A stretch of DNA of 48,521 nt from Caulobacter sp. (GTDB lineage: Bacteria; Pseudomonadota; Alphaproteobacteria; Caulobacterales; Caulobacteraceae), in NCBI GenBank assembly GCA_028291265.1, contig JAQGIK010000166.1, positions 1 to 48,521 on the forward strand, written 5' to 3'. The notes below the pieces were generated by a model, which was not told the DNA's origin, ran no database searches, and saw nothing but the letters and a program-made list of their open reading frames with translations. This document shows, one piece after another, positions 1-48,521 of this stretch; positions within the stretch are counted from its first letter, which is position 1, and every line of letters begins with the position of its first letter. Both the position numbers and the translations under genes were made by a program.

Positions 1-1414
1 CGGCGACCGGTTCGGCGACCACCGAAGCCGGCGCGGCCTTGGCGGTCGGCTTGGCCTTCGCCGCCGCTTTCGGCTTGGCCTTCGCCGCCGCTTTCGGCTT
101 GGCCGCAGCCGCCTTCTTCGCCGCCGGAGCTTTCACGACCGGCGGATCGGCCGTCAGGCCCTTGCTGGCCAGCCAGTTGGCGATGTCGGCGATGACGTGG
201 TCGGTGCCGGGTTCGTCGACGATCCAGTGGGCGTTGTTGGGGTATTCCAGATAGTCGCCGCCGACCCGGCCGTACTTGGCGCCGACGCGGCGCACGTCGG
301 CGATCGGGGTGGCCCGATCCTTGGCGGCGCCGATGGTCAGGACGGGAACCGTGACCTTTGTCTCGTCGATGGTGGCGATGCCGTGCTCATCCTTCTCCGG
401 ATAGGCCAGGTCGTTGTAGACGCCGCCGCTGTCATAGACGGCCCCGGCGTAGATCTCTGCGTGGCGGGCGGCCGGCACGCGGTTGAGCACGCCCCATTTG
501 AAGCCGGTCGGCCAGATCTTGTGGGACTTGGCCTCCGGCTTGCCCGAGAACAGGATGTTGCCGAAGGTGATCGCCTGGGCCAGGGCGCTGCCGCTGCGCG
601 CATCGGCCGGGGAGGCGGGGGTCAGCAGGATGGCGGCCCGGCCGACGCCGCGCTCGGCCAGCTTCTGGGCGATCAGCCCGCCCATCGAGTGGCCCATCAG
701 CACCGGCGGTTGGCCTGTCTCGGCCTCCAGCTGGCGGGCGGCGGACTCCATGGCGTCGACATAGTCCTTCAGGCGCAGGCTCGGCAGGTCGGCCGGCGGC
801 TTGCCGACCGTGCGCTTGTCAGGGAACAGGGTCGGGGTCTCGACCCGCCAGCCCTGGCCGCGGAAGGCGCCGGCGAGGCGATCCCAGGCCTGGCCCGTGC
901 AGCCCACGCCATGGATCATCAAGATCGCACCACTCATCGCCGTCCCCGCATATTGTCTGAAAGCCTGGGCCACCTGTTCGTAGGCGGCGCGTTTGAACGG
1001 TACGATGAGCCTGGGCGCCTCGTCGAGTCGCGCCCAGCGCCAGTCGTCGAATTCGGGCGTTCCGTGGGCATCCAGCCGGACTTCGCGGTCCTTGCCGGTG
1101 AAACGCATGGCGAACCACACCTGCTTCTGGCCGGTCCAGCCCTTGGTGAACTTCGAGCCGCGCGCGTAATGCGGAAAATCGTAGGTGATCCAGCCTTCGG
1201 TCCGCCCGAGGATCTCGGCCGATCTGACGCCGGTCTCTTCCTCAAGCTCGCGCCGGGCGGCGGTCTCGAAGTCCTCGCCGGGATCGATGCCGCCTTGTGG
1301 GAACTGCCAACGATGCGCCGCGTCCGTGGATGCGCGCCGGCCCAGCCAGACGCGGCCGTCGGGATGGAAGAGGACAACCCCGACGTTGGGGCGATGCTTG
1401 GGATAGTCGTTCAA
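1..1414 (-). CDS. Nudix (RppH-like) - alpha/beta hydrolase fusion, 3' end off the window
   Basis: One open frame without a stop encodes two enzymes. The first ~155 residues are an RppH-type Nudix hydrolase: RPNVGVVLF strand, WQFPQGGID, and a full Nudix box (G-x5-E-x7-RELEEETGV). RppH removes pyrophosphate from mRNA 5' ends. The frame then reads through QYAGTA into MSGAILMIHGVG, the start of an alpha/beta hydrolase with oxyanion HGVG and nucleophile elbow GHSMGG. The second domain ends in an Ala/Lys/Pro tail (KPKAAAKA repeats) that leaves the window. Start chosen at TTG 1414 because AAGG lies 8 nt upstream; TTG 1435 is an alternative. ATG 937 could be an internal start (GGGGA upstream). In another frame a TGA overlaps ATG 937 as ATGA, the usual two-gene arrangement, so a one-base indel could have created the fusion. 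The domain calls are firm; the fusion is observed but unproven biologically. Confidence 0.75.
   Translation of the reverse strand, partial: MNDYPKHRPNVGVVLFHPDGRVWLGRRASTDAAHRWQFPQGGIDPGEDFETAARRELEEETGVRSAEILGRTEGWITYDFPHYARGSKFTKGWTGQKQVWFAMRFTGKDREVRLDAHGTPEFDDWRWARLDEAPRLIVPFKRAAYEQVAQAFRQYAGTAMSGAILMIHGVGCTGQAWDRLAGAFRGQGWRVETPTLFPDKRTVGKPPADLPSLRLKDYVDAMESAARQLEAETGQPPVLMGHSMGGLIAQKLAERGVGRAAILLTPASPADARSGSALAQAITFGNILFSGKPEAKSHKIWPTGFKWGVLNRVPAARHAEIYAGAVYDSGGVYNDLAYPEKDEHGIATIDETKVTVPVLTIGAAKDRATPIADVRRVGAKYGRVGGDYLEYPNNAHWIVDEPGTDHVIADIANWLASKGLTADPPVVKAPAAKKAAAAKPKAAAKAKPKAAAKAKPTAKAAPASVVAEPVA
48..95. repeat. 24-bp tandem repeat coding a Lys/Ala tail
   Basis: Two exact copies of a 24-bp unit (48-71 and 72-95), followed by a diverged third, lie in the 3' part of the hydrolase gene. 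On the minus strand they encode a basic KPKAAAKA repeat resembling histone H1 or nucleoid-protein tails. Confidence 0.8.
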
Positions 1415-1481
1415 GACGAGAGCCTTGCTGCTCAAAATGGAAAGTGTGGGCGGCTTGTCGGCTCGATGTTAGGCTCCAAAC

Positions 1482-1844
1482 ATGCACCCGTTTCCACCCG
1501 CTGACGAGTTCCAAAGCCTCGTCGGCCGTACAATCGAGGTGATCACCCTCGGCCCCTACCAGACAGCGTTCCACTTCGAAGGAGGCTCGAGTCTCGTGCT
1601 GGAGGACCGGCTCTGCCACATCGAGCCGGACGGTACGGTCTGGACCTATGATGGCGTCGCCCATAGCGGCCCGCCGCTCGTCCTGCATCGTCTGGTCAAC
1701 CAGGTGATTGTTTCCGTTGACCGCCAGGACCTCAGTCTCACGCTGGGACTGGTCGGTGGGGCAAAACTGGTCGCCTATTCTGAAATCTGTCCCTATGAAT
1801 CCGGCCACTTCTGTTCGGCCGATGGTCGAATTCTGGTGTTCTGA
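1482..1844 (+). CDS. hypothetical protein, 120 aa
   Basis: Family not recognised. The protein is compact and soluble, with no signal peptide or membrane segment; it has alternating strands (TIEVITLGPYQTAFHF, SSLVLEDR, QVIVSVDRQDLSLTLG) and a cysteine-bearing C-terminus (EICPYESGHFCSADG). This is a pattern of a small beta-rich fold. Its codon use is less GC-extreme than the flanking genes, which may indicate acquisition. It is transcribed away from the Nudix gene, whose start lies about 70 bp upstream, and converges on the deacetylase gene with a 5-bp gap. No function is proposed. Confidence 0.65.
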   Translation: MHPFPPADEFQSLVGRTIEVITLGPYQTAFHFEGGSSLVLEDRLCHIEPDGTVWTYDGVAHSGPPLVLHRLVNQVIVSVDRQDLSLTLGLVGGAKLVAYSEICPYESGHFCSADGRILVF

Positions 1845-1849
1845 GGTCT

Positions 1850-3058
1850 CTAGCGCCCGCTCAGCAGCGCCGACGCCGGCGCCAACTGGAACCCACGGCC
1901 CTCAAGCGACCGCGCCCAAATGGCCGCGCTCTCCAGCGTTACCGGGTAGGCGAAGCCCGAGCCCATGGCCTGGCCGTTCGACCGCGCGGCCGTCTCGAGG
2001 GCCGCGAAGTTGCGGGCGATGGCTTCGGCCGACAGGTCTTCGTCGACGATGCGGTCGGCGCTGGCGCGGGGCGGGCCCATGCCTTTGCGAGCCGCCAGGC
2101 CGTCGTCGATGAAGGCGACGCCGCGTTGCTTGAGCACGCCGCTGAAAGAATTCATCGCCGGGCCCGATGCCACGAAGCGGCTGCCCAGGTAGTTGGTGAC
2201 GCCGAAGTAGCCGCTGGCGCGCGACAGCACCCACTCGGTCTTCTTGACGATCTCGGCCGGAGCGCCGGCGGCCAGCAGGGTGTAGGGGCCCGGGTCGTTC
2301 TGCGGATAGTCGTTGGGCTCCATCGGCGTCTCGAGCAGCACCTCGTGGCCGTTGGCCCGGGCCAGGTCTATCCAGCCCTGCAGGCCTTCGGCGTAGGGCG
2401 CGAAGGACAGGGTCACCTCGGCCGGCAGCAGTTCGATGGCGCGGCGGGTGTAGGCCGGGTTCAGGCCCAGGCCGCCGATGACCAGGGCCACCTTGGGCTT
2501 GCCGTTGGCGGTGAAGGGCCGGGCGTAGGCCTGCCAGGGCTTCTGGCCATTGCCGGCGATGATCGGCAGCAGGGCGCCGCCGGGGCCGGGCGCGGTCAGG
2601 CCGGGAAAAGGAGCCTGGGGCAGGGCGGAACCGCCGCCGGTGGCGACCATCGAGCCGCCGGAACCTTCCAGGCGACCGCCCTCGGGCAGGGTGATGACGG
2701 CGGAGCCGCCGATCACGCCGTTTTCGGCCAGCTGGATGGGTTCGTCCGACAGGGTCAGCTCGTCGGTGGTGACGATGGGCGCCTCGCCTTCGTCGGCGAG
2801 GGCTTCCTTCCAGCCGGGGACGTCGGAACCGGCCTCGGCGGCGTGGGCCAGCGACAGCCGCACGATCGGCGTCCCGGCCTTGGCGTCGCCCATGACCATG
2901 ATCAGGGTGATCAGGGTCAGCAGGAACATCAGGCCCGCGCCGCCGGCGCTGAGCCAGGGGTTGGCCGCCACCCGCAGGGCGAGGGCCCGCGCCTGCCCGC
3001 CACGACTGGCGGGCGGGGTGGGGAGCGTGTGCGGAATCTGCGGCTTGCGCGAGAACAT
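1850..3058 (-). CDS. divergent polysaccharide deacetylase family protein
   Basis: 402-residue envelope protein. A cytoplasmic N-terminus is followed by one membrane anchor at about residues 30-55 (GLMFLLTLITLIMVMG), a low-complexity linker, and a C-terminal divergent polysaccharide deacetylase (YibQ/DUF610) domain. That domain carries KVALVIGGLGLN, VTLSFAPYA, ETPMEPNDYP, NYLGSRF and the FIDDGL motif typical of the family. It probably acts in periplasmic glycan or peptidoglycan metabolism, but the chemistry of the family is poorly defined. ATG 3058 was chosen over ATG 3127 because it begins the basic segment before the anchor. It follows ctpA and the EnvC-like gene on the same strand, a common alphaproteobacterial envelope operon order. 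Confidence 0.85.
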   Translation of the reverse strand: MFSRKPQIPHTLPTPPASRGGQARALALRVAANPWLSAGGAGLMFLLTLITLIMVMGDAKAGTPIVRLSLAHAAEAGSDVPGWKEALADEGEAPIVTTDELTLSDEPIQLAENGVIGGSAVITLPEGGRLEGSGGSMVATGGGSALPQAPFPGLTAPGPGGALLPIIAGNGQKPWQAYARPFTANGKPKVALVIGGLGLNPAYTRRAIELLPAEVTLSFAPYAEGLQGWIDLARANGHEVLLETPMEPNDYPQNDPGPYTLLAAGAPAEIVKKTEWVLSRASGYFGVTNYLGSRFVASGPAMNSFSGVLKQRGVAFIDDGLAARKGMGPPRASADRIVDEDLSAEAIARNFAALETAARSNGQAMGSGFAYPVTLESAAIWARSLEGRGFQLAPASALLSGR

Positions 3059-3131
3059 GGGCGGACGGCGCCGAAGCTGGAAAAGGGTCCGCCTAGACTG
3101 CCCGGGTATGGTTAATGAACCATGCAACTAA

Positions 3132-3157
3132 CCCCCGCCCGCGCGGCGGGCGAGGGG
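3132..3157. repeat. GC-rich palindrome between ctpA and deacetylase
   Basis: CCCCCGCCCGC and an imperfect complement (GCGGGCGAGGGGG) form a hairpin just downstream of ctpA. There is no U-tract on either strand, so it is more likely a REP-like extragenic palindrome than a factor-independent terminator. Confidence 0.5.
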
Positions 3158-3167
3158 GAATGGTCGC

Positions 3168-4541
3168 CTATTTCTTCGGCGTCGAACCGGGCTTGGGCGC
3201 CACCGAGGCGATCTTCGGGGCGGCGGCCGGCAGCTTGGGCGTGGCCTGCACCGAACCGTACTTCAGGACCTCGATGGCGCGGGCCAGCTGGAAGTCCTTC
3301 TTGTCGTCGAAGGTGGTCGGCGGCGCTTCGGCCGGGGTGTGGGCCTCGCGGCGCACCTTGCCCTCTTCGGCGTTCAGCGAGTTGCGCAAGGACGCTTCGC
3401 TGAACTGGAAGGAGCGGTTGGCGATCAGTTCGGCCTGCTCGCGGGTGGCGGCGACCTCGAGGTCCGGCTCGATGCCGGTCTTCTGGATCGAGCGGCCGGC
3501 CGGGGTGTAGTAGCGGGCGGTGGTCAGCTTGACCGCCCCGTCGCCCTGGCCCGGCAGGGCGATGACCGACTGCACCGAGCCCTTGCCGAAGCTGGTCAGG
3601 CCGACGATCTCGGCCCGCTTGCGGTCCTGCAGGGCGCCGGCGACAATCTCGGCGGCGCTGGCCGAGCCGTTGTCGATCAGCACCACCATCGGCAGGCCAC
3701 CCAGCAGGTCGCCGGCCTGGGCGTTGTAGCGTTCGATGTCGCGCGGATCGCGGCCGCGCTGGCTGACCACTTCACCGCCATCGAGGAAGATGTCGGCGAC
3801 GCCGACCGCCTTGTCGAGCAGACCGCCCGGGTTGCGGCGCAGGTCGAAGACCAACCCCTTCATCTTCGGGTTCTTCTTCTGCAGGTCCTTGATCGCCGCG
3901 ACCATCTCGTCGGTGGCGTTCTCGTTGAAGCTGCTCAGGCGCACATAGCCGTAGTCGCCCTCCATGCGGGAGGTGACGACCTTCTGCTTGATCACTTCGC
4001 GCACCAGCTTGACGTCGAAGGGGTCGGACTTCTCGCGGGCGATCGACAGCACGACCGTCTCGCCCGGCTTGCCGCGCATCTGCTTGACGGCCTCGTTGAC
4101 CGGCATGCCCAGCACGCTCTCGCCGTTGACGGCGGTGATGAAGTCGCCGGGTTTCAGGCCGGCGCGGTCGGCCGGGGTGTTGTCCATCGGCGAGACGATC
4201 TTGACGACCCCGTCCTCGCTGGTGATCTCGATGCCGAGCCCGCCGTATTCGCCGCGGGTGGTCTCCTGCATGTCGGTGAAGGCGTCGCCGTTCAGGTAGC
4301 CCGAGTGCGGATCGAGCGAGGAGAGCATGCCCTCCATGGCCGCCTCGATCAGCTTCTTCTCATCGACCTCGACGACGTACTGCTTCTCGGTCATCTCCAG
4401 CACGTTGCCGAAGACTTCCAGCATCCGGTAGGTTTCGGACTTGGGCCGGGCCGTCGCCTGGGCCTGCTGGCCGATGTAGGCCATGGTGCCGGCGCCGAGG
4501 GCGAAGGCGCAGGCGCCGATCAGAAGATGCTTCTTGAACAT
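3168..4541 (-). CDS. ctpA: S41 family C-terminal processing peptidase
   Basis: 457-residue periplasmic serine protease that trims the C-termini of envelope proteins. An N-terminal signal/anchor (KKHLLIGACAFALGAGTMAY) precedes a PDZ domain at about residues 95-180 (YGGLGIEI; DRAGLKPGDFITAVNG). The S41 core carries GLVFDLRRNPGG, the serine motif DNGSASAAEIV (S293/S295) and the general-base lysine in SFGKGSVQ (K320), so the Ser/Lys dyad is intact. ATG 4541 was chosen over 4610 because it starts the signal peptide and has AAGG 6 nt upstream. The neighbouring EnvC-like amidase activator suggests a joint role in peptidoglycan remodelling. Confidence 0.93.
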   Translation of the reverse strand: MFKKHLLIGACAFALGAGTMAYIGQQAQATARPKSETYRMLEVFGNVLEMTEKQYVVEVDEKKLIEAAMEGMLSSLDPHSGYLNGDAFTDMQETTRGEYGGLGIEITSEDGVVKIVSPMDNTPADRAGLKPGDFITAVNGESVLGMPVNEAVKQMRGKPGETVVLSIAREKSDPFDVKLVREVIKQKVVTSRMEGDYGYVRLSSFNENATDEMVAAIKDLQKKNPKMKGLVFDLRRNPGGLLDKAVGVADIFLDGGEVVSQRGRDPRDIERYNAQAGDLLGGLPMVVLIDNGSASAAEIVAGALQDRKRAEIVGLTSFGKGSVQSVIALPGQGDGAVKLTTARYYTPAGRSIQKTGIEPDLEVAATREQAELIANRSFQFSEASLRNSLNAEEGKVRREAHTPAEAPPTTFDDKKDFQLARAIEVLKYGSVQATPKLPAAAPKIASVAPKPGSTPKK

Positions 4542-4625
4542 GACCAACCTTAAAGGGCTCCAATGCGGCGCCATCAGGGCCGCGAGACGCAACAAAACTA
4601 TCCCGTACAAACGGGAATATATCTC

Positions 4626-5669
4626 TTAACGCGCCGACAGCCAGCGAGCTGGATCCATCGGGGCCCCATCGCGTCGGAGCTCAAGATACAGCTCCGAGCC
4701 TCCGGGCGCACTTGCGGCCATGCGTCCCACCGGCTGGCCGGCCGTCACCGGGGTTCCGGCGGCGATGGACGCCTGGTCGAGGCCGGCCAGCACCAGATGG
4801 AAGCCGGTCTGTGTTCGAAGAATTAGGATGACCCCCCAACCGGTCACCGGCCCAGCGAATTCAACCCGCCCTTGAACCGGACTGACCACCTCGCCCCCCG
4901 AAGGCGCACGCAACCACAGCCCCGGCGAGCTCGGCGCCGAATAACCGCGCACCACCTGGCCCTCGACCGGCCGGCGAAGGGGGCCGGGACCTTCGCCCGA
5001 GGCGCGGCGCGGGAAACTGTCGACCAGGGCCCCCGGAGAGCCGAGCTCGCGGCCGGCGGCCTGGGCGGTGTTGGGATAACGAGCCTCGATCTCCTGCTGC
5101 TGGGCCAGCAGCCGTTCGAGGTCGCCGCGGCGGCCGGCGACGCGGCTCTCGGCGGTGAACAGCGAGGCGCTGGCGCCCGCCGCCTGGCGGCGCAGGTTGG
5201 AGATTTCGCGGGCCTCGGTGGCGTAGCCGCGGGCCCGGCGCTCCAGCTCCGGGGTCATGGCCCGCATCAGGATGGCGGCGCGCACGGCGTCGCGGGCGTC
5301 GTCCGGGCGGACCAGCAGGGCCGGCGGCGGGTCGCGGCGGAACAGGGTCAGCGCCGCCAGCAGGCCGCCGAGGCGCGAGCGCTCGCGGCCCATCTGGGCG
5401 GTCAGCGCCGTCTCGCGGGCATTGAGCAGGGTCAGGCGTTCGCGGGCGGCGTCGACGTCGCGACCGCCCTGGGCTTGGCTTGAGGCGATGCGGCGCAGCT
5501 CCTCGCGCAGGGCGGCGATCTCGCCCTTGGCGGCCTCCTGGCTCTCGATGCTGCCCGGGCCCATGACCAGCATGGCGCGCGCCGACGGCGCATCGGCCGG
5601 CTCCTGCGCCGCGCTGGCGGCGGCGAGGGCCGACAGCGCGAGAACGGTGGCGAGGGCGAGGGGGCGCAT
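4626..5669 (-). CDS. murein hydrolase activator EnvC-like, degenerate M23
   Basis: 347 residues with a Sec signal (ATVLALSALAAASA), a long coiled coil at about 40-215 (EIAALREELRRIASSQ, REISNLRRQ, LLAQQQEIEARY) and a C-terminal LytM/M23 domain (VVSPVQGRVEFAGPVTGWG...LVLAGLD). The metal-binding histidines of active M23 peptidases are not retained: the final strand reads ELYLELRRDG rather than HLHFEIR. It should therefore activate amidases, as EnvC does, rather than cut peptidoglycan itself. It sits between rlmH and ctpA on the same strand, the usual order in alphaproteobacteria. Confidence 0.88.
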   Translation of the reverse strand: MRPLALATVLALSALAAASAAQEPADAPSARAMLVMGPGSIESQEAAKGEIAALREELRRIASSQAQGGRDVDAARERLTLLNARETALTAQMGRERSRLGGLLAALTLFRRDPPPALLVRPDDARDAVRAAILMRAMTPELERRARGYATEAREISNLRRQAAGASASLFTAESRVAGRRGDLERLLAQQQEIEARYPNTAQAAGRELGSPGALVDSFPRRASGEGPGPLRRPVEGQVVRGYSAPSSPGLWLRAPSGGEVVSPVQGRVEFAGPVTGWGVILILRTQTGFHLVLAGLDQASIAAGTPVTAGQPVGRMAASAPGGSELYLELRRDGAPMDPARWLSAR

Positions 5670-5730
5670 CCCTCCTCTATAGCGAACTCTTCCCTCCGTA
5701 AGCGAGCGGACTCATCGGCGCGGGGGATCC

Positions 5731-5760
5731 AAACTCTCCCCCCGCAAAGCGGGGGAGAAT
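5731..5760. repeat. solitary REP-like hairpin
   Basis: TCTCCCCCCGC-aaa-GCGGGGGAGA hairpin between rlmH and the EnvC-like gene. Its AAACTCTCCCCCCGC end is identical to the terminal repeat of the element at 41036-41204, so it belongs to the same extragenic repeat family. Confidence 0.65.
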
Positions 5761-5763
5761 TGC

Positions 5764-6228
5764 TCAATCCCGGTGATAAGGACTGCCGGCCAGGATGGTG
5801 ACCGCGCGGTAGACCTGTTCGGCCAGCATCATCCTGGCCATGGCGTGCGGCCAGGTCTGGGGGCCGAAAGCCAGGGTCTCGTTGGCGGCTTCGAGGATCG
5901 ACGGGTCCAGCCCGTCGGCCCCGCCGATGATCAGCACCAGCCTCCGCGTCCCGCCATCGCGCAGGCCCGCCACCCGGCCGGCGAAGGCGCGGCTGGTCCA
6001 GGCCTTGCCGTGCTCGTCGCAGGCAATGACGTGGGCGTCCTTCAAATGGGGGATCAGCACCTCGGCCTCGGCGGCCTTGCCGGGTTTGCGGGCTTCGACC
6101 TCGACGATCTCGACCGGACCCAGGCCCAGCGCCCGGCCCGAAGCCGTGGCGCGCTGGGCGTAGTCGGCGGCGAGGGCGGCCGCGGGGTCTCGCCCCAGCC
6201 GCCCCACCGTCAGCAGCGTGACTTTCAG
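5764..6228 (-). CDS. rlmH: 23S rRNA pseudouridine-1915 N3-methyltransferase RlmH
   Basis: SPOUT-class methyltransferase that modifies pseudouridine 1915 in helix 69 of 23S rRNA using S-adenosylmethionine. The trefoil-knot signatures are present: VLIIGGADGLD and TWPHAMARMMLAEQVYRA. The family's first strand (M-K-x-T-L-L-x-V-G-R) appears here as xKVTLLTVGRLGRD, but the codon at its N-terminus is CTG (6228), overlapping the rsfS stop as CTGA. The nearest canonical start, GTG 6207, would delete that first strand. With CTG the protein is 154 residues, the normal length (about 155). Translational coupling to rsfS is likely. Confidence 0.9.
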   Translation of the reverse strand: MKVTLLTVGRLGRDPAAALAADYAQRATASGRALGLGPVEIVEVEARKPGKAAEAEVLIPHLKDAHVIACDEHGKAWTSRAFAGRVAGLRDGGTRRLVLIIGGADGLDPSILEAANETLAFGPQTWPHAMARMMLAEQVYRAVTILAGSPYHRD

Positions 6229-6632
6229 TTGGCCGCCTTGATGTGGTTGGAGTCGACCGACCAGATCTTCTCGATGTTGTAGAAGCTGCGCACTTCCGGC
6301 CGGAACAGGTGGACCACGACGTCGCCGGCGTCGATCAGCACCCAGTCGCAGTGCGGCAGGCCCTCGACCCGGGCGCGGCCGTGGCCGCCTTCCTTGATGG
6401 CGCGCAGCACGTGGTCGGCCAGCGCGCCGACATGGCGGTGCGAACGGCCGGACGCCACGATCATGGAATCCGCCATCGGGCTTTTGCCCTTCAGGTCGAT
6501 GAGGACAATCTCTTGAGCCTTATCGTCGTCCAGCCTGGACAGGATCAGCTCTTCGAGCGAGCCCGGACGGGGCTCGTCGGTGGAGGCCGGGATGACGGCT
6601 TCCTGCGCCTGGGGCGCTAACTCGCGGTTCAG
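6225..6632 (-). CDS. rsfS: ribosome silencing factor RsfS
   Basis: RsfS (Iojap/DUF143) binds ribosomal protein L14 and blocks subunit joining in starvation. Family signatures: LDDDKAQEIVLIDLKGKS, ADSMIVASGRSHRHV, GLPHCDWVLIDAGDVVVHLF and FRPEVRSFYNIEKIW. The start is uncertain. CTG 6632 has a perfect AAGGAG (6640-6645) with a 7-nt spacer and gives a 135-residue protein starting LNRELAPQ. ATG 6671 adds 13 residues but has no Shine-Dalgarno sequence. The gene overlaps rlmH by 4 nt, and nadD lies two genes upstream on the same strand, the widespread nadD-rsfS-rlmH grouping. Confidence 0.9.
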   Translation of the reverse strand: MNRELAPQAQEAVIPASTDEPRPGSLEELILSRLDDDKAQEIVLIDLKGKSPMADSMIVASGRSHRHVGALADHVLRAIKEGGHGRARVEGLPHCDWVLIDAGDVVVHLFRPEVRSFYNIEKIWSVDSNHIKAAN

Positions 6633-6831
6633 CGGAGTGCTCCTTGTTCTCTCGCTACAAAAAGGAGCCATAGCAGGTTTTGCGGCGTTCGTCAGGGCTA
6701 GTGAATCGCCGGCCCCGGACCGCCTTGCCGCTCGGCCCCTGAGACAGTCGGTCGCATGGCGTGCAAAGCCGGGCGCTGCCCGTTCCGGTCAAACCAAATC
6801 TAAACACACGCCCTGCTATGGAGGTCGTCTG

Positions 6832-9363
<2,532 letters not shown>

Positions 9364-9389
9364 GACCCGCCCCGCCCGCAAGCCTTCGC

Positions 9390-10046
9390 TCAGGGCTTGG
9401 CCCGCATCCTGTCGCGCATGGCCGTCGAGGAAGCGAAGTTGAACGGGCCGCGCAGATAGACCCAGGCCGGGGTCTTCATCGTCGCCAGCAGCGGCGCCTC
9501 GCGGGCCGGGCGGCGGTAGTGGGCGAAGCGCCGGGCGGCGGGCGACAGCCGGGCCTTCAGCGAGGCCCAGGGGCGCGAGACCACGGCGACCGGCACCTCG
9601 CGCATCAGCTGGGTCCAGCCCCGCCAGCGGTGGACGTCCTTCAGGCTGTCGGCGCCCATGATCCAGACGAAGTGGACGCCGGGATACCGGGCTTTCAAAA
9701 GACGCAGGGTGTCGATGGTGTACTGCGAGCCGAGCCGCGTCTCGATGTCGCTGACGATCATCTGCGAGCCGCCGACCGCCTTGGCCACCTCGGCCAGGCG
9801 TTGTTTCAGGGGGGCGGTTTCCTTGCTGGCCTTCAAGGGATTCTGCGGCGAGACCAGCCAGATGACCCGGTCGAGGCCCAGCCGCGTGATGGCCGTGCGG
9901 GCGACGTGCAGATGGCCTTCGTGGACCGGATTGAACGAGCCGCCGTAGAGGCCCACGCGCATTCCGGGCTTGAGGACGAAACCCGTCCGGAGGGCGGCCG
10001 GGCGGCCGGCCTCAGGGACGAGTCTGGCCGGACCCGCGAACCACAT
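9390..10046 (-). CDS. nadD: nicotinate-nucleotide adenylyltransferase
   Basis: Converts nicotinate mononucleotide and ATP to deamido-NAD in NAD biosynthesis. The nucleotidyltransferase signature [14 protein letters not shown] (with HEGH as the HxGH motif), [10 protein letters not shown] and the C-terminal SSTAMRDR motif are all present. The upstream ATG used here overlaps the end of proA by 35 nt and gives a 28-residue N-terminal extension, as often seen in alphaproteobacterial NadD. Starting at ATG 9962 (MRVGLYGG) would give the minimal enzyme. The gene follows proA and precedes rsfS/rlmH on the same strand, with the hybrid kinase between. Confidence 0.93.
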
Positions 10047-11286
10047 ATTTGAATGTCGTCAATTGTTCCGCGCCCACCGGTCCCCGGGCGTGCAGCCGGT
10101 CCGTGGCGATGCCGATCTCCGCGCCGAATCCAAACTCTCCCCCGTCGGCGAACTGGGTGGAGGCGTTGACCAGCACGATGGCGCTGTCGACCTCGGCGAT
10201 GAACTGTTCCGCCGCCGTCTCGTCCTCGGTGACGATGGCGTCGGTGTGGCCCGAGCCGTAGGCGGCGATGTGACGGGCGGCGCCGGCCACCCCGTCGACG
10301 ATGGCCACGGCCAGGATCGGGGCCAGGTATTCGGTGGTCCAGTCGGCCGTGGTCGCCACCTTCATGCCGGGCTCGATGGCGCGCGCGGCCGCGTCGCCGC
10401 GCAGTTCGCAGCGTTCCTTGATCAGGGCGTCGGCGATGGGCGGCAGCAGGCGGTCGGCGGCGGCCTTGTCGATCAGCAGGGTCTCGGCCGAGCCGCAGAC
10501 GCTGACCCGGCGAAGCTTGGCGTTGACGACAATGGCGGTGGCCTTGGCGATGTCGGCGGCGGCGTGGACGAAGACGTGGTTGAGGCCTTCCAGATGGCCC
10601 AGCACCGGGGCCCGCGCCTCGGCCTGCACCCGGGCCACCAGGCCCTTGCCGCCGCGCGGGATGATCAGGTCGACCTGGCGGTCCAGGCCGCCGAGCAGTT
10701 CGCCAACGGCGTCGCGGTCGGTGGTGCGGACGATCTGCACGGCGCTCTCGGGCAGGCCGGCGGCGCGCAGGCCGGTGGCGACACAGGCGTGGATGGCCAG
10801 GTTGGAGGTGATGCACTCGGACCCGCCGCGCAGGATGACGGCGTTGCCGGCCCGCACGCACAGCGCCGCCGCGTCGGCGGTGACGTTCGGCCGGCTCTCG
10901 TAGATCATGGCGATGACGCCGATGGGCGTGCGCACCCGGGCGATGTCGAGGCCGTTGGGCCGGGTCCAGCGGGCGATCTCGGCGCCGACCGGATCGGCGA
11001 TGGCGGCGACGGTTTCGATGGCGCGGGCGAGGTCCTCGACCCGCTCCTCGTCCAGCATCAGCCGGTCGAGCATCGGCCCCGAAACCCCGGCGGCCCTGGC
11101 GGCGGTCAGGTCGCGGGCGTTGGCGGCGAGGATGGAACCGGCCCGGTCGCGGATGGCGGCGGCCATGGCGACGATGGCGGCCGTGCGCTGCTCAGCCGAC
11201 GCCAGCCGCAGGGCCCGCGCGCCCTCGCGCGCCGCCCGGCCCATGGCCAGCATCCTGCCTCGCAATGTCTGGCCGGCGTCGTCCAT
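10012..11286 (-). CDS. proA: glutamate-5-semialdehyde dehydrogenase (gamma-glutamyl phosphate reductase)
   Basis: Second step of proline synthesis: NADPH reduction of gamma-glutamyl phosphate. The 424-residue protein is full length for the family. It shows [40 protein letters not shown] and the catalytic cysteine C264 in [11 protein letters not shown]. The C-terminal [23 protein letters not shown] is typical. The start is ATG 11286 ([11 protein letters not shown]). No proB or obg lies nearby on the visible side; nadD overlaps its 3' end, suggesting co-transcription. Confidence 0.95.
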
Positions 11287-11329
11287 CCGCTCCGTGTCTC
11301 AGATTTGCTCAAAGTGAGCCTTACGCGGC

Positions 11330-12757
11330 TTATTCGCTGTAGTCGAATTCGAACTTCGGGTTCTCGGCGTCCAGGCACTTGCCGTCGAGCGGCTTGCCCG
11401 GATCCTGGAAGAAGCTGCGGACCAGGCCCCGCGTGCAGGGGCTGCGGAAGCTGACGCCGTGGGTGACGTTGGGGGCGATGAACAGCTGGCTCTTCGAGAA
11501 GCGGGCGGCGGCCGCCTTGGCGAACTGCGGCGGACAGCCGGGATCGATTTCGGCGGCCAGGAACAGGGTCGGCACGTCGCTGAACTGCGGGGCGCCGTCG
11601 ACGGGGTTGGCCTTGCCGACCGGCCAGGCGTCGCAGACCTCGAAGTAGCGGCTCATCGAGGGGACCAGCAGGGCGGCGATGGCGTCGTCGCCGACGGCGG
11701 CGACCTTGGCGCGGTCCTCGAAGGGGAACTCCTCCTTGCAGAGGTGGGTCAGGTGTTGGCCCTCGAAATAGGGGCTGCGGTCGGCGCGGTGGGCGTCGAG
11801 GGCCGAGAAGTCGCCCTTGGCGATGTTGGCCAGGTCGACCGGCAGGTGGCGGGCCCCGCCGTCCTCGTAGGCCGCGTCCATCAGGAAGCCGCCGACATCC
11901 GAGGCGGTGTAGCTGCGACCCTTGACCATCTGCGGCCCGGCGACGAAGCGCTTGGCCATGGCGACGACGTCGGCCTCCAGGGTCGGGTAGCGCTTGTGGC
12001 ATTCGGCGTCGGCGGCGCACTTGGCCATCACCAGCCGGACGGCGTCGGAGACCAGTTGCGGTCCGCCTTCGGCCCAGTTGGCCTCGGGCGGCCAGGGCGA
12101 GTCGAGGACCACGGCCCGGACCCCCTGCGGCGCATGGCGCAGGATGGCCATGGCGGCGCTGGTCCCGTAGCTGGCGCCGAACAGATCGATCTGCTGGTAG
12201 CCGAGCGCCTGGCGCAGGTCCTGGACGTCGAGGGCGACCTCGCGCTCGTTGTAGCGGGAGAGGTCGACGCCGGCGGCGGCGTGCAGGGCGGCGCAGGCCT
12301 TCAGGGTCTCGGCGGCGGCCGGCGACAGCGGGCCGGCGTCGTTCATCGGCACCGTGCCACAGTCGAGCAGCGGCGAAGCCATGCCGGACCCCCGCTCGTC
12401 GAAGAACACCCAGTCCTGGTCGACGGCGATCATGTCCCTGGCCAGCGGCGAGCGGGCGATGCGCGAGGCGCCCTGCACGGCCGCCCCGCCGGGACCGCCC
12501 TGCAGGTAGAAGACCGGCGGCTGGCCGGCCCGGGGGGCGGAGGCCTTGATGACCACCACCGGAATGGCGACGCGGCGCTTGCTGCTGGTTCCCCGCGACT
12601 CATCGACGGTCAGCACGCCGCAGGTCACCCGCGCCAGGTTGTCGCCGAAGTCGCCGATGCAGGGCGTGGTCTTCCAGGCCGGCTTGGCGGCCACGGCGGG
12701 GACAGCAAAGGCGAGGCCGGCGCAGGCGAGCGCGGCGACAAGAAGAGGACGGATCAT
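11330..12757 (-). CDS. secreted alpha/beta hydrolase, TAP-like C-terminus
   Basis: 475 residues with a Sec signal (LLVAALACAGLAFAVPAVAAKP). The alpha/beta hydrolase core has YLQGGPGGAA (oxyanion region), FFDERGSGMASPLLDC, the nucleophile elbow FGASYGTSAAM, the acid in EIDPGCPP and histidine in NVTHGV. This is the layout of the tripeptidyl aminopeptidase/prolyl aminopeptidase-like S33 group with a C-terminal TAP-like domain. It probably releases amino acids or short peptides in the periplasm; the substrate cannot be told from sequence. It lies upstream of proA on the same strand with a 43-bp gap, and downstream of a broken dipeptidase gene, so the pair may once have formed a peptide-utilisation unit. 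Confidence 0.88.
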   Translation of the reverse strand: MIRPLLVAALACAGLAFAVPAVAAKPAWKTTPCIGDFGDNLARVTCGVLTVDESRGTSSKRRVAIPVVVIKASAPRAGQPPVFYLQGGPGGAAVQGASRIARSPLARDMIAVDQDWVFFDERGSGMASPLLDCGTVPMNDAGPLSPAAAETLKACAALHAAAGVDLSRYNEREVALDVQDLRQALGYQQIDLFGASYGTSAAMAILRHAPQGVRAVVLDSPWPPEANWAEGGPQLVSDAVRLVMAKCAADAECHKRYPTLEADVVAMAKRFVAGPQMVKGRSYTASDVGGFLMDAAYEDGGARHLPVDLANIAKGDFSALDAHRADRSPYFEGQHLTHLCKEEFPFEDRAKVAAVGDDAIAALLVPSMSRYFEVCDAWPVGKANPVDGAPQFSDVPTLFLAAEIDPGCPPQFAKAAAARFSKSQLFIAPNVTHGVSFRSPCTRGLVRSFFQDPGKPLDGKCLDAENPKFEFDYSE

Positions 12758-12826
12758 GCGGGAGACTCCGGAGGCGGTCTGTACCTTACGCGGATCGACC
12801 GGATCCGCGCCAAGCGTTTTGCGGGC

Positions 12827-13942
12827 CTAGGCGGGCTGCCAGGTTTCGGCGAACACCCGGTGGAAGTTGAGACCCAGCACCTTCTCGGCCACCCGGGCCG
12901 GATAGCCGGCTTTCAGCAGCTGGTCGGCGATGACGGCGCAGCGGTCGGACCGGTTGAGGCCGGTGACGAAGGGGGCCGGGCCCTCGCCGGGGGCGGCCAC
13001 GCCGCTGGCCTTGCGGCGGGCGGTCTCGGCGTCCCAGGCCTTCATGCTCTCGGCCGAGGTGTCGAAGGGGGTCAGGATGGTGTCGCTGCCGATGCCGACG
13101 TGGTCTTCGCCGGCCGCGTTCAGGGCGTGGGTGAGGTGGGCCATGTAGGCGGCCAGCGAGGGCTACTCGGGGGCCACCGAGATGTAGCTGAGGTCGAAGA
13201 TGCCGATGACCCCGCCGCGTTCGGCCAGGGCCCGCATCAACCGGTCGGACTTGTTGCGCGGGTGGGGCCGGATCGCGCCGCTGCCGGCGTGGGTGACCAG
13301 CACCGGCCGCCGGCTGGCCTCGATAGCGGCCAGGCCCGTGGTCTCGTCGCTGTGGCTGATGTCGAGGGTGACGCCGAGGCGGTTCATGCGGTCGACGGCC
13401 TGGCGGCCGAGCTCGGTCAGGCCGGTCGAGGTCTTCGACATGACGCCCGATCCGAACGGGGTGGTCAGGTTGTAGCTGAGGCCCATGACCAGCACGTCGA
13501 GGGCCCGGAAGTGGTCGATGGACTCGACCTGGCCCTCCAGCATCTCGCCGGCCTCGAAGGAGGCGATCAGGCCGATCCGGCCGGCGGCCTTGGCCGCGGC
13601 GATGTCGCCCGGTTTGCGGATGCGGGTGAAGAGGTCGCCGTTGAGGCCGATGGCCTTGTCGACGAGGCCGCATTCCTCGGTGGTCTCGGCCCTGTTCTGC
13701 CGCCCCGGTCCGCCGAGCGTCATCTTGAAGGCGCTGAGGCCCGAGGCCCGCACCTGGCCCCGCAAGGTCGCGTCGAGGGGGGCGGTGGGATCGAGCGGAG
13801 CCACCAGGTTGCCGTCGATGACCAGGGCGTCCCGATAGAGCCGCCGCGCCTCCGGACTGATCTTCTGCGCCGCCAGGGCGCCGGACAGCGGCGCGGCGGC
13901 GAAGGCGGCGGCAGCGCCGGCCAGAAGGGATCGTCGGTCCAT
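12827..13942 (-). pseudogene. M19 membrane dipeptidase family, split by in-frame TAG
   Basis: The 5' part (13942-13163) encodes a Tat-like signal (MDRRSLLAGAAAAFAAAP) and the first two thirds of an M19 dipeptidase: FEAGEML, LDISHSDETTG and VTHAGSGAIRPHPRNKSDR. A TAG at 13163-13165 follows SVAPE; the same frame then resumes at once with PSLAAYMAHLTHALNAAGEDHVGIGSD and the family C-terminus, ending at 12827. No frame change is needed, so this is a single nonsense change. Zinc ligands Glu, both His and the final Asp (GIGSD) remain. The usual HxD near the N-terminus is replaced by NLV in VIDGNLVAP, which some M19 relatives share. Either a pseudogene, a recent mutation, or a base error. Confidence 0.85.
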
Positions 13943-14097
13943 GCAGGGGTTCCTCAGCCGCCCCGGACGATAGGAAGCGGCGGGCCCCGGTCAAATGAAC
14001 TCGCGGAAAGGTGCGTTTCCGCGTGCGTCAAACAAGCGCTTGAATGCCCCTGCGTGAGGGCGCTTAGGTGCGGCGAAATTCAATCGAGGAGGCGTTC

Positions 14098-15345
14098 ATG
14101 CCTGAAGCTCTGATCATCGACGCGGTCCGCACCCCCCGGGGCATCGGCAAGATCGGCAAGGGCGCCCTTGCCGAAATCCACCCGCAGGAACTGGGCGCCA
14201 CCGTCCTCAGGGCCCTGGCCGAGCGCAACCACATCAAGACCGAAGAGGTCGACGACATCTTCTGGGGCACCAGCAGCCAGGTCGGCATGCAGGGCGGCGA
14301 TCTGGGCCGCATGTCGGCGCTGGCCGCCGGCTACAGCATCAAGTCCTCGGCCATGACCCTCGACCGCTTCTGCGGTTCGGGCATCACCGCGGTCAGCCTG
14401 GCCGCCCAGGCGATCATGTCAGGCATGGAAGACCTGGTCATCGCCGGCGGCACCGAGATGATGTCGATGGCCGGCCGTCGCGCCCCGTCGGACGGCGCCC
14501 CGATGCTGATGGACCGCGGCAACAAGAAGCTGCGCGACCTGCATCCCCAGTCGCACCAGGGCGTCTGCGCCGACGCCATCGCCACCCTGGAAGGCATCAC
14601 CCGCGAGGACGTCGACGCCCTGGCCCTGGTCAGCCAGCAGCGCGCCGCCGCCGCCATCGCCGGCGGTCACTTCGACAAGTCCCTGGTGCCGGTCTACAAC
14701 GCCGACGGCACGCTGGCCCTGGACAAGGAAGAGTTCCCGCGTCCGGAAACCACCGCCGAGGGCCTGGCCGCCCTGAAGCCCTCGTTCGCCGCCATGGCCG
14801 ACGTGCCGCTGGACGAGGAAGGCACCACCTTCCGCAAGCTGATCACCAACGTCCACAAGGACCTGGACATCCAGTTCATGCACCACGCCGGCAACAGCTC
14901 GGGCGTCGTCGATGGTTCGGCCGCCCTGCTGCTGGCCTCGCCGGCCTATGCGGCCAAGAACGGCCTCAAGGCCCGCGCCAAGGTCATCGCCACCGCCAAC
15001 ATGGGCGACAGCCCGACCCTGATGCTCAACGCCCCGGTCCCGGCGGCGCGCAAGGTTCTGGAAAAGGCCGGCCTGACGGTCGACGACATCGACCTGTGGG
15101 AACTCAACGAGGCCTTCTCGGTCGTCGCCGAGAAGTTCATCCGCGATCTCAAGCTCGACCGCGAAAAGGTCAACGTCAACGGCGGCGCCATGGCGCTCGG
15201 CCACCCGATCGGCGCCACCGGCGCCATCCTGATCGGCACCATGGTCGACGAACTGGAACGCCGCGGCCTGAAGCGCGGCCTGATCACCATGTGCGCCGCC
15301 GGCGGCATGGCTCCGGCCATCATCATCGAGCGCGTCGAAAGCTAG
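14098..15345 (+). CDS. acetyl-CoA C-acyltransferase (thiolase)
   Basis: 415-residue thiolase that joins or cleaves acyl-CoA with CoA, in beta-oxidation or acetoacetyl-CoA formation. The nucleophile is C92 in LDRFCGSGITAVSLAAQ; the C-terminal motifs NGGAMALGHPIGATGA (His) and MCAAGGMAP (second Cys) are intact. ATG 14098 has AGGAGG 5 nt upstream and begins MPEALIIDAVRTPRG, the normal thiolase N-terminus; an in-frame ATG 30 nt earlier lacks a ribosome site. It stands alone, divergent from the broken dipeptidase and followed by a strong terminator, so it is probably monocistronic. FadA-type degradative function is likeliest. Confidence 0.93.
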   Translation: MPEALIIDAVRTPRGIGKIGKGALAEIHPQELGATVLRALAERNHIKTEEVDDIFWGTSSQVGMQGGDLGRMSALAAGYSIKSSAMTLDRFCGSGITAVSLAAQAIMSGMEDLVIAGGTEMMSMAGRRAPSDGAPMLMDRGNKKLRDLHPQSHQGVCADAIATLEGITREDVDALALVSQQRAAAAIAGGHFDKSLVPVYNADGTLALDKEEFPRPETTAEGLAALKPSFAAMADVPLDEEGTTFRKLITNVHKDLDIQFMHHAGNSSGVVDGSAALLLASPAYAAKNGLKARAKVIATANMGDSPTLMLNAPVPAARKVLEKAGLTVDDIDLWELNEAFSVVAEKFIRDLKLDREKVNVNGGAMALGHPIGATGAILIGTMVDELERRGLKRGLITMCAAGGMAPAIIIERVES

Positions 15346-15369
15346 TCTTTCGAAGCTTCGAACGAAGAG

Positions 15370-15395
15370 GGCCCCGGAGCGATCCGGGGCCTTTT
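15370..15395 (+). terminator. intrinsic terminator of the thiolase gene
   Basis: Perfect 9-bp stem GGCCCCGGA / TCCGGGGCC with a GCGA tetraloop, followed by TTTTT, starting 25 nt after the thiolase stop codon. Confidence 0.93.
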
Positions 15396-15399
15396 TACG

Positions 15400-15570
15400 T
15401 CAGGCGGCCCGCTTGAAGGATTCCGGCCGGCGCGCGGCAATGGAGCGCGGCGGGAAGGGGATCGGTTTGCGCACGGGCAGGTTGGTGTAGATCCACACCC
15501 CCATCAGGGTCACGAACAGGCTGCCGAAGGCGAGGACGACGCCGATCAGGAAAACGGTCTGGAAGGTCAT
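15400..15570 (-). CDS. small single-pass membrane protein, 56 aa
   Basis: A short gene read from ATG 15570 with AAGGAG 7 nt upstream, an excellent ribosome site. The product begins MTFQTVFLIGVVLAFGSLF, has one transmembrane helix at about residues 5-28 (into VWIYTNLP), and a basic Pro/Arg cytoplasmic tail (VRKPIPFPPRSIAARRPE). The family is not recognised. It lies 83 bp downstream of fixJ on the same strand. Its upstream region carries the same box as the alternative oxidase gene, so it may be an oxygen-regulated subunit or modulator of a respiratory or sensor complex. That role is inference from position only. Confidence 0.8.
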   Translation of the reverse strand: MTFQTVFLIGVVLAFGSLFVTLMGVWIYTNLPVRKPIPFPPRSIAARRPESFKRAA

Positions 15571-15627
15571 GGCAGGCTCCTTGAAACTGGAGCCCGATCC
15601 TCGCGCCGACCACGGCGAAGGAACATT

Positions 15628-15657
15628 CGGGAATGCCCCTTACGGGCTTGCCCTTAG
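15628..15657 (-). promoter_or_regulatory. putative FixJ-type box upstream of the small membrane protein
   Basis: Read on the minus strand, this segment matches the one upstream of the alternative oxidase with pattern CTANGNNNAAGNCCGTAAGG, continuing with GNGNATNCC. It overlaps the last codons of fixJ and lies about 60 nt before the small gene's start. Similarity to known FixJ sites is from memory and unverified. Confidence 0.5.
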
Positions 15658-16259
15658 CCCTCGGCCAGCAGGCACATCCGCACCAGCTCCGACAGCGAGG
15701 CGGCCTGCATCTTGGTCATGAGGTTGGCGCGGTAGATCTCCACGGTGCGCGGACTGATGCCCAGATCGAAGGCGATGATCTTGTTGGGCTTGCCGGCCAG
15801 CAGCCCGTCCAGCACCTCGGCCTCGCGGCCGGACAGGGCGGCGCGGCGGTCGCGGACGGCCTGCCGGTCCTGGGCCCGCAGGCGGCCGGCCTCGCTCTGG
15901 CCGAGCGCCGAGCGCAGGGCCGACAACAGGGCCTCGTCCTCGAACGGCTTTTCGAGAAAGTCGACGACCCCGGCCCGCATGGCCTCGATGGCCAGGGCCA
16001 GGTCGGCGTGACCGGTCATGACGATTACGGGCAGGTCGATGCCGGCCGCCTTGACCCGCCGCACCATCTCCAGCCCGTTGATCTGCGGCATGCGCACGTC
16101 GGTCAGCAGGCAGCCCGGCTCCAGGGTCGGCAGGGCGTCCAGGAAGCTGACCGCGCTGTCGTAGGTGCGGGCGGCGAGGTCGGCGCTCTCCAGCAGGAAC
16201 TGCAGGCTGTCGCGCATGGCCTCGTCGTCGTCGACGATATGGACCATCCCGTTACTCAT
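15654..16259 (-). CDS. fixJ: FixJ family response regulator
   Basis: 201 residues: an N-terminal receiver domain with phospho-acceptor D54 (GCLLTDVRMPQINGLEM) and conserved MTGHAD / FLEKPF, joined to a LuxR/FixJ helix-turn-helix (SGREAEVLDGLLAGKPNKI; SPRTVEIYRANLMTKM). In the known pathway FixJ is phosphorylated by FixL under low oxygen and activates fixK and respiratory genes. It overlaps fixL by 8 nt, so the pair is translationally coupled. Candidate target boxes lie just downstream (15628-15657) and upstream of the divergent oxidase. Confidence 0.93.
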   Translation of the reverse strand: MSNGMVHIVDDDEAMRDSLQFLLESADLAARTYDSAVSFLDALPTLEPGCLLTDVRMPQINGLEMVRRVKAAGIDLPVIVMTGHADLALAIEAMRAGVVDFLEKPFEDEALLSALRSALGQSEAGRLRAQDRQAVRDRRAALSGREAEVLDGLLAGKPNKIIAFDLGISPRTVEIYRANLMTKMQAASLSELVRMCLLAEG

Positions 16260-17703
16260 CGAGTTCTCCGTCCGTCACCGCGCGTAGCGTGAACCGGAAG
16301 GTCGCGCCGCCGCCAGGGGTTTGCTCGGGCCACAGCTTGCCGCCGTGGGCCTCGACGATGGTCCGGCAGATGGAGAGGCCCACGCCCATGCCCGCCGCCT
16401 TGGTGGTGATGAAGGGCTGGAACAACTTTGCTTCCACTTCCGGAGCGATCCCCGGGCCGGTGTCGGCGACGCTGACCAGCGCCATATCGTCCGGGGCCGG
16501 GTCGATGCGCACGGTGAGGTCCTTGCGCGCGCTGTCCTCCATGGCCTCGAGGGCGTTGCGCAGCAGGTTCAGCACCACCTGCTGGATCTGCACCCGATCG
16601 GCCAGCACCACATCGACGGCCGGGTCGAACTGGAAGCGGACAATGACGCCCTGCTCGCGGGCGCCGACCAGGCCCAGGGCCGCCGCCTCCTCGACGATGC
16701 GCGGCAGGCTCTCGACCCGGCGCTCGCTCTCGCCGCGGGCGGCGAACTCGCGCAGGCGGCGGATGATGTCGCCGGCCCGCAGGGCCTGCTCGGCGGCCTT
16801 GTCGAGGCCGACCCTGGCCTTCTCGAGCCCGCCGCTGGCCAGCAGTCGGCTGGAGCCTTTCAGGTAGTTGGCGATGGCCCCCAGCGGCTGGTTGATCTCA
16901 TGCGCCAACGCAGACGCCATCTCGCCCATGGCGGTCAGGCGCGAGACATGGATCAGCTCGCCCTGCAGCTCCTGCAGCCGCGCCTCGGTCGACTGGCGCT
17001 CGGTCAGGTCGCGGATGAAGCCGGTGAAGAAGCGGCCGGTCTCGGTGCGGATCTCGCCGACCGCCAGTTCCATGGGGAAGGTCGTGCCGTCGCGACGCGC
17101 GCCGACCACGATACGGCCCAGGCCAATGATCCGCCGCTCGCCGGTGCGGTAATAGTGTTCCAGATAGCCGTCGTGGGCGTCCTTGTGCGGCTGGGGCATC
17201 AGCATGCTGACGTTGCGGCCCAGGACCTCGGCCGAGGTCCAGCTGAACAGGCGCTCGGCGGCGGTGCTGAACGAGCGGATCAGGCCGTCTTCACCGATGA
17301 TCACCAGGGCGTCGGGGATGGTGTCGAGGATCGACTGGACGTGGGCTTCGCGCTCGGCGAGGTCGCGGTTGACGCCCTCGGCGCGGCGCCGGGCGCGCTG
17401 GAAGAGCTCGCCGCCGGCGACGATGCTGGCGGCGACCAGGGCAAACAGTGTCAGGGCCGCCAGGTCGGCCCCGAGACCCCAGGCCGCGACGGCCCCGAGC
17501 AGCACGGCCAGCAGCCCGGGCAGGAAGCCGCCGAGCGCCGAGGCCAGCACGACGGCCGGGATCATCAGCAGCGGCGTCGACGCCTCGCCGAGCCCGGGGC
17601 CGGCCAGCGCCTTGACGCTCGCGCCCAACCCGACGCCGACCCCGGCCGCCAGCAGGCCAAGCCAGAGCCTGCGGGGCTGCTCAAGGAAGGAGGGGTTCGA
17701 CAC
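16252..17703 (-). CDS. fixL: FixL-like oxygen-sensing histidine kinase
   Basis: 483 residues. Three to four membrane segments lie in the first 95 residues (LWLGLLAAGVGVGLGA, LLMIPAVVLASALGGFLPG, LLAVLLGAVAAWGLG, LTLFALVAASIVAG). A PAS domain at about 120-235 carries the FixL haem pocket: proximal His H177 in DAHDGYLEHYYRTG, and GLGRIVVGARRDGTTFPMEL. The kinase core has H268 (ALAHEINQPLGAIANY) and HATPase motifs (LRNALEAMED, DTGPGIAP, GVGLSICRTIVEAHGG). Similarity to rhizobial FixL across the PAS-kinase junction is strong, so haem-based oxygen sensing is very likely. It forms an operon with fixJ and is divergent from the alternative oxidase. Confidence 0.93.
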   Translation of the reverse strand: MSNPSFLEQPRRLWLGLLAAGVGVGLGASVKALAGPGLGEASTPLLMIPAVVLASALGGFLPGLLAVLLGAVAAWGLGADLAALTLFALVAASIVAGGELFQRARRRAEGVNRDLAEREAHVQSILDTIPDALVIIGEDGLIRSFSTAAERLFSWTSAEVLGRNVSMLMPQPHKDAHDGYLEHYYRTGERRIIGLGRIVVGARRDGTTFPMELAVGEIRTETGRFFTGFIRDLTERQSTEARLQELQGELIHVSRLTAMGEMASALAHEINQPLGAIANYLKGSSRLLASGGLEKARVGLDKAAEQALRAGDIIRRLREFAARGESERRVESLPRIVEEAAALGLVGAREQGVIVRFQFDPAVDVVLADRVQIQQVVLNLLRNALEAMEDSARKDLTVRIDPAPDDMALVSVADTGPGIAPEVEAKLFQPFITTKAAGMGVGLSICRTIVEAHGGKLWPEQTPGGGATFRFTLRAVTDGELDE

Positions 17704-17738
17704 GGGCCGATCATAGGCGCGGGGGCCGGGCGAAGCGA

Positions 17739-17771
17739 CCTAGGTAGAAGTCCGTAAGGAGAATGCCGAAA
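17739..17771 (+). promoter_or_regulatory. putative FixJ-type box upstream of alternative oxidase
   Basis: CTAGGTAGAAGTCCGTAAGG, about 95 nt upstream of the oxidase start in the fixL-oxidase divergent region. It aligns without gaps to the minus-strand segment upstream of the small membrane protein (15628-15657) and is in a likely position for an activator site. Assignment to FixJ is inference from location and partial recollection of FixJ boxes. Confidence 0.5.
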
Positions 17772-17853
17772 TTTCCGGCCGCCGTGGAAGGGCGCAGAAG
17801 CGGGGTCATCGGCGGCCCGGGAGGGTCCGCCCCAAAAGACAAGGACAGCCGCC

Positions 17854-18549
17854 ATGACCGCCACTGCCCCCGAGATCGACCTGACCGTCCACCATCGGCC
17901 GCGCGGCGTCTCGGACCGCGTCGCCTACGGCTTCGTCAAGGCGCTGCGCTTCTTCGCCGACACCTTCTTCGCCAAGCGCTACGGCCACCGGGCCGTGGTG
18001 CTGGAGACGGTCGCGGCGGTGCCCGGCATGGTCGGCGCCACCCTGACCCACCTGAAGTGCCTGCGCCGGATGTGCGACGACAAGGGCTGGATCAAGACCT
18101 TGATGGACGAGGCCGAGAACGAGCGCATGCACCTGATGACCTTCATCAAGATCTGCCAGCCGACCGCCTTCGAACGCTTCGTGGTCGTGGCCGTGCAGTG
18201 GGTCTTTTACCTGGTCTTCTTCGCCCTCTATCTGATCTCGCCGAAGACGGCCCACCGGGTGGTCGGCTACTTCGAGGAAGAGGCGGTGATCAGCTACACC
18301 CACTACCTGGCCGAGATCGACGAGGGCCGTTCGGAGAATGTCCCGGCCCCGGCCCTGGCCATCCGCTACTGGGGCCTGGCCGCCGACGCCACGCTGCGCG
18401 ACGTGGTCGAGGTGGTCCGCGCCGACGAGGCCCACCACCGGGACGTCAACCACGGCTTCGCCAACGAGCTGGTCGGTCTGCCGGTCGTCGATCCCGCGCC
18501 CTGCCCGCCGCATGTCGTGCTGGAACCGAACTGGAAGCGGGCCGCCTGA
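17854..18549 (+). CDS. aox: alternative oxidase (cyanide-insensitive ubiquinol oxidase)
   Basis: 231-residue di-iron ubiquinol oxidase that reduces oxygen to water without proton pumping, as an interfacial inner-membrane protein. All four helix motifs are present: [12 protein letters not shown] (E51), [13 protein letters not shown] (E90, H93), [15 protein letters not shown] (E141-143) and [12 protein letters not shown] (E192, H195). The hydrophobic hairpin is at about 108-130 ([20 protein letters not shown]). ATG 17854 with AAGGAC upstream gives a complete short bacterial form. It is transcribed divergently from fixLJ with a candidate shared control box, suggesting expression tuned to oxygen. 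A strong terminator follows. Confidence 0.95.
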
Positions 18550-18576
18550 TCCCCCACGATGGGCGGGGCCAGTGAA

Positions 18577-18603
18577 GGGGCCCGGAGCAATCCGGGCCCC
18601 TTT
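18577..18603 (+). terminator. intrinsic terminator of the alternative oxidase gene
   Basis: Perfect 10-bp stem GGGGCCCGGA / TCCGGGCCCC with a GCAA loop, followed by TTT. It lies between the oxidase and the convergent transporter gene. Confidence 0.85.
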
Positions 18604-18605
18604 GA

Positions 18606-19511
18606 CTATGCCCGTTTGCGGCCCGCGAAGGCGGTGGCGGCGATGCCGAGGCCGATCAGGGCCACCCCGGCGGCATGGTAGGGATGGAACGGCTCGCCGA
18701 GCAGGGCGACGGCGAGGATGGCGCCGAACACCGGCATCAGATGCATGTACTGGCCGGCCGGGCCGGCCCCGATCAGCTCGACCCCGCGGTTGAAGCAGAG
18801 GTAGGCCAGGAACGACGGGAACAGGGCGACGTAGCCGATGCCGGCCAAGGCCTGCCAGGTCGGCTGGAAGGTGCGGCCCTGGATCAGTTCGTGGGCGTAG
18901 AGCGGGGCGGTGACCAGGGCCGCCAGCACGAAGGTGACCAGCAGCAGGCTCAGGGGATGGACCTGCGGGCGTTTGCGCAGCAGCAGGCTGTAGGCGGCGT
19001 AGAGCACCACGCCGATCAGGATGATGCCGTCGCCGGGGTTGAGATGCAGCGACAGCAGGGCCCAGGGCCGGCCCTCGCTGATCACCACCAGCACGCCCAG
19101 CAGCGACAGGGCGATGCCGGCCAGGGCGCCGGCCCCGATGCGGTCGCGCAGAAGGACGAAGCCGAAGAACAGGATCAGCGGCGGGATGGCCGCCTGCATC
19201 AGGAGGCTGTTGAGCGCGGTGGTGCTTTCGAGGCCCCAGTAGAGCAGGGCCCCGAACGAAGCGACGCCGCTGAGGCTCAGGAGCACGACAAGCTTCCAGT
19301 GACGGCGCAGGACGGGTGCGTCGGTCTTCAGATGCTTCCACGCCAAGGGCGCGACCAGCAGGCTGGCCAGCACCCAGCGCCAGAAGGTCAGGGTCATCGG
19401 CGGCACCACCCCGCTCATCGCCCGGCCGGCGATGGAGTTGCCGGCCCAGAACAGCATGGTGGCGGCCAGCAGCAGCGGGGCCGTCATCCACAGGCGCTCC
19501 CTCAGGTTCAC
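18606..19511 (-). CDS. EamA/DMT-family transporter
   Basis: 301-residue inner-membrane protein with about ten hydrophobic helices in two EamA repeats (first: LLLAATMLFWAGNSIAGRAMSG and TLTFWRWVLASLLVAP; second: IGVVLYAAYSLLLRK and FPSFLAYLCFNRGVELIGA). It is probably a drug/metabolite exporter; the substrate is unknown. It starts at GTG 19511, overlapping the stop of the Gre-family gene by 4 nt (GTGA), so the two genes are translationally coupled. Confidence 0.9.
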   Translation of the reverse strand: MNLRERLWMTAPLLLAATMLFWAGNSIAGRAMSGVVPPMTLTFWRWVLASLLVAPLAWKHLKTDAPVLRRHWKLVVLLSLSGVASFGALLYWGLESTTALNSLLMQAAIPPLILFFGFVLLRDRIGAGALAGIALSLLGVLVVISEGRPWALLSLHLNPGDGIILIGVVLYAAYSLLLRKRPQVHPLSLLLVTFVLAALVTAPLYAHELIQGRTFQPTWQALAGIGYVALFPSFLAYLCFNRGVELIGAGPAGQYMHLMPVFGAILAVALLGEPFHPYHAAGVALIGLGIAATAFAGRKRA

Positions 19512-19987
19512 GCGTCGATCGCCACGATCTCGACCTCGCCGCCCGCCACCATGGCCGTGTCCCCCACGCCCTTGCCGAGCAGGGCCTGGGCGACCGGCGA
19601 GACCCAGGAGATGCTGCCCCTGGCCGGATCGGCCTCGTCCTCGCCGACGATGCGGAAGGTCTGCCGACGGCCGTCCTCGCGGTCGAAGGTGACGCTGCAG
19701 CCGAACTGGACGGTGTCACAGGTCTCGGGCGGCCGGGTCAGCTGGGCGCTGGCGCGGCGGGCGTTGTAGTAGCGCAGGTCGCGGGTGGCGCGGGCCATCG
19801 CCGTGCGGTCGGCCTGGACATCGCCCTGCTGGGCGGCGCGATAGGCGGCCTGGGCGGCGGCCAGCGCCTCTTCCAGCAGGGCCAGGCCCTGCGGGGTGAC
19901 GAGATTGGGGTGCTGGGAGATCGGGCGGTCCGGCAGGTCGGCCGCGGTCGCCTCGAGATCTCCCTCCTTGGTGAAGGCGACGCTCAT
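19508..19987 (-). CDS. GreA/GreB-family transcription elongation factor
   Basis: 159 residues: an N-terminal coiled-coil finger region (TPQGLALLEEALAAAQAAYRAAQQGD through LRYYNARRASAQL) and a C-terminal FKBP-like domain (VQFGCSVTFDREDG, FRIVGEDEADPARGSISWVSPVAQALLGKGVGDTAMV). The GxVGEDEAD and SPVAxALLGKxVGD motifs are those of Gre factors, which stimulate transcript cleavage by backtracked RNA polymerase. It is probably a paralogue rather than the main GreA. It overlaps the EamA transporter gene. Confidence 0.9.
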   Translation of the reverse strand: MSVAFTKEGDLEATAADLPDRPISQHPNLVTPQGLALLEEALAAAQAAYRAAQQGDVQADRTAMARATRDLRYYNARRASAQLTRPPETCDTVQFGCSVTFDREDGRRQTFRIVGEDEADPARGSISWVSPVAQALLGKGVGDTAMVAGGEVEIVAIDA

Positions 19988-20013
19988 GCGGCGGTTGTAG
20001 GCCCGCGTCCCGG

Positions 20014-20452
20014 CTAGAGGAAGAGTTCGTCGCCCCTGAGCTGTTCGGGTGGCGGCGGTTCCGGCGGGGCGGGCTCGGCCTGGAGGGCTGGCGCGCGAAG
20101 CAGGCGGCGGACGCGGCGCAGCAGCAGCTGGTCGTTGAACGGCTTGGCCAGGTAGTCCTTGGCGCCCAGGGCGATGGCGCGCCGCACGTCCTCGGCGGCG
20201 TTGCGGGCCGTCAGCATCAGGGTCGGCGGCGGCGGACGGCGGGTCCGCTGCAGGGCCTCCAGCATCTGGAAACCGTCCATGCGCGGCATGCTGACGTCGA
20301 GCACCATGGCCGCCGGCCGGTGGCTGTAGAGCAGGGTCATCGCCTCGATGCCGTCGCAGGCGAAGATGGTGCGCAGGCCGTCCAGTTCCAGCCGCGTCTG
20401 CAGCAGGCTGCGGATGTGCTCGTCGTCGTCGACGATCAGGACCAGGGGCGCG

Positions 20453-20463
<11 letters not shown>
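20014..20463 (-). CDS. single-domain response regulator
   Basis: 149 residues: one receiver domain ([15 protein letters not shown]; phospho-acceptor in [30 protein letters not shown]) and a short Pro/Glu-rich tail ending GDELFL, with no output domain. It overlaps the upstream hybrid kinase gene by 11 nt and is surely co-expressed. It may act as the diffusible phosphate acceptor or a modulator of that kinase. Confidence 0.92.
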
Positions 20464-23239
<2,776 letters not shown>

Positions 23240-23380
23240 AGGCAAGTCAGGACTCCAATCTCGGACTCCTGACTCCACAGCCCTGCCAAGGTCTTAACCG
23301 GCCGTGCGGCCGGCTGCCGCAGCACAAATGGATCATGCCACCCAAAGGCGCTAACAAGGCCGCGCCCCTGGAGTGTCGCC

Positions 23381-25036
23381 ATGCGTTTCGCCCTCGCCCT
23401 CACCGCCCTCGCCCTCGCCGCAACCCCTTTGCAGGCCCGGGAAATCGACCCCAAGGCGCTGTCGGAGGATACCAAGGTCCTGGCTTCGGACGGCTTCGAG
23501 GGGCGGGCCCCGGGCTCGGCAGCCGAGCAGAAGACCGTTGACTACATCGTGAAGCGTTTCACCCAGTCCGGACTGGAGCCGGCCGGCGAAAACGGCGGCT
23601 GGACCCAGACGGTGCCCCTGGTCCGCACTCTCGTGCAGCCCGGTGGAACCATGGCCTTCACGGTCGGCGGCAAGGCCCGCGCCCTGGAGCAATTCAAGGA
23701 CATCTACGTCAACACCGTGCGCCCGACCGACCGCATCGCGGTGAAGGACTTAGCCCTGGTCTTCGTCGGCTATGGCGTCAACGCGCCCGAGCGCGGCTGG
23801 GACGATTTCAAGGGCGTCGACGTCAAGGGCAAGATCGTCGTCTTCCTGATCAACGATCCGGATTTCGAGGCGGGACCGGGCGAGCCGGTGGCCGGTAAGT
23901 TCGGCGGCCAGGCGATGACCTTCTACGGCCGCTGGGTCTACAAATACGAGGAGGCCGCCCGGCGCGGCGCGGCCGGGGCGCTGATCGTTCATGAGACGCC
24001 CGGAGCCGGTTACGGCTGGATCACGGTGGTCGCCCCGCGCGGCGAGAACTTCGACGTCGCCCGGGCCGACGGCGGGGCCGGCCGGGTGCCCTTCCAGGGC
24101 TGGATCGAGCGGAGCGTGGCGGCGGACCTGCTGGCCTCGGCCGGCCTCGACCTGGAAACCCTCAAGACGCAGGCGCGCACGGCCGGGTTCAGGCCCATTG
24201 AATTGAAGGGTGCGACCTTCAGCGCCGACGTCGCCGTCCAGCACAGCCAGGTCGTCAGCCAGAACGTCATCGGCAAGATCACCGGATCGAAGCGGCCGGA
24301 CGAGACCGTCGCCTACGCCGGCCACTGGGACGCCTACGGCCTGGCCGACAAGCCGGACGCGGCCGGCAAGCGGGTGCGGCCGGGGGCGCTGGACGACGCC
24401 ATCGGCATCGCCGGCCTGTTCGAGATCGCCCGCAACTTCAAGGCCGGTCCGGCCCCCGAGCGGACGGTGCTGTTCGCCGCCTGGACCGGCGAGGAACGGG
24501 GCCTGCTGGGCTCGGAATACTTCGCCCAGCATCCGACCGTGGCGCTGGAGACAATGGCCGGCGCCTATACCCTGGACGTGCTGCAGCCGGTGGGACCGGC
24601 GAAGGACGTCGTGCTGGTCGGGGCCGGGCAGAACGACCTGGAGGACGGGCTGGCCGTCGCTGCGAAAGCGCAGGGCCGCGTGATCACCCCGGACGCCAAA
24701 CCGGAACGCGGCCTGTTCTATCGCGCCGACCACTTCTCCCTGGCCAAGCGCGGGGTGCCGGTGATCCTGATGATGGCGATCGGCGGCGGCGCGGATCTGG
24801 TCGAGGGCGGTCGGGCGGCCGGCGACAAATGGGTCGGCGACTACACGGCGACCGCCTACCACCAGACCGGCGACGGCTGGAGCGCCGACTGGGACCTGCG
24901 CGGGGCGGCGATGGATGTGGCGTTGGTGCTGGAGGCCGGCAAGGCCCTGGCCAACAGCCGTGACTGGCCGGGCTGGAAGGGCGCTTCCGAATTCGGGCCG
25001 GTGCGCGAGGCCTCGGCGGCCAAACGCCGGCGCTAG
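23381..25036 (+). CDS. secreted M28 family zinc peptidase with PA domain
   Basis: 551 residues with a Sec signal (FALALTALALAATPLQA), an inserted PA domain (about 130-270) and an M28 catalytic domain. The di-zinc ligands are in place: GHWD, GALDDAIG, TGEERGLLGSEY, TLDVL and YHQTGDGW. It resembles aminopeptidase Y/S-type enzymes that remove N-terminal residues from peptides in the periplasm or outside. ATG 23381 has GGAG 7 nt upstream. Its stop overlaps the stop of the convergent small gene by 4 nt (CTAG read on both strands). Confidence 0.93.
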   Translation: MRFALALTALALAATPLQAREIDPKALSEDTKVLASDGFEGRAPGSAAEQKTVDYIVKRFTQSGLEPAGENGGWTQTVPLVRTLVQPGGTMAFTVGGKARALEQFKDIYVNTVRPTDRIAVKDLALVFVGYGVNAPERGWDDFKGVDVKGKIVVFLINDPDFEAGPGEPVAGKFGGQAMTFYGRWVYKYEEAARRGAAGALIVHETPGAGYGWITVVAPRGENFDVARADGGAGRVPFQGWIERSVAADLLASAGLDLETLKTQARTAGFRPIELKGATFSADVAVQHSQVVSQNVIGKITGSKRPDETVAYAGHWDAYGLADKPDAAGKRVRPGALDDAIGIAGLFEIARNFKAGPAPERTVLFAAWTGEERGLLGSEYFAQHPTVALETMAGAYTLDVLQPVGPAKDVVLVGAGQNDLEDGLAVAAKAQGRVITPDAKPERGLFYRADHFSLAKRGVPVILMMAIGGGADLVEGGRAAGDKWVGDYTATAYHQTGDGWSADWDLRGAAMDVALVLEAGKALANSRDWPGWKGASEFGPVREASAAKRRR

Positions 25037-25299
25037 CTGGCGGCGGCTTCGGCGGCGGCGATACCGCTTTCCTGAACCTGGCCGGTGACGGTGGCGACGC
25101 CCAGCACGTGCATCACGCCGTCGACGAAGCGGATCTCGTCATCGGCGAAGACCGGGCTGCGCTTGATCAGGGAGGCGTCGCGCAGGGTCAGGCGCAGGAC
25201 CAGGTCCTTGGGCTGGTGGCCGTTGGTCAGGGCCTCGTCGAGCCGCTTGCGGATCTGGGCCATGGTCGGCGGCGGAGCGGGGATAGGGGTCTTGGACAT
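25033..25299 (-). CDS. hypothetical protein, 88 aa
   Basis: Starts at ATG 25299 with AAAGG 7 nt upstream; 88 residues beginning MSKTPIPAPPPTMAQIRKRL. The body (KDLVLRLTLRDASLIKRSP...VDGVMHVLGVATVTGQ) looks like a small mixed alpha/beta domain, and the C-terminus is Ala/Glu rich. No signal peptide or known domain was recognised. It is convergent with the M28 peptidase gene. Confidence 0.7.
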   Translation of the reverse strand: MSKTPIPAPPPTMAQIRKRLDEALTNGHQPKDLVLRLTLRDASLIKRSPVFADDEIRFVDGVMHVLGVATVTGQVQESGIAAAEAAAS

Positions 25300-25438
25300 G
25301 CGGCGCCTTTCGCCCCCGACGTCCCGCGGCGCGGGACCAGATATCGGGCAGGTCGGCAGAACAGGCCGGCAGGGTTCCTGGGACAAACGGAACGGTCAGA
25401 CACTCTAGCACGGCTCTTGGACCCGTGGGGTCTAATCG

Positions 25439-26119
25439 TCAGACCTCGGCCCAGCGCCGCAGCAGGTTGTGGTAGACGCCGGTCAGGGCCACGAGGCCGG
25501 GATGGCCGTCGCCGACCTCGCCGCGCAGGCGTTGCAGGGCCATGTCCATGTCGAACAGCGTCGCGCGGGCGGCGGCGTCGCGCACGTGGCTCTGGACCCA
25601 GAAGAAGCTTGCCGTGCGGGCCCCGCGGGTCACCGGCGTCACCTGGTGCAGGGAGGTCGCCGGGTAGAGGATCATCGAGCCGGCGGCCAGCTTGACGGCC
25701 TGGGCGCCGTAAACGTCCTCGATGACCAGCTCGCCGCCGTCGTAGTCCTCCGGGTCGGTGAGGAAGAGGGTGGCCGACAGGTCGGTGCGCAGGCGCGTCC
25801 CGTCCGGCAGGGCGCGCAGGGCGTTGTCGACATGGACGCCGAAACTGTGCTCGCCCTCATAGCGGTTGAACAGCGGCGGGAAGACGCGGGCCGGCAAGGC
25901 AGCCGACTGGAACAGCAGGTTGCTCGCCAAGGCCCGCTCGACCTGCGCCCCGAGCGCGCGGGCGACCTCGCCGGTCTCGGGGAGCTGCAGGTTGTTCTTG
26001 GCCAGCGCCGACTGATAGCCGGCCGTAGCCCTGCCGTCGGCCCAGGGCGCATCGGCCAGCGCCGCCTGGAACAGGACGACCTGATCGGGGGTCAGCAGGT
26101 TCTCGATCTGGATCAGCAT
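25439..26119 (-). CDS. PKHD-type Fe(II)/2-oxoglutarate dioxygenase (PiuC/YbiX-like)
   Basis: 226 residues, exactly the usual PiuC/YbiX length. Iron ligands are H96 and D98 (FGVHVDNAL) and H158 ([10 protein letters not shown]), and the 2-oxoglutarate arginine is R168 (TRGAR). [14 protein letters not shown] and PAGSMILYP-like strands are family marks. These enzymes usually lie beside TonB receptors in iron-limitation regulons, which is not so here. ATG 26119 starts the family N-terminus [13 protein letters not shown]. The gene follows two small genes on the same strand (10-bp gap); the promoter ahead of that operon overlaps a palindrome identical in design to the phage repressor operators, so control by the prophage repressor is possible. 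Confidence 0.9.
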
Positions 26120-26129
26120 GGAACCGCAG

Positions 26130-26384
26130 CTAGACCCTTTGAGAATAGTTATCAACAGAATGGGCGAGCACGGTCTCGGCGTCGCGCAGGCAAAGCTGGT
26201 GGTAGCGGCGGGTTTCCGGGTCGGCGGCGGACATCTCCACCCGATGCCAGGCGGCGAGGCGGGCGAGGTCGCAGGGACTCAGCACGCTGCAGCCGCGACC
26301 GGCCATTGGCAGGGGGCCGCCAAGCGCCAGGATCTCGCCGCCGCAGGTCCAGTAGCGGGCGAGCGTATCCGGGGCGGGCCTCAA
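26130..26384 (-). CDS. hypothetical protein, 84 aa
   Basis: Family not recognised. The start is probably TTG 26384, overlapping the upstream gene's stop as TTGA. The product is soluble with cysteines ([24 protein letters not shown]) and a helical C-terminus ([19 protein letters not shown]). It is the middle gene of a likely three-gene unit ending in the PKHD dioxygenase. Composition favours this frame over the overlapping Arg/Ser-rich one. Confidence 0.55.
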
Positions 26385-26614
26385 GCGACCGGCCCGGCGA
26401 TCTGGAAGGCCCGGCCCTGGCAGTCCAGCCAGCCCTCGCGCGGGGCCGGTGGCGGCAGGTGGCGGCAGAATCGCAGGCCGGCGCGGTCGAAGCTGTAGGC
26501 CAGCCCTCCGTCGGCGGACGACTGGAAGAAGACCTGGCCGTAATCGGGCTCCTCGGAGCCGTCCGGGCGCAGTCGGGGCAGGGTGGCGAACCAGGCCGGA
26601 TCGGCATGGCTCAC
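26381..26614 (-). CDS. hypothetical protein, 77 aa
   Basis: Family not recognised. It starts at GTG 26614 (VSHADPAWFATLPRLRPDG). The sequence has strand-like segments QVFFQSS, GLAYSFDRAGLRF and EGWLDCQGRAFQIAG, suggesting a small beta-sheet protein. It is first gene of the unit leading to the dioxygenase; no strong ribosome site is visible, so the start is tentative. Confidence 0.55.
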   Translation of the reverse strand: MSHADPAWFATLPRLRPDGSEEPDYGQVFFQSSADGGLAYSFDRAGLRFCRHLPPPAPREGWLDCQGRAFQIAGPVA

Positions 26615-26665
26615 CGGTCGCGGGGACGCGGTCAGGGGCGGCTCCTGGAATGTGGGAATGTGAAA

Positions 26666-26682
26666 CTGTAGTAAAAATACAG
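26666..26682 (-). promoter_or_regulatory. repressor-type operator overlapping a putative promoter
   Basis: CTGTA-GTAAAAA-TACAG, the same palindrome design (5-bp arms, 7-bp spacer) as the two sites beside the S24 repressor gene. On the minus strand TTGACT (26693-26688) and TACAGT (26670-26665) are 17 bp apart, so the operator sits squarely in a possible promoter for the small-gene/dioxygenase unit. It is also upstream of the plus-strand HTH gene. Confidence 0.65.
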
Positions 26683-26714
26683 ATTCAAGTCAATGACAAT
26701 ATCGCCTTCGTCCC

Positions 26715-26738
26715 CAAAATGGGCTGATAGCCATTTTG
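26715..26738. promoter_or_regulatory. inverted repeat in the divergent region
   Basis: CAAAATGG and CCATTTTG separated by 8 nt, in AT-rich DNA between the divergent small-gene operon and the HTH gene. It could be an operator for the adjacent HTH protein or a weak bidirectional terminator; sequence alone does not decide. Confidence 0.45.
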
Positions 26739-26805
26739 CCGCATGGACCCGGAGGCGGCGAACGCTACCTAAGTTTATCGGCGCGGGAACGTTGTTTTCT
26801 GTGGA

Positions 26806-27339
26806 TTGAACCGGACCGGGCGGGGGGCCGCCAGACCGCCTCGAGAGATTGGGACGCTGACGTTGAAGGGTATTCCGACCGATCCAGCGCTTCGCACGCC
26901 TGTGCAGGAACGATACCTGCTGAAGCTGGGGATGGACTACTTTCTGCGGCAACTGACGGTGCTCAGCGCGCCGTTCGACGGCGACCTCCTGCTGGCGGCG
27001 ACCTTCGTGGCCATCTGCCAGGCCAGCGTGAAACATCTGAACGAGCCGGGGCTGCCCAGCCCGCTAGCGGTCGAAGGGGTGTTCCCGGACGGCATGCGGC
27101 GTCCCGTGACCATCGCCTCGGTGGCCCGCACGCTGGGCCTGCCGCGCGAGACGGCGCGGCGCTACGTGCACCGGCTGATCGCCAGCGGCCACTGCCGGGC
27201 GGTCGGGGCGCGGGGGGTGACGGTTCCGTCCGACGTGCTGCGCTCCGAGCCGATCAACCAGCTGGCCCGCGAACACGTCGACGCCATGCGCGCGCTGTTC
27301 GACGGCTATGAGCGCAGCCACGAGCTGCTGCAGGCCTGA
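26806..27339 (+). CDS. winged-helix/HTH regulator-like protein
   Basis: About 160-177 residues. The start is uncertain: TTG 26806, TTG 26863 or ATG 26932. The N-terminal half is helical (RYLLKLGMDYFLRQLTVL, LLLAATFVAICQASV). The C-terminal half has a helix-turn-helix of MarR/Crp type (TIASVARTLGLPRETARRYV, HRLIASGHCRAVGARGVTV) with the wing following. It is probably a small transcription regulator of the phage border region. It converges on the S24 repressor gene with a 1-bp gap, and its upstream DNA contains the operator at 26666 and an inverted repeat. Confidence 0.7.
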   Translation: MNRTGRGAARPPREIGTLTLKGIPTDPALRTPVQERYLLKLGMDYFLRQLTVLSAPFDGDLLLAATFVAICQASVKHLNEPGLPSPLAVEGVFPDGMRRPVTIASVARTLGLPRETARRYVHRLIASGHCRAVGARGVTVPSDVLRSEPINQLAREHVDAMRALFDGYERSHELLQA

Positions 27340-27340
27340 C

Positions 27341-27973
27341 CTAAACCCGCAGGCCCATGAACGGCAGGGCCCAGAGCAGTTCGACGTCCTCGATCGGCTT
27401 GAAGCGGGTGTTGATGCTCTCCAGGGTCCACAGGCCGGGGGCGGCGCCGCGGCGCAGGATCTTGACCACCTTGCGGCCGTCGGCGAGGCGGGCCATGACC
27501 TCCTGGCCGACCAGCGGGGTCGGGTCGTCGTAGCGGCGGCCGAAGATCAGGTGCTCGCCGTGGCGGAAGCGCGGCATCATGCTCTCGCCGTCGACGATCA
27601 GGACGATACCGTCCTCGGGGACCATGGGGTCCAGCCAGTCGGCGGCGGCGCCCATCTCGTAGTCGTCGTCGAACAGGGCCTCGGCCCCGGCCGCCACCTT
27701 GCCCAGCACCGGCAGGCCGGCCCGCCGGCCCTTCATCGCCCCCTTGCCGGCGTACAGCCACTCGGCCCGCACCCCGAAGGCGCGGGCGTAGTCCTCGGCC
27801 TTGCGGAAGGAGAAGCTGGCGTTGCCGTTCTCGTTGCTGGCGTAGGTGTTGAGGTTCCAGCCGTGGGCCCGGGCCGCCTCGGCGGCCGAGCCCAGACCCT
27901 TGGCGCGGCGGGCGCGGCGCAGGCGCTCGGCCCCGGCGGCATGTGGGGAGGGGAGGTCGGGCGGCGGGCTCAT
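27341..27973 (-). CDS. S24 family phage repressor (CI/LexA-like)
   Basis: 210 residues: an N-terminal Cro/CI-type HTH (ERLRRARRAKGLGSAAEAAR through AFGVRAEWLYAGKG) and a C-terminal S24 autoprotease domain with Ser S131 (VDGESMMPRF) and Lys K171 (KVVKILRR). An Ala-Gly cleavage site lies at about 95-96 (GKVAAGAEAL). The complete dyad and site predict RecA-stimulated self-cleavage and SOS induction. It is divergent from the Cro-like gene; two CTGTA-N7-TACAG operators lie between them and a third at 26666. AGG lies 8 nt before the start. This is probably the lysogeny repressor of the element. Confidence 0.92.
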   Translation of the reverse strand: MSPPPDLPSPHAAGAERLRRARRAKGLGSAAEAARAHGWNLNTYASNENGNASFSFRKAEDYARAFGVRAEWLYAGKGAMKGRRAGLPVLGKVAAGAEALFDDDYEMGAAADWLDPMVPEDGIVLIVDGESMMPRFRHGEHLIFGRRYDDPTPLVGQEVMARLADGRKVVKILRRGAAPGLWTLESINTRFKPIEDVELLWALPFMGLRV

Positions 27974-27994
27974 GTAGGAAACCTACGACAATTC

Positions 27995-28011
27995 CTGTAT
28001 GTTGTCTACAG
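27995..28011. promoter_or_regulatory. repressor operator, copy 1
   Basis: CTGTA-TGTTGTC-TACAG, 22 bp upstream of the S24 repressor start. It shares 5-bp arms and the 7-bp spacer with the sites at 28030 and 26666. Likely bound by the repressor for autoregulation. Confidence 0.75.
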
Positions 28012-28029
28012 ATAGGGGTTGAGCCGATC

Positions 28030-28046
28030 CTGTATTTTTTGTACAG
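28030..28046. promoter_or_regulatory. repressor operator, copy 2
   Basis: CTGTA-TTTTTTG-TACAG, 8 bp before the Cro-like gene start and 35 bp centre-to-centre from copy 1. Occupancy would block transcription of the Cro-like/early operon. Confidence 0.75.
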
Positions 28047-28053
28047 TACCTCC

Positions 28054-28281
28054 ATGCCCGATACGACACCCCATCGGAGCCACCGCGAGGTCATTGCGCT
28101 CGCCGGTGGACCCTCGCGGCTGGCCCGGCTGCTGAAATGCCCGGCCGGCCGCGCCCATCAGTGGAAGCGGACGGACTCGATTCCGCCGCGCTACTGGGCG
28201 GCCATCGTGCTGCGCGGCCACGCCAGCCTGGAAGAGCTGGCCGGCGCGGCGGCGCGGCGGGCGCGGGCCTCGCCGGGCTGA
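28054..28281 (+). CDS. Cro-like HTH protein (YdaS/Cro type)
   Basis: 75 residues from ATG 28054. A single HTH domain (HREVIALAGGPSRLARLL, then GRAHQWKRTDSIPPRYWAAI and SLEELAGAAARR) of the Cro/YdaS type in which Q-W-K and P-P-R-Y-W follow the recognition helix. It is divergent from the S24 repressor and starts within the operator region, the classic Cro position. A closely similar domain opens the terminase protein two genes downstream. No good Shine-Dalgarno sequence precedes the start, so it may be translated as a leaderless or near-leaderless mRNA. Confidence 0.82.
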   Translation: MPDTTPHRSHREVIALAGGPSRLARLLKCPAGRAHQWKRTDSIPPRYWAAIVLRGHASLEELAGAAARRARASPG

Positions 28282-28331
28282 CACCGCGGGCCCGAGCCTC
28301 TTTCCCTCCTTCAAGATTTCGAGTGACCGAC

Positions 28332-28865
28332 ATGCAGATCGCCGCCGTTTCCGGCGCGACGGGGTGTTCCCGCGCGCCTGCTTCCCAACCCCTCCAGCGC
28401 ACCCGGGCCGAATGGCCGGGCGAGCGGCTGGACCAACTTCGGGCCCTGTTCGACGCCGGGCTGTCGCACCTGCTGATCGCCGGTCGCATGGGCGTCGCCA
28501 AGGGGGTGATCAGCGCCAAGCTGGCCCGGCTCGGCTGGCGGCGCGGCGAGACCCTGGAGGCCCAGGTTCCGGTGCGCAGCCCGCCGCCGCTGGCGCCCGA
28601 GCCGGCGAGGGTTCGGCGGCTGGAGGACCTGGGCGAGGACGACTGCCACTGGCCGCTGGGCGAGGACGGGCGCGGTGTGCGGCTGTTCTGCGGATGCGCC
28701 CGGGCCGCGAGCGGCGCCTACTGCGAAGGGCATCGGGCGCGCTCGGTGCGGCGGCCGCGGGCCTGGGAGCGCAAGGCGATGGAGCCGCGCGCGCCCGAAC
28801 GCCGCGAGGACACCGGCTGGGACCGCTTCCGGGCGACCGAGGGGCCGGCGCGGGAGGAATGGTGA
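28332..28865 (+). CDS. GcrA-family cell-cycle regulator homologue
   Basis: About 177 residues. The N-terminal GcrA HTH is WPGERLDQLRALFDAGLSH, then LIAGRMGVAKGVISAKLARLGW; the C-terminal sigma-70-binding signature is CHWPLGED...LFCGCARAASGAYCEGHRA, with the conserved cysteine/histidine set. In Caulobacter, GcrA recruits sigma-70 polymerase at GANTC-methylated promoters in S-phase. A phage-borne copy may tune host or phage promoters. ATG 28332 was used; GTG 28323 is possible. Its stop overlaps the terminase start (GTGA), so the two are coupled. Confidence 0.85.
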   Translation: MQIAAVSGATGCSRAPASQPLQRTRAEWPGERLDQLRALFDAGLSHLLIAGRMGVAKGVISAKLARLGWRRGETLEAQVPVRSPPPLAPEPARVRRLEDLGEDDCHWPLGEDGRGVRLFCGCARAASGAYCEGHRARSVRRPRAWERKAMEPRAPERREDTGWDRFRATEGPAREEW

Positions 28866-30601
28866 GCGAGCCCTCCCGTACACACCGGCAGATCATCGTG
28901 GAGGCCGGGGGCGCCACGCTAGTGGCCCGGGCGCTCGGCTACGCTCGCGGGCGCGTGGCGCAGTGGCAGTGGAATGGCGTCCCCGCACGCTACTGGGGAG
29001 AGATGGCGGCGAAGGGCATCGCCGACGCCGAGGAACTGGCCCGGACCGCTCCTGTAGACGGTCGCCGAAAGGTCTTTGCGCCGAAGGCCATTCCGGCGGG
29101 CGAGACGGCGGCTATTTCGGCTGTTTCTGGACCCGCGGCTACGCCGCCTGTGTCGCGGCGCGCCAAGGCCGCGCGTCGAGACCTGCCAAGCTTCTGCCGC
29201 TTCATCGATGTCCCCGGCGTTGGCGAGCGGGTCAAACTGGCGGCGCACCACAAGCTGTGGCTGGCCAAGCTGGCGGCGGTCGAGCGCGGCGAAATCCGGC
29301 GGCTGATGGGCTTCATGCCGCCGGGGTCGGCCAAGTCGACCTATGCCGTGGATGTCTTCACGCCCTGGTTCCTGGCCCGGGCGGCAAACCGCAGCGTGCT
29401 GGTGGTGACCTACGCCACCACCCTGGCCGGGCGGCGCGGGCGTAAGGCGCGGGGGGTGACGCGCCAGCCGGCTTTCGGCGAGGCCATGGGCGTGCGGCCC
29501 GACAGGACCCGGGCCAGCGCCCTCGACTGGAGTCTCGACAACGGCAGCGACTGGATGGGGGCCGGCATGCTGGCCGGCATCACCGGCAACCGGGCCGACC
29601 TGATCGTCATCGACGACCCGGTGAAAGGACGGGCCGAGGCCGACAGCCCGCTGATCCGACGTCGGACGCGGGAGGAGTTCGACGACACCGTCCGCACCCG
29701 CCTGAAGGCCGGCGGCCGGATCGTGCTGATCCAGACGCGCTGGCACGAGGACGACCTGGCGGGGAGCCTGCTGCCGGAGGGCTATGACGGCGCTTCGGGT
29801 CCGGTGCTGTGCCGCGACGGCGAGGTCTGGGAGGTGGTCAACATCCCGGCCCAGGCCGAGCGGACCGACGATCCGCTGGGCCGGACGGCCGGCGACTATC
29901 TGTGGCCGGAGTACTGGGGCGCCGACCACTGGGGGCAGTTCAAGCTGAACCCACGCACCTGGAACGCCCTCTACCAGCAGCGGCCAAAACCCGACGAGGG
30001 CAGTTATTTCCAGCGCTCCTGCTTCCGGCGGTTCTGCGAAGGCCAGCAGCCGGCGGCGCTGCGCTACTATGGCTCCAGCGACTATGCGGTCAGCGAGGGG
30101 CGGGGCGACTACACGCGGCTCAACGTCTGGGGCGTCGATGCGGCGATGAACCTGTGGCGGGTGGCCAGCTGGGGCGGGCGCACCAGCAGCGAACAGTGGA
30201 TCCAGCAGCAGTGCGACCTGGTCGCCGAGTTCCGGCCCCTGGGGGGAATCCGCAAGTGGTTCGGCGAGGCCGGGGTGATCCAGCGGGCGGTCGAGCCGAT
30301 GCTGAAGGCGGCGCTGCGCGAGCGGCGGCTGGTCTGCGGCCTGGAATGGCTGGCTTCGTCGCAGGACAAGTCGGCGAGGGCGCGGTCGGCGCAGAGCCTG
30401 GTGCGCGAGGGCCGGGTCTGGGTGCGCGACGACGCCGACGGCGACTGCTTCATCGAGGAATGCGTCGCCTTCCCGGCCGGGCGGCACGACGACGAGGTCG
30501 ACTGCCTGTCACTGATCGGGCGGGTGGTCGATCGGCTCAGCCGGCCGGTGGTCGGGCGGGTGGAGGAGTTTGCGGATGGCGGGCGGGTGTTTGAGGATTG
30601 A
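28862..30601 (+). CDS. large terminase with N-terminal Cro-like HTH domain
   Basis: 579 residues. Residues ~7-62 form an HTH that aligns with the Cro-like protein encoded just upstream (24 identities in about 57 positions by my count; shared AGG, AR, GR, QW, RYW and EELA). A ~60-residue linker leads to the packaging motor: Walker A FMPPGSAKST (~150), Walker B LIVIDDPV (~250) and a RuvC-like nuclease (GSSDYAVSEGRGDYTRL; GRHDDEVDCLSLIG). The motor translocates DNA into proheads. No separate small terminase gene is visible, so the HTH may supply packaging-site recognition. GTG 28862 was chosen with GGGAGG 4 nt upstream; ATG 28859 is in frame but too close to it. Confidence 0.9.
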   Translation: MSEPSRTHRQIIVEAGGATLVARALGYARGRVAQWQWNGVPARYWGEMAAKGIADAEELARTAPVDGRRKVFAPKAIPAGETAAISAVSGPAATPPVSRRAKAARRDLPSFCRFIDVPGVGERVKLAAHHKLWLAKLAAVERGEIRRLMGFMPPGSAKSTYAVDVFTPWFLARAANRSVLVVTYATTLAGRRGRKARGVTRQPAFGEAMGVRPDRTRASALDWSLDNGSDWMGAGMLAGITGNRADLIVIDDPVKGRAEADSPLIRRRTREEFDDTVRTRLKAGGRIVLIQTRWHEDDLAGSLLPEGYDGASGPVLCRDGEVWEVVNIPAQAERTDDPLGRTAGDYLWPEYWGADHWGQFKLNPRTWNALYQQRPKPDEGSYFQRSCFRRFCEGQQPAALRYYGSSDYAVSEGRGDYTRLNVWGVDAAMNLWRVASWGGRTSSEQWIQQQCDLVAEFRPLGGIRKWFGEAGVIQRAVEPMLKAALRERRLVCGLEWLASSQDKSARARSAQSLVREGRVWVRDDADGDCFIEECVAFPAGRHDDEVDCLSLIGRVVDRLSRPVVGRVEEFADGGRVFED

Positions 30602-30631
30602 GCGGGCCCGGTTAAAAGGCCGTGTCGATGA

Positions 30632-30676
30632 TTACATCGCCGTAATTTACTTACATCTAAGTTATTCTCTTACATC
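30632..30676 (+). promoter_or_regulatory. three TTACATC direct repeats at 19-bp spacing
   Basis: TTACATC occurs at 30632, 30651 and 30670, exactly 19 bp apart, in unusually AT-rich DNA 110-150 bp upstream of a 36-codon gene. The phased array resembles tandem sites for a dimeric activator. The regulator is unknown. Confidence 0.6.
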
Positions 30677-30783
30677 GGCGTCATGACGCAGGCTTAACAA
30701 GCCTTTTCAGGTTCCCTTCAGTATACCTCCAATCACCGCAGCGCAGGGACGCGCCGCACAATACAGATAGAGGGACTACTGCA

Positions 30784-30894
30784 ATGACCGTTCGTATCGC
30801 CAACCTGGCCAGCCTGCTTCTCGCCGCGCTGCCCGTCGTCGCCATCTTTGGCATCGCCCATCTCGAAACCGCCGCGCGGGCCTTCGGCGCTTGA
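30784..30894 (+). CDS. small membrane peptide, 36 aa
   Basis: ATG 30784 with GAGGG about 9 nt upstream. The product begins MTVRIANLASLLLAALPVV and is one hydrophobic helix (residues ~6-25) followed by a short amphipathic tail (HLETAARAFGA). The phased repeats upstream, the ribosome site and a stable hairpin directly after the stop support a real expressed gene. Function unknown. It lies between terminase and a cargo kinase, so could be host cargo rather than phage. Confidence 0.65.
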   Translation: MTVRIANLASLLLAALPVVAIFGIAHLETAARAFGA

Positions 30895-30911
30895 GCCGCC
30901 GCCGCGCTCCC

Positions 30912-30956
30912 CTCCACCGGATCTGACCGCTCCCCCCGGTCATCGATCCGGTGGAG
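30912..30956. repeat. 12-bp inverted repeat after the small peptide gene
   Basis: CTCCACCGGATC (30912-30923) pairs with GATCCGGTGGAG (30945-30956); the loop also contains GACCG/CGGTC, giving a long interrupted stem. It lies 17 nt past the stop codon. It may stabilise the transcript or act as a processing or attenuation hairpin; no U-tract follows. Confidence 0.7.
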
Positions 30957-30980
30957 CTTGCGGGCTCACGGATGAATGAG

Positions 30981-31008
30981 AAAAGGCGCCCTTCGCGGGC
31001 GCCTTTTT
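30981..31008. terminator. bidirectional intrinsic terminator
   Basis: AAAAGGCGCCC-TTCGC-GGGCGCCTTTT: a 7-bp GC stem flanked by A- and T-runs, so it can stop transcription from both sides. It separates the small peptide gene from the convergent hybrid kinase. Confidence 0.92.
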
Positions 31009-31018
31009 CGTTTGCGGG

Positions 31019-33127
<2,109 letters not shown>

Positions 33128-33249
33128 TCGACCCCAAAAGACCCCCGGGTACGCGGGCCTCCCCGAACTTTTGACGAGGATGCCGGTTTGCTACCAAGAT
33201 TGGGTTAAAGGGCGCCGACCGGCGTTATGTGGAAGCGTCCTGGAGGCCC

Positions 33250-33295
33250 TTGCGAGGGCTGGATGTGGGATAATGGTTTCACCGCTTCGATAAGG
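33250..33295 (+). promoter_or_regulatory. phage promoter-leader module, copy A
   Basis: TTGCGA, then GGGATAAT, then CCGCTTCGATAAGG, directly ahead of a small phage gene. The ATAAT-N7-CCGCTTCGATAAG block has identical spacing to the copies at 36204 and 39311. The -10-like element agrees with the Caulobacter housekeeping form; the downstream 13 bp would be in the 5' leader. The AAGGAG at its end is the ribosome site of the following gene. Confidence 0.72.
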
Positions 33296-33302
33296 AGAGA
33301 CC

Positions 33303-33482
33303 ATGCAACCGGACATGAAACCGCCGCGGCCGACCCCGCCGCCGCCGACCATCAACGACGCCCGCAAACGGGCCGAGGAGGCCGACCGGTTGCGCCAGCG
33401 GCGTGGACGGAGCGCCACCTTCCTGTCGAACGCGTTGGGCCGCAGCGAAGGCGGGGTGGCGACCAAGGTGTTGATGGGTTGA
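33303..33482 (+). CDS. small phage protein, 59 aa
   Basis: ATG 33303 with AAGGAG 6 nt upstream. A Pro-rich N-terminus (KPPRPTPPPPTI) is followed by a basic helix (DARKRAEEADRLRQRRGRSA) and the ending TFLSNALGRSE...ATKVLMG. The pattern R-R-G-R-x-A-T-x-L ... T-K-x-L-x-G is common in short proteins of tailed phages near the portal/terminase genes; their function is unknown. It is the first gene after promoter copy A and may share its transcript with the metalloprotease. Confidence 0.75.
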   Translation: MQPDMKPPRPTPPPPTINDARKRAEEADRLRQRRGRSATFLSNALGRSEGGVATKVLMG

Positions 33483-33606
33483 TCCTGTGGCGAGGCGGCC
33501 TGAGGTGCGGCGCCTCGCCACATAAGTGTCGGTATTCATTGCAATTCGTCAGGCTATCCCCAATTTGTGCCCTCGGGCGCGGGGTCGAGTAGTTGACGAG
33601 GACCCC

Positions 33607-36153
33607 ATGGCGTACCGCACCGAGTTTGCTTCCCCCCTGCCGTCAGAGACGCTGACCGGCCTTGACGATTTCGCCGACGACGCGGCGTTTGCCGGAGCCC
33701 AGGACACCGTTCCGGGCGCTTTCAGCCCTGACGACAGGCCGGTTTCCGTCGCCGATGGCGGCGGCGATGCGGGGGCGGGCGGTTTCCTGAACGCCGACCA
33801 GCGCGGCGGCACGGCGACCAACGGCAAGCCGTCGATGACCATCGACGAGGCGGCGGTGCAGCTGAACCGCACCTACAGCTCCTGGAACACCTTCGACCAC
33901 GTCAACGGCGTCGCCGATGTCGATAACAACTGGGACGATCCGGTCTGGGGCGGCGGCGTCACCCACGTGACCTTTGCCTTCCGCAGCGCAGCGCCGACCA
34001 GCATGCCGGACGACACGGCCGGTTTCAGCCGTTTCACCACCGCCCAGATCAACGCCACCCTGCTGGCGCTGGCCTCATGGTCGGACGTGGCCAACGTCGT
34101 CTTCGACCGGGTCGGGACGGGGACCAGCGGCGAGGCGGCCTATTCGGGCAACGCCAAGATTCTCTACGGCAACTATGCGAGCGGCGCGGACGGCGCGGCC
34201 GCCTTCGCCTATTTCCCCAGCCAGAGCGCCATCGGCGGCGACGTCTGGGTCAACAGTTCGCTGAGCTACAACGCCAATCCGGCGCTGGGCAATTACGGCA
34301 TGCTGACCCTGGTGCACGAGACCGGCCACGCCATCGGCTTCTCGCATCCGGGCGCCTACAACGCCGACGCCAACACCACCTTCACCTATGCGTCCTCGGC
34401 CGAGTACTATGAGGACAGCCACCAGTACACGGTGATGAGCTATTTCACCGAGAACAACACCGGGGCCGATTTCGGCCCGGCCTATCCCGCCACCATCATG
34501 CTGGACGACATCGCCGCCGCCCAGCGGACCTATGGCGTCAACCGGACGACGCGGACGGGTGACACCGTCTATGGCTTCAATTCCAACGCCGACCGGCCGT
34601 GGTTCGTCGCGGCCAGCGCCGGCGCGGCGCTGGTGTTCGCGGTCTGGGACGCGGGCGGGGCCGACACCTTCGACTTCTCCGGCTATGGCGATGGCCAGAC
34701 GATCGACCTCCGCGAGGGCGCCTTCTCCAGCGTCGGCAGCTACAACGGCAGGGCGCTGGTCGGCAACGTCGCCATCGCCAAGGGGGCGGTGATCGAGAAC
34801 GCCATCGGCGGGGCCGGGGCCGACACCCTGGTCGGCAACGCCGTGGCCAACCACCTGACCGGCGGCGGCGGCAATGACAGCCTGACCGGCGGCGCCGGGG
34901 CCGATGTCTTCCAGTTCGCCGGCGCGGCCGGCAATGACGTCATCACCGACTTCAAGGTCGGGACCGACCGGATCGATGACACCGCCTACGGCCAGTACAA
35001 GTCGATCGTCCAGAGCGGGGCGGATGCGCTGGTGACCCTGGCGACGGGCGTGACAGTGCGGCTGACCGGCATCGCCGCCTCGACGGTGACCAGCGCCAGC
35101 TTCCTCTCCAACACCTCGCCCCCGCCGCCGCCGCCCCCGCCGCCTTCAGGCGGGACCTGGGACCGGACGCTGGTCGGGACCATCGGCGCCAACACCCTGA
35201 CCGGTGACGCCCGTAACGAGCTGATCCAGGGCCTGGACGGCAACGACACCCTGAATGGCCTGGCCGGCGCCGACCGGCTCGAGGGCGGGGCCGGGGCCGA
35301 CAGGCTGTCCGGCGGCGACGGCGACGACGTGCTGGTCGGCGGGGCCGGGCAGGACACCCTGACCGGCGGGGCCGGGGCGGATGTCTTCGTGCTCGGGGCC
35401 GGCGACGGGGCCAACACCATCGCCGACTTCCAGGACGGGATCGACCATATCGACATCGGCGGCTATGGCGCCTACACGGCCATCTCGCAGCTGACCTCCG
35501 GGGCCAAGATTACCTTCGGCGACGGCGGCTATGTCATCCTGAGCGGCGTGCAGGCCAGCAGTCTGAGCGCGGCGGACTTCGTCGGCGCCGCCTCGCCGCC
35601 GCCTCCTCCCTCGGGCGGCGGGCTGACGCCGCCGGCCGGCTATGTGGCGGTCACCGGCGCCTCGACCAACGACACCAAGGTCGGTGGGACCGGCTCGGAC
35701 GCGGTCCAGGGCCTGGCCGGCAATGACACCCTGTACGGCCGCGACGGCGACGACTGGGTCAGCGGCGGAACCGGGGCCGACAAGCTGTTCGGCGAGGGCG
35801 GCGCCGACGTCCTCTACGGCGGCTCGGGCGCGGACCTGCTGTGGGGCGGGGCCGGGGCCGACGCCTTCGTCTATGGCGCGACGGCCGACAGCACGGCGGG
35901 GGCGTTCGACACCATCCGCGACTTCAGCGCCGCGGCGGGCGATGTGGTCGACCTCAGCGATGTCGACGCCAACATCGGCCTGGCCGGCAACCAGGCGTTC
36001 GCGCTGGTCGCCGCCTTCACCGGGGCGGCCGGGCAGATGACCGTGTCGACGGCGTCGGGGATCAGCACGCTCAGCTTCGACGTCAATGGCGACGGCGTGG
36101 CCGACATGGTGATCAAGACGCTGGGCGCGGTGGAGGACAATTACATCCTCTGA
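33607..36153 (+). CDS. serralysin-type M10 RTX metalloprotease
   Basis: 848 residues. After a ~90-residue pro-region, a catalytic M10 domain has zinc motif HETGHAIGFSH (H237) and Met-turn YTVMSYF, followed by the serralysin C-domain. Three RTX blocks follow (about 398-440, 540-595 and 700-755) with GGxGxDxLx nonapeptides such as GGAGADTLVG, separated by proline-rich spacers. The C-terminal ~70 residues act as a type I secretion signal in this family, so it should be exported in one step and calcium-folded. No ABC exporter lies nearby. Caulobacter SapA, an S-layer protease, is a family member. ATG 33607 has GAGG 5 nt upstream. It lies among virion genes with no promoter module of its own. Confidence 0.93.
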   Translation: MAYRTEFASPLPSETLTGLDDFADDAAFAGAQDTVPGAFSPDDRPVSVADGGGDAGAGGFLNADQRGGTATNGKPSMTIDEAAVQLNRTYSSWNTFDHVNGVADVDNNWDDPVWGGGVTHVTFAFRSAAPTSMPDDTAGFSRFTTAQINATLLALASWSDVANVVFDRVGTGTSGEAAYSGNAKILYGNYASGADGAAAFAYFPSQSAIGGDVWVNSSLSYNANPALGNYGMLTLVHETGHAIGFSHPGAYNADANTTFTYASSAEYYEDSHQYTVMSYFTENNTGADFGPAYPATIMLDDIAAAQRTYGVNRTTRTGDTVYGFNSNADRPWFVAASAGAALVFAVWDAGGADTFDFSGYGDGQTIDLREGAFSSVGSYNGRALVGNVAIAKGAVIENAIGGAGADTLVGNAVANHLTGGGGNDSLTGGAGADVFQFAGAAGNDVITDFKVGTDRIDDTAYGQYKSIVQSGADALVTLATGVTVRLTGIAASTVTSASFLSNTSPPPPPPPPPSGGTWDRTLVGTIGANTLTGDARNELIQGLDGNDTLNGLAGADRLEGGAGADRLSGGDGDDVLVGGAGQDTLTGGAGADVFVLGAGDGANTIADFQDGIDHIDIGGYGAYTAISQLTSGAKITFGDGGYVILSGVQASSLSAADFVGAASPPPPPSGGGLTPPAGYVAVTGASTNDTKVGGTGSDAVQGLAGNDTLYGRDGDDWVSGGTGADKLFGEGGADVLYGGSGADLLWGGAGADAFVYGATADSTAGAFDTIRDFSAAAGDVVDLSDVDANIGLAGNQAFALVAAFTGAAGQMTVSTASGISTLSFDVNGDGVADMVIKTLGAVEDNYIL
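34795..35870 (+). repeat. RTX calcium-binding repeat blocks
   Basis: Tandem nine-residue GGxGxD repeats in three clusters (34795-34925, 35220-35400 and 35690-35870), separated by Pro-rich linkers (34 kb-type PPPPPPPP run at about 35118-35147). Internal similarity between clusters suggests segment duplication. Confidence 0.85.
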
Positions 36154-36185
36154 CGACGGCGTCGCGGGCCACGTCTTTTTTCCTG

Positions 36186-36231
36186 TTGCTCCGGGAACGT
36201 GGGATAATAGTCCTGCCGCTTCGATAAGCGG
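36186..36231 (+). promoter_or_regulatory. phage promoter-leader module, copy B (portal operon)
   Basis: TTGCTC, GGGATAAT and CCGCTTCGATAAG with the same ATAAT-to-CCGCTT offset (12 bp) as copies A and C. Here the leader block forms a perfect hairpin GCCGCTT-CGAT-AAGCGGC. The portal start codon lies 110 bp past the ATAAT. Confidence 0.75.
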
Positions 36232-36260
36232 CTCCAGACATCACACACCGCGGATGGCGC

Positions 36261-36282
36261 GCGGCGGAGGCCCCTCCGCCGC
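36261..36282 (+). promoter_or_regulatory. 5' leader hairpin of the portal operon
   Basis: GCGGCGGAGG-cc-CCTCCGCCGC, a perfect 10-bp inverted repeat 31 nt before the portal start and within the presumed transcript from promoter copy B. It may protect the mRNA or regulate translation. Confidence 0.65.
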
Positions 36283-36313
36283 ATAGCGAACCCGTGCGTT
36301 CCGGGGAGCCTAA

Positions 36314-37954
36314 ATGACCGACAGTCGCGCCGAAGAGGTGTTGCGCCGCCAGGCCCGCATGGAGGCCGAACGGGCCCCGCTGGACGGGGTCTGCCAGGAG
36401 GTGGCCGAGCGGGTGCTGACCCGGCAGCGGGACTTCACGGGCCGGCAGAGCGGGGCGGCCGCCTGGCGCTCGGAGAAGGTGTTCGACAGCACCGCCCCGC
36501 TGGCGCTCGACAAGTTCGCGGCCGCCATCGAGAGCATGCTGACCCCGCGCACCAGCCGCTGGCACGAACTGGCCATGCGCGACTGGCGCGACGCGCGGGA
36601 CCGGCCGGCAACGCTGCCCGAGGGGGTGCGGGCCTGGCTTGGGCAGGTCAACGAAACCCTGTTCTCGGCCCGCTATGCGGCGGGGGCCAATTTCGCCAGC
36701 CAGGCCCACGAGACCTATGTCGGCCTCGGCGCCTTCGGCAACGGCGCGCTGTTCGTCGACGAGGTGGAAGGCGGGGGCTTGCGCTACCGTTCGATCCCGT
36801 TCGCCGAGACCTGGTTCGCCGAGAACTTCCAGGGACAGGTCGACACCGTCCACCGCAAGTTCGAGCTGACCGCGCGCCAGTGGCTGCAGCGGTTCGGCGA
36901 CGAGACGCCGGCCAGCATCCGGCGGGCCGCCGAGGACGAGCCGCACCGCAAGTTCGAGCTGATCCATTGCGTCGGGCCGCGCGAGGACGCCGACTGGTCG
37001 CGCAAGGACTGGCGGGGCATGGCCTTCGCCAGCTGGTACGTCAGTTTCGAGGGCCGCAAGCTGCTCAAGGAGCAGGGCTACCGGACCATGCGCTATGCGG
37101 TTGCGCGCTATGTGACGGCGCCGCGCGAGATCTACGGGCGCGGGCCGGCGATGACGGTGCTGGCCGACATCAAGACGGTCAACGAACAGCAGAAGACCCT
37201 GCTGCGCACCGGCCAGCTGATCGCCGAGCCGCCGCTGCTGCTGTCCGACGAGGGCGGGCTGACGGCCTTCAAGCTGCAGCCGCGGGCGATCAATCGCGGG
37301 GCCCTGTCGCAGGATGGGACCGAACTCGTCCGTCCCCTGAGCATCGGCGCGAACCTGCCGATTACCCTGGAGATGGTCAATCAGACTCGGGAGGCGATCA
37401 ACCAGGCTTTCCTGGTCACCCTGTTCCAGATCCTCGTCGAGACGCCGCAGATGACGGCCACCGAGGCCATGTTGCGGGCCCAGGAGAAGGGGGCGCTGCT
37501 GGCCCCGGTGATGGGGCGACTGCAGTCGGAACTGCTGGGGCCGCTGGTCCAGGCCGAGCTCGACATCCTGGCCGGCGCGGGCGCGCTGCCGGAGATGCCG
37601 CCGGAGCTGGCGGGCTTCGAGGATGTGGTCACGGACATCGACTACACCTCGCCGCTGGCCCGGGCCCAGAAGAGCGACGAGGGCGTGGCGATCCTGCGAC
37701 TGCTCGAGGACGCGGCGGCGGTCGGGCGGTTCGACCCCTCGGCCGTCAAGATGATCAAGGGACCCGAAACGCTGCGGCGGCTGGCCGAGATCCGCGGGGC
37801 GCCGGCCGGGCTGCTGCGCAGTCCCGAGGACATGGAGGCCCTGGCCGAGCAGGATGCGGCGATGGGCCGGCTGCAGACCCTGCTGGGCGCCGCCGGACAG
37901 GCGGCCGGGGTCGCGAAGGATGCCGCCGCGGCCGGGTTGCTGGAGGGCCAGTAA
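36314..37954 (+). CDS. head-tail connector (portal) protein, podovirus type
   Basis: 546 residues, normal for the podoviral portal family. Recognisable stretches: RQRDFTGRQSGAAAWRSEKV, FDSTAPLALDKFAAAIESML, TPRTSRWHEL, YGRGPAMTVLADIKTVNEQQ, and the C-terminal helices with QILVETPQMTATEAMLRAQE. Twelve copies form the ring through which DNA is packed and ejected. ATG 36314 follows GGGGAG. It leads an operon with a Bbp19-like gene (1-nt overlap) and the scaffold gene, under promoter copy B. Confidence 0.92.
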   Translation: MTDSRAEEVLRRQARMEAERAPLDGVCQEVAERVLTRQRDFTGRQSGAAAWRSEKVFDSTAPLALDKFAAAIESMLTPRTSRWHELAMRDWRDARDRPATLPEGVRAWLGQVNETLFSARYAAGANFASQAHETYVGLGAFGNGALFVDEVEGGGLRYRSIPFAETWFAENFQGQVDTVHRKFELTARQWLQRFGDETPASIRRAAEDEPHRKFELIHCVGPREDADWSRKDWRGMAFASWYVSFEGRKLLKEQGYRTMRYAVARYVTAPREIYGRGPAMTVLADIKTVNEQQKTLLRTGQLIAEPPLLLSDEGGLTAFKLQPRAINRGALSQDGTELVRPLSIGANLPITLEMVNQTREAINQAFLVTLFQILVETPQMTATEAMLRAQEKGALLAPVMGRLQSELLGPLVQAELDILAGAGALPEMPPELAGFEDVVTDIDYTSPLARAQKSDEGVAILRLLEDAAAVGRFDPSAVKMIKGPETLRRLAEIRGAPAGLLRSPEDMEALAEQDAAMGRLQTLLGAAGQAAGVAKDAAAAGLLEGQ

Positions 37955-38229
37955 TGGACATCCTGCATCCCCTGCTGCGCCGCAAGCGCGCCTATCAGGG
38001 CCTGTTCGGCGACGGCTCGCAGGGTGAGGCCCGGGCCGTGCTGGCCGATCTCAAACGCTTCTGCATGGTCCCCGAGGCGCCGGTGGCGCGCAGCGAGGGC
38101 GGGGCCGTGGACCCGCTGGCCTCGATGCGGCTGGTCGGTCGCCAGGAAGTGTTCAACCGCATCCGCGCCATGGTCGCCATCGACGACCGGGCCCTGTTCA
38201 ACCTGAAGGACGAGGCCATTGATGAGTGA
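37954..38229 (+). CDS. Bbp19-like phage protein, 91 aa
   Basis: Starts in a TAATG overlap with the portal stop. The 91-residue product (LLRRKRAYQGLFGDG, VLADLKRFCMVPEAP, DPLASMRLVGRQEVFNRIRA) matches the small Bbp19-type proteins found next to portal genes in Bordetella BPP-1-like podoviruses. Its role is unknown, possibly head assembly. It overlaps the scaffold gene by 8 nt. Confidence 0.85.
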   Translation: MDILHPLLRRKRAYQGLFGDGSQGEARAVLADLKRFCMVPEAPVARSEGGAVDPLASMRLVGRQEVFNRIRAMVAIDDRALFNLKDEAIDE

Positions 38230-39049
38230 GGATGGGATGAGTGAGCAAGCGCTGTCGATCGAAGGCCTGATGGAAGAAACGCCGGACACGGAGGTTTCCA
38301 CGGATGGGCCCGGCTTCCTGGACCAGTTCACCGACGAGGCGACGCGCGGCTACATGGAGCGCAAGGGTTTCAAGGACGTCCAGGCGCTGGGGGCCAGCTT
38401 CGCCTCGCTGGAGCGAATGATGTCGTCCGGCCGCGTGCCGTTGCCGGCCGGCGACGACGATACGGAGGGCTATGCGCGGGCCTTCGCGGCCCTGGGGCGG
38501 CCGGAAACGGCGGCGGACTACGGTTTTGGCGAACTGGCCGGGGCCGATCCGGAGTTCAGCGGCCAGGCCGCCGAGTGGCTGTTCGAGGCCGGGGTCGGCA
38601 AGGCCCGCGCCGCCGCGCTGGCCGAGAAGTGGAACGCCTATGTCGGCGAGCGTGAGGCCGCGGCGCAGGACGCCTTCGAGGCCCAGAGCCAGGCCGACTG
38701 GATCGACCTGCAGCGCGAATGGGGCCCGCGCTTCGCCCAGAACACCGAGACCTTTCGGCGCGGCGCCCTGACCTTCGGCCTGTCGCGCCAGGAGATGGCG
38801 AGCATCGAGGCGGGGCTGGGCACCCGGCGCACGGTCGAGCTGTTCGCCCGGATCGGCGAGGGGCTGGCGGAGGACCGCTTCATCGAGGGCGAGGGCCGCT
38901 CGGGGTTCGGCATGAGCCGCGAGCAGGCCGAGGGTCGGATCGCGTCGTTGCGGCGCGACCAGGCCTGGCAGGCGCGCTGGATGGCCGGAGGGGCCGACGA
39001 GAAGTCTGAGTGGTCGCGGCTGACGAAGATCGCGGGCGCGGAGCGATAG
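38222..39049 (+). CDS. phage scaffold/head assembly protein
   Basis: 275 residues, acidic and mostly helical, placed between portal and capsid genes as scaffold proteins are. Segments include GFLDQFTDEATRGYMERKGF, SLERMMSSGRVPLPAGDDD and KWNAYVGEREAAAQDAFEAQ, with a basic C-terminus (RRDQAWQARWMAGG). Scaffolds direct capsid shell assembly and then leave or are cleaved. ATG 38222 with GAGG 6 nt upstream is used; ATG 38237 is possible. Assignment rests on composition and synteny. Confidence 0.8.
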   Translation: MSEDGMSEQALSIEGLMEETPDTEVSTDGPGFLDQFTDEATRGYMERKGFKDVQALGASFASLERMMSSGRVPLPAGDDDTEGYARAFAALGRPETAADYGFGELAGADPEFSGQAAEWLFEAGVGKARAAALAEKWNAYVGEREAAAQDAFEAQSQADWIDLQREWGPRFAQNTETFRRGALTFGLSRQEMASIEAGLGTRRTVELFARIGEGLAEDRFIEGEGRSGFGMSREQAEGRIASLRRDQAWQARWMAGGADEKSEWSRLTKIAGAER

Positions 39050-39055
39050 GGCCGT

Positions 39056-39268
39056 TCAGTTGGCCGGTCGCTCCGCCGTCGGCTGTTCGCGCATGATGCG
39101 GTCGACCTTGATGAGGGCCGGGCCGAGGATGGCCAGCATGAGCAGCGCCAGAACCACGAACGGCGCGAAGCAGGCGGCGATGATCCATGGGATCAGCTTC
39201 CGGTTCTTTCGGCGGATGCGCGCGTCCCGGTCAGCCGCCGTCTCCTTGGTCATCTCGGCGGGACTCAT
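39056..39268 (-). CDS. small membrane protein on opposite strand, 70 aa
   Basis: ATG 39268 with AGGA upstream. A charged N-terminus (MTKETAADRDARIRRKNRK) precedes a long hydrophobic stretch (LIPWIIAACFAPFVVLALLM, then LAILGPALI) that forms one long or two short membrane helices, followed by a basic tail. Family not recognised. It is inserted against transcription between scaffold and capsid genes, in a gap that also contains promoter copy C, as phage moron genes often are. It may act in the lysogen (for example superinfection exclusion), but nothing in the sequence proves it. Confidence 0.7.
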   Translation of the reverse strand: MSPAEMTKETAADRDARIRRKNRKLIPWIIAACFAPFVVLALLMLAILGPALIKVDRIMREQPTAERPAN

Positions 39269-39292
39269 GCTGATCCTGATTCATAGAGGCTG

Positions 39293-39336
39293 TTGCGGCG
39301 CGCAAAGGCTATAATAGTCGAGCCGCTTCGATAAGG
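39293..39336 (+). promoter_or_regulatory. phage promoter-leader module, copy C (capsid)
   Basis: TTGCGG-N11-GGCTATAATAG matches the Caulobacter housekeeping promoter consensus well (GCTATAAT). CCGCTTCGATAAGG follows at the same 12-bp offset as in copies A and B. A GATTC (GANTC) methylation site lies at 39278, just upstream of the -35. The capsid start is 128 bp past the ATAAT. Confidence 0.78.
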
Positions 39337-39355
39337 AGCGCCTCCCCAAACATCT

Positions 39356-39392
39356 CCCGCCAACGCGGGACACGGACCCGCGGACGCCGCGG
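39356..39392 (+). promoter_or_regulatory. 5' leader hairpins of the capsid transcript
   Basis: CCCGC-caac-GCGGG (39356-39369) and CCGCGG-acg-CCGCGG (39378-39392), two adjacent stem-loops in the presumed capsid leader. The portal leader also has a strong hairpin, so structured leaders may be a common trait of these late transcripts. Confidence 0.55.
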
Positions 39393-39438
39393 ACAAGCCG
39401 ATCGGTTCATCTATCAACCCATCGGAGACCAGACGTCC

Positions 39439-40311
39439 ATGACGGACCTTTCCGCCCAATATCGTATCGAGTTCGCCAAGACGGCGAGCCTGCTTCTGCA
39501 ACAGCGCGGCTCGAAGCTGCGGGGCCATGTGATGGTCGGCAGCCACAAGGGCGAGGGCGCCTCGCCCGTCGACCAGTACGGCGTCACCGAGGCGCGCGAG
39601 CGCACCGGCCGCGCCGTGCCCAAGGAGAGCGCCAACACGCCGGTCGACCGGCGCTGGGCCTATCCGCGCTTCTTCGACTGGAGCGACATCGTCGACAACA
39701 TCGACCTCCTGCAGACCGCGTCGGACCCGCAGAATCCGCTGGTCCAGGCCTGCACCGCCAGCCTCGGCCGGCGCATCGACGACGAGATCATCCGGGCCTT
39801 CTTCGCCGAGGCGCGGACCGGCAAGCAGGGCGGCACGACGACGGCCTTCCCCGGCTCCCAGCAGGTGGTGGCCGGCGGTGTCGGCCTGACCTTCGAGAAG
39901 CTGCGGGCCGCCAAGAAGATCCTGATGGCCAACGAGGTCGACCTGGCCAACGATCCGATCATCTGCGTGGTCAATTCGGTGCAGCACGACGCCCTGCTCG
40001 GCGAGATCGAGATCACCAGCGCCGACTTCAACGGCGGCGACCGGCCGGTGCTGAAGGAGGGGATCATCACCCGCTTCCTGGGCATCGAGTTCGTCCACTG
40101 CGAGCGGCTGACCCTGTCGGGCGCCAACCGGCGGGTGCCGATCTACGCCAAGAGCGGCATGCACCTGGGAATCTGGTCGGACGTGGCCACCGACATCGGG
40201 CCGCGCCGCGACCTCGAGGGCAACCCGATGGAGGTGACCGGCTCGGTGACCATCGGGGCGACCCGCACCGAGGAGAAGAAGGTCGTCGAGGTGCTCTGCG
40301 CCGAGAGCTGA
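39439..40311 (+). CDS. major capsid protein
   Basis: 290 residues. The sequence (FAKTASLLLQQRGSKLRGHV, VDRRWAYPRFFDWSDIVDNI, LVQACTASLGRRIDDEIIRA, TFEKLRAAKKILMANEVD, IEITSADFNGGDRPVLKEG) fits the HK97-fold capsid group of podoviruses and relatives. The position directly after scaffold, with its own promoter and structured leader, supports this; strong expression would be expected. It is followed by a palindromic extragenic element rather than an obvious terminator. Confidence 0.88.
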   Translation: MTDLSAQYRIEFAKTASLLLQQRGSKLRGHVMVGSHKGEGASPVDQYGVTEARERTGRAVPKESANTPVDRRWAYPRFFDWSDIVDNIDLLQTASDPQNPLVQACTASLGRRIDDEIIRAFFAEARTGKQGGTTTAFPGSQQVVAGGVGLTFEKLRAAKKILMANEVDLANDPIICVVNSVQHDALLGEIEITSADFNGGDRPVLKEGIITRFLGIEFVHCERLTLSGANRRVPIYAKSGMHLGIWSDVATDIGPRRDLEGNPMEVTGSVTIGATRTEEKKVVEVLCAES

Positions 40312-40327
40312 CGATGGCTCCGAAGTT

Positions 40328-40466
40328 GCTCCCCCTTCGGGGGAGCTGTCGCCCGCGTAGCGGGTGACTGAGGGGGTCCCCACCGTCGGCGGGTTCGCGG
40401 ATGCGGCCACGTCGGTGGGGACCCCCTCCACCGCGCTTCGCGCGGTCCCCCTCCCCGAAGGGGGAG
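40328..40466. repeat. long palindromic extragenic element
   Basis: Outer hairpins GCTCCCCCTTCGGGGGAGC (40328-40346) and CTCCCCGAAGGGGGAG (40451-40466) bracket inner 16-bp arms GAGGGGGTCCCCACCG (40370-40385) and CGGTGGGGACCCCCTC (40413-40428). Long intergenic palindromes of this kind are known in Caulobacter genomes. It occupies most of the 195-bp gap between capsid and the next gene and could limit read-through. Confidence 0.8.
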
Positions 40467-40506
40467 GAACTGACCGCGCCCATACCCAGAAATTCGAGGA
40501 TCATTC

Positions 40507-41016
40507 ATGGCCATCGCCAACACCAAATCCACCGCCGTTTCCAACCGTGACGCCAGCCCGCGCGTGCCCAGTCCCGCCCATCTGGTGCGGGGGCCGCTGT
40601 TCGAGGCGGTGGGGACGGTCGAGATCGCCGCCGCCGACGACGATACCTCCGTGTACCGCATGGCGCGGCTGCGCAGTTCGGACCGGATCTCGCAGCTGAC
40701 CGTCTTCAACGACGCCATCACCGGCGGGACGGGCTTCGACCTCGGCCTCTATCGTACCGCCGACGACGGCGGCGCGGTCGTCGACGCCGACCTGTTCGCC
40801 TCGGCGATCAGCCTCGCCAGCGCCACCACCACGGGCACGGACGTCGTCTTCGAGAGCGCCGCCACCGACATCGCCAAGATCGAGAAGCGCCTGTGGGAGC
40901 TGCTTGGCCTCAGCGCCGACCCGCAGATCGACTATGACGTGGCCTTCACCGGCGCGACCGTCGGCACGGCGGCGGGGACGCTGAGCCTGCGGGTGCGGTT
41001 CACCGGCGGGTATTAG
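40507..41016 (+). CDS. phage virion-associated protein, 169 aa
   Basis: Family not firmly recognised. A 169-residue, beta-rich protein: VGTVEIAAADDDTSVYRMAR, ISQLTVFNDAITGG, FDLGLYRTADDGG, and the ending GTLSLRVRFTGGY. Its place after the capsid gene suggests a head decoration or head-completion protein. ATG 40507 follows a palindromic element. A second, different element follows its stop. Confidence 0.7.
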   Translation: MAIANTKSTAVSNRDASPRVPSPAHLVRGPLFEAVGTVEIAAADDDTSVYRMARLRSSDRISQLTVFNDAITGGTGFDLGLYRTADDGGAVVDADLFASAISLASATTTGTDVVFESAATDIAKIEKRLWELLGLSADPQIDYDVAFTGATVGTAAGTLSLRVRFTGGY

Positions 41017-41035
41017 GCCCGCGAAGCAGCCCACC

Positions 41036-41204
41036 AAACTCTCCCCCCGCGAAGTGGGGGGAGGACAGGTTTCGAGCTTTGGCGAGAAACCAGGAGGCGG
41101 GCCCGCTGGCGGTGGACTGCCAATCCCCTGACAGACTTGCCCCCTCCTGCTCTGTCGCTCGCGCTCCAGAGCGGTCCTCCCCCCGCAGAGCGGGGGGAGA
41201 GTTT
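41036..41204. repeat. 169-bp element with 31-bp terminal inverted repeats
   Basis: The ends AAACTCTCCCCCCGC...GGGGGGAGGAC (41036-41066) and GTCCTCCCCCCGC...GGAGAGTTT (41174-41204) are inverted copies that differ only in their hairpin loops. Each arm is itself a hairpin. The size and ends resemble a MITE/REP-pair element; a solitary arm occurs at 5731-5760. It fills the gap before the tail-tube gene. Confidence 0.85.
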
Positions 41205-41235
41205 CCTGAGCGTCGCCGCTTCTTAAGGACATCCC

Positions 41236-41838
41236 ATGCCCACATCCCCCACCGCGGTCGGCAACGCGGCGCTCGGCAAGCTTGGCCAAGGCGCGGTGTT
41301 GTCGTTCGACGATCCCGACGACCGGGCGCGCTGGCTGAAGAGCCGGTTCGCCGACGTGCGGGATCTCTGCCTGCGGGCCAACCGCTGGCACTTCGCCATG
41401 GCCCGGGCGCGGCTAAGCGCCGAGGCGGCCGCGCCGGCCTTCGGCTATGCGCGGCAGTTTCCTCTGCCCACGGACTGTCTGCGGCTGGTCGAGGTCGGCG
41501 GCGTGGCCGTGACGCCGGGCCTGGCCGACTACCAGGGCGCATCCCAACCGGCCTTTGCACTGGAGGGCGGGCGGATCCTGACCGACGCCTCGGCCCCGCT
41601 CGACGTCCGCTACGTCCGCCGGGCCGAGGATGTGGCGGGCTGGGACCCGCTGTTCGCCGAGGCCGTCGCCTGCCGTCTGGCCTTCGATCTGGCCGAGAAG
41701 CTGACCCAGTCCTCGGGAAAGAAGGAAGCGGCCCTGCGCGACTACCAGTTGGCCGTGCGCGAGGCGGTGCGGGTCAACGCCATCGAGACCGCTCCCGAAT
41801 CCGCGCCCGACGGGGCGTGGGTGCTTGCTCGCCTGTGA
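41236..41838 (+). CDS. tail tubular protein A-like
   Basis: 200 residues. The opening TAVGNAALGKLGQGAVLSFD, then WLKSRFADVRDLCLRANRWH, FPLPTDCLRLVEVGG, DVRYVRRAEDVAGWDPLFAE and CRLAFDLAEKLTQSSGKKEA match the T7 gp11-like (tail tubular A/head completion) family. It forms the ring below the portal. The upstream leader contains CCGCTTCTTAAGGA, a partial match to the leader block of the phage promoters. The next gene begins 26 nt after its stop. Confidence 0.88.
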   Translation: MPTSPTAVGNAALGKLGQGAVLSFDDPDDRARWLKSRFADVRDLCLRANRWHFAMARARLSAEAAAPAFGYARQFPLPTDCLRLVEVGGVAVTPGLADYQGASQPAFALEGGRILTDASAPLDVRYVRRAEDVAGWDPLFAEAVACRLAFDLAEKLTQSSGKKEAALRDYQLAVREAVRVNAIETAPESAPDGAWVLARL

Positions 41839-41863
41839 GGGGCGCGGCCGTGAGGACGACCCC

Positions 41864-44134
41864 ATGAAAGCCAATCCCGCCATCACCAGTTTCAACGCCG
41901 GGCTGCTGTCCCCCCTGCTGGGCGGACGGCCGGACCTGGAGAAGTGGCAGTCGGGCCTGATCCGCTGCGACAACCTCATCCCGCGCGTGCAGGGGGCCCT
42001 GCAGCGGGCCGCCGGCAGTGTCTTCGTCGGGGCGGTCAAGGACAGCGCAATGCGCTGCTGGCTGGCGCCGTTCGTGTTCAGCCAGGCCGACGCCTTCGTG
42101 CTGGAGTTCGGGCCAGGCTATATCCGTTTCTTCCGCAACCGTGGGCGGCTGGTGGACGAAGACGAGGACGTCTTCGAAATCGAAAGCCCCTACCTCGCCC
42201 CCGACCTGACCCGCCCGGACGGCAGTTTCGGCGTGCGGTTCGAACAGTCCGGCGACGTCGTTTACCTGGCCTGCGCCGGCCATGCGCCGCGGGTGCTCAA
42301 GCGGCTGTCGAACCTGAACTGGGTGCTGGAGGTCTTCGAGGCCAAGGGCGGCCCGTTCCAGGACGCCAACACCGACGAGGCGATCACCGTCCTGGCGGCC
42401 GGGACCCTGACCGTCGGCGGTACGGTGACCCTGACGGCGAACAACGACATCTTCCAGGCCGGCCACGTCGGCGGGCTTTTCGAGCTGGAGCTCAAGGACG
42501 GGGCCGATGTGCGGGCCTGGCAGGTGCGCACCACCACCGACGTCGGAGACCGGCGGCGGGCCGACTACCGGCACTATCTCTGCGCCCAGGTCGGGCCGGT
42601 CGACACCACCGACAAGCCGGCCATCTGCGGCGAGGAGCTGCCGGTCCACACGCGCGGCAAATATTGGGACGGCACAGGCGAGGAGCAGAAGGGCGACGGG
42701 GCGGTCGGCTCGATCGGGGTCGAGTGGGAATACCTCCACTCCGGCTACGGCCACGTGCGGATCACCGCCGTGACCAGTGGGACCGAGGCGACCGGGGAGG
42801 TGGTGGCGCGGCTGCCGGACGAACTTGTGGCGCAGCCGACCCATCGCTGGGCCTTCGGGGCCTGGTCGGCGGCAGCCGGCTGGCCGGACAATGTCTGTTT
42901 CTTCCGCGAGCGGCTGAGCTGGTTCCGGGGGCAGCAGGTCTGGCATTCGACGGCCGGCGACTTCGCGAATTTCGAAGCCAGGACACACGGCGAGGTGCTG
43001 CCCGACAGCGCCGTCGTGCTGTCCATCCAGTCGGCCCAGGGCAACCCTATCGAATGGGCGGCCCCGACCCGCTCTGTGCTGTTCATCGGGGCAGGCGGCG
43101 GCGAGCACAGCCTGAAGGCCCAGACCAGCAGCCAGGCCTATGGGCCGGGCAACACCCAGCAGGATCCCGAGACCGCCTGGGGCGGGGTCGGGGTGGAGCC
43201 GGTGCAGGTCGGGGCCGGCGTGGTGTTCGTCGAGAAGCTGGGGCGGCGGCTGCGGCTGCTGGTCCCGGCCCAGGACGGCTACGAGGCGTTGGACCTGAAC
43301 AAGTATCGCGGCCAGCTTCGGTTCCCCATAGTGGCCATGGCCTGGCAGCAGACGCCGCACGAAAGCATCTGGTGCGTCACGGCCGAGGGCGGGCTGGAGG
43401 CCCTGACCCTGCAGCTCGAGGACAAGGTGTTCGCCTGGCGGCGGCATCTGCTGGGCCTGCCTGGTCTTGGAGCGGTGGAGTCTGTGGCGGTGATCCCGTC
43501 GCCGGATGGCGGGCGCGACGATGTCTGGCTGATCGTCCGTCGGCTGATCGACGGCGAGACGCGGCGCTATGTCGAACGGCTGGCGGCCGAGTGCGAGGCC
43601 GGCGACGACCAGGCTCTCAGCGTCTATGCGGCCGCCGCCCTGACCTATGACGGCGCGCCGACCGCGACCCTGTCGGGGCTGGAGCACCTGGAGGGCGAGA
43701 CCGTCACGGTGAAGGCCGACGGGGCGGCGCACCCGGACCGGGTGGTGAGCGGCGGGGCGATCACCCTGCAGGCGCCGGCCGGCAAGGCGGTGGTCGGCCT
43801 CGCGGCGCCCTATGCCGGCCAGCTGATGCCGCTGGAGGCCGGGGCCGCGGCGGGCAGCGCCCAGGGGCGGATCAAACGGGTGCATGCCTTGACCGTGCGG
43901 CTGCTCGACAGCCTGGGCGGGCGGTTCGGCCCGGCCATCGGGCGCTGCGATCCGCTGCAGCATCGGCAGGCGGGGGAGGCGATGGACGGGCCGCCGGCGC
44001 TGACCAGCGGCGACATCGCCATGACCTTTCCCGGCGGTTACGACGGGGCGGCGACCATCGCCTTCGAGGGCGACGACGGTTTTCCGTTCACCCTGATCGG
44101 GCTCTACCCAGAGCTGGTGACCTATGAAGGGTGA
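41864..44134 (+). CDS. tail tubular protein B / tail nozzle-like
   Basis: 756 residues. The N-terminal FNAGLLSPLLGGRPDLEKWQ, then CDNLIPRVQGALQRAAGSVF, is diagnostic of the podoviral tail protein family (gp12-like). Later segments include WYRGQQVWHSTAGDF-type blocks (SWFRGQQVWHSTAGDFANFE) and KYRGQLRFPIVAMAWQQTPH. It forms the lower tail tube of the virion. ATG 41864 was chosen because the family N-terminus begins here. It overlaps the next gene by 11 nt. Confidence 0.9.
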   Translation: MKANPAITSFNAGLLSPLLGGRPDLEKWQSGLIRCDNLIPRVQGALQRAAGSVFVGAVKDSAMRCWLAPFVFSQADAFVLEFGPGYIRFFRNRGRLVDEDEDVFEIESPYLAPDLTRPDGSFGVRFEQSGDVVYLACAGHAPRVLKRLSNLNWVLEVFEAKGGPFQDANTDEAITVLAAGTLTVGGTVTLTANNDIFQAGHVGGLFELELKDGADVRAWQVRTTTDVGDRRRADYRHYLCAQVGPVDTTDKPAICGEELPVHTRGKYWDGTGEEQKGDGAVGSIGVEWEYLHSGYGHVRITAVTSGTEATGEVVARLPDELVAQPTHRWAFGAWSAAAGWPDNVCFFRERLSWFRGQQVWHSTAGDFANFEARTHGEVLPDSAVVLSIQSAQGNPIEWAAPTRSVLFIGAGGGEHSLKAQTSSQAYGPGNTQQDPETAWGGVGVEPVQVGAGVVFVEKLGRRLRLLVPAQDGYEALDLNKYRGQLRFPIVAMAWQQTPHESIWCVTAEGGLEALTLQLEDKVFAWRRHLLGLPGLGAVESVAVIPSPDGGRDDVWLIVRRLIDGETRRYVERLAAECEAGDDQALSVYAAAALTYDGAPTATLSGLEHLEGETVTVKADGAAHPDRVVSGGAITLQAPAGKAVVGLAAPYAGQLMPLEAGAAAGSAQGRIKRVHALTVRLLDSLGGRFGPAIGRCDPLQHRQAGEAMDGPPALTSGDIAMTFPGGYDGAATIAFEGDDGFPFTLIGLYPELVTYEG

Positions 44135-44693
44135 TAACGACTGCGCTGATCCGCGCCAGAACGTGGATGGTCCTGACGGGCCGGCGCTGCCCCCTCCACC
44201 ACCGCCTTCGGCGGCGGTCCCCCTCCCCCGCGCTTCGCGCGAGGGAGGAACTTCGGTCTTCCCCTTCCGGGCCGCGCATCTGAAGCAGCTGACCCTGCAG
44301 CCGGCCCAGGCCGCCTGGCGCGGGCGGATCGACGGTGAGGCGGGGGCGGCGCTGGAGGCGTCGAGCCTGGCCTGGACGCTGTTTGCCGGGGGACGGGTCA
44401 TCGGCTGCGGCGGGGTGATCGACCGCGGCGGCGGGCGAGGCGAGGCCTGGGCCCTGCTGGCCCAGGACGCCGGCCCGGCCATGCTGGCCGCCACCCGGGC
44501 GGTGCGCCGTTATTTCGAGACCGCGCCGTTTCGCCGGATCGAGGCGGTGACGGCGGTCGACTTCAGGCCGGCGGCGCGCTGGACGCGCCTGTTGGGCTTC
44601 AAAAGCGAGGGGCTGATGCGCGCCTATTGCGAGGACGGCGGCGCGGCGATGCGCTGGGCATTCATCAGGGAGGACGGATCATGGCCTGGGTAA
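44124..44693 (+). CDS. phage GNAT-like virion protein carrying a repeat-derived insert
   Basis: 189 residues. After ~50 low-complexity residues (ALPPPPPPSAAVPLPRASRE) comes a GNAT-like fold of the type seen in podoviral internal proteins: FPFRAAHLKQLTLQPAQAAW, WTLFAGGRVIGCGGVIDRGG, TRAVRRYFETAPFRRIEAVT and the ending ARWTRLLGFKSEGLMRAYCE. The N-terminal odd segment is encoded by a copy of the extragenic palindrome found after the capsid gene, so the element has inserted in frame or the true start is later. It overlaps the tail gene upstream and the next gene downstream. Confidence 0.8.
   Translation: MKGDNDCADPRQNVDGPDGPALPPPPPPSAAVPLPRASREGGTSVFPFRAAHLKQLTLQPAQAAWRGRIDGEAGAALEASSLAWTLFAGGRVIGCGGVIDRGGGRGEAWALLAQDAGPAMLAATRAVRRYFETAPFRRIEAVTAVDFRPAARWTRLLGFKSEGLMRAYCEDGGAAMRWAFIREDGSWPG
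44190..44251. repeat. palindromic element half-copy inside a coding region
   Basis: CCCCCTCCACC, ACCGCC-ttcg-GCGGCGGT, CCCCCTCCCCCGCG, CTTCGCGCGAGGGAGGAACT: the same order and hairpins as the right half of the element at 40413-40470, but within the open frame of the GNAT-like gene. Confidence 0.75.
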
Positions 44694-45160
44694 ACGCTGT
44701 GTTGGGAGTCGTCAGCGCCGTTTCGGGCGTGGCCGGCAGTGCGGCCGACGGCCAGGCGAACGCCGCGCAGCGCGCCTTCAGCTCGAAGGCGGCGCGGGAC
44801 AACGCGCGGACGGTCGGCGACCAGACGGCGATGCGGGAGCAAGCCCTCCGGCGGGAGTCCGACCAGCTGCTCGGCGCCCAACGCGCGGCCATGGCCGAGA
44901 GCGGGACCGGGACGGGCGGCTCGAACGGGCTGATCGCGGCGCAGGACGCCACGCTGACCGAACTGGACGCCCTGACCGAGCGATACGAAGGCCGGCTGAA
45001 GATGACCGAGCTCGACAACCAGGCCGACCTGCTCGGCGCCGAGCAGGTGAGCGGCATGCAACGCCTGCTGGGCAAGCGGGGGCTGAGCGCCTTCGGCTCC
45101 CTCGCGGGGCACGAACGCGGTCGCAACCTGCTGACCAACACCAAGAACAGAGGCTGGTAG
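44681..45160 (+). CDS. internal virion protein, gp14-like
   Basis: 159 residues from ATG 44681 with AGGGAGGA upstream. A hydrophobic N-terminus (WVNAVLGVVSAVSGVAGSAA) precedes long helices (FSSKAARDNARTVGDQTAMR, ALTERYEGRLKMTELDNQAD), the layout of T7 gp14-type internal proteins that form the ejection channel through the outer membrane. It is directly adjacent to the next internal protein gene (no gap). Assignment by pattern and synteny. Confidence 0.75.
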   Translation: MAWVNAVLGVVSAVSGVAGSAADGQANAAQRAFSSKAARDNARTVGDQTAMREQALRRESDQLLGAQRAAMAESGTGTGGSNGLIAAQDATLTELDALTERYEGRLKMTELDNQADLLGAEQVSGMQRLLGKRGLSAFGSLAGHERGRNLLTNTKNRGW

Positions 45161-47626
45161 ATGCCGATCATCCCACGATATCAACCGCGCGGCGGACCGT
45201 CGGTTGGCGGACTGAACTATGCCGGCGCCTATTCCCCGCCGGACGGCTCGGACTGGCGGTTGCTGGGCCAGGCGGCCAGGGCCGGCGGCGCCATCGTTGA
45301 CATGGTCCAGGGCCTGCACGGGGGCGAAGAGCCGACGCGCCGAGGGGGCCGGCCCCCTCCGACGCATGGGACCGGCCGCGAACGAGGGGCTCATGGGCCA
45401 TCGAACGGCAAGCCGGCGCGCAGCGGACGAAGCGGCGACGCCGGCGGACCGATCGGCAAGGCGGCCGCCGCCCTGGGGGCGGCGATGGCCGCGGCGGGCA
45501 GTTCGCTGGCGGACGCGACGGCCCTGGCCAACCTGGGCGAGGCCGGTGGGGCGCCGGACGCCTCGTGGCAACTGATCGAGGACGCCTACAGGCCGGCCAT
45601 CGATGCGGCGAGCCGGCCGGAGGAGCGCCGGGTGCTGGAGACCAACCGCGACGCGCTGCAGGATTTCTGGGCCGGGCAGGGCGCGCAGCTGCAGGCAGCC
45701 TATGCCGCGGCCGATCACGGCGCCCTGGCGGACAGAACCCTGGAGATCGGCCGCAAGGCGATCGCCCTGGCCCCGACCTACGAGGCCGTCGACGGGCTGG
45801 CGGAGCGGCAGACGATGTTCACCGACTCCATCCTCAGGCGCGGCGCGGGAGACCCGGCGGCGCTGGCCATGCGCCGGCTGACCGCCGCCCGGACGCTGCG
45901 GGCGGACGCCGAGCTGCGCAAGGCGGCGCTGGACCCCCGACGGTACCTCGAGGTCGCCTCGCCGGGCGACGCAACGGACGGCTCTTCAACCGGGTTGCTG
46001 ACCGCGGAGGCGCGGGCCTTGGCCCTGGACGCCGCCCGCAACGCCATCGAACTCGACGAGCGCAATCGGGACCTGAAGATCGTCGCCGACGCCCGTCGCG
46101 GCGAGATCGACCAGACCTGGCTCGATCAGCAGGTGGCGGCCGGCGCGCTGTCGGCCGGGCGGCCGGCCGTGGCACAGGCGATGAAGATCGCCGGCGCGGT
46201 CGGCGAAGCGGCCCGTCAGGCCCAGGCCGACGGGGCGCTGATGGCGCGGGTGCGATCCGGGACCGGGCCGACCCTCGATATCGCGGCGCCGGAGCACCGG
46301 CGCGCCCTGGAGCGCGACTTCGCCGCCTTCTACGGCCAGGTGGCGCCGGAGGCGCGGGGCGAGGCGATCGCCGACTATGTCGCCGCCCTGGGCGTCGCGC
46401 CGCCGGGCGCGCTGTCGGTCCTGGACGGCCTGCTCACCTCGGATCGCCCTGAGGATATGGAACAGGCGGCGGCGGCCTATGCCACCCTGCTGGACATCGA
46501 CCCGGAGCTGCTGAGCGGCCTGTCGCCGGCGGCGGTGGAGCGCGCCGAAGCCCTGCGGCAGGGAGCCGTGGACGGCCCGCCACGGCAGCCGGTCGAGGCG
46601 TTCGACAGCCAGTCCGATCCGGAGGCGTTGCCGCTGCAGCAGGCCGAGCTCCGGCAGTCCGAGGACGACGGTGTGAATGGCGGGGCGCGGCTGATCAGGA
46701 CCAGCACGGCGGGCCGGCCTCCCTACGGCAAACAGGGCCGCGACGGCGTTGGCCGGCCGGGAAACCCGCCGATGGATCCGGATGACCGCCAGACCGGGCT
46801 GTCGATCGACGAGAGACGGGCCAACCGGGAGCTGGCCAGATTCTTCGTCGACGACGGGCTGACCGTCGATCCGAAGACGTGGCAGGTGATGCGCGGGAAG
46901 GAAGTGGTGACCCGCGCGGAGGCGCAGAAGTTCCGCGAGCGGCGGATCGGCGTGCAGCCGCAACCCTTTGGACGGACGACCCAGGCCGAACGGGACTTTC
47001 AGAGGATCCACGTCCAGCGATCCGATCCGGTCATCGATCCCAGGCGGCCGATTCCCAAGGTCTTCGCGCCCCGCGGCTACACGCTTGAGACGGGCGACGA
47101 GAACCTGCTGGCCCGGATCATCTTCGCCGAGGCGGGCCAGATTCCGGAAGACTACGAAGCCCTGGCCTGGGCGACCCTCAACAGGATCGGGCTCGATTAC
47201 CGCGCCACCCTCTTCGATGTGCTGGTCGATCCCGGTCAGTACGACATCGTCAAGGAGGGCGGGAAGAGGACCGACAACGAACTCTGGTTGCGGTCCGCCA
47301 ATCCGGACAGGGATATTCCGCCCTACAGGAAGGCCGACTGGGAGCGCGCCAAGCTCGTCGCCCGCGGCGTGCTCAGCGGACAGGTTCCCGATCCGACGGA
47401 AGGGGCGGTCCTGTTCTTTTCTGACGACGACTTCGACGGCACGCGCGGGACGGCCCCCGGCGACTTCGGGTCGGCGGACATGTGGGGCAGGATCAAGCCC
47501 TCGCCATACCAGAGCAAGGCCAGGGGCGGCCGCAAACACTATTTCTTCTACGGACCGATGGACCGCACGCGGCCCAATCGGCAGGCCCGCCCGCGTAAGG
47601 AAGTCATGGAGGCCGCATGGCCTTGA
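45161..47626 (+). CDS. internal virion protein with C-terminal SleB-type cell wall hydrolase
   Basis: 821 residues. The first ~480 are helical, alanine-rich internal-virion-like sequence (DRTLEIGRKAIALAPTYEAV, ALALDAARNAIELDERNRDL). A Gly/Arg/Pro linker stretch and a spacer follow. The C-terminal domain at about 640-805 is a SleB/Hydrolase_2 wall hydrolase: LLARIIFAEAGQIPEDYEAL (Glu ~656), WATLNRIGLDYRATLFDVLV, PGQYDIV, and the ending RKHYFFYGP. It should cut peptidoglycan during DNA ejection as a virion-associated lysin, rather than as a separate endolysin. A perfect 18-bp palindrome lies in its 5' part. Confidence 0.85.
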   Translation: MPIIPRYQPRGGPSVGGLNYAGAYSPPDGSDWRLLGQAARAGGAIVDMVQGLHGGEEPTRRGGRPPPTHGTGRERGAHGPSNGKPARSGRSGDAGGPIGKAAAALGAAMAAAGSSLADATALANLGEAGGAPDASWQLIEDAYRPAIDAASRPEERRVLETNRDALQDFWAGQGAQLQAAYAAADHGALADRTLEIGRKAIALAPTYEAVDGLAERQTMFTDSILRRGAGDPAALAMRRLTAARTLRADAELRKAALDPRRYLEVASPGDATDGSSTGLLTAEARALALDAARNAIELDERNRDLKIVADARRGEIDQTWLDQQVAAGALSAGRPAVAQAMKIAGAVGEAARQAQADGALMARVRSGTGPTLDIAAPEHRRALERDFAAFYGQVAPEARGEAIADYVAALGVAPPGALSVLDGLLTSDRPEDMEQAAAAYATLLDIDPELLSGLSPAAVERAEALRQGAVDGPPRQPVEAFDSQSDPEALPLQQAELRQSEDDGVNGGARLIRTSTAGRPPYGKQGRDGVGRPGNPPMDPDDRQTGLSIDERRANRELARFFVDDGLTVDPKTWQVMRGKEVVTRAEAQKFRERRIGVQPQPFGRTTQAERDFQRIHVQRSDPVIDPRRPIPKVFAPRGYTLETGDENLLARIIFAEAGQIPEDYEALAWATLNRIGLDYRATLFDVLVDPGQYDIVKEGGKRTDNELWLRSANPDRDIPPYRKADWERAKLVARGVLSGQVPDPTEGAVLFFSDDDFDGTRGTAPGDFGSADMWGRIKPSPYQSKARGGRKHYFFYGPMDRTRPNRQARPRKEVMEAAWP
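45342..45359. repeat. perfect 18-bp palindrome inside the internal virion gene
   Basis: GAGGGGGCCGGCCCCCTC, self-complementary over 18 bp, in a low-complexity segment coding RRGGRPPP. It may be another fragment of the C/G-rich extragenic repeat family. Confidence 0.7.
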
Positions 47627-47668
47627 CGGCGATCAATGTTCGGTATTTGTTCGCTTCAGGAGGCGCCG

Positions 47669-48085
47669 ATGAAGAGACGGGTTCTGATGGTGTTGCTGGC
47701 CGCCGCCGCGCTGGCGACGCCGGCGCGGGCGGCGAGCGGGGTGATCGAGCTGTCCTGCCATGAGCGGCTGACCTGGGGCTACTATTCCTACAATGGCAAC
47801 CATTTCGCCAACGAGAACGACCCTCGGACCGTGCGCTACACGATCGACCTGGACCGCAAGCGATGGAAGAGTTCGGTCTGGCAGGAGGAGTGGGCGCCGT
47901 TCGACCGGACGACGGAGACCGAAATCTACCTGATCTCCAACGGCGCGCGGCAGGTGATCCTGCGCCGCGCCGACCTGCAGATCATCGAGGTGGAGCCGCA
48001 GGAGCACGTGGAGCTGCGCACCGAGTACGGGGTCGCCATCCGTGAGAGCCAGTGCCGGCGGCTGCCGGAGGGGCGCAAACGCTGA
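47669..48085 (+). CDS. secreted hypothetical protein, 138 aa
   Basis: ATG 47669 with AGGAGG 5-6 nt upstream. A Sec signal (MKRRVLMVLLAAAALATPARA) precedes a ~117-residue mature domain with two cysteines (ELSCHERL near the N-terminus; SQCRRLPE at the C-terminus) that may form a disulfide. The body is beta-rich (VRYTIDLDRKRWKSSVW, TETEIYLISNGARQVILRRA). Family not recognised. It lies 42 nt after the wall-hydrolase gene; it may be cargo or a host gene at the element's right flank. Confidence 0.75.
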   Translation: MKRRVLMVLLAAAALATPARAASGVIELSCHERLTWGYYSYNGNHFANENDPRTVRYTIDLDRKRWKSSVWQEEWAPFDRTTETEIYLISNGARQVILRRADLQIIEVEPQEHVELRTEYGVAIRESQCRRLPEGRKR

Positions 48086-48089
48086 GCGC

Positions 48090-48136
48090 TTGCGCCGGCC
48101 TGCGGACAACAGGGTTACGCCGCTTCGACAGGCGGC
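48090..48136 (+). promoter_or_regulatory. degenerate copy of the phage promoter-leader module
   Basis: TTGC, GACAAC and GCCGCTTCGACAGGCGGC resemble copies A-C with T-to-C changes; the leader block keeps a near-perfect hairpin, but the offset is 14 bp rather than 12. It precedes the lipoprotein gene. Confidence 0.4.
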
Positions 48137-48159
48137 TTCGCGGTGTCTTCGAGGAGATC

Positions 48160-48521
48160 ATGAGGACAGGTCTGATTGCCGTTCTGATGGCCTTGGCCGG
48201 TCTGGCCATGGCCGCCGGCTGTTCGCCGAAACAGACGGAGGTCCGCGCCGACCCGCGGCCGCCGGTGTCGCTGGCGGCGTCGGAGGCGAAGCCGGCGGCG
48301 GCGGGGGCTCCACCGTCCCTCGAAACGCCGGAGGCGGATCTGGCCGCGGCGCGGGCGCGGATGCCGACGCGGTGCGTGAAAAAGTCCTGCCCGGCCCTCG
48401 AGGCGCGATGGACGCCCGAGATCGCGCCCTGCGTCCTGAACGCGGCCACCCGGGAAGACGCCGCCAACTGCTACGGCCGGGCCGCCTGGCGTCTGGACCG
48501 GACGCTCGAGCGGCAATTCCA
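48160..48521 (+). CDS. putative lipoprotein, LprI-like, 3' end beyond window
   Basis: ATG 48160 with GAGGAG just upstream. The type II signal peptide MRTGLIAVLMALAGLAMAAG is followed by the lipobox cysteine (C21). A Pro/Ala linker leads to a domain with CVKKSCPAL, APCVLNAATREDAANCYGRA and AWRLDRTLERQF, reminiscent of the LprI N-terminal (lysozyme-inhibitor-like) domain with paired cysteines. The gene runs off the right edge after 120 codons. A lysozyme-inhibitor role beside a wall-hydrolase gene would be notable but is inference. Confidence 0.65.
   Translation, partial: MRTGLIAVLMALAGLAMAAGCSPKQTEVRADPRPPVSLAASEAKPAAAGAPPSLETPEADLAAARARMPTRCVKKSCPALEARWTPEIAPCVLNAATREDAANCYGRAAWRLDRTLERQF

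Follow-up and report, generated by a model that had tools for sequence, protein, structure and literature searches.

We analysed a 48,521-nt stretch of DNA from a Caulobacter sp. (hereafter, the window), in which a phage-derived gene cluster is accompanied by three copies of a putative promoter, assigned by their -10 region to two promoter classes (class I, TATAATGG; class II, TGnGATAATGG). The features are as follows.

27341 to 27973, minus strand: CI-like S24 repressor (PF00717; phrog_4)
28332 to 28865, plus strand: GcrA-like sigma70 cofactor, candidate reader of the core (PF07750)
28862 to 30601, plus strand: large terminase with a YdaS-like N terminus (phrog_38, E 4.7e-86; phrog_8008)
33250 to 33294, plus strand: promoter copy A, with TTGC at 33250, extended -10 TGGGATAAT and core CCGCTTCGATAAG at 33282-33294; class II
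33303 to 33482, plus strand: 59-aa phage protein (phrog_831, E 1.3e-4)
36186 to 36228, plus strand: promoter copy B, ahead of the portal operon, with TTGC at 36186, GATAAT and core at 36216-36228; class II
36314 to 37954, plus strand: portal or head-tail connector protein (PF12236, E 3.5e-113; phrog_332)
38219 to 39049, plus strand: phage protein of the portal-capsid interval, in a scaffold-like position (phrog_3742, a family of unknown function)
39293 to 39335, plus strand: promoter copy C, ahead of the capsid gene, with TTGC at 39293, TATAAT and core at 39323-39335; class I -10
39439 to 40311, plus strand: major capsid protein (PF19821; phrog_3437)
41236 to 44693, plus strand: two tail protein genes and an internal-virion-like protein (phrog_394, phrog_376, phrog_4177/308)

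The gene order of the cluster is kept in the loci compared, and the dN/dS of capsid and portal lies between 0.10 and 0.23; sequence comparison indicates that purifying selection acts on this podovirus-like cluster among related genomes within the genus. The CI-like repressor shows 88 to 97% identity over the aligned part among eight loci compared. For the large terminase, the PF15943 match falls below the cut-off and the exact frame has no Pfam match at 0.001. The Pfam and PHROGs scans, which covered part of the open reading frames of a contig that ends at 48521, revealed no integration or replication genes and no RNA polymerase, such as the single-subunit enzyme that serves T7-type late promoters. 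Furthermore, the window gave no Rfam match at gathering scores, and the comparison of positions 33000-41000 with plasmids returned no near match.

Exact matches to ATAAT-N7-CCGCTTCGATAAG lie at 33270, 36204 and 39311; with up to three mismatches allowed the window yields no fourth, and 100 dinucleotide shuffles yield no match at all. The -10 is extended in copies A and B (TGGGATAAT) and is TATAAT in copy C, with TTGC starting 20, 18 and 18 nt upstream of ATAAT, respectively. Copy A precedes the 59-aa phage gene, whose ribosome-binding site (AAGGAG) overlaps the end of the core, copy B the portal gene and copy C the capsid gene. These data confirm an earlier note on this DNA as to the three copies and their spacing, the TTGC element at 18 to 20 nt, and their location ahead of a small phage gene, the portal operon and the capsid gene, which the phrog_831, PF12236 and PF19821 matches substantiate. 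The N7 spacing is the same in the three window copies but is not fixed over 171 sites of three genomes, of which 155 have 5 to 7 nt from the -10 hexamer to the core.

Across the host genome the motif is enriched and not at random density, with 42 exact copies of CCGCTTCGATAAG against none of its reversed control, and 67 against 3 when one mismatch is allowed. In 39 of the 42 exact copies, the core lies 5 to 8 nt 3' of a -10 box agreeing with TATAAT at five or six positions, and 87 of 89 sites in the G061 loci fetched are intergenic. The element fronts three groups of targets, namely head and portal operons, orphan small-terminase (terS) genes, and dozens of intergenic elements bearing repeat arrays. 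In particular, it precedes the portal gene in 8 of 11 clusters examined and the capsid gene in 7 of 13 by pattern, to which one locus with TAAAAT (L203) can be added by eye; the capsid genes of L206 to L208 lack it. Beyond the three richest genomes the core varies, as in CCGCTTCGATCCC ahead of terS in G347 and G371. A motif private to the phage is ruled out by the 42 copies genome-wide. The late-promoter family and phage-regulator site proposed in the earlier note fit well, with a GcrA-like protein as candidate regulator, but the family is wider, taking in orphan terS genes, repeat elements and loci of the host. In the literature searched, we found neither a 12-letter piece of the core nor a report on this promoter and cluster system.

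The conserved block had also been proposed to act in the leader of the transcript. The core could work as RNA, through a 5'-terminal hairpin or a base-pairing site governing transcript stability or translation, since CCGCTT and AAGCGG are able to pair; a 30-nt segment of copy B does fold strongly (-11.1 kcal/mol), as had been noted, but copies A (-3.1) and C (-8.0) fold more weakly. For the 46 class II sites, pairing with their own flanks exceeds that with permuted ones, none of 300 permutations attaining the observed value; for G017, with 19 class I sites, 15 of 300 attain it. In the class I sites of G061 and G000, instead, own-flank pairing is no better than that of permuted flanks, the observed value being reached by 269 and 193 of 300 permutations, respectively. 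Only a minority of the sites reading AAG continue with CGG (10 of 40 in class II, 7 of 64 in class I). A general leader hairpin is therefore unsupported, with partial exceptions in G017 class I and, weakly, in class II; post-transcriptional control through the leader does not generalise, and we regard an RNA role of the core as quite improbable. The Q protein of phage 21 offers a precedent for promoter-proximal pausing and antiterminator loading, a function which the core might share given its position just downstream of the -10 and the -10-like GATAAG within it. Yet GATAAG does not end in the T of a -10 box, and no antiterminator was found among the window proteins scanned (Pfam and PHROGs, part of the open reading frames), so that such a site appears very improbable.

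As regards the orphan terS genes, the motif lies ahead of 22 of 23 TerS hits in seven genomes, the remaining one being at a contig start. The host genome has five TerS genes, none of which is on the window contig; scattered terS genes and the cluster may thus be under shared control, judging from the common promoter word. Arrays with an 11-bp period lie within the terS 3' end or extend across it at 5 of 27 TerS loci (two in G000 and one each in G347, G398 and G017), against a background of 1 in 3,476 windows. Two TerS loci, L217 and L218, score elsewhere, with strong other lags.

The dozens of intergenic elements carry roughly 11-bp phased arrays, and in two kinds of array, A and B, the 11-bp period is exact and their words recur inside terS 3' ends. 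The A elements number about 20 to 22, the lower figure coming from a pattern blind to boxes such as GACAAT. Of the 78 class I sites in G061, 45 point towards a gene's 3' end, which is odd for a messenger promoter. The location of many elements at gene 3' ends would suit Rho-utilisation sites; promoter and array would then yield a short noncoding RNA ended by Rho, or a terminator, and have nothing to do with packaging. On the motif strand, C exceeds G in the A arrays (36% against 13%) and in the class I arrays (43% against 26%). Rho tolerates looser spacing than an exact 11-nt period, so the A and B arrays are stricter than it would need, and the B arrays are only mildly richer in C than in G (41% against 29%). 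According to the available excerpt of PMC11150451, direct repeats in the RcGTA-type cluster of Caulobacter crescentus act as a terminator, but they are 150 bp long and have inverted repeats. The Rho explanation is a serious competitor, though we consider it rather unlikely.

It is also possible to hypothesize a selfish or neutral dispersed repeat, that is, promoter-bearing elements spreading between genes with no dedicated regulator. Motif counts ranging from 4 to 79 among eight related genomes agree with it, as do the CTTCAAA array, found only in the host genome among 12 searched (41 pattern hits at 23 loci), the resemblance of solo arrays to internally deleted terS genes, and two dispersed copies (L011 and L020) with 76 identical bases in common. 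On the other hand, in several species the same core precedes orthologs, both of phage genes and of terS, and in one orthologous slot (L015 and L081, picked by their core) a palindrome and the -10-to-core block are identical though the rest has diverged; a dispersed repeat alone is, in our opinion, distinctly unlikely. A clean empty site at glpX was not obtained because the upstream synteny differs in G000 and G061.

Among 75 genomes, the palindrome is present in 85 copies in G061, 16 in G422, 8 in G000, 4 in G017 and 2 in G398, singly in G341, G347, G371 and G458, and not in the other 66; it was not found in the viral contigs searched. Single copies of G061, G000 and G341 sit in a short divergent intergenic region flanked by coding starts which we take to resemble hut genes. 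These copies weaken the palindrome as a marker of the system, and only amplified copies count. Of 53 palindromes listed in G061, nine have no core within 450 bp by coordinates; when read, six of them showed a variant core (L284, L285, L286, L290, L291 and L292) and three none. In the literature excerpts available, its 12-letter centre occurs only in two papers whose abstracts point to unrelated subjects.

The candidate reader of the core matches PF07750 with 56.1 bits (cut-off 26.9), and both its N-terminal DNA-binding and C-terminal sigma-interacting folds match GcrA structures (top 5yiv and 5yix). The gene evolves fairly fast (dN/dS 0.38 to 0.40), with conservation of 83% in the DNA-binding domain, 63% in the sigma-binding region and 44% in the linker. 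A strong match is present in 8 of 75 genomes of the genus, and at least 10 motif hits occur in 7 of these 8 against 0 of the other 67; as the eight genomes are probably one clade, this co-occurrence may represent one event. G341 has the gene with only four motif hits, none ahead of its small and portal genes, and G431 (51% capsid identity) has no strong GcrA-like match, no motif, including at its two TerS loci, and no palindrome. The core itself lacks GANTC, and the interval from -60 to +20 relative to the start of the core contains it at just 2 of the 46 class II sites and 15 of the 125 class I sites. We infer that these promoters could be targets of the GcrA-like protein.

Taken together, we tentatively favor, at close to even confidence, a reading in which CCGCTTCGATAAG would be a promoter element read as DNA, covering roughly +1 to +13 of strong sigma70-type promoters. 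The GcrA-family protein would hold domain 2 of sigma70 through its C-terminal domain while its conserved N-terminal domain contacts the core, and its binding may switch on head and small-terminase genes at the same time. The arrays would be pac-like DNA sites of these small terminases, an attractive, unproven idea, and the whole a gene transfer agent (GTA)-like system. Features characteristic of a GTA are found in the selected, order-conserved structural cluster and in the putative joint control of functions scattered off the contig, and the arrays in or beside terS are what pac sites would present. A more specific scenario, which we deem unlikely, is a podovirus-derived GTA with scattered packaging starts: orphan terS genes would have their own recognition arrays, internally deleted solo copies, consisting of promoter, core and array, would have spread over the chromosome through packaging and transfer of array-adjacent DNA, and heads, terminases and arrays would be switched on jointly by a captured cofactor of the GcrA type that reads a new DNA word. 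If the favored reading is true, Caulobacter relatives would host a second GTA-like lineage equipped with a sigma70 cofactor and a promoter word of its own, illustrating how packaging genes and sites could scatter through a host genome, and a GcrA-family protein would have given up methylated GANTC in favor of a different word located 3' of the -10.

Among known systems, the GcrA-sigma70 regulon of Caulobacter relies on a two-domain sigma70 cofactor acting through sigma2, which reads the -10; as far as the available excerpts go, GcrA binds sigma2 and stimulates open-complex formation (PMC7403470), and host GcrA uses m6A GANTC sites (PMC7987155, PMC7403470). Different from that regulon, the promoters described here share the constant word CCGCTTCGATAAG, and the gene of the GcrA-like protein lies inside a phage cluster. 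Phage phiCbK encodes a GcrA family protein, gp222, but it is a large siphophage, and the accessible part of its description proposes gp222 for host-cycle control and not for a dedicated promoter word (PMC3556154). In the sections available on SPP1 and SF6, the pac packaging site contains direct repeats and overlaps the terS promoter and gene start (PMC6316719, PMC4737164); there is one pac per phage genome, whereas here arrays lie at terS 3' ends and in solo chromosomal copies, and packaging is putative. The BcepC6B and HTVC010P-type podoviruses have a homologous portal (41% and 35% identity) but are phages, whereas here terS is scattered, with no TerS match on the window contig. The CcGTA of C. 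crescentus is of the RcGTA type. Like the system proposed here, it combines a domesticated phage cluster with accessory genes elsewhere under shared control, exerted, in the excerpt at hand, by GafY, GafZ and IHF with a putative GafZ element between -35 and -10 (PMC11150451), whereas our loci combine podoviral head genes, a GcrA-like candidate regulator and an element downstream of the -10.

The pattern ATAAT-N7-CCGCTTCGATAAG, in which the 13-letter word CCGCTTCGATAAG (the core) lies just downstream of a -10 element, occurs exactly at 33270, 36204 and 39311 of the window, as the earlier note had observed, with TTGC 20, 18 and 18 nt before ATAAT and with the genes for a 59-aa phage protein, the portal and the capsid downstream, respectively; no further site with up to three mismatches was found in the window, and 100 shuffles likewise gave none. 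In the whole source assembly (G000, 4.35 Mb), the core is present in 42 exact copies against 0 for the reversed control, and in 67 copies against 3 when one mismatch is allowed. A motif private to the phage is ruled out by these 42 exact copies. We inspected 63 of the 67 sites individually (42/42 exact and 21/25 one-mismatch). The best -10 hexamer lies 5 to 8 nt upstream of the exact cores; it shares 5 or 6 positions with TATAAT in 39 of 42 cases and is GACAAT or TAGACT in the other 3. Several one-mismatch sites fall inside coding sequence, have no -10 and look like chance matches. A looser pattern, ATAAT-N1-9-GCTTCG, gave 47 matches in G000 and 79 and 34 in two other genomes of the genus (G061 and G017, respectively), counts that include a few overlapping or chance matches, with one control match per genome. 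The motif is real and informative, and its reading as a phage late-promoter family is right in part; the family also extends to host loci. The larger finding is that the core appears to mark a regulon and repeat family of genome-wide extent, linked to a domesticated phage cluster that encodes a GcrA-like protein of its own (28332 to 28865, + strand), a putative sigma70 cofactor and candidate reader of the core; position and co-occurrence in one clade suggest this regulatory link.

Among pooled pattern-found sites in fetched loci (55 from G000, 89 from G061 and 27 from G017), the core is common to two promoter classes, whose letter conservation is partly by construction, the sites having been selected by these letters. 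Class I (80 G061 sites) features GGGG-TATAAT-GGT together with a T-rich region between -38 and -30, and class II (46 sites) features the extended -10 C-R-TG-S-GATAAT-RG, with T and G each at 97%. The gap between -10 and core is 6 nt at 60/89 G061 sites and 7 nt at 25/55 G000 sites, so that the core would span about +1 to +13, provided that transcription begins at the usual distance from the -10. The earlier note had proposed post-transcriptional control through the leader. We compared how well the core region pairs with the 3' flank of its own site and with other sites' flanks (300 permutations). Own-flank pairing was better in class II (reached by 0/300; mean longest stem, 6.15 versus 5.68, a weak effect) and in the 19 class I sites of G017 (15/300), but not in class I of G061 (269/300) or G000 (193/300). 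Furthermore, CGG directly follows the core in few AAG-ending sites (10/40 class II, 7/64 class I). Together, these results favor a core read as DNA, with a hairpin role possible at some sites.

The cluster comprises, in order, an S24 repressor, the GcrA-like gene, the large terminase (TerL), a small gene, portal, capsid and tail genes. The nearest relatives of the portal are BUCT708 (45%), BcepC6B (41%) and HTVC010P-type phages (35%). Among 299 family genomes searched, capsid relatives occur at 88 to 97% identity in seven other genomes of the genus and at 51% in G431, with weak matches in eight further genomes; the eight named relatives are four or five Caulobacter/Caulobacteraceae records, one Brevundimonas-labelled bin and bins from more distant Alphaproteobacteria and from Burkholderiales. 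The same cluster lies on three viral contigs having the motif. The dN/dS values are 0.10 to 0.21 for capsid, 0.15 to 0.23 for portal, 0.05 to 0.12 for the repressor and 0.38 to 0.40 for the GcrA-like gene. TerL (28862 to 30601) has a YdaS-like DNA-binding N terminus, perhaps a stand-in for the missing small terminase (TerS). A host-like hybrid histidine kinase (31019 to 33127) adjoins the small gene in G000 and G061. Between the small gene and portal, G000 carries a serralysin-type M10 metalloprotease with RTX repeats (33607 to 36153), which G061 lacks at this position and in place of which G017 has an FG-GAP/RTX protein, so that this position looks like a cargo slot.

The pattern precedes portal in 8/11 clusters, the small gene in 5/8 loci (one of the eight having no upstream sequence available) and capsid in 7/13; inspection by eye adds L203, which has TAAAAT. 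It is absent from small-gene loci L206 and L249, which carry the same upstream sequence, and from L209 and L210, the most distant pair of clusters. Orphan TerS genes (PF03592) were matched in 10/75 genomes of the genus; in the seven GcrA-like-positive genomes having TerS, a class II -10 and GCTTCG core lie upstream of 22/23 matches, the 23rd starting 20 bases from its contig start. GcrA-like-positive G422 gave no TerS match. The core upstream of TerS varies (CCGCTTCGATCCC in G347 and G371; GATTAG and GACAGG endings in G341), and the five TerS genes of G000 are all on contigs other than that of the window.

The core also fronts host genes and class I elements located between genes. The class I core of G061 forms the right end of a 270- to 300-bp element, many of which start with the palindrome GAATATGTCTAGACATATTC and contain GACCTAC-type boxes; the core lies 217 to 298 bp from it in 44 of the 53 palindromes listed, and of the 78 class I sites with called genes on either side, 45 face a gene 3' end. 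The palindrome also lies between divergent genes that resemble hut genes, at L287, L296 and L303, and class I elements may therefore carry a HutC-type operator. G458 (76% complete) has one palindrome and four loose motif matches, and a GcrA-like match was not found there.

In G000, solo elements carry at least three CTTCA repeats after the core in 22 loci and CCACC repeats in 6. At lags 11, 22 and 33, four-letter matches reach 13.4, 11.1 and 9.1% in 20 CTTCA arrays (about 0.7% in shuffles) and 9.2, 7.3 and 10.2% in the six CCACC arrays; the period is less strict in class I arrays (lags 10 to 12, 21 to 23 and 31 to 33). CTTCAAA-N4-CTTCAAA occurs 41 times in 23 G000 loci and 0 times in 11 other genomes searched. 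By position comparison, promoter and core are present at all 23, one core having one mismatch and one locus an intact terS in between. An 11-bp array lies within the terS 3' end or spans it at 5/27 TerS loci scanned, at a score reached by 1/3476 background windows; at L217 and L218, the score falls elsewhere in the locus, where other lags are also high.

Arrays at terS 3' ends
L221 (G000), CTTCAAA
L234 (G000), GGGCCACC
L222 (G347), L232 (G398) and L236 (G017), CCCTGAC-type

Given these arrays at terS 3' ends, the solo arrays would appear to be terS genes whose middle part has been deleted. The dispersed CTTCA elements L011 and L020 are identical over 76 bases at the 3' end, which suggests recent copying or conversion. 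Some chromosomal slots hold an array element in G000 versus a class I element in G061 or G017, with both flanks matching (L029/L109, L033/L183, L066/L138) or one (L033/L133, L047/L136, L011/L176); among fetched loci, an orthologous core-bearing locus was found for 23/55 G000 sites.

Rho sites are richer in C than in G, as are the arrays on the motif strand, so that the arrays are possible termination sites. A packaging role, suggested by array anatomy, is an attractive idea. For SF6, the isolated DNA-binding domain was found to have little repeat specificity (PMC4737164), which argues against a simple reading of this kind. The arrays inside terS and the solo copies with the terS promoter are reminiscent of SPP1, in which the pac site contains direct repeats (PMC4737164) and extends over the promoters of terS, its ribosome-binding site and the start of the gene (PMC6316719).
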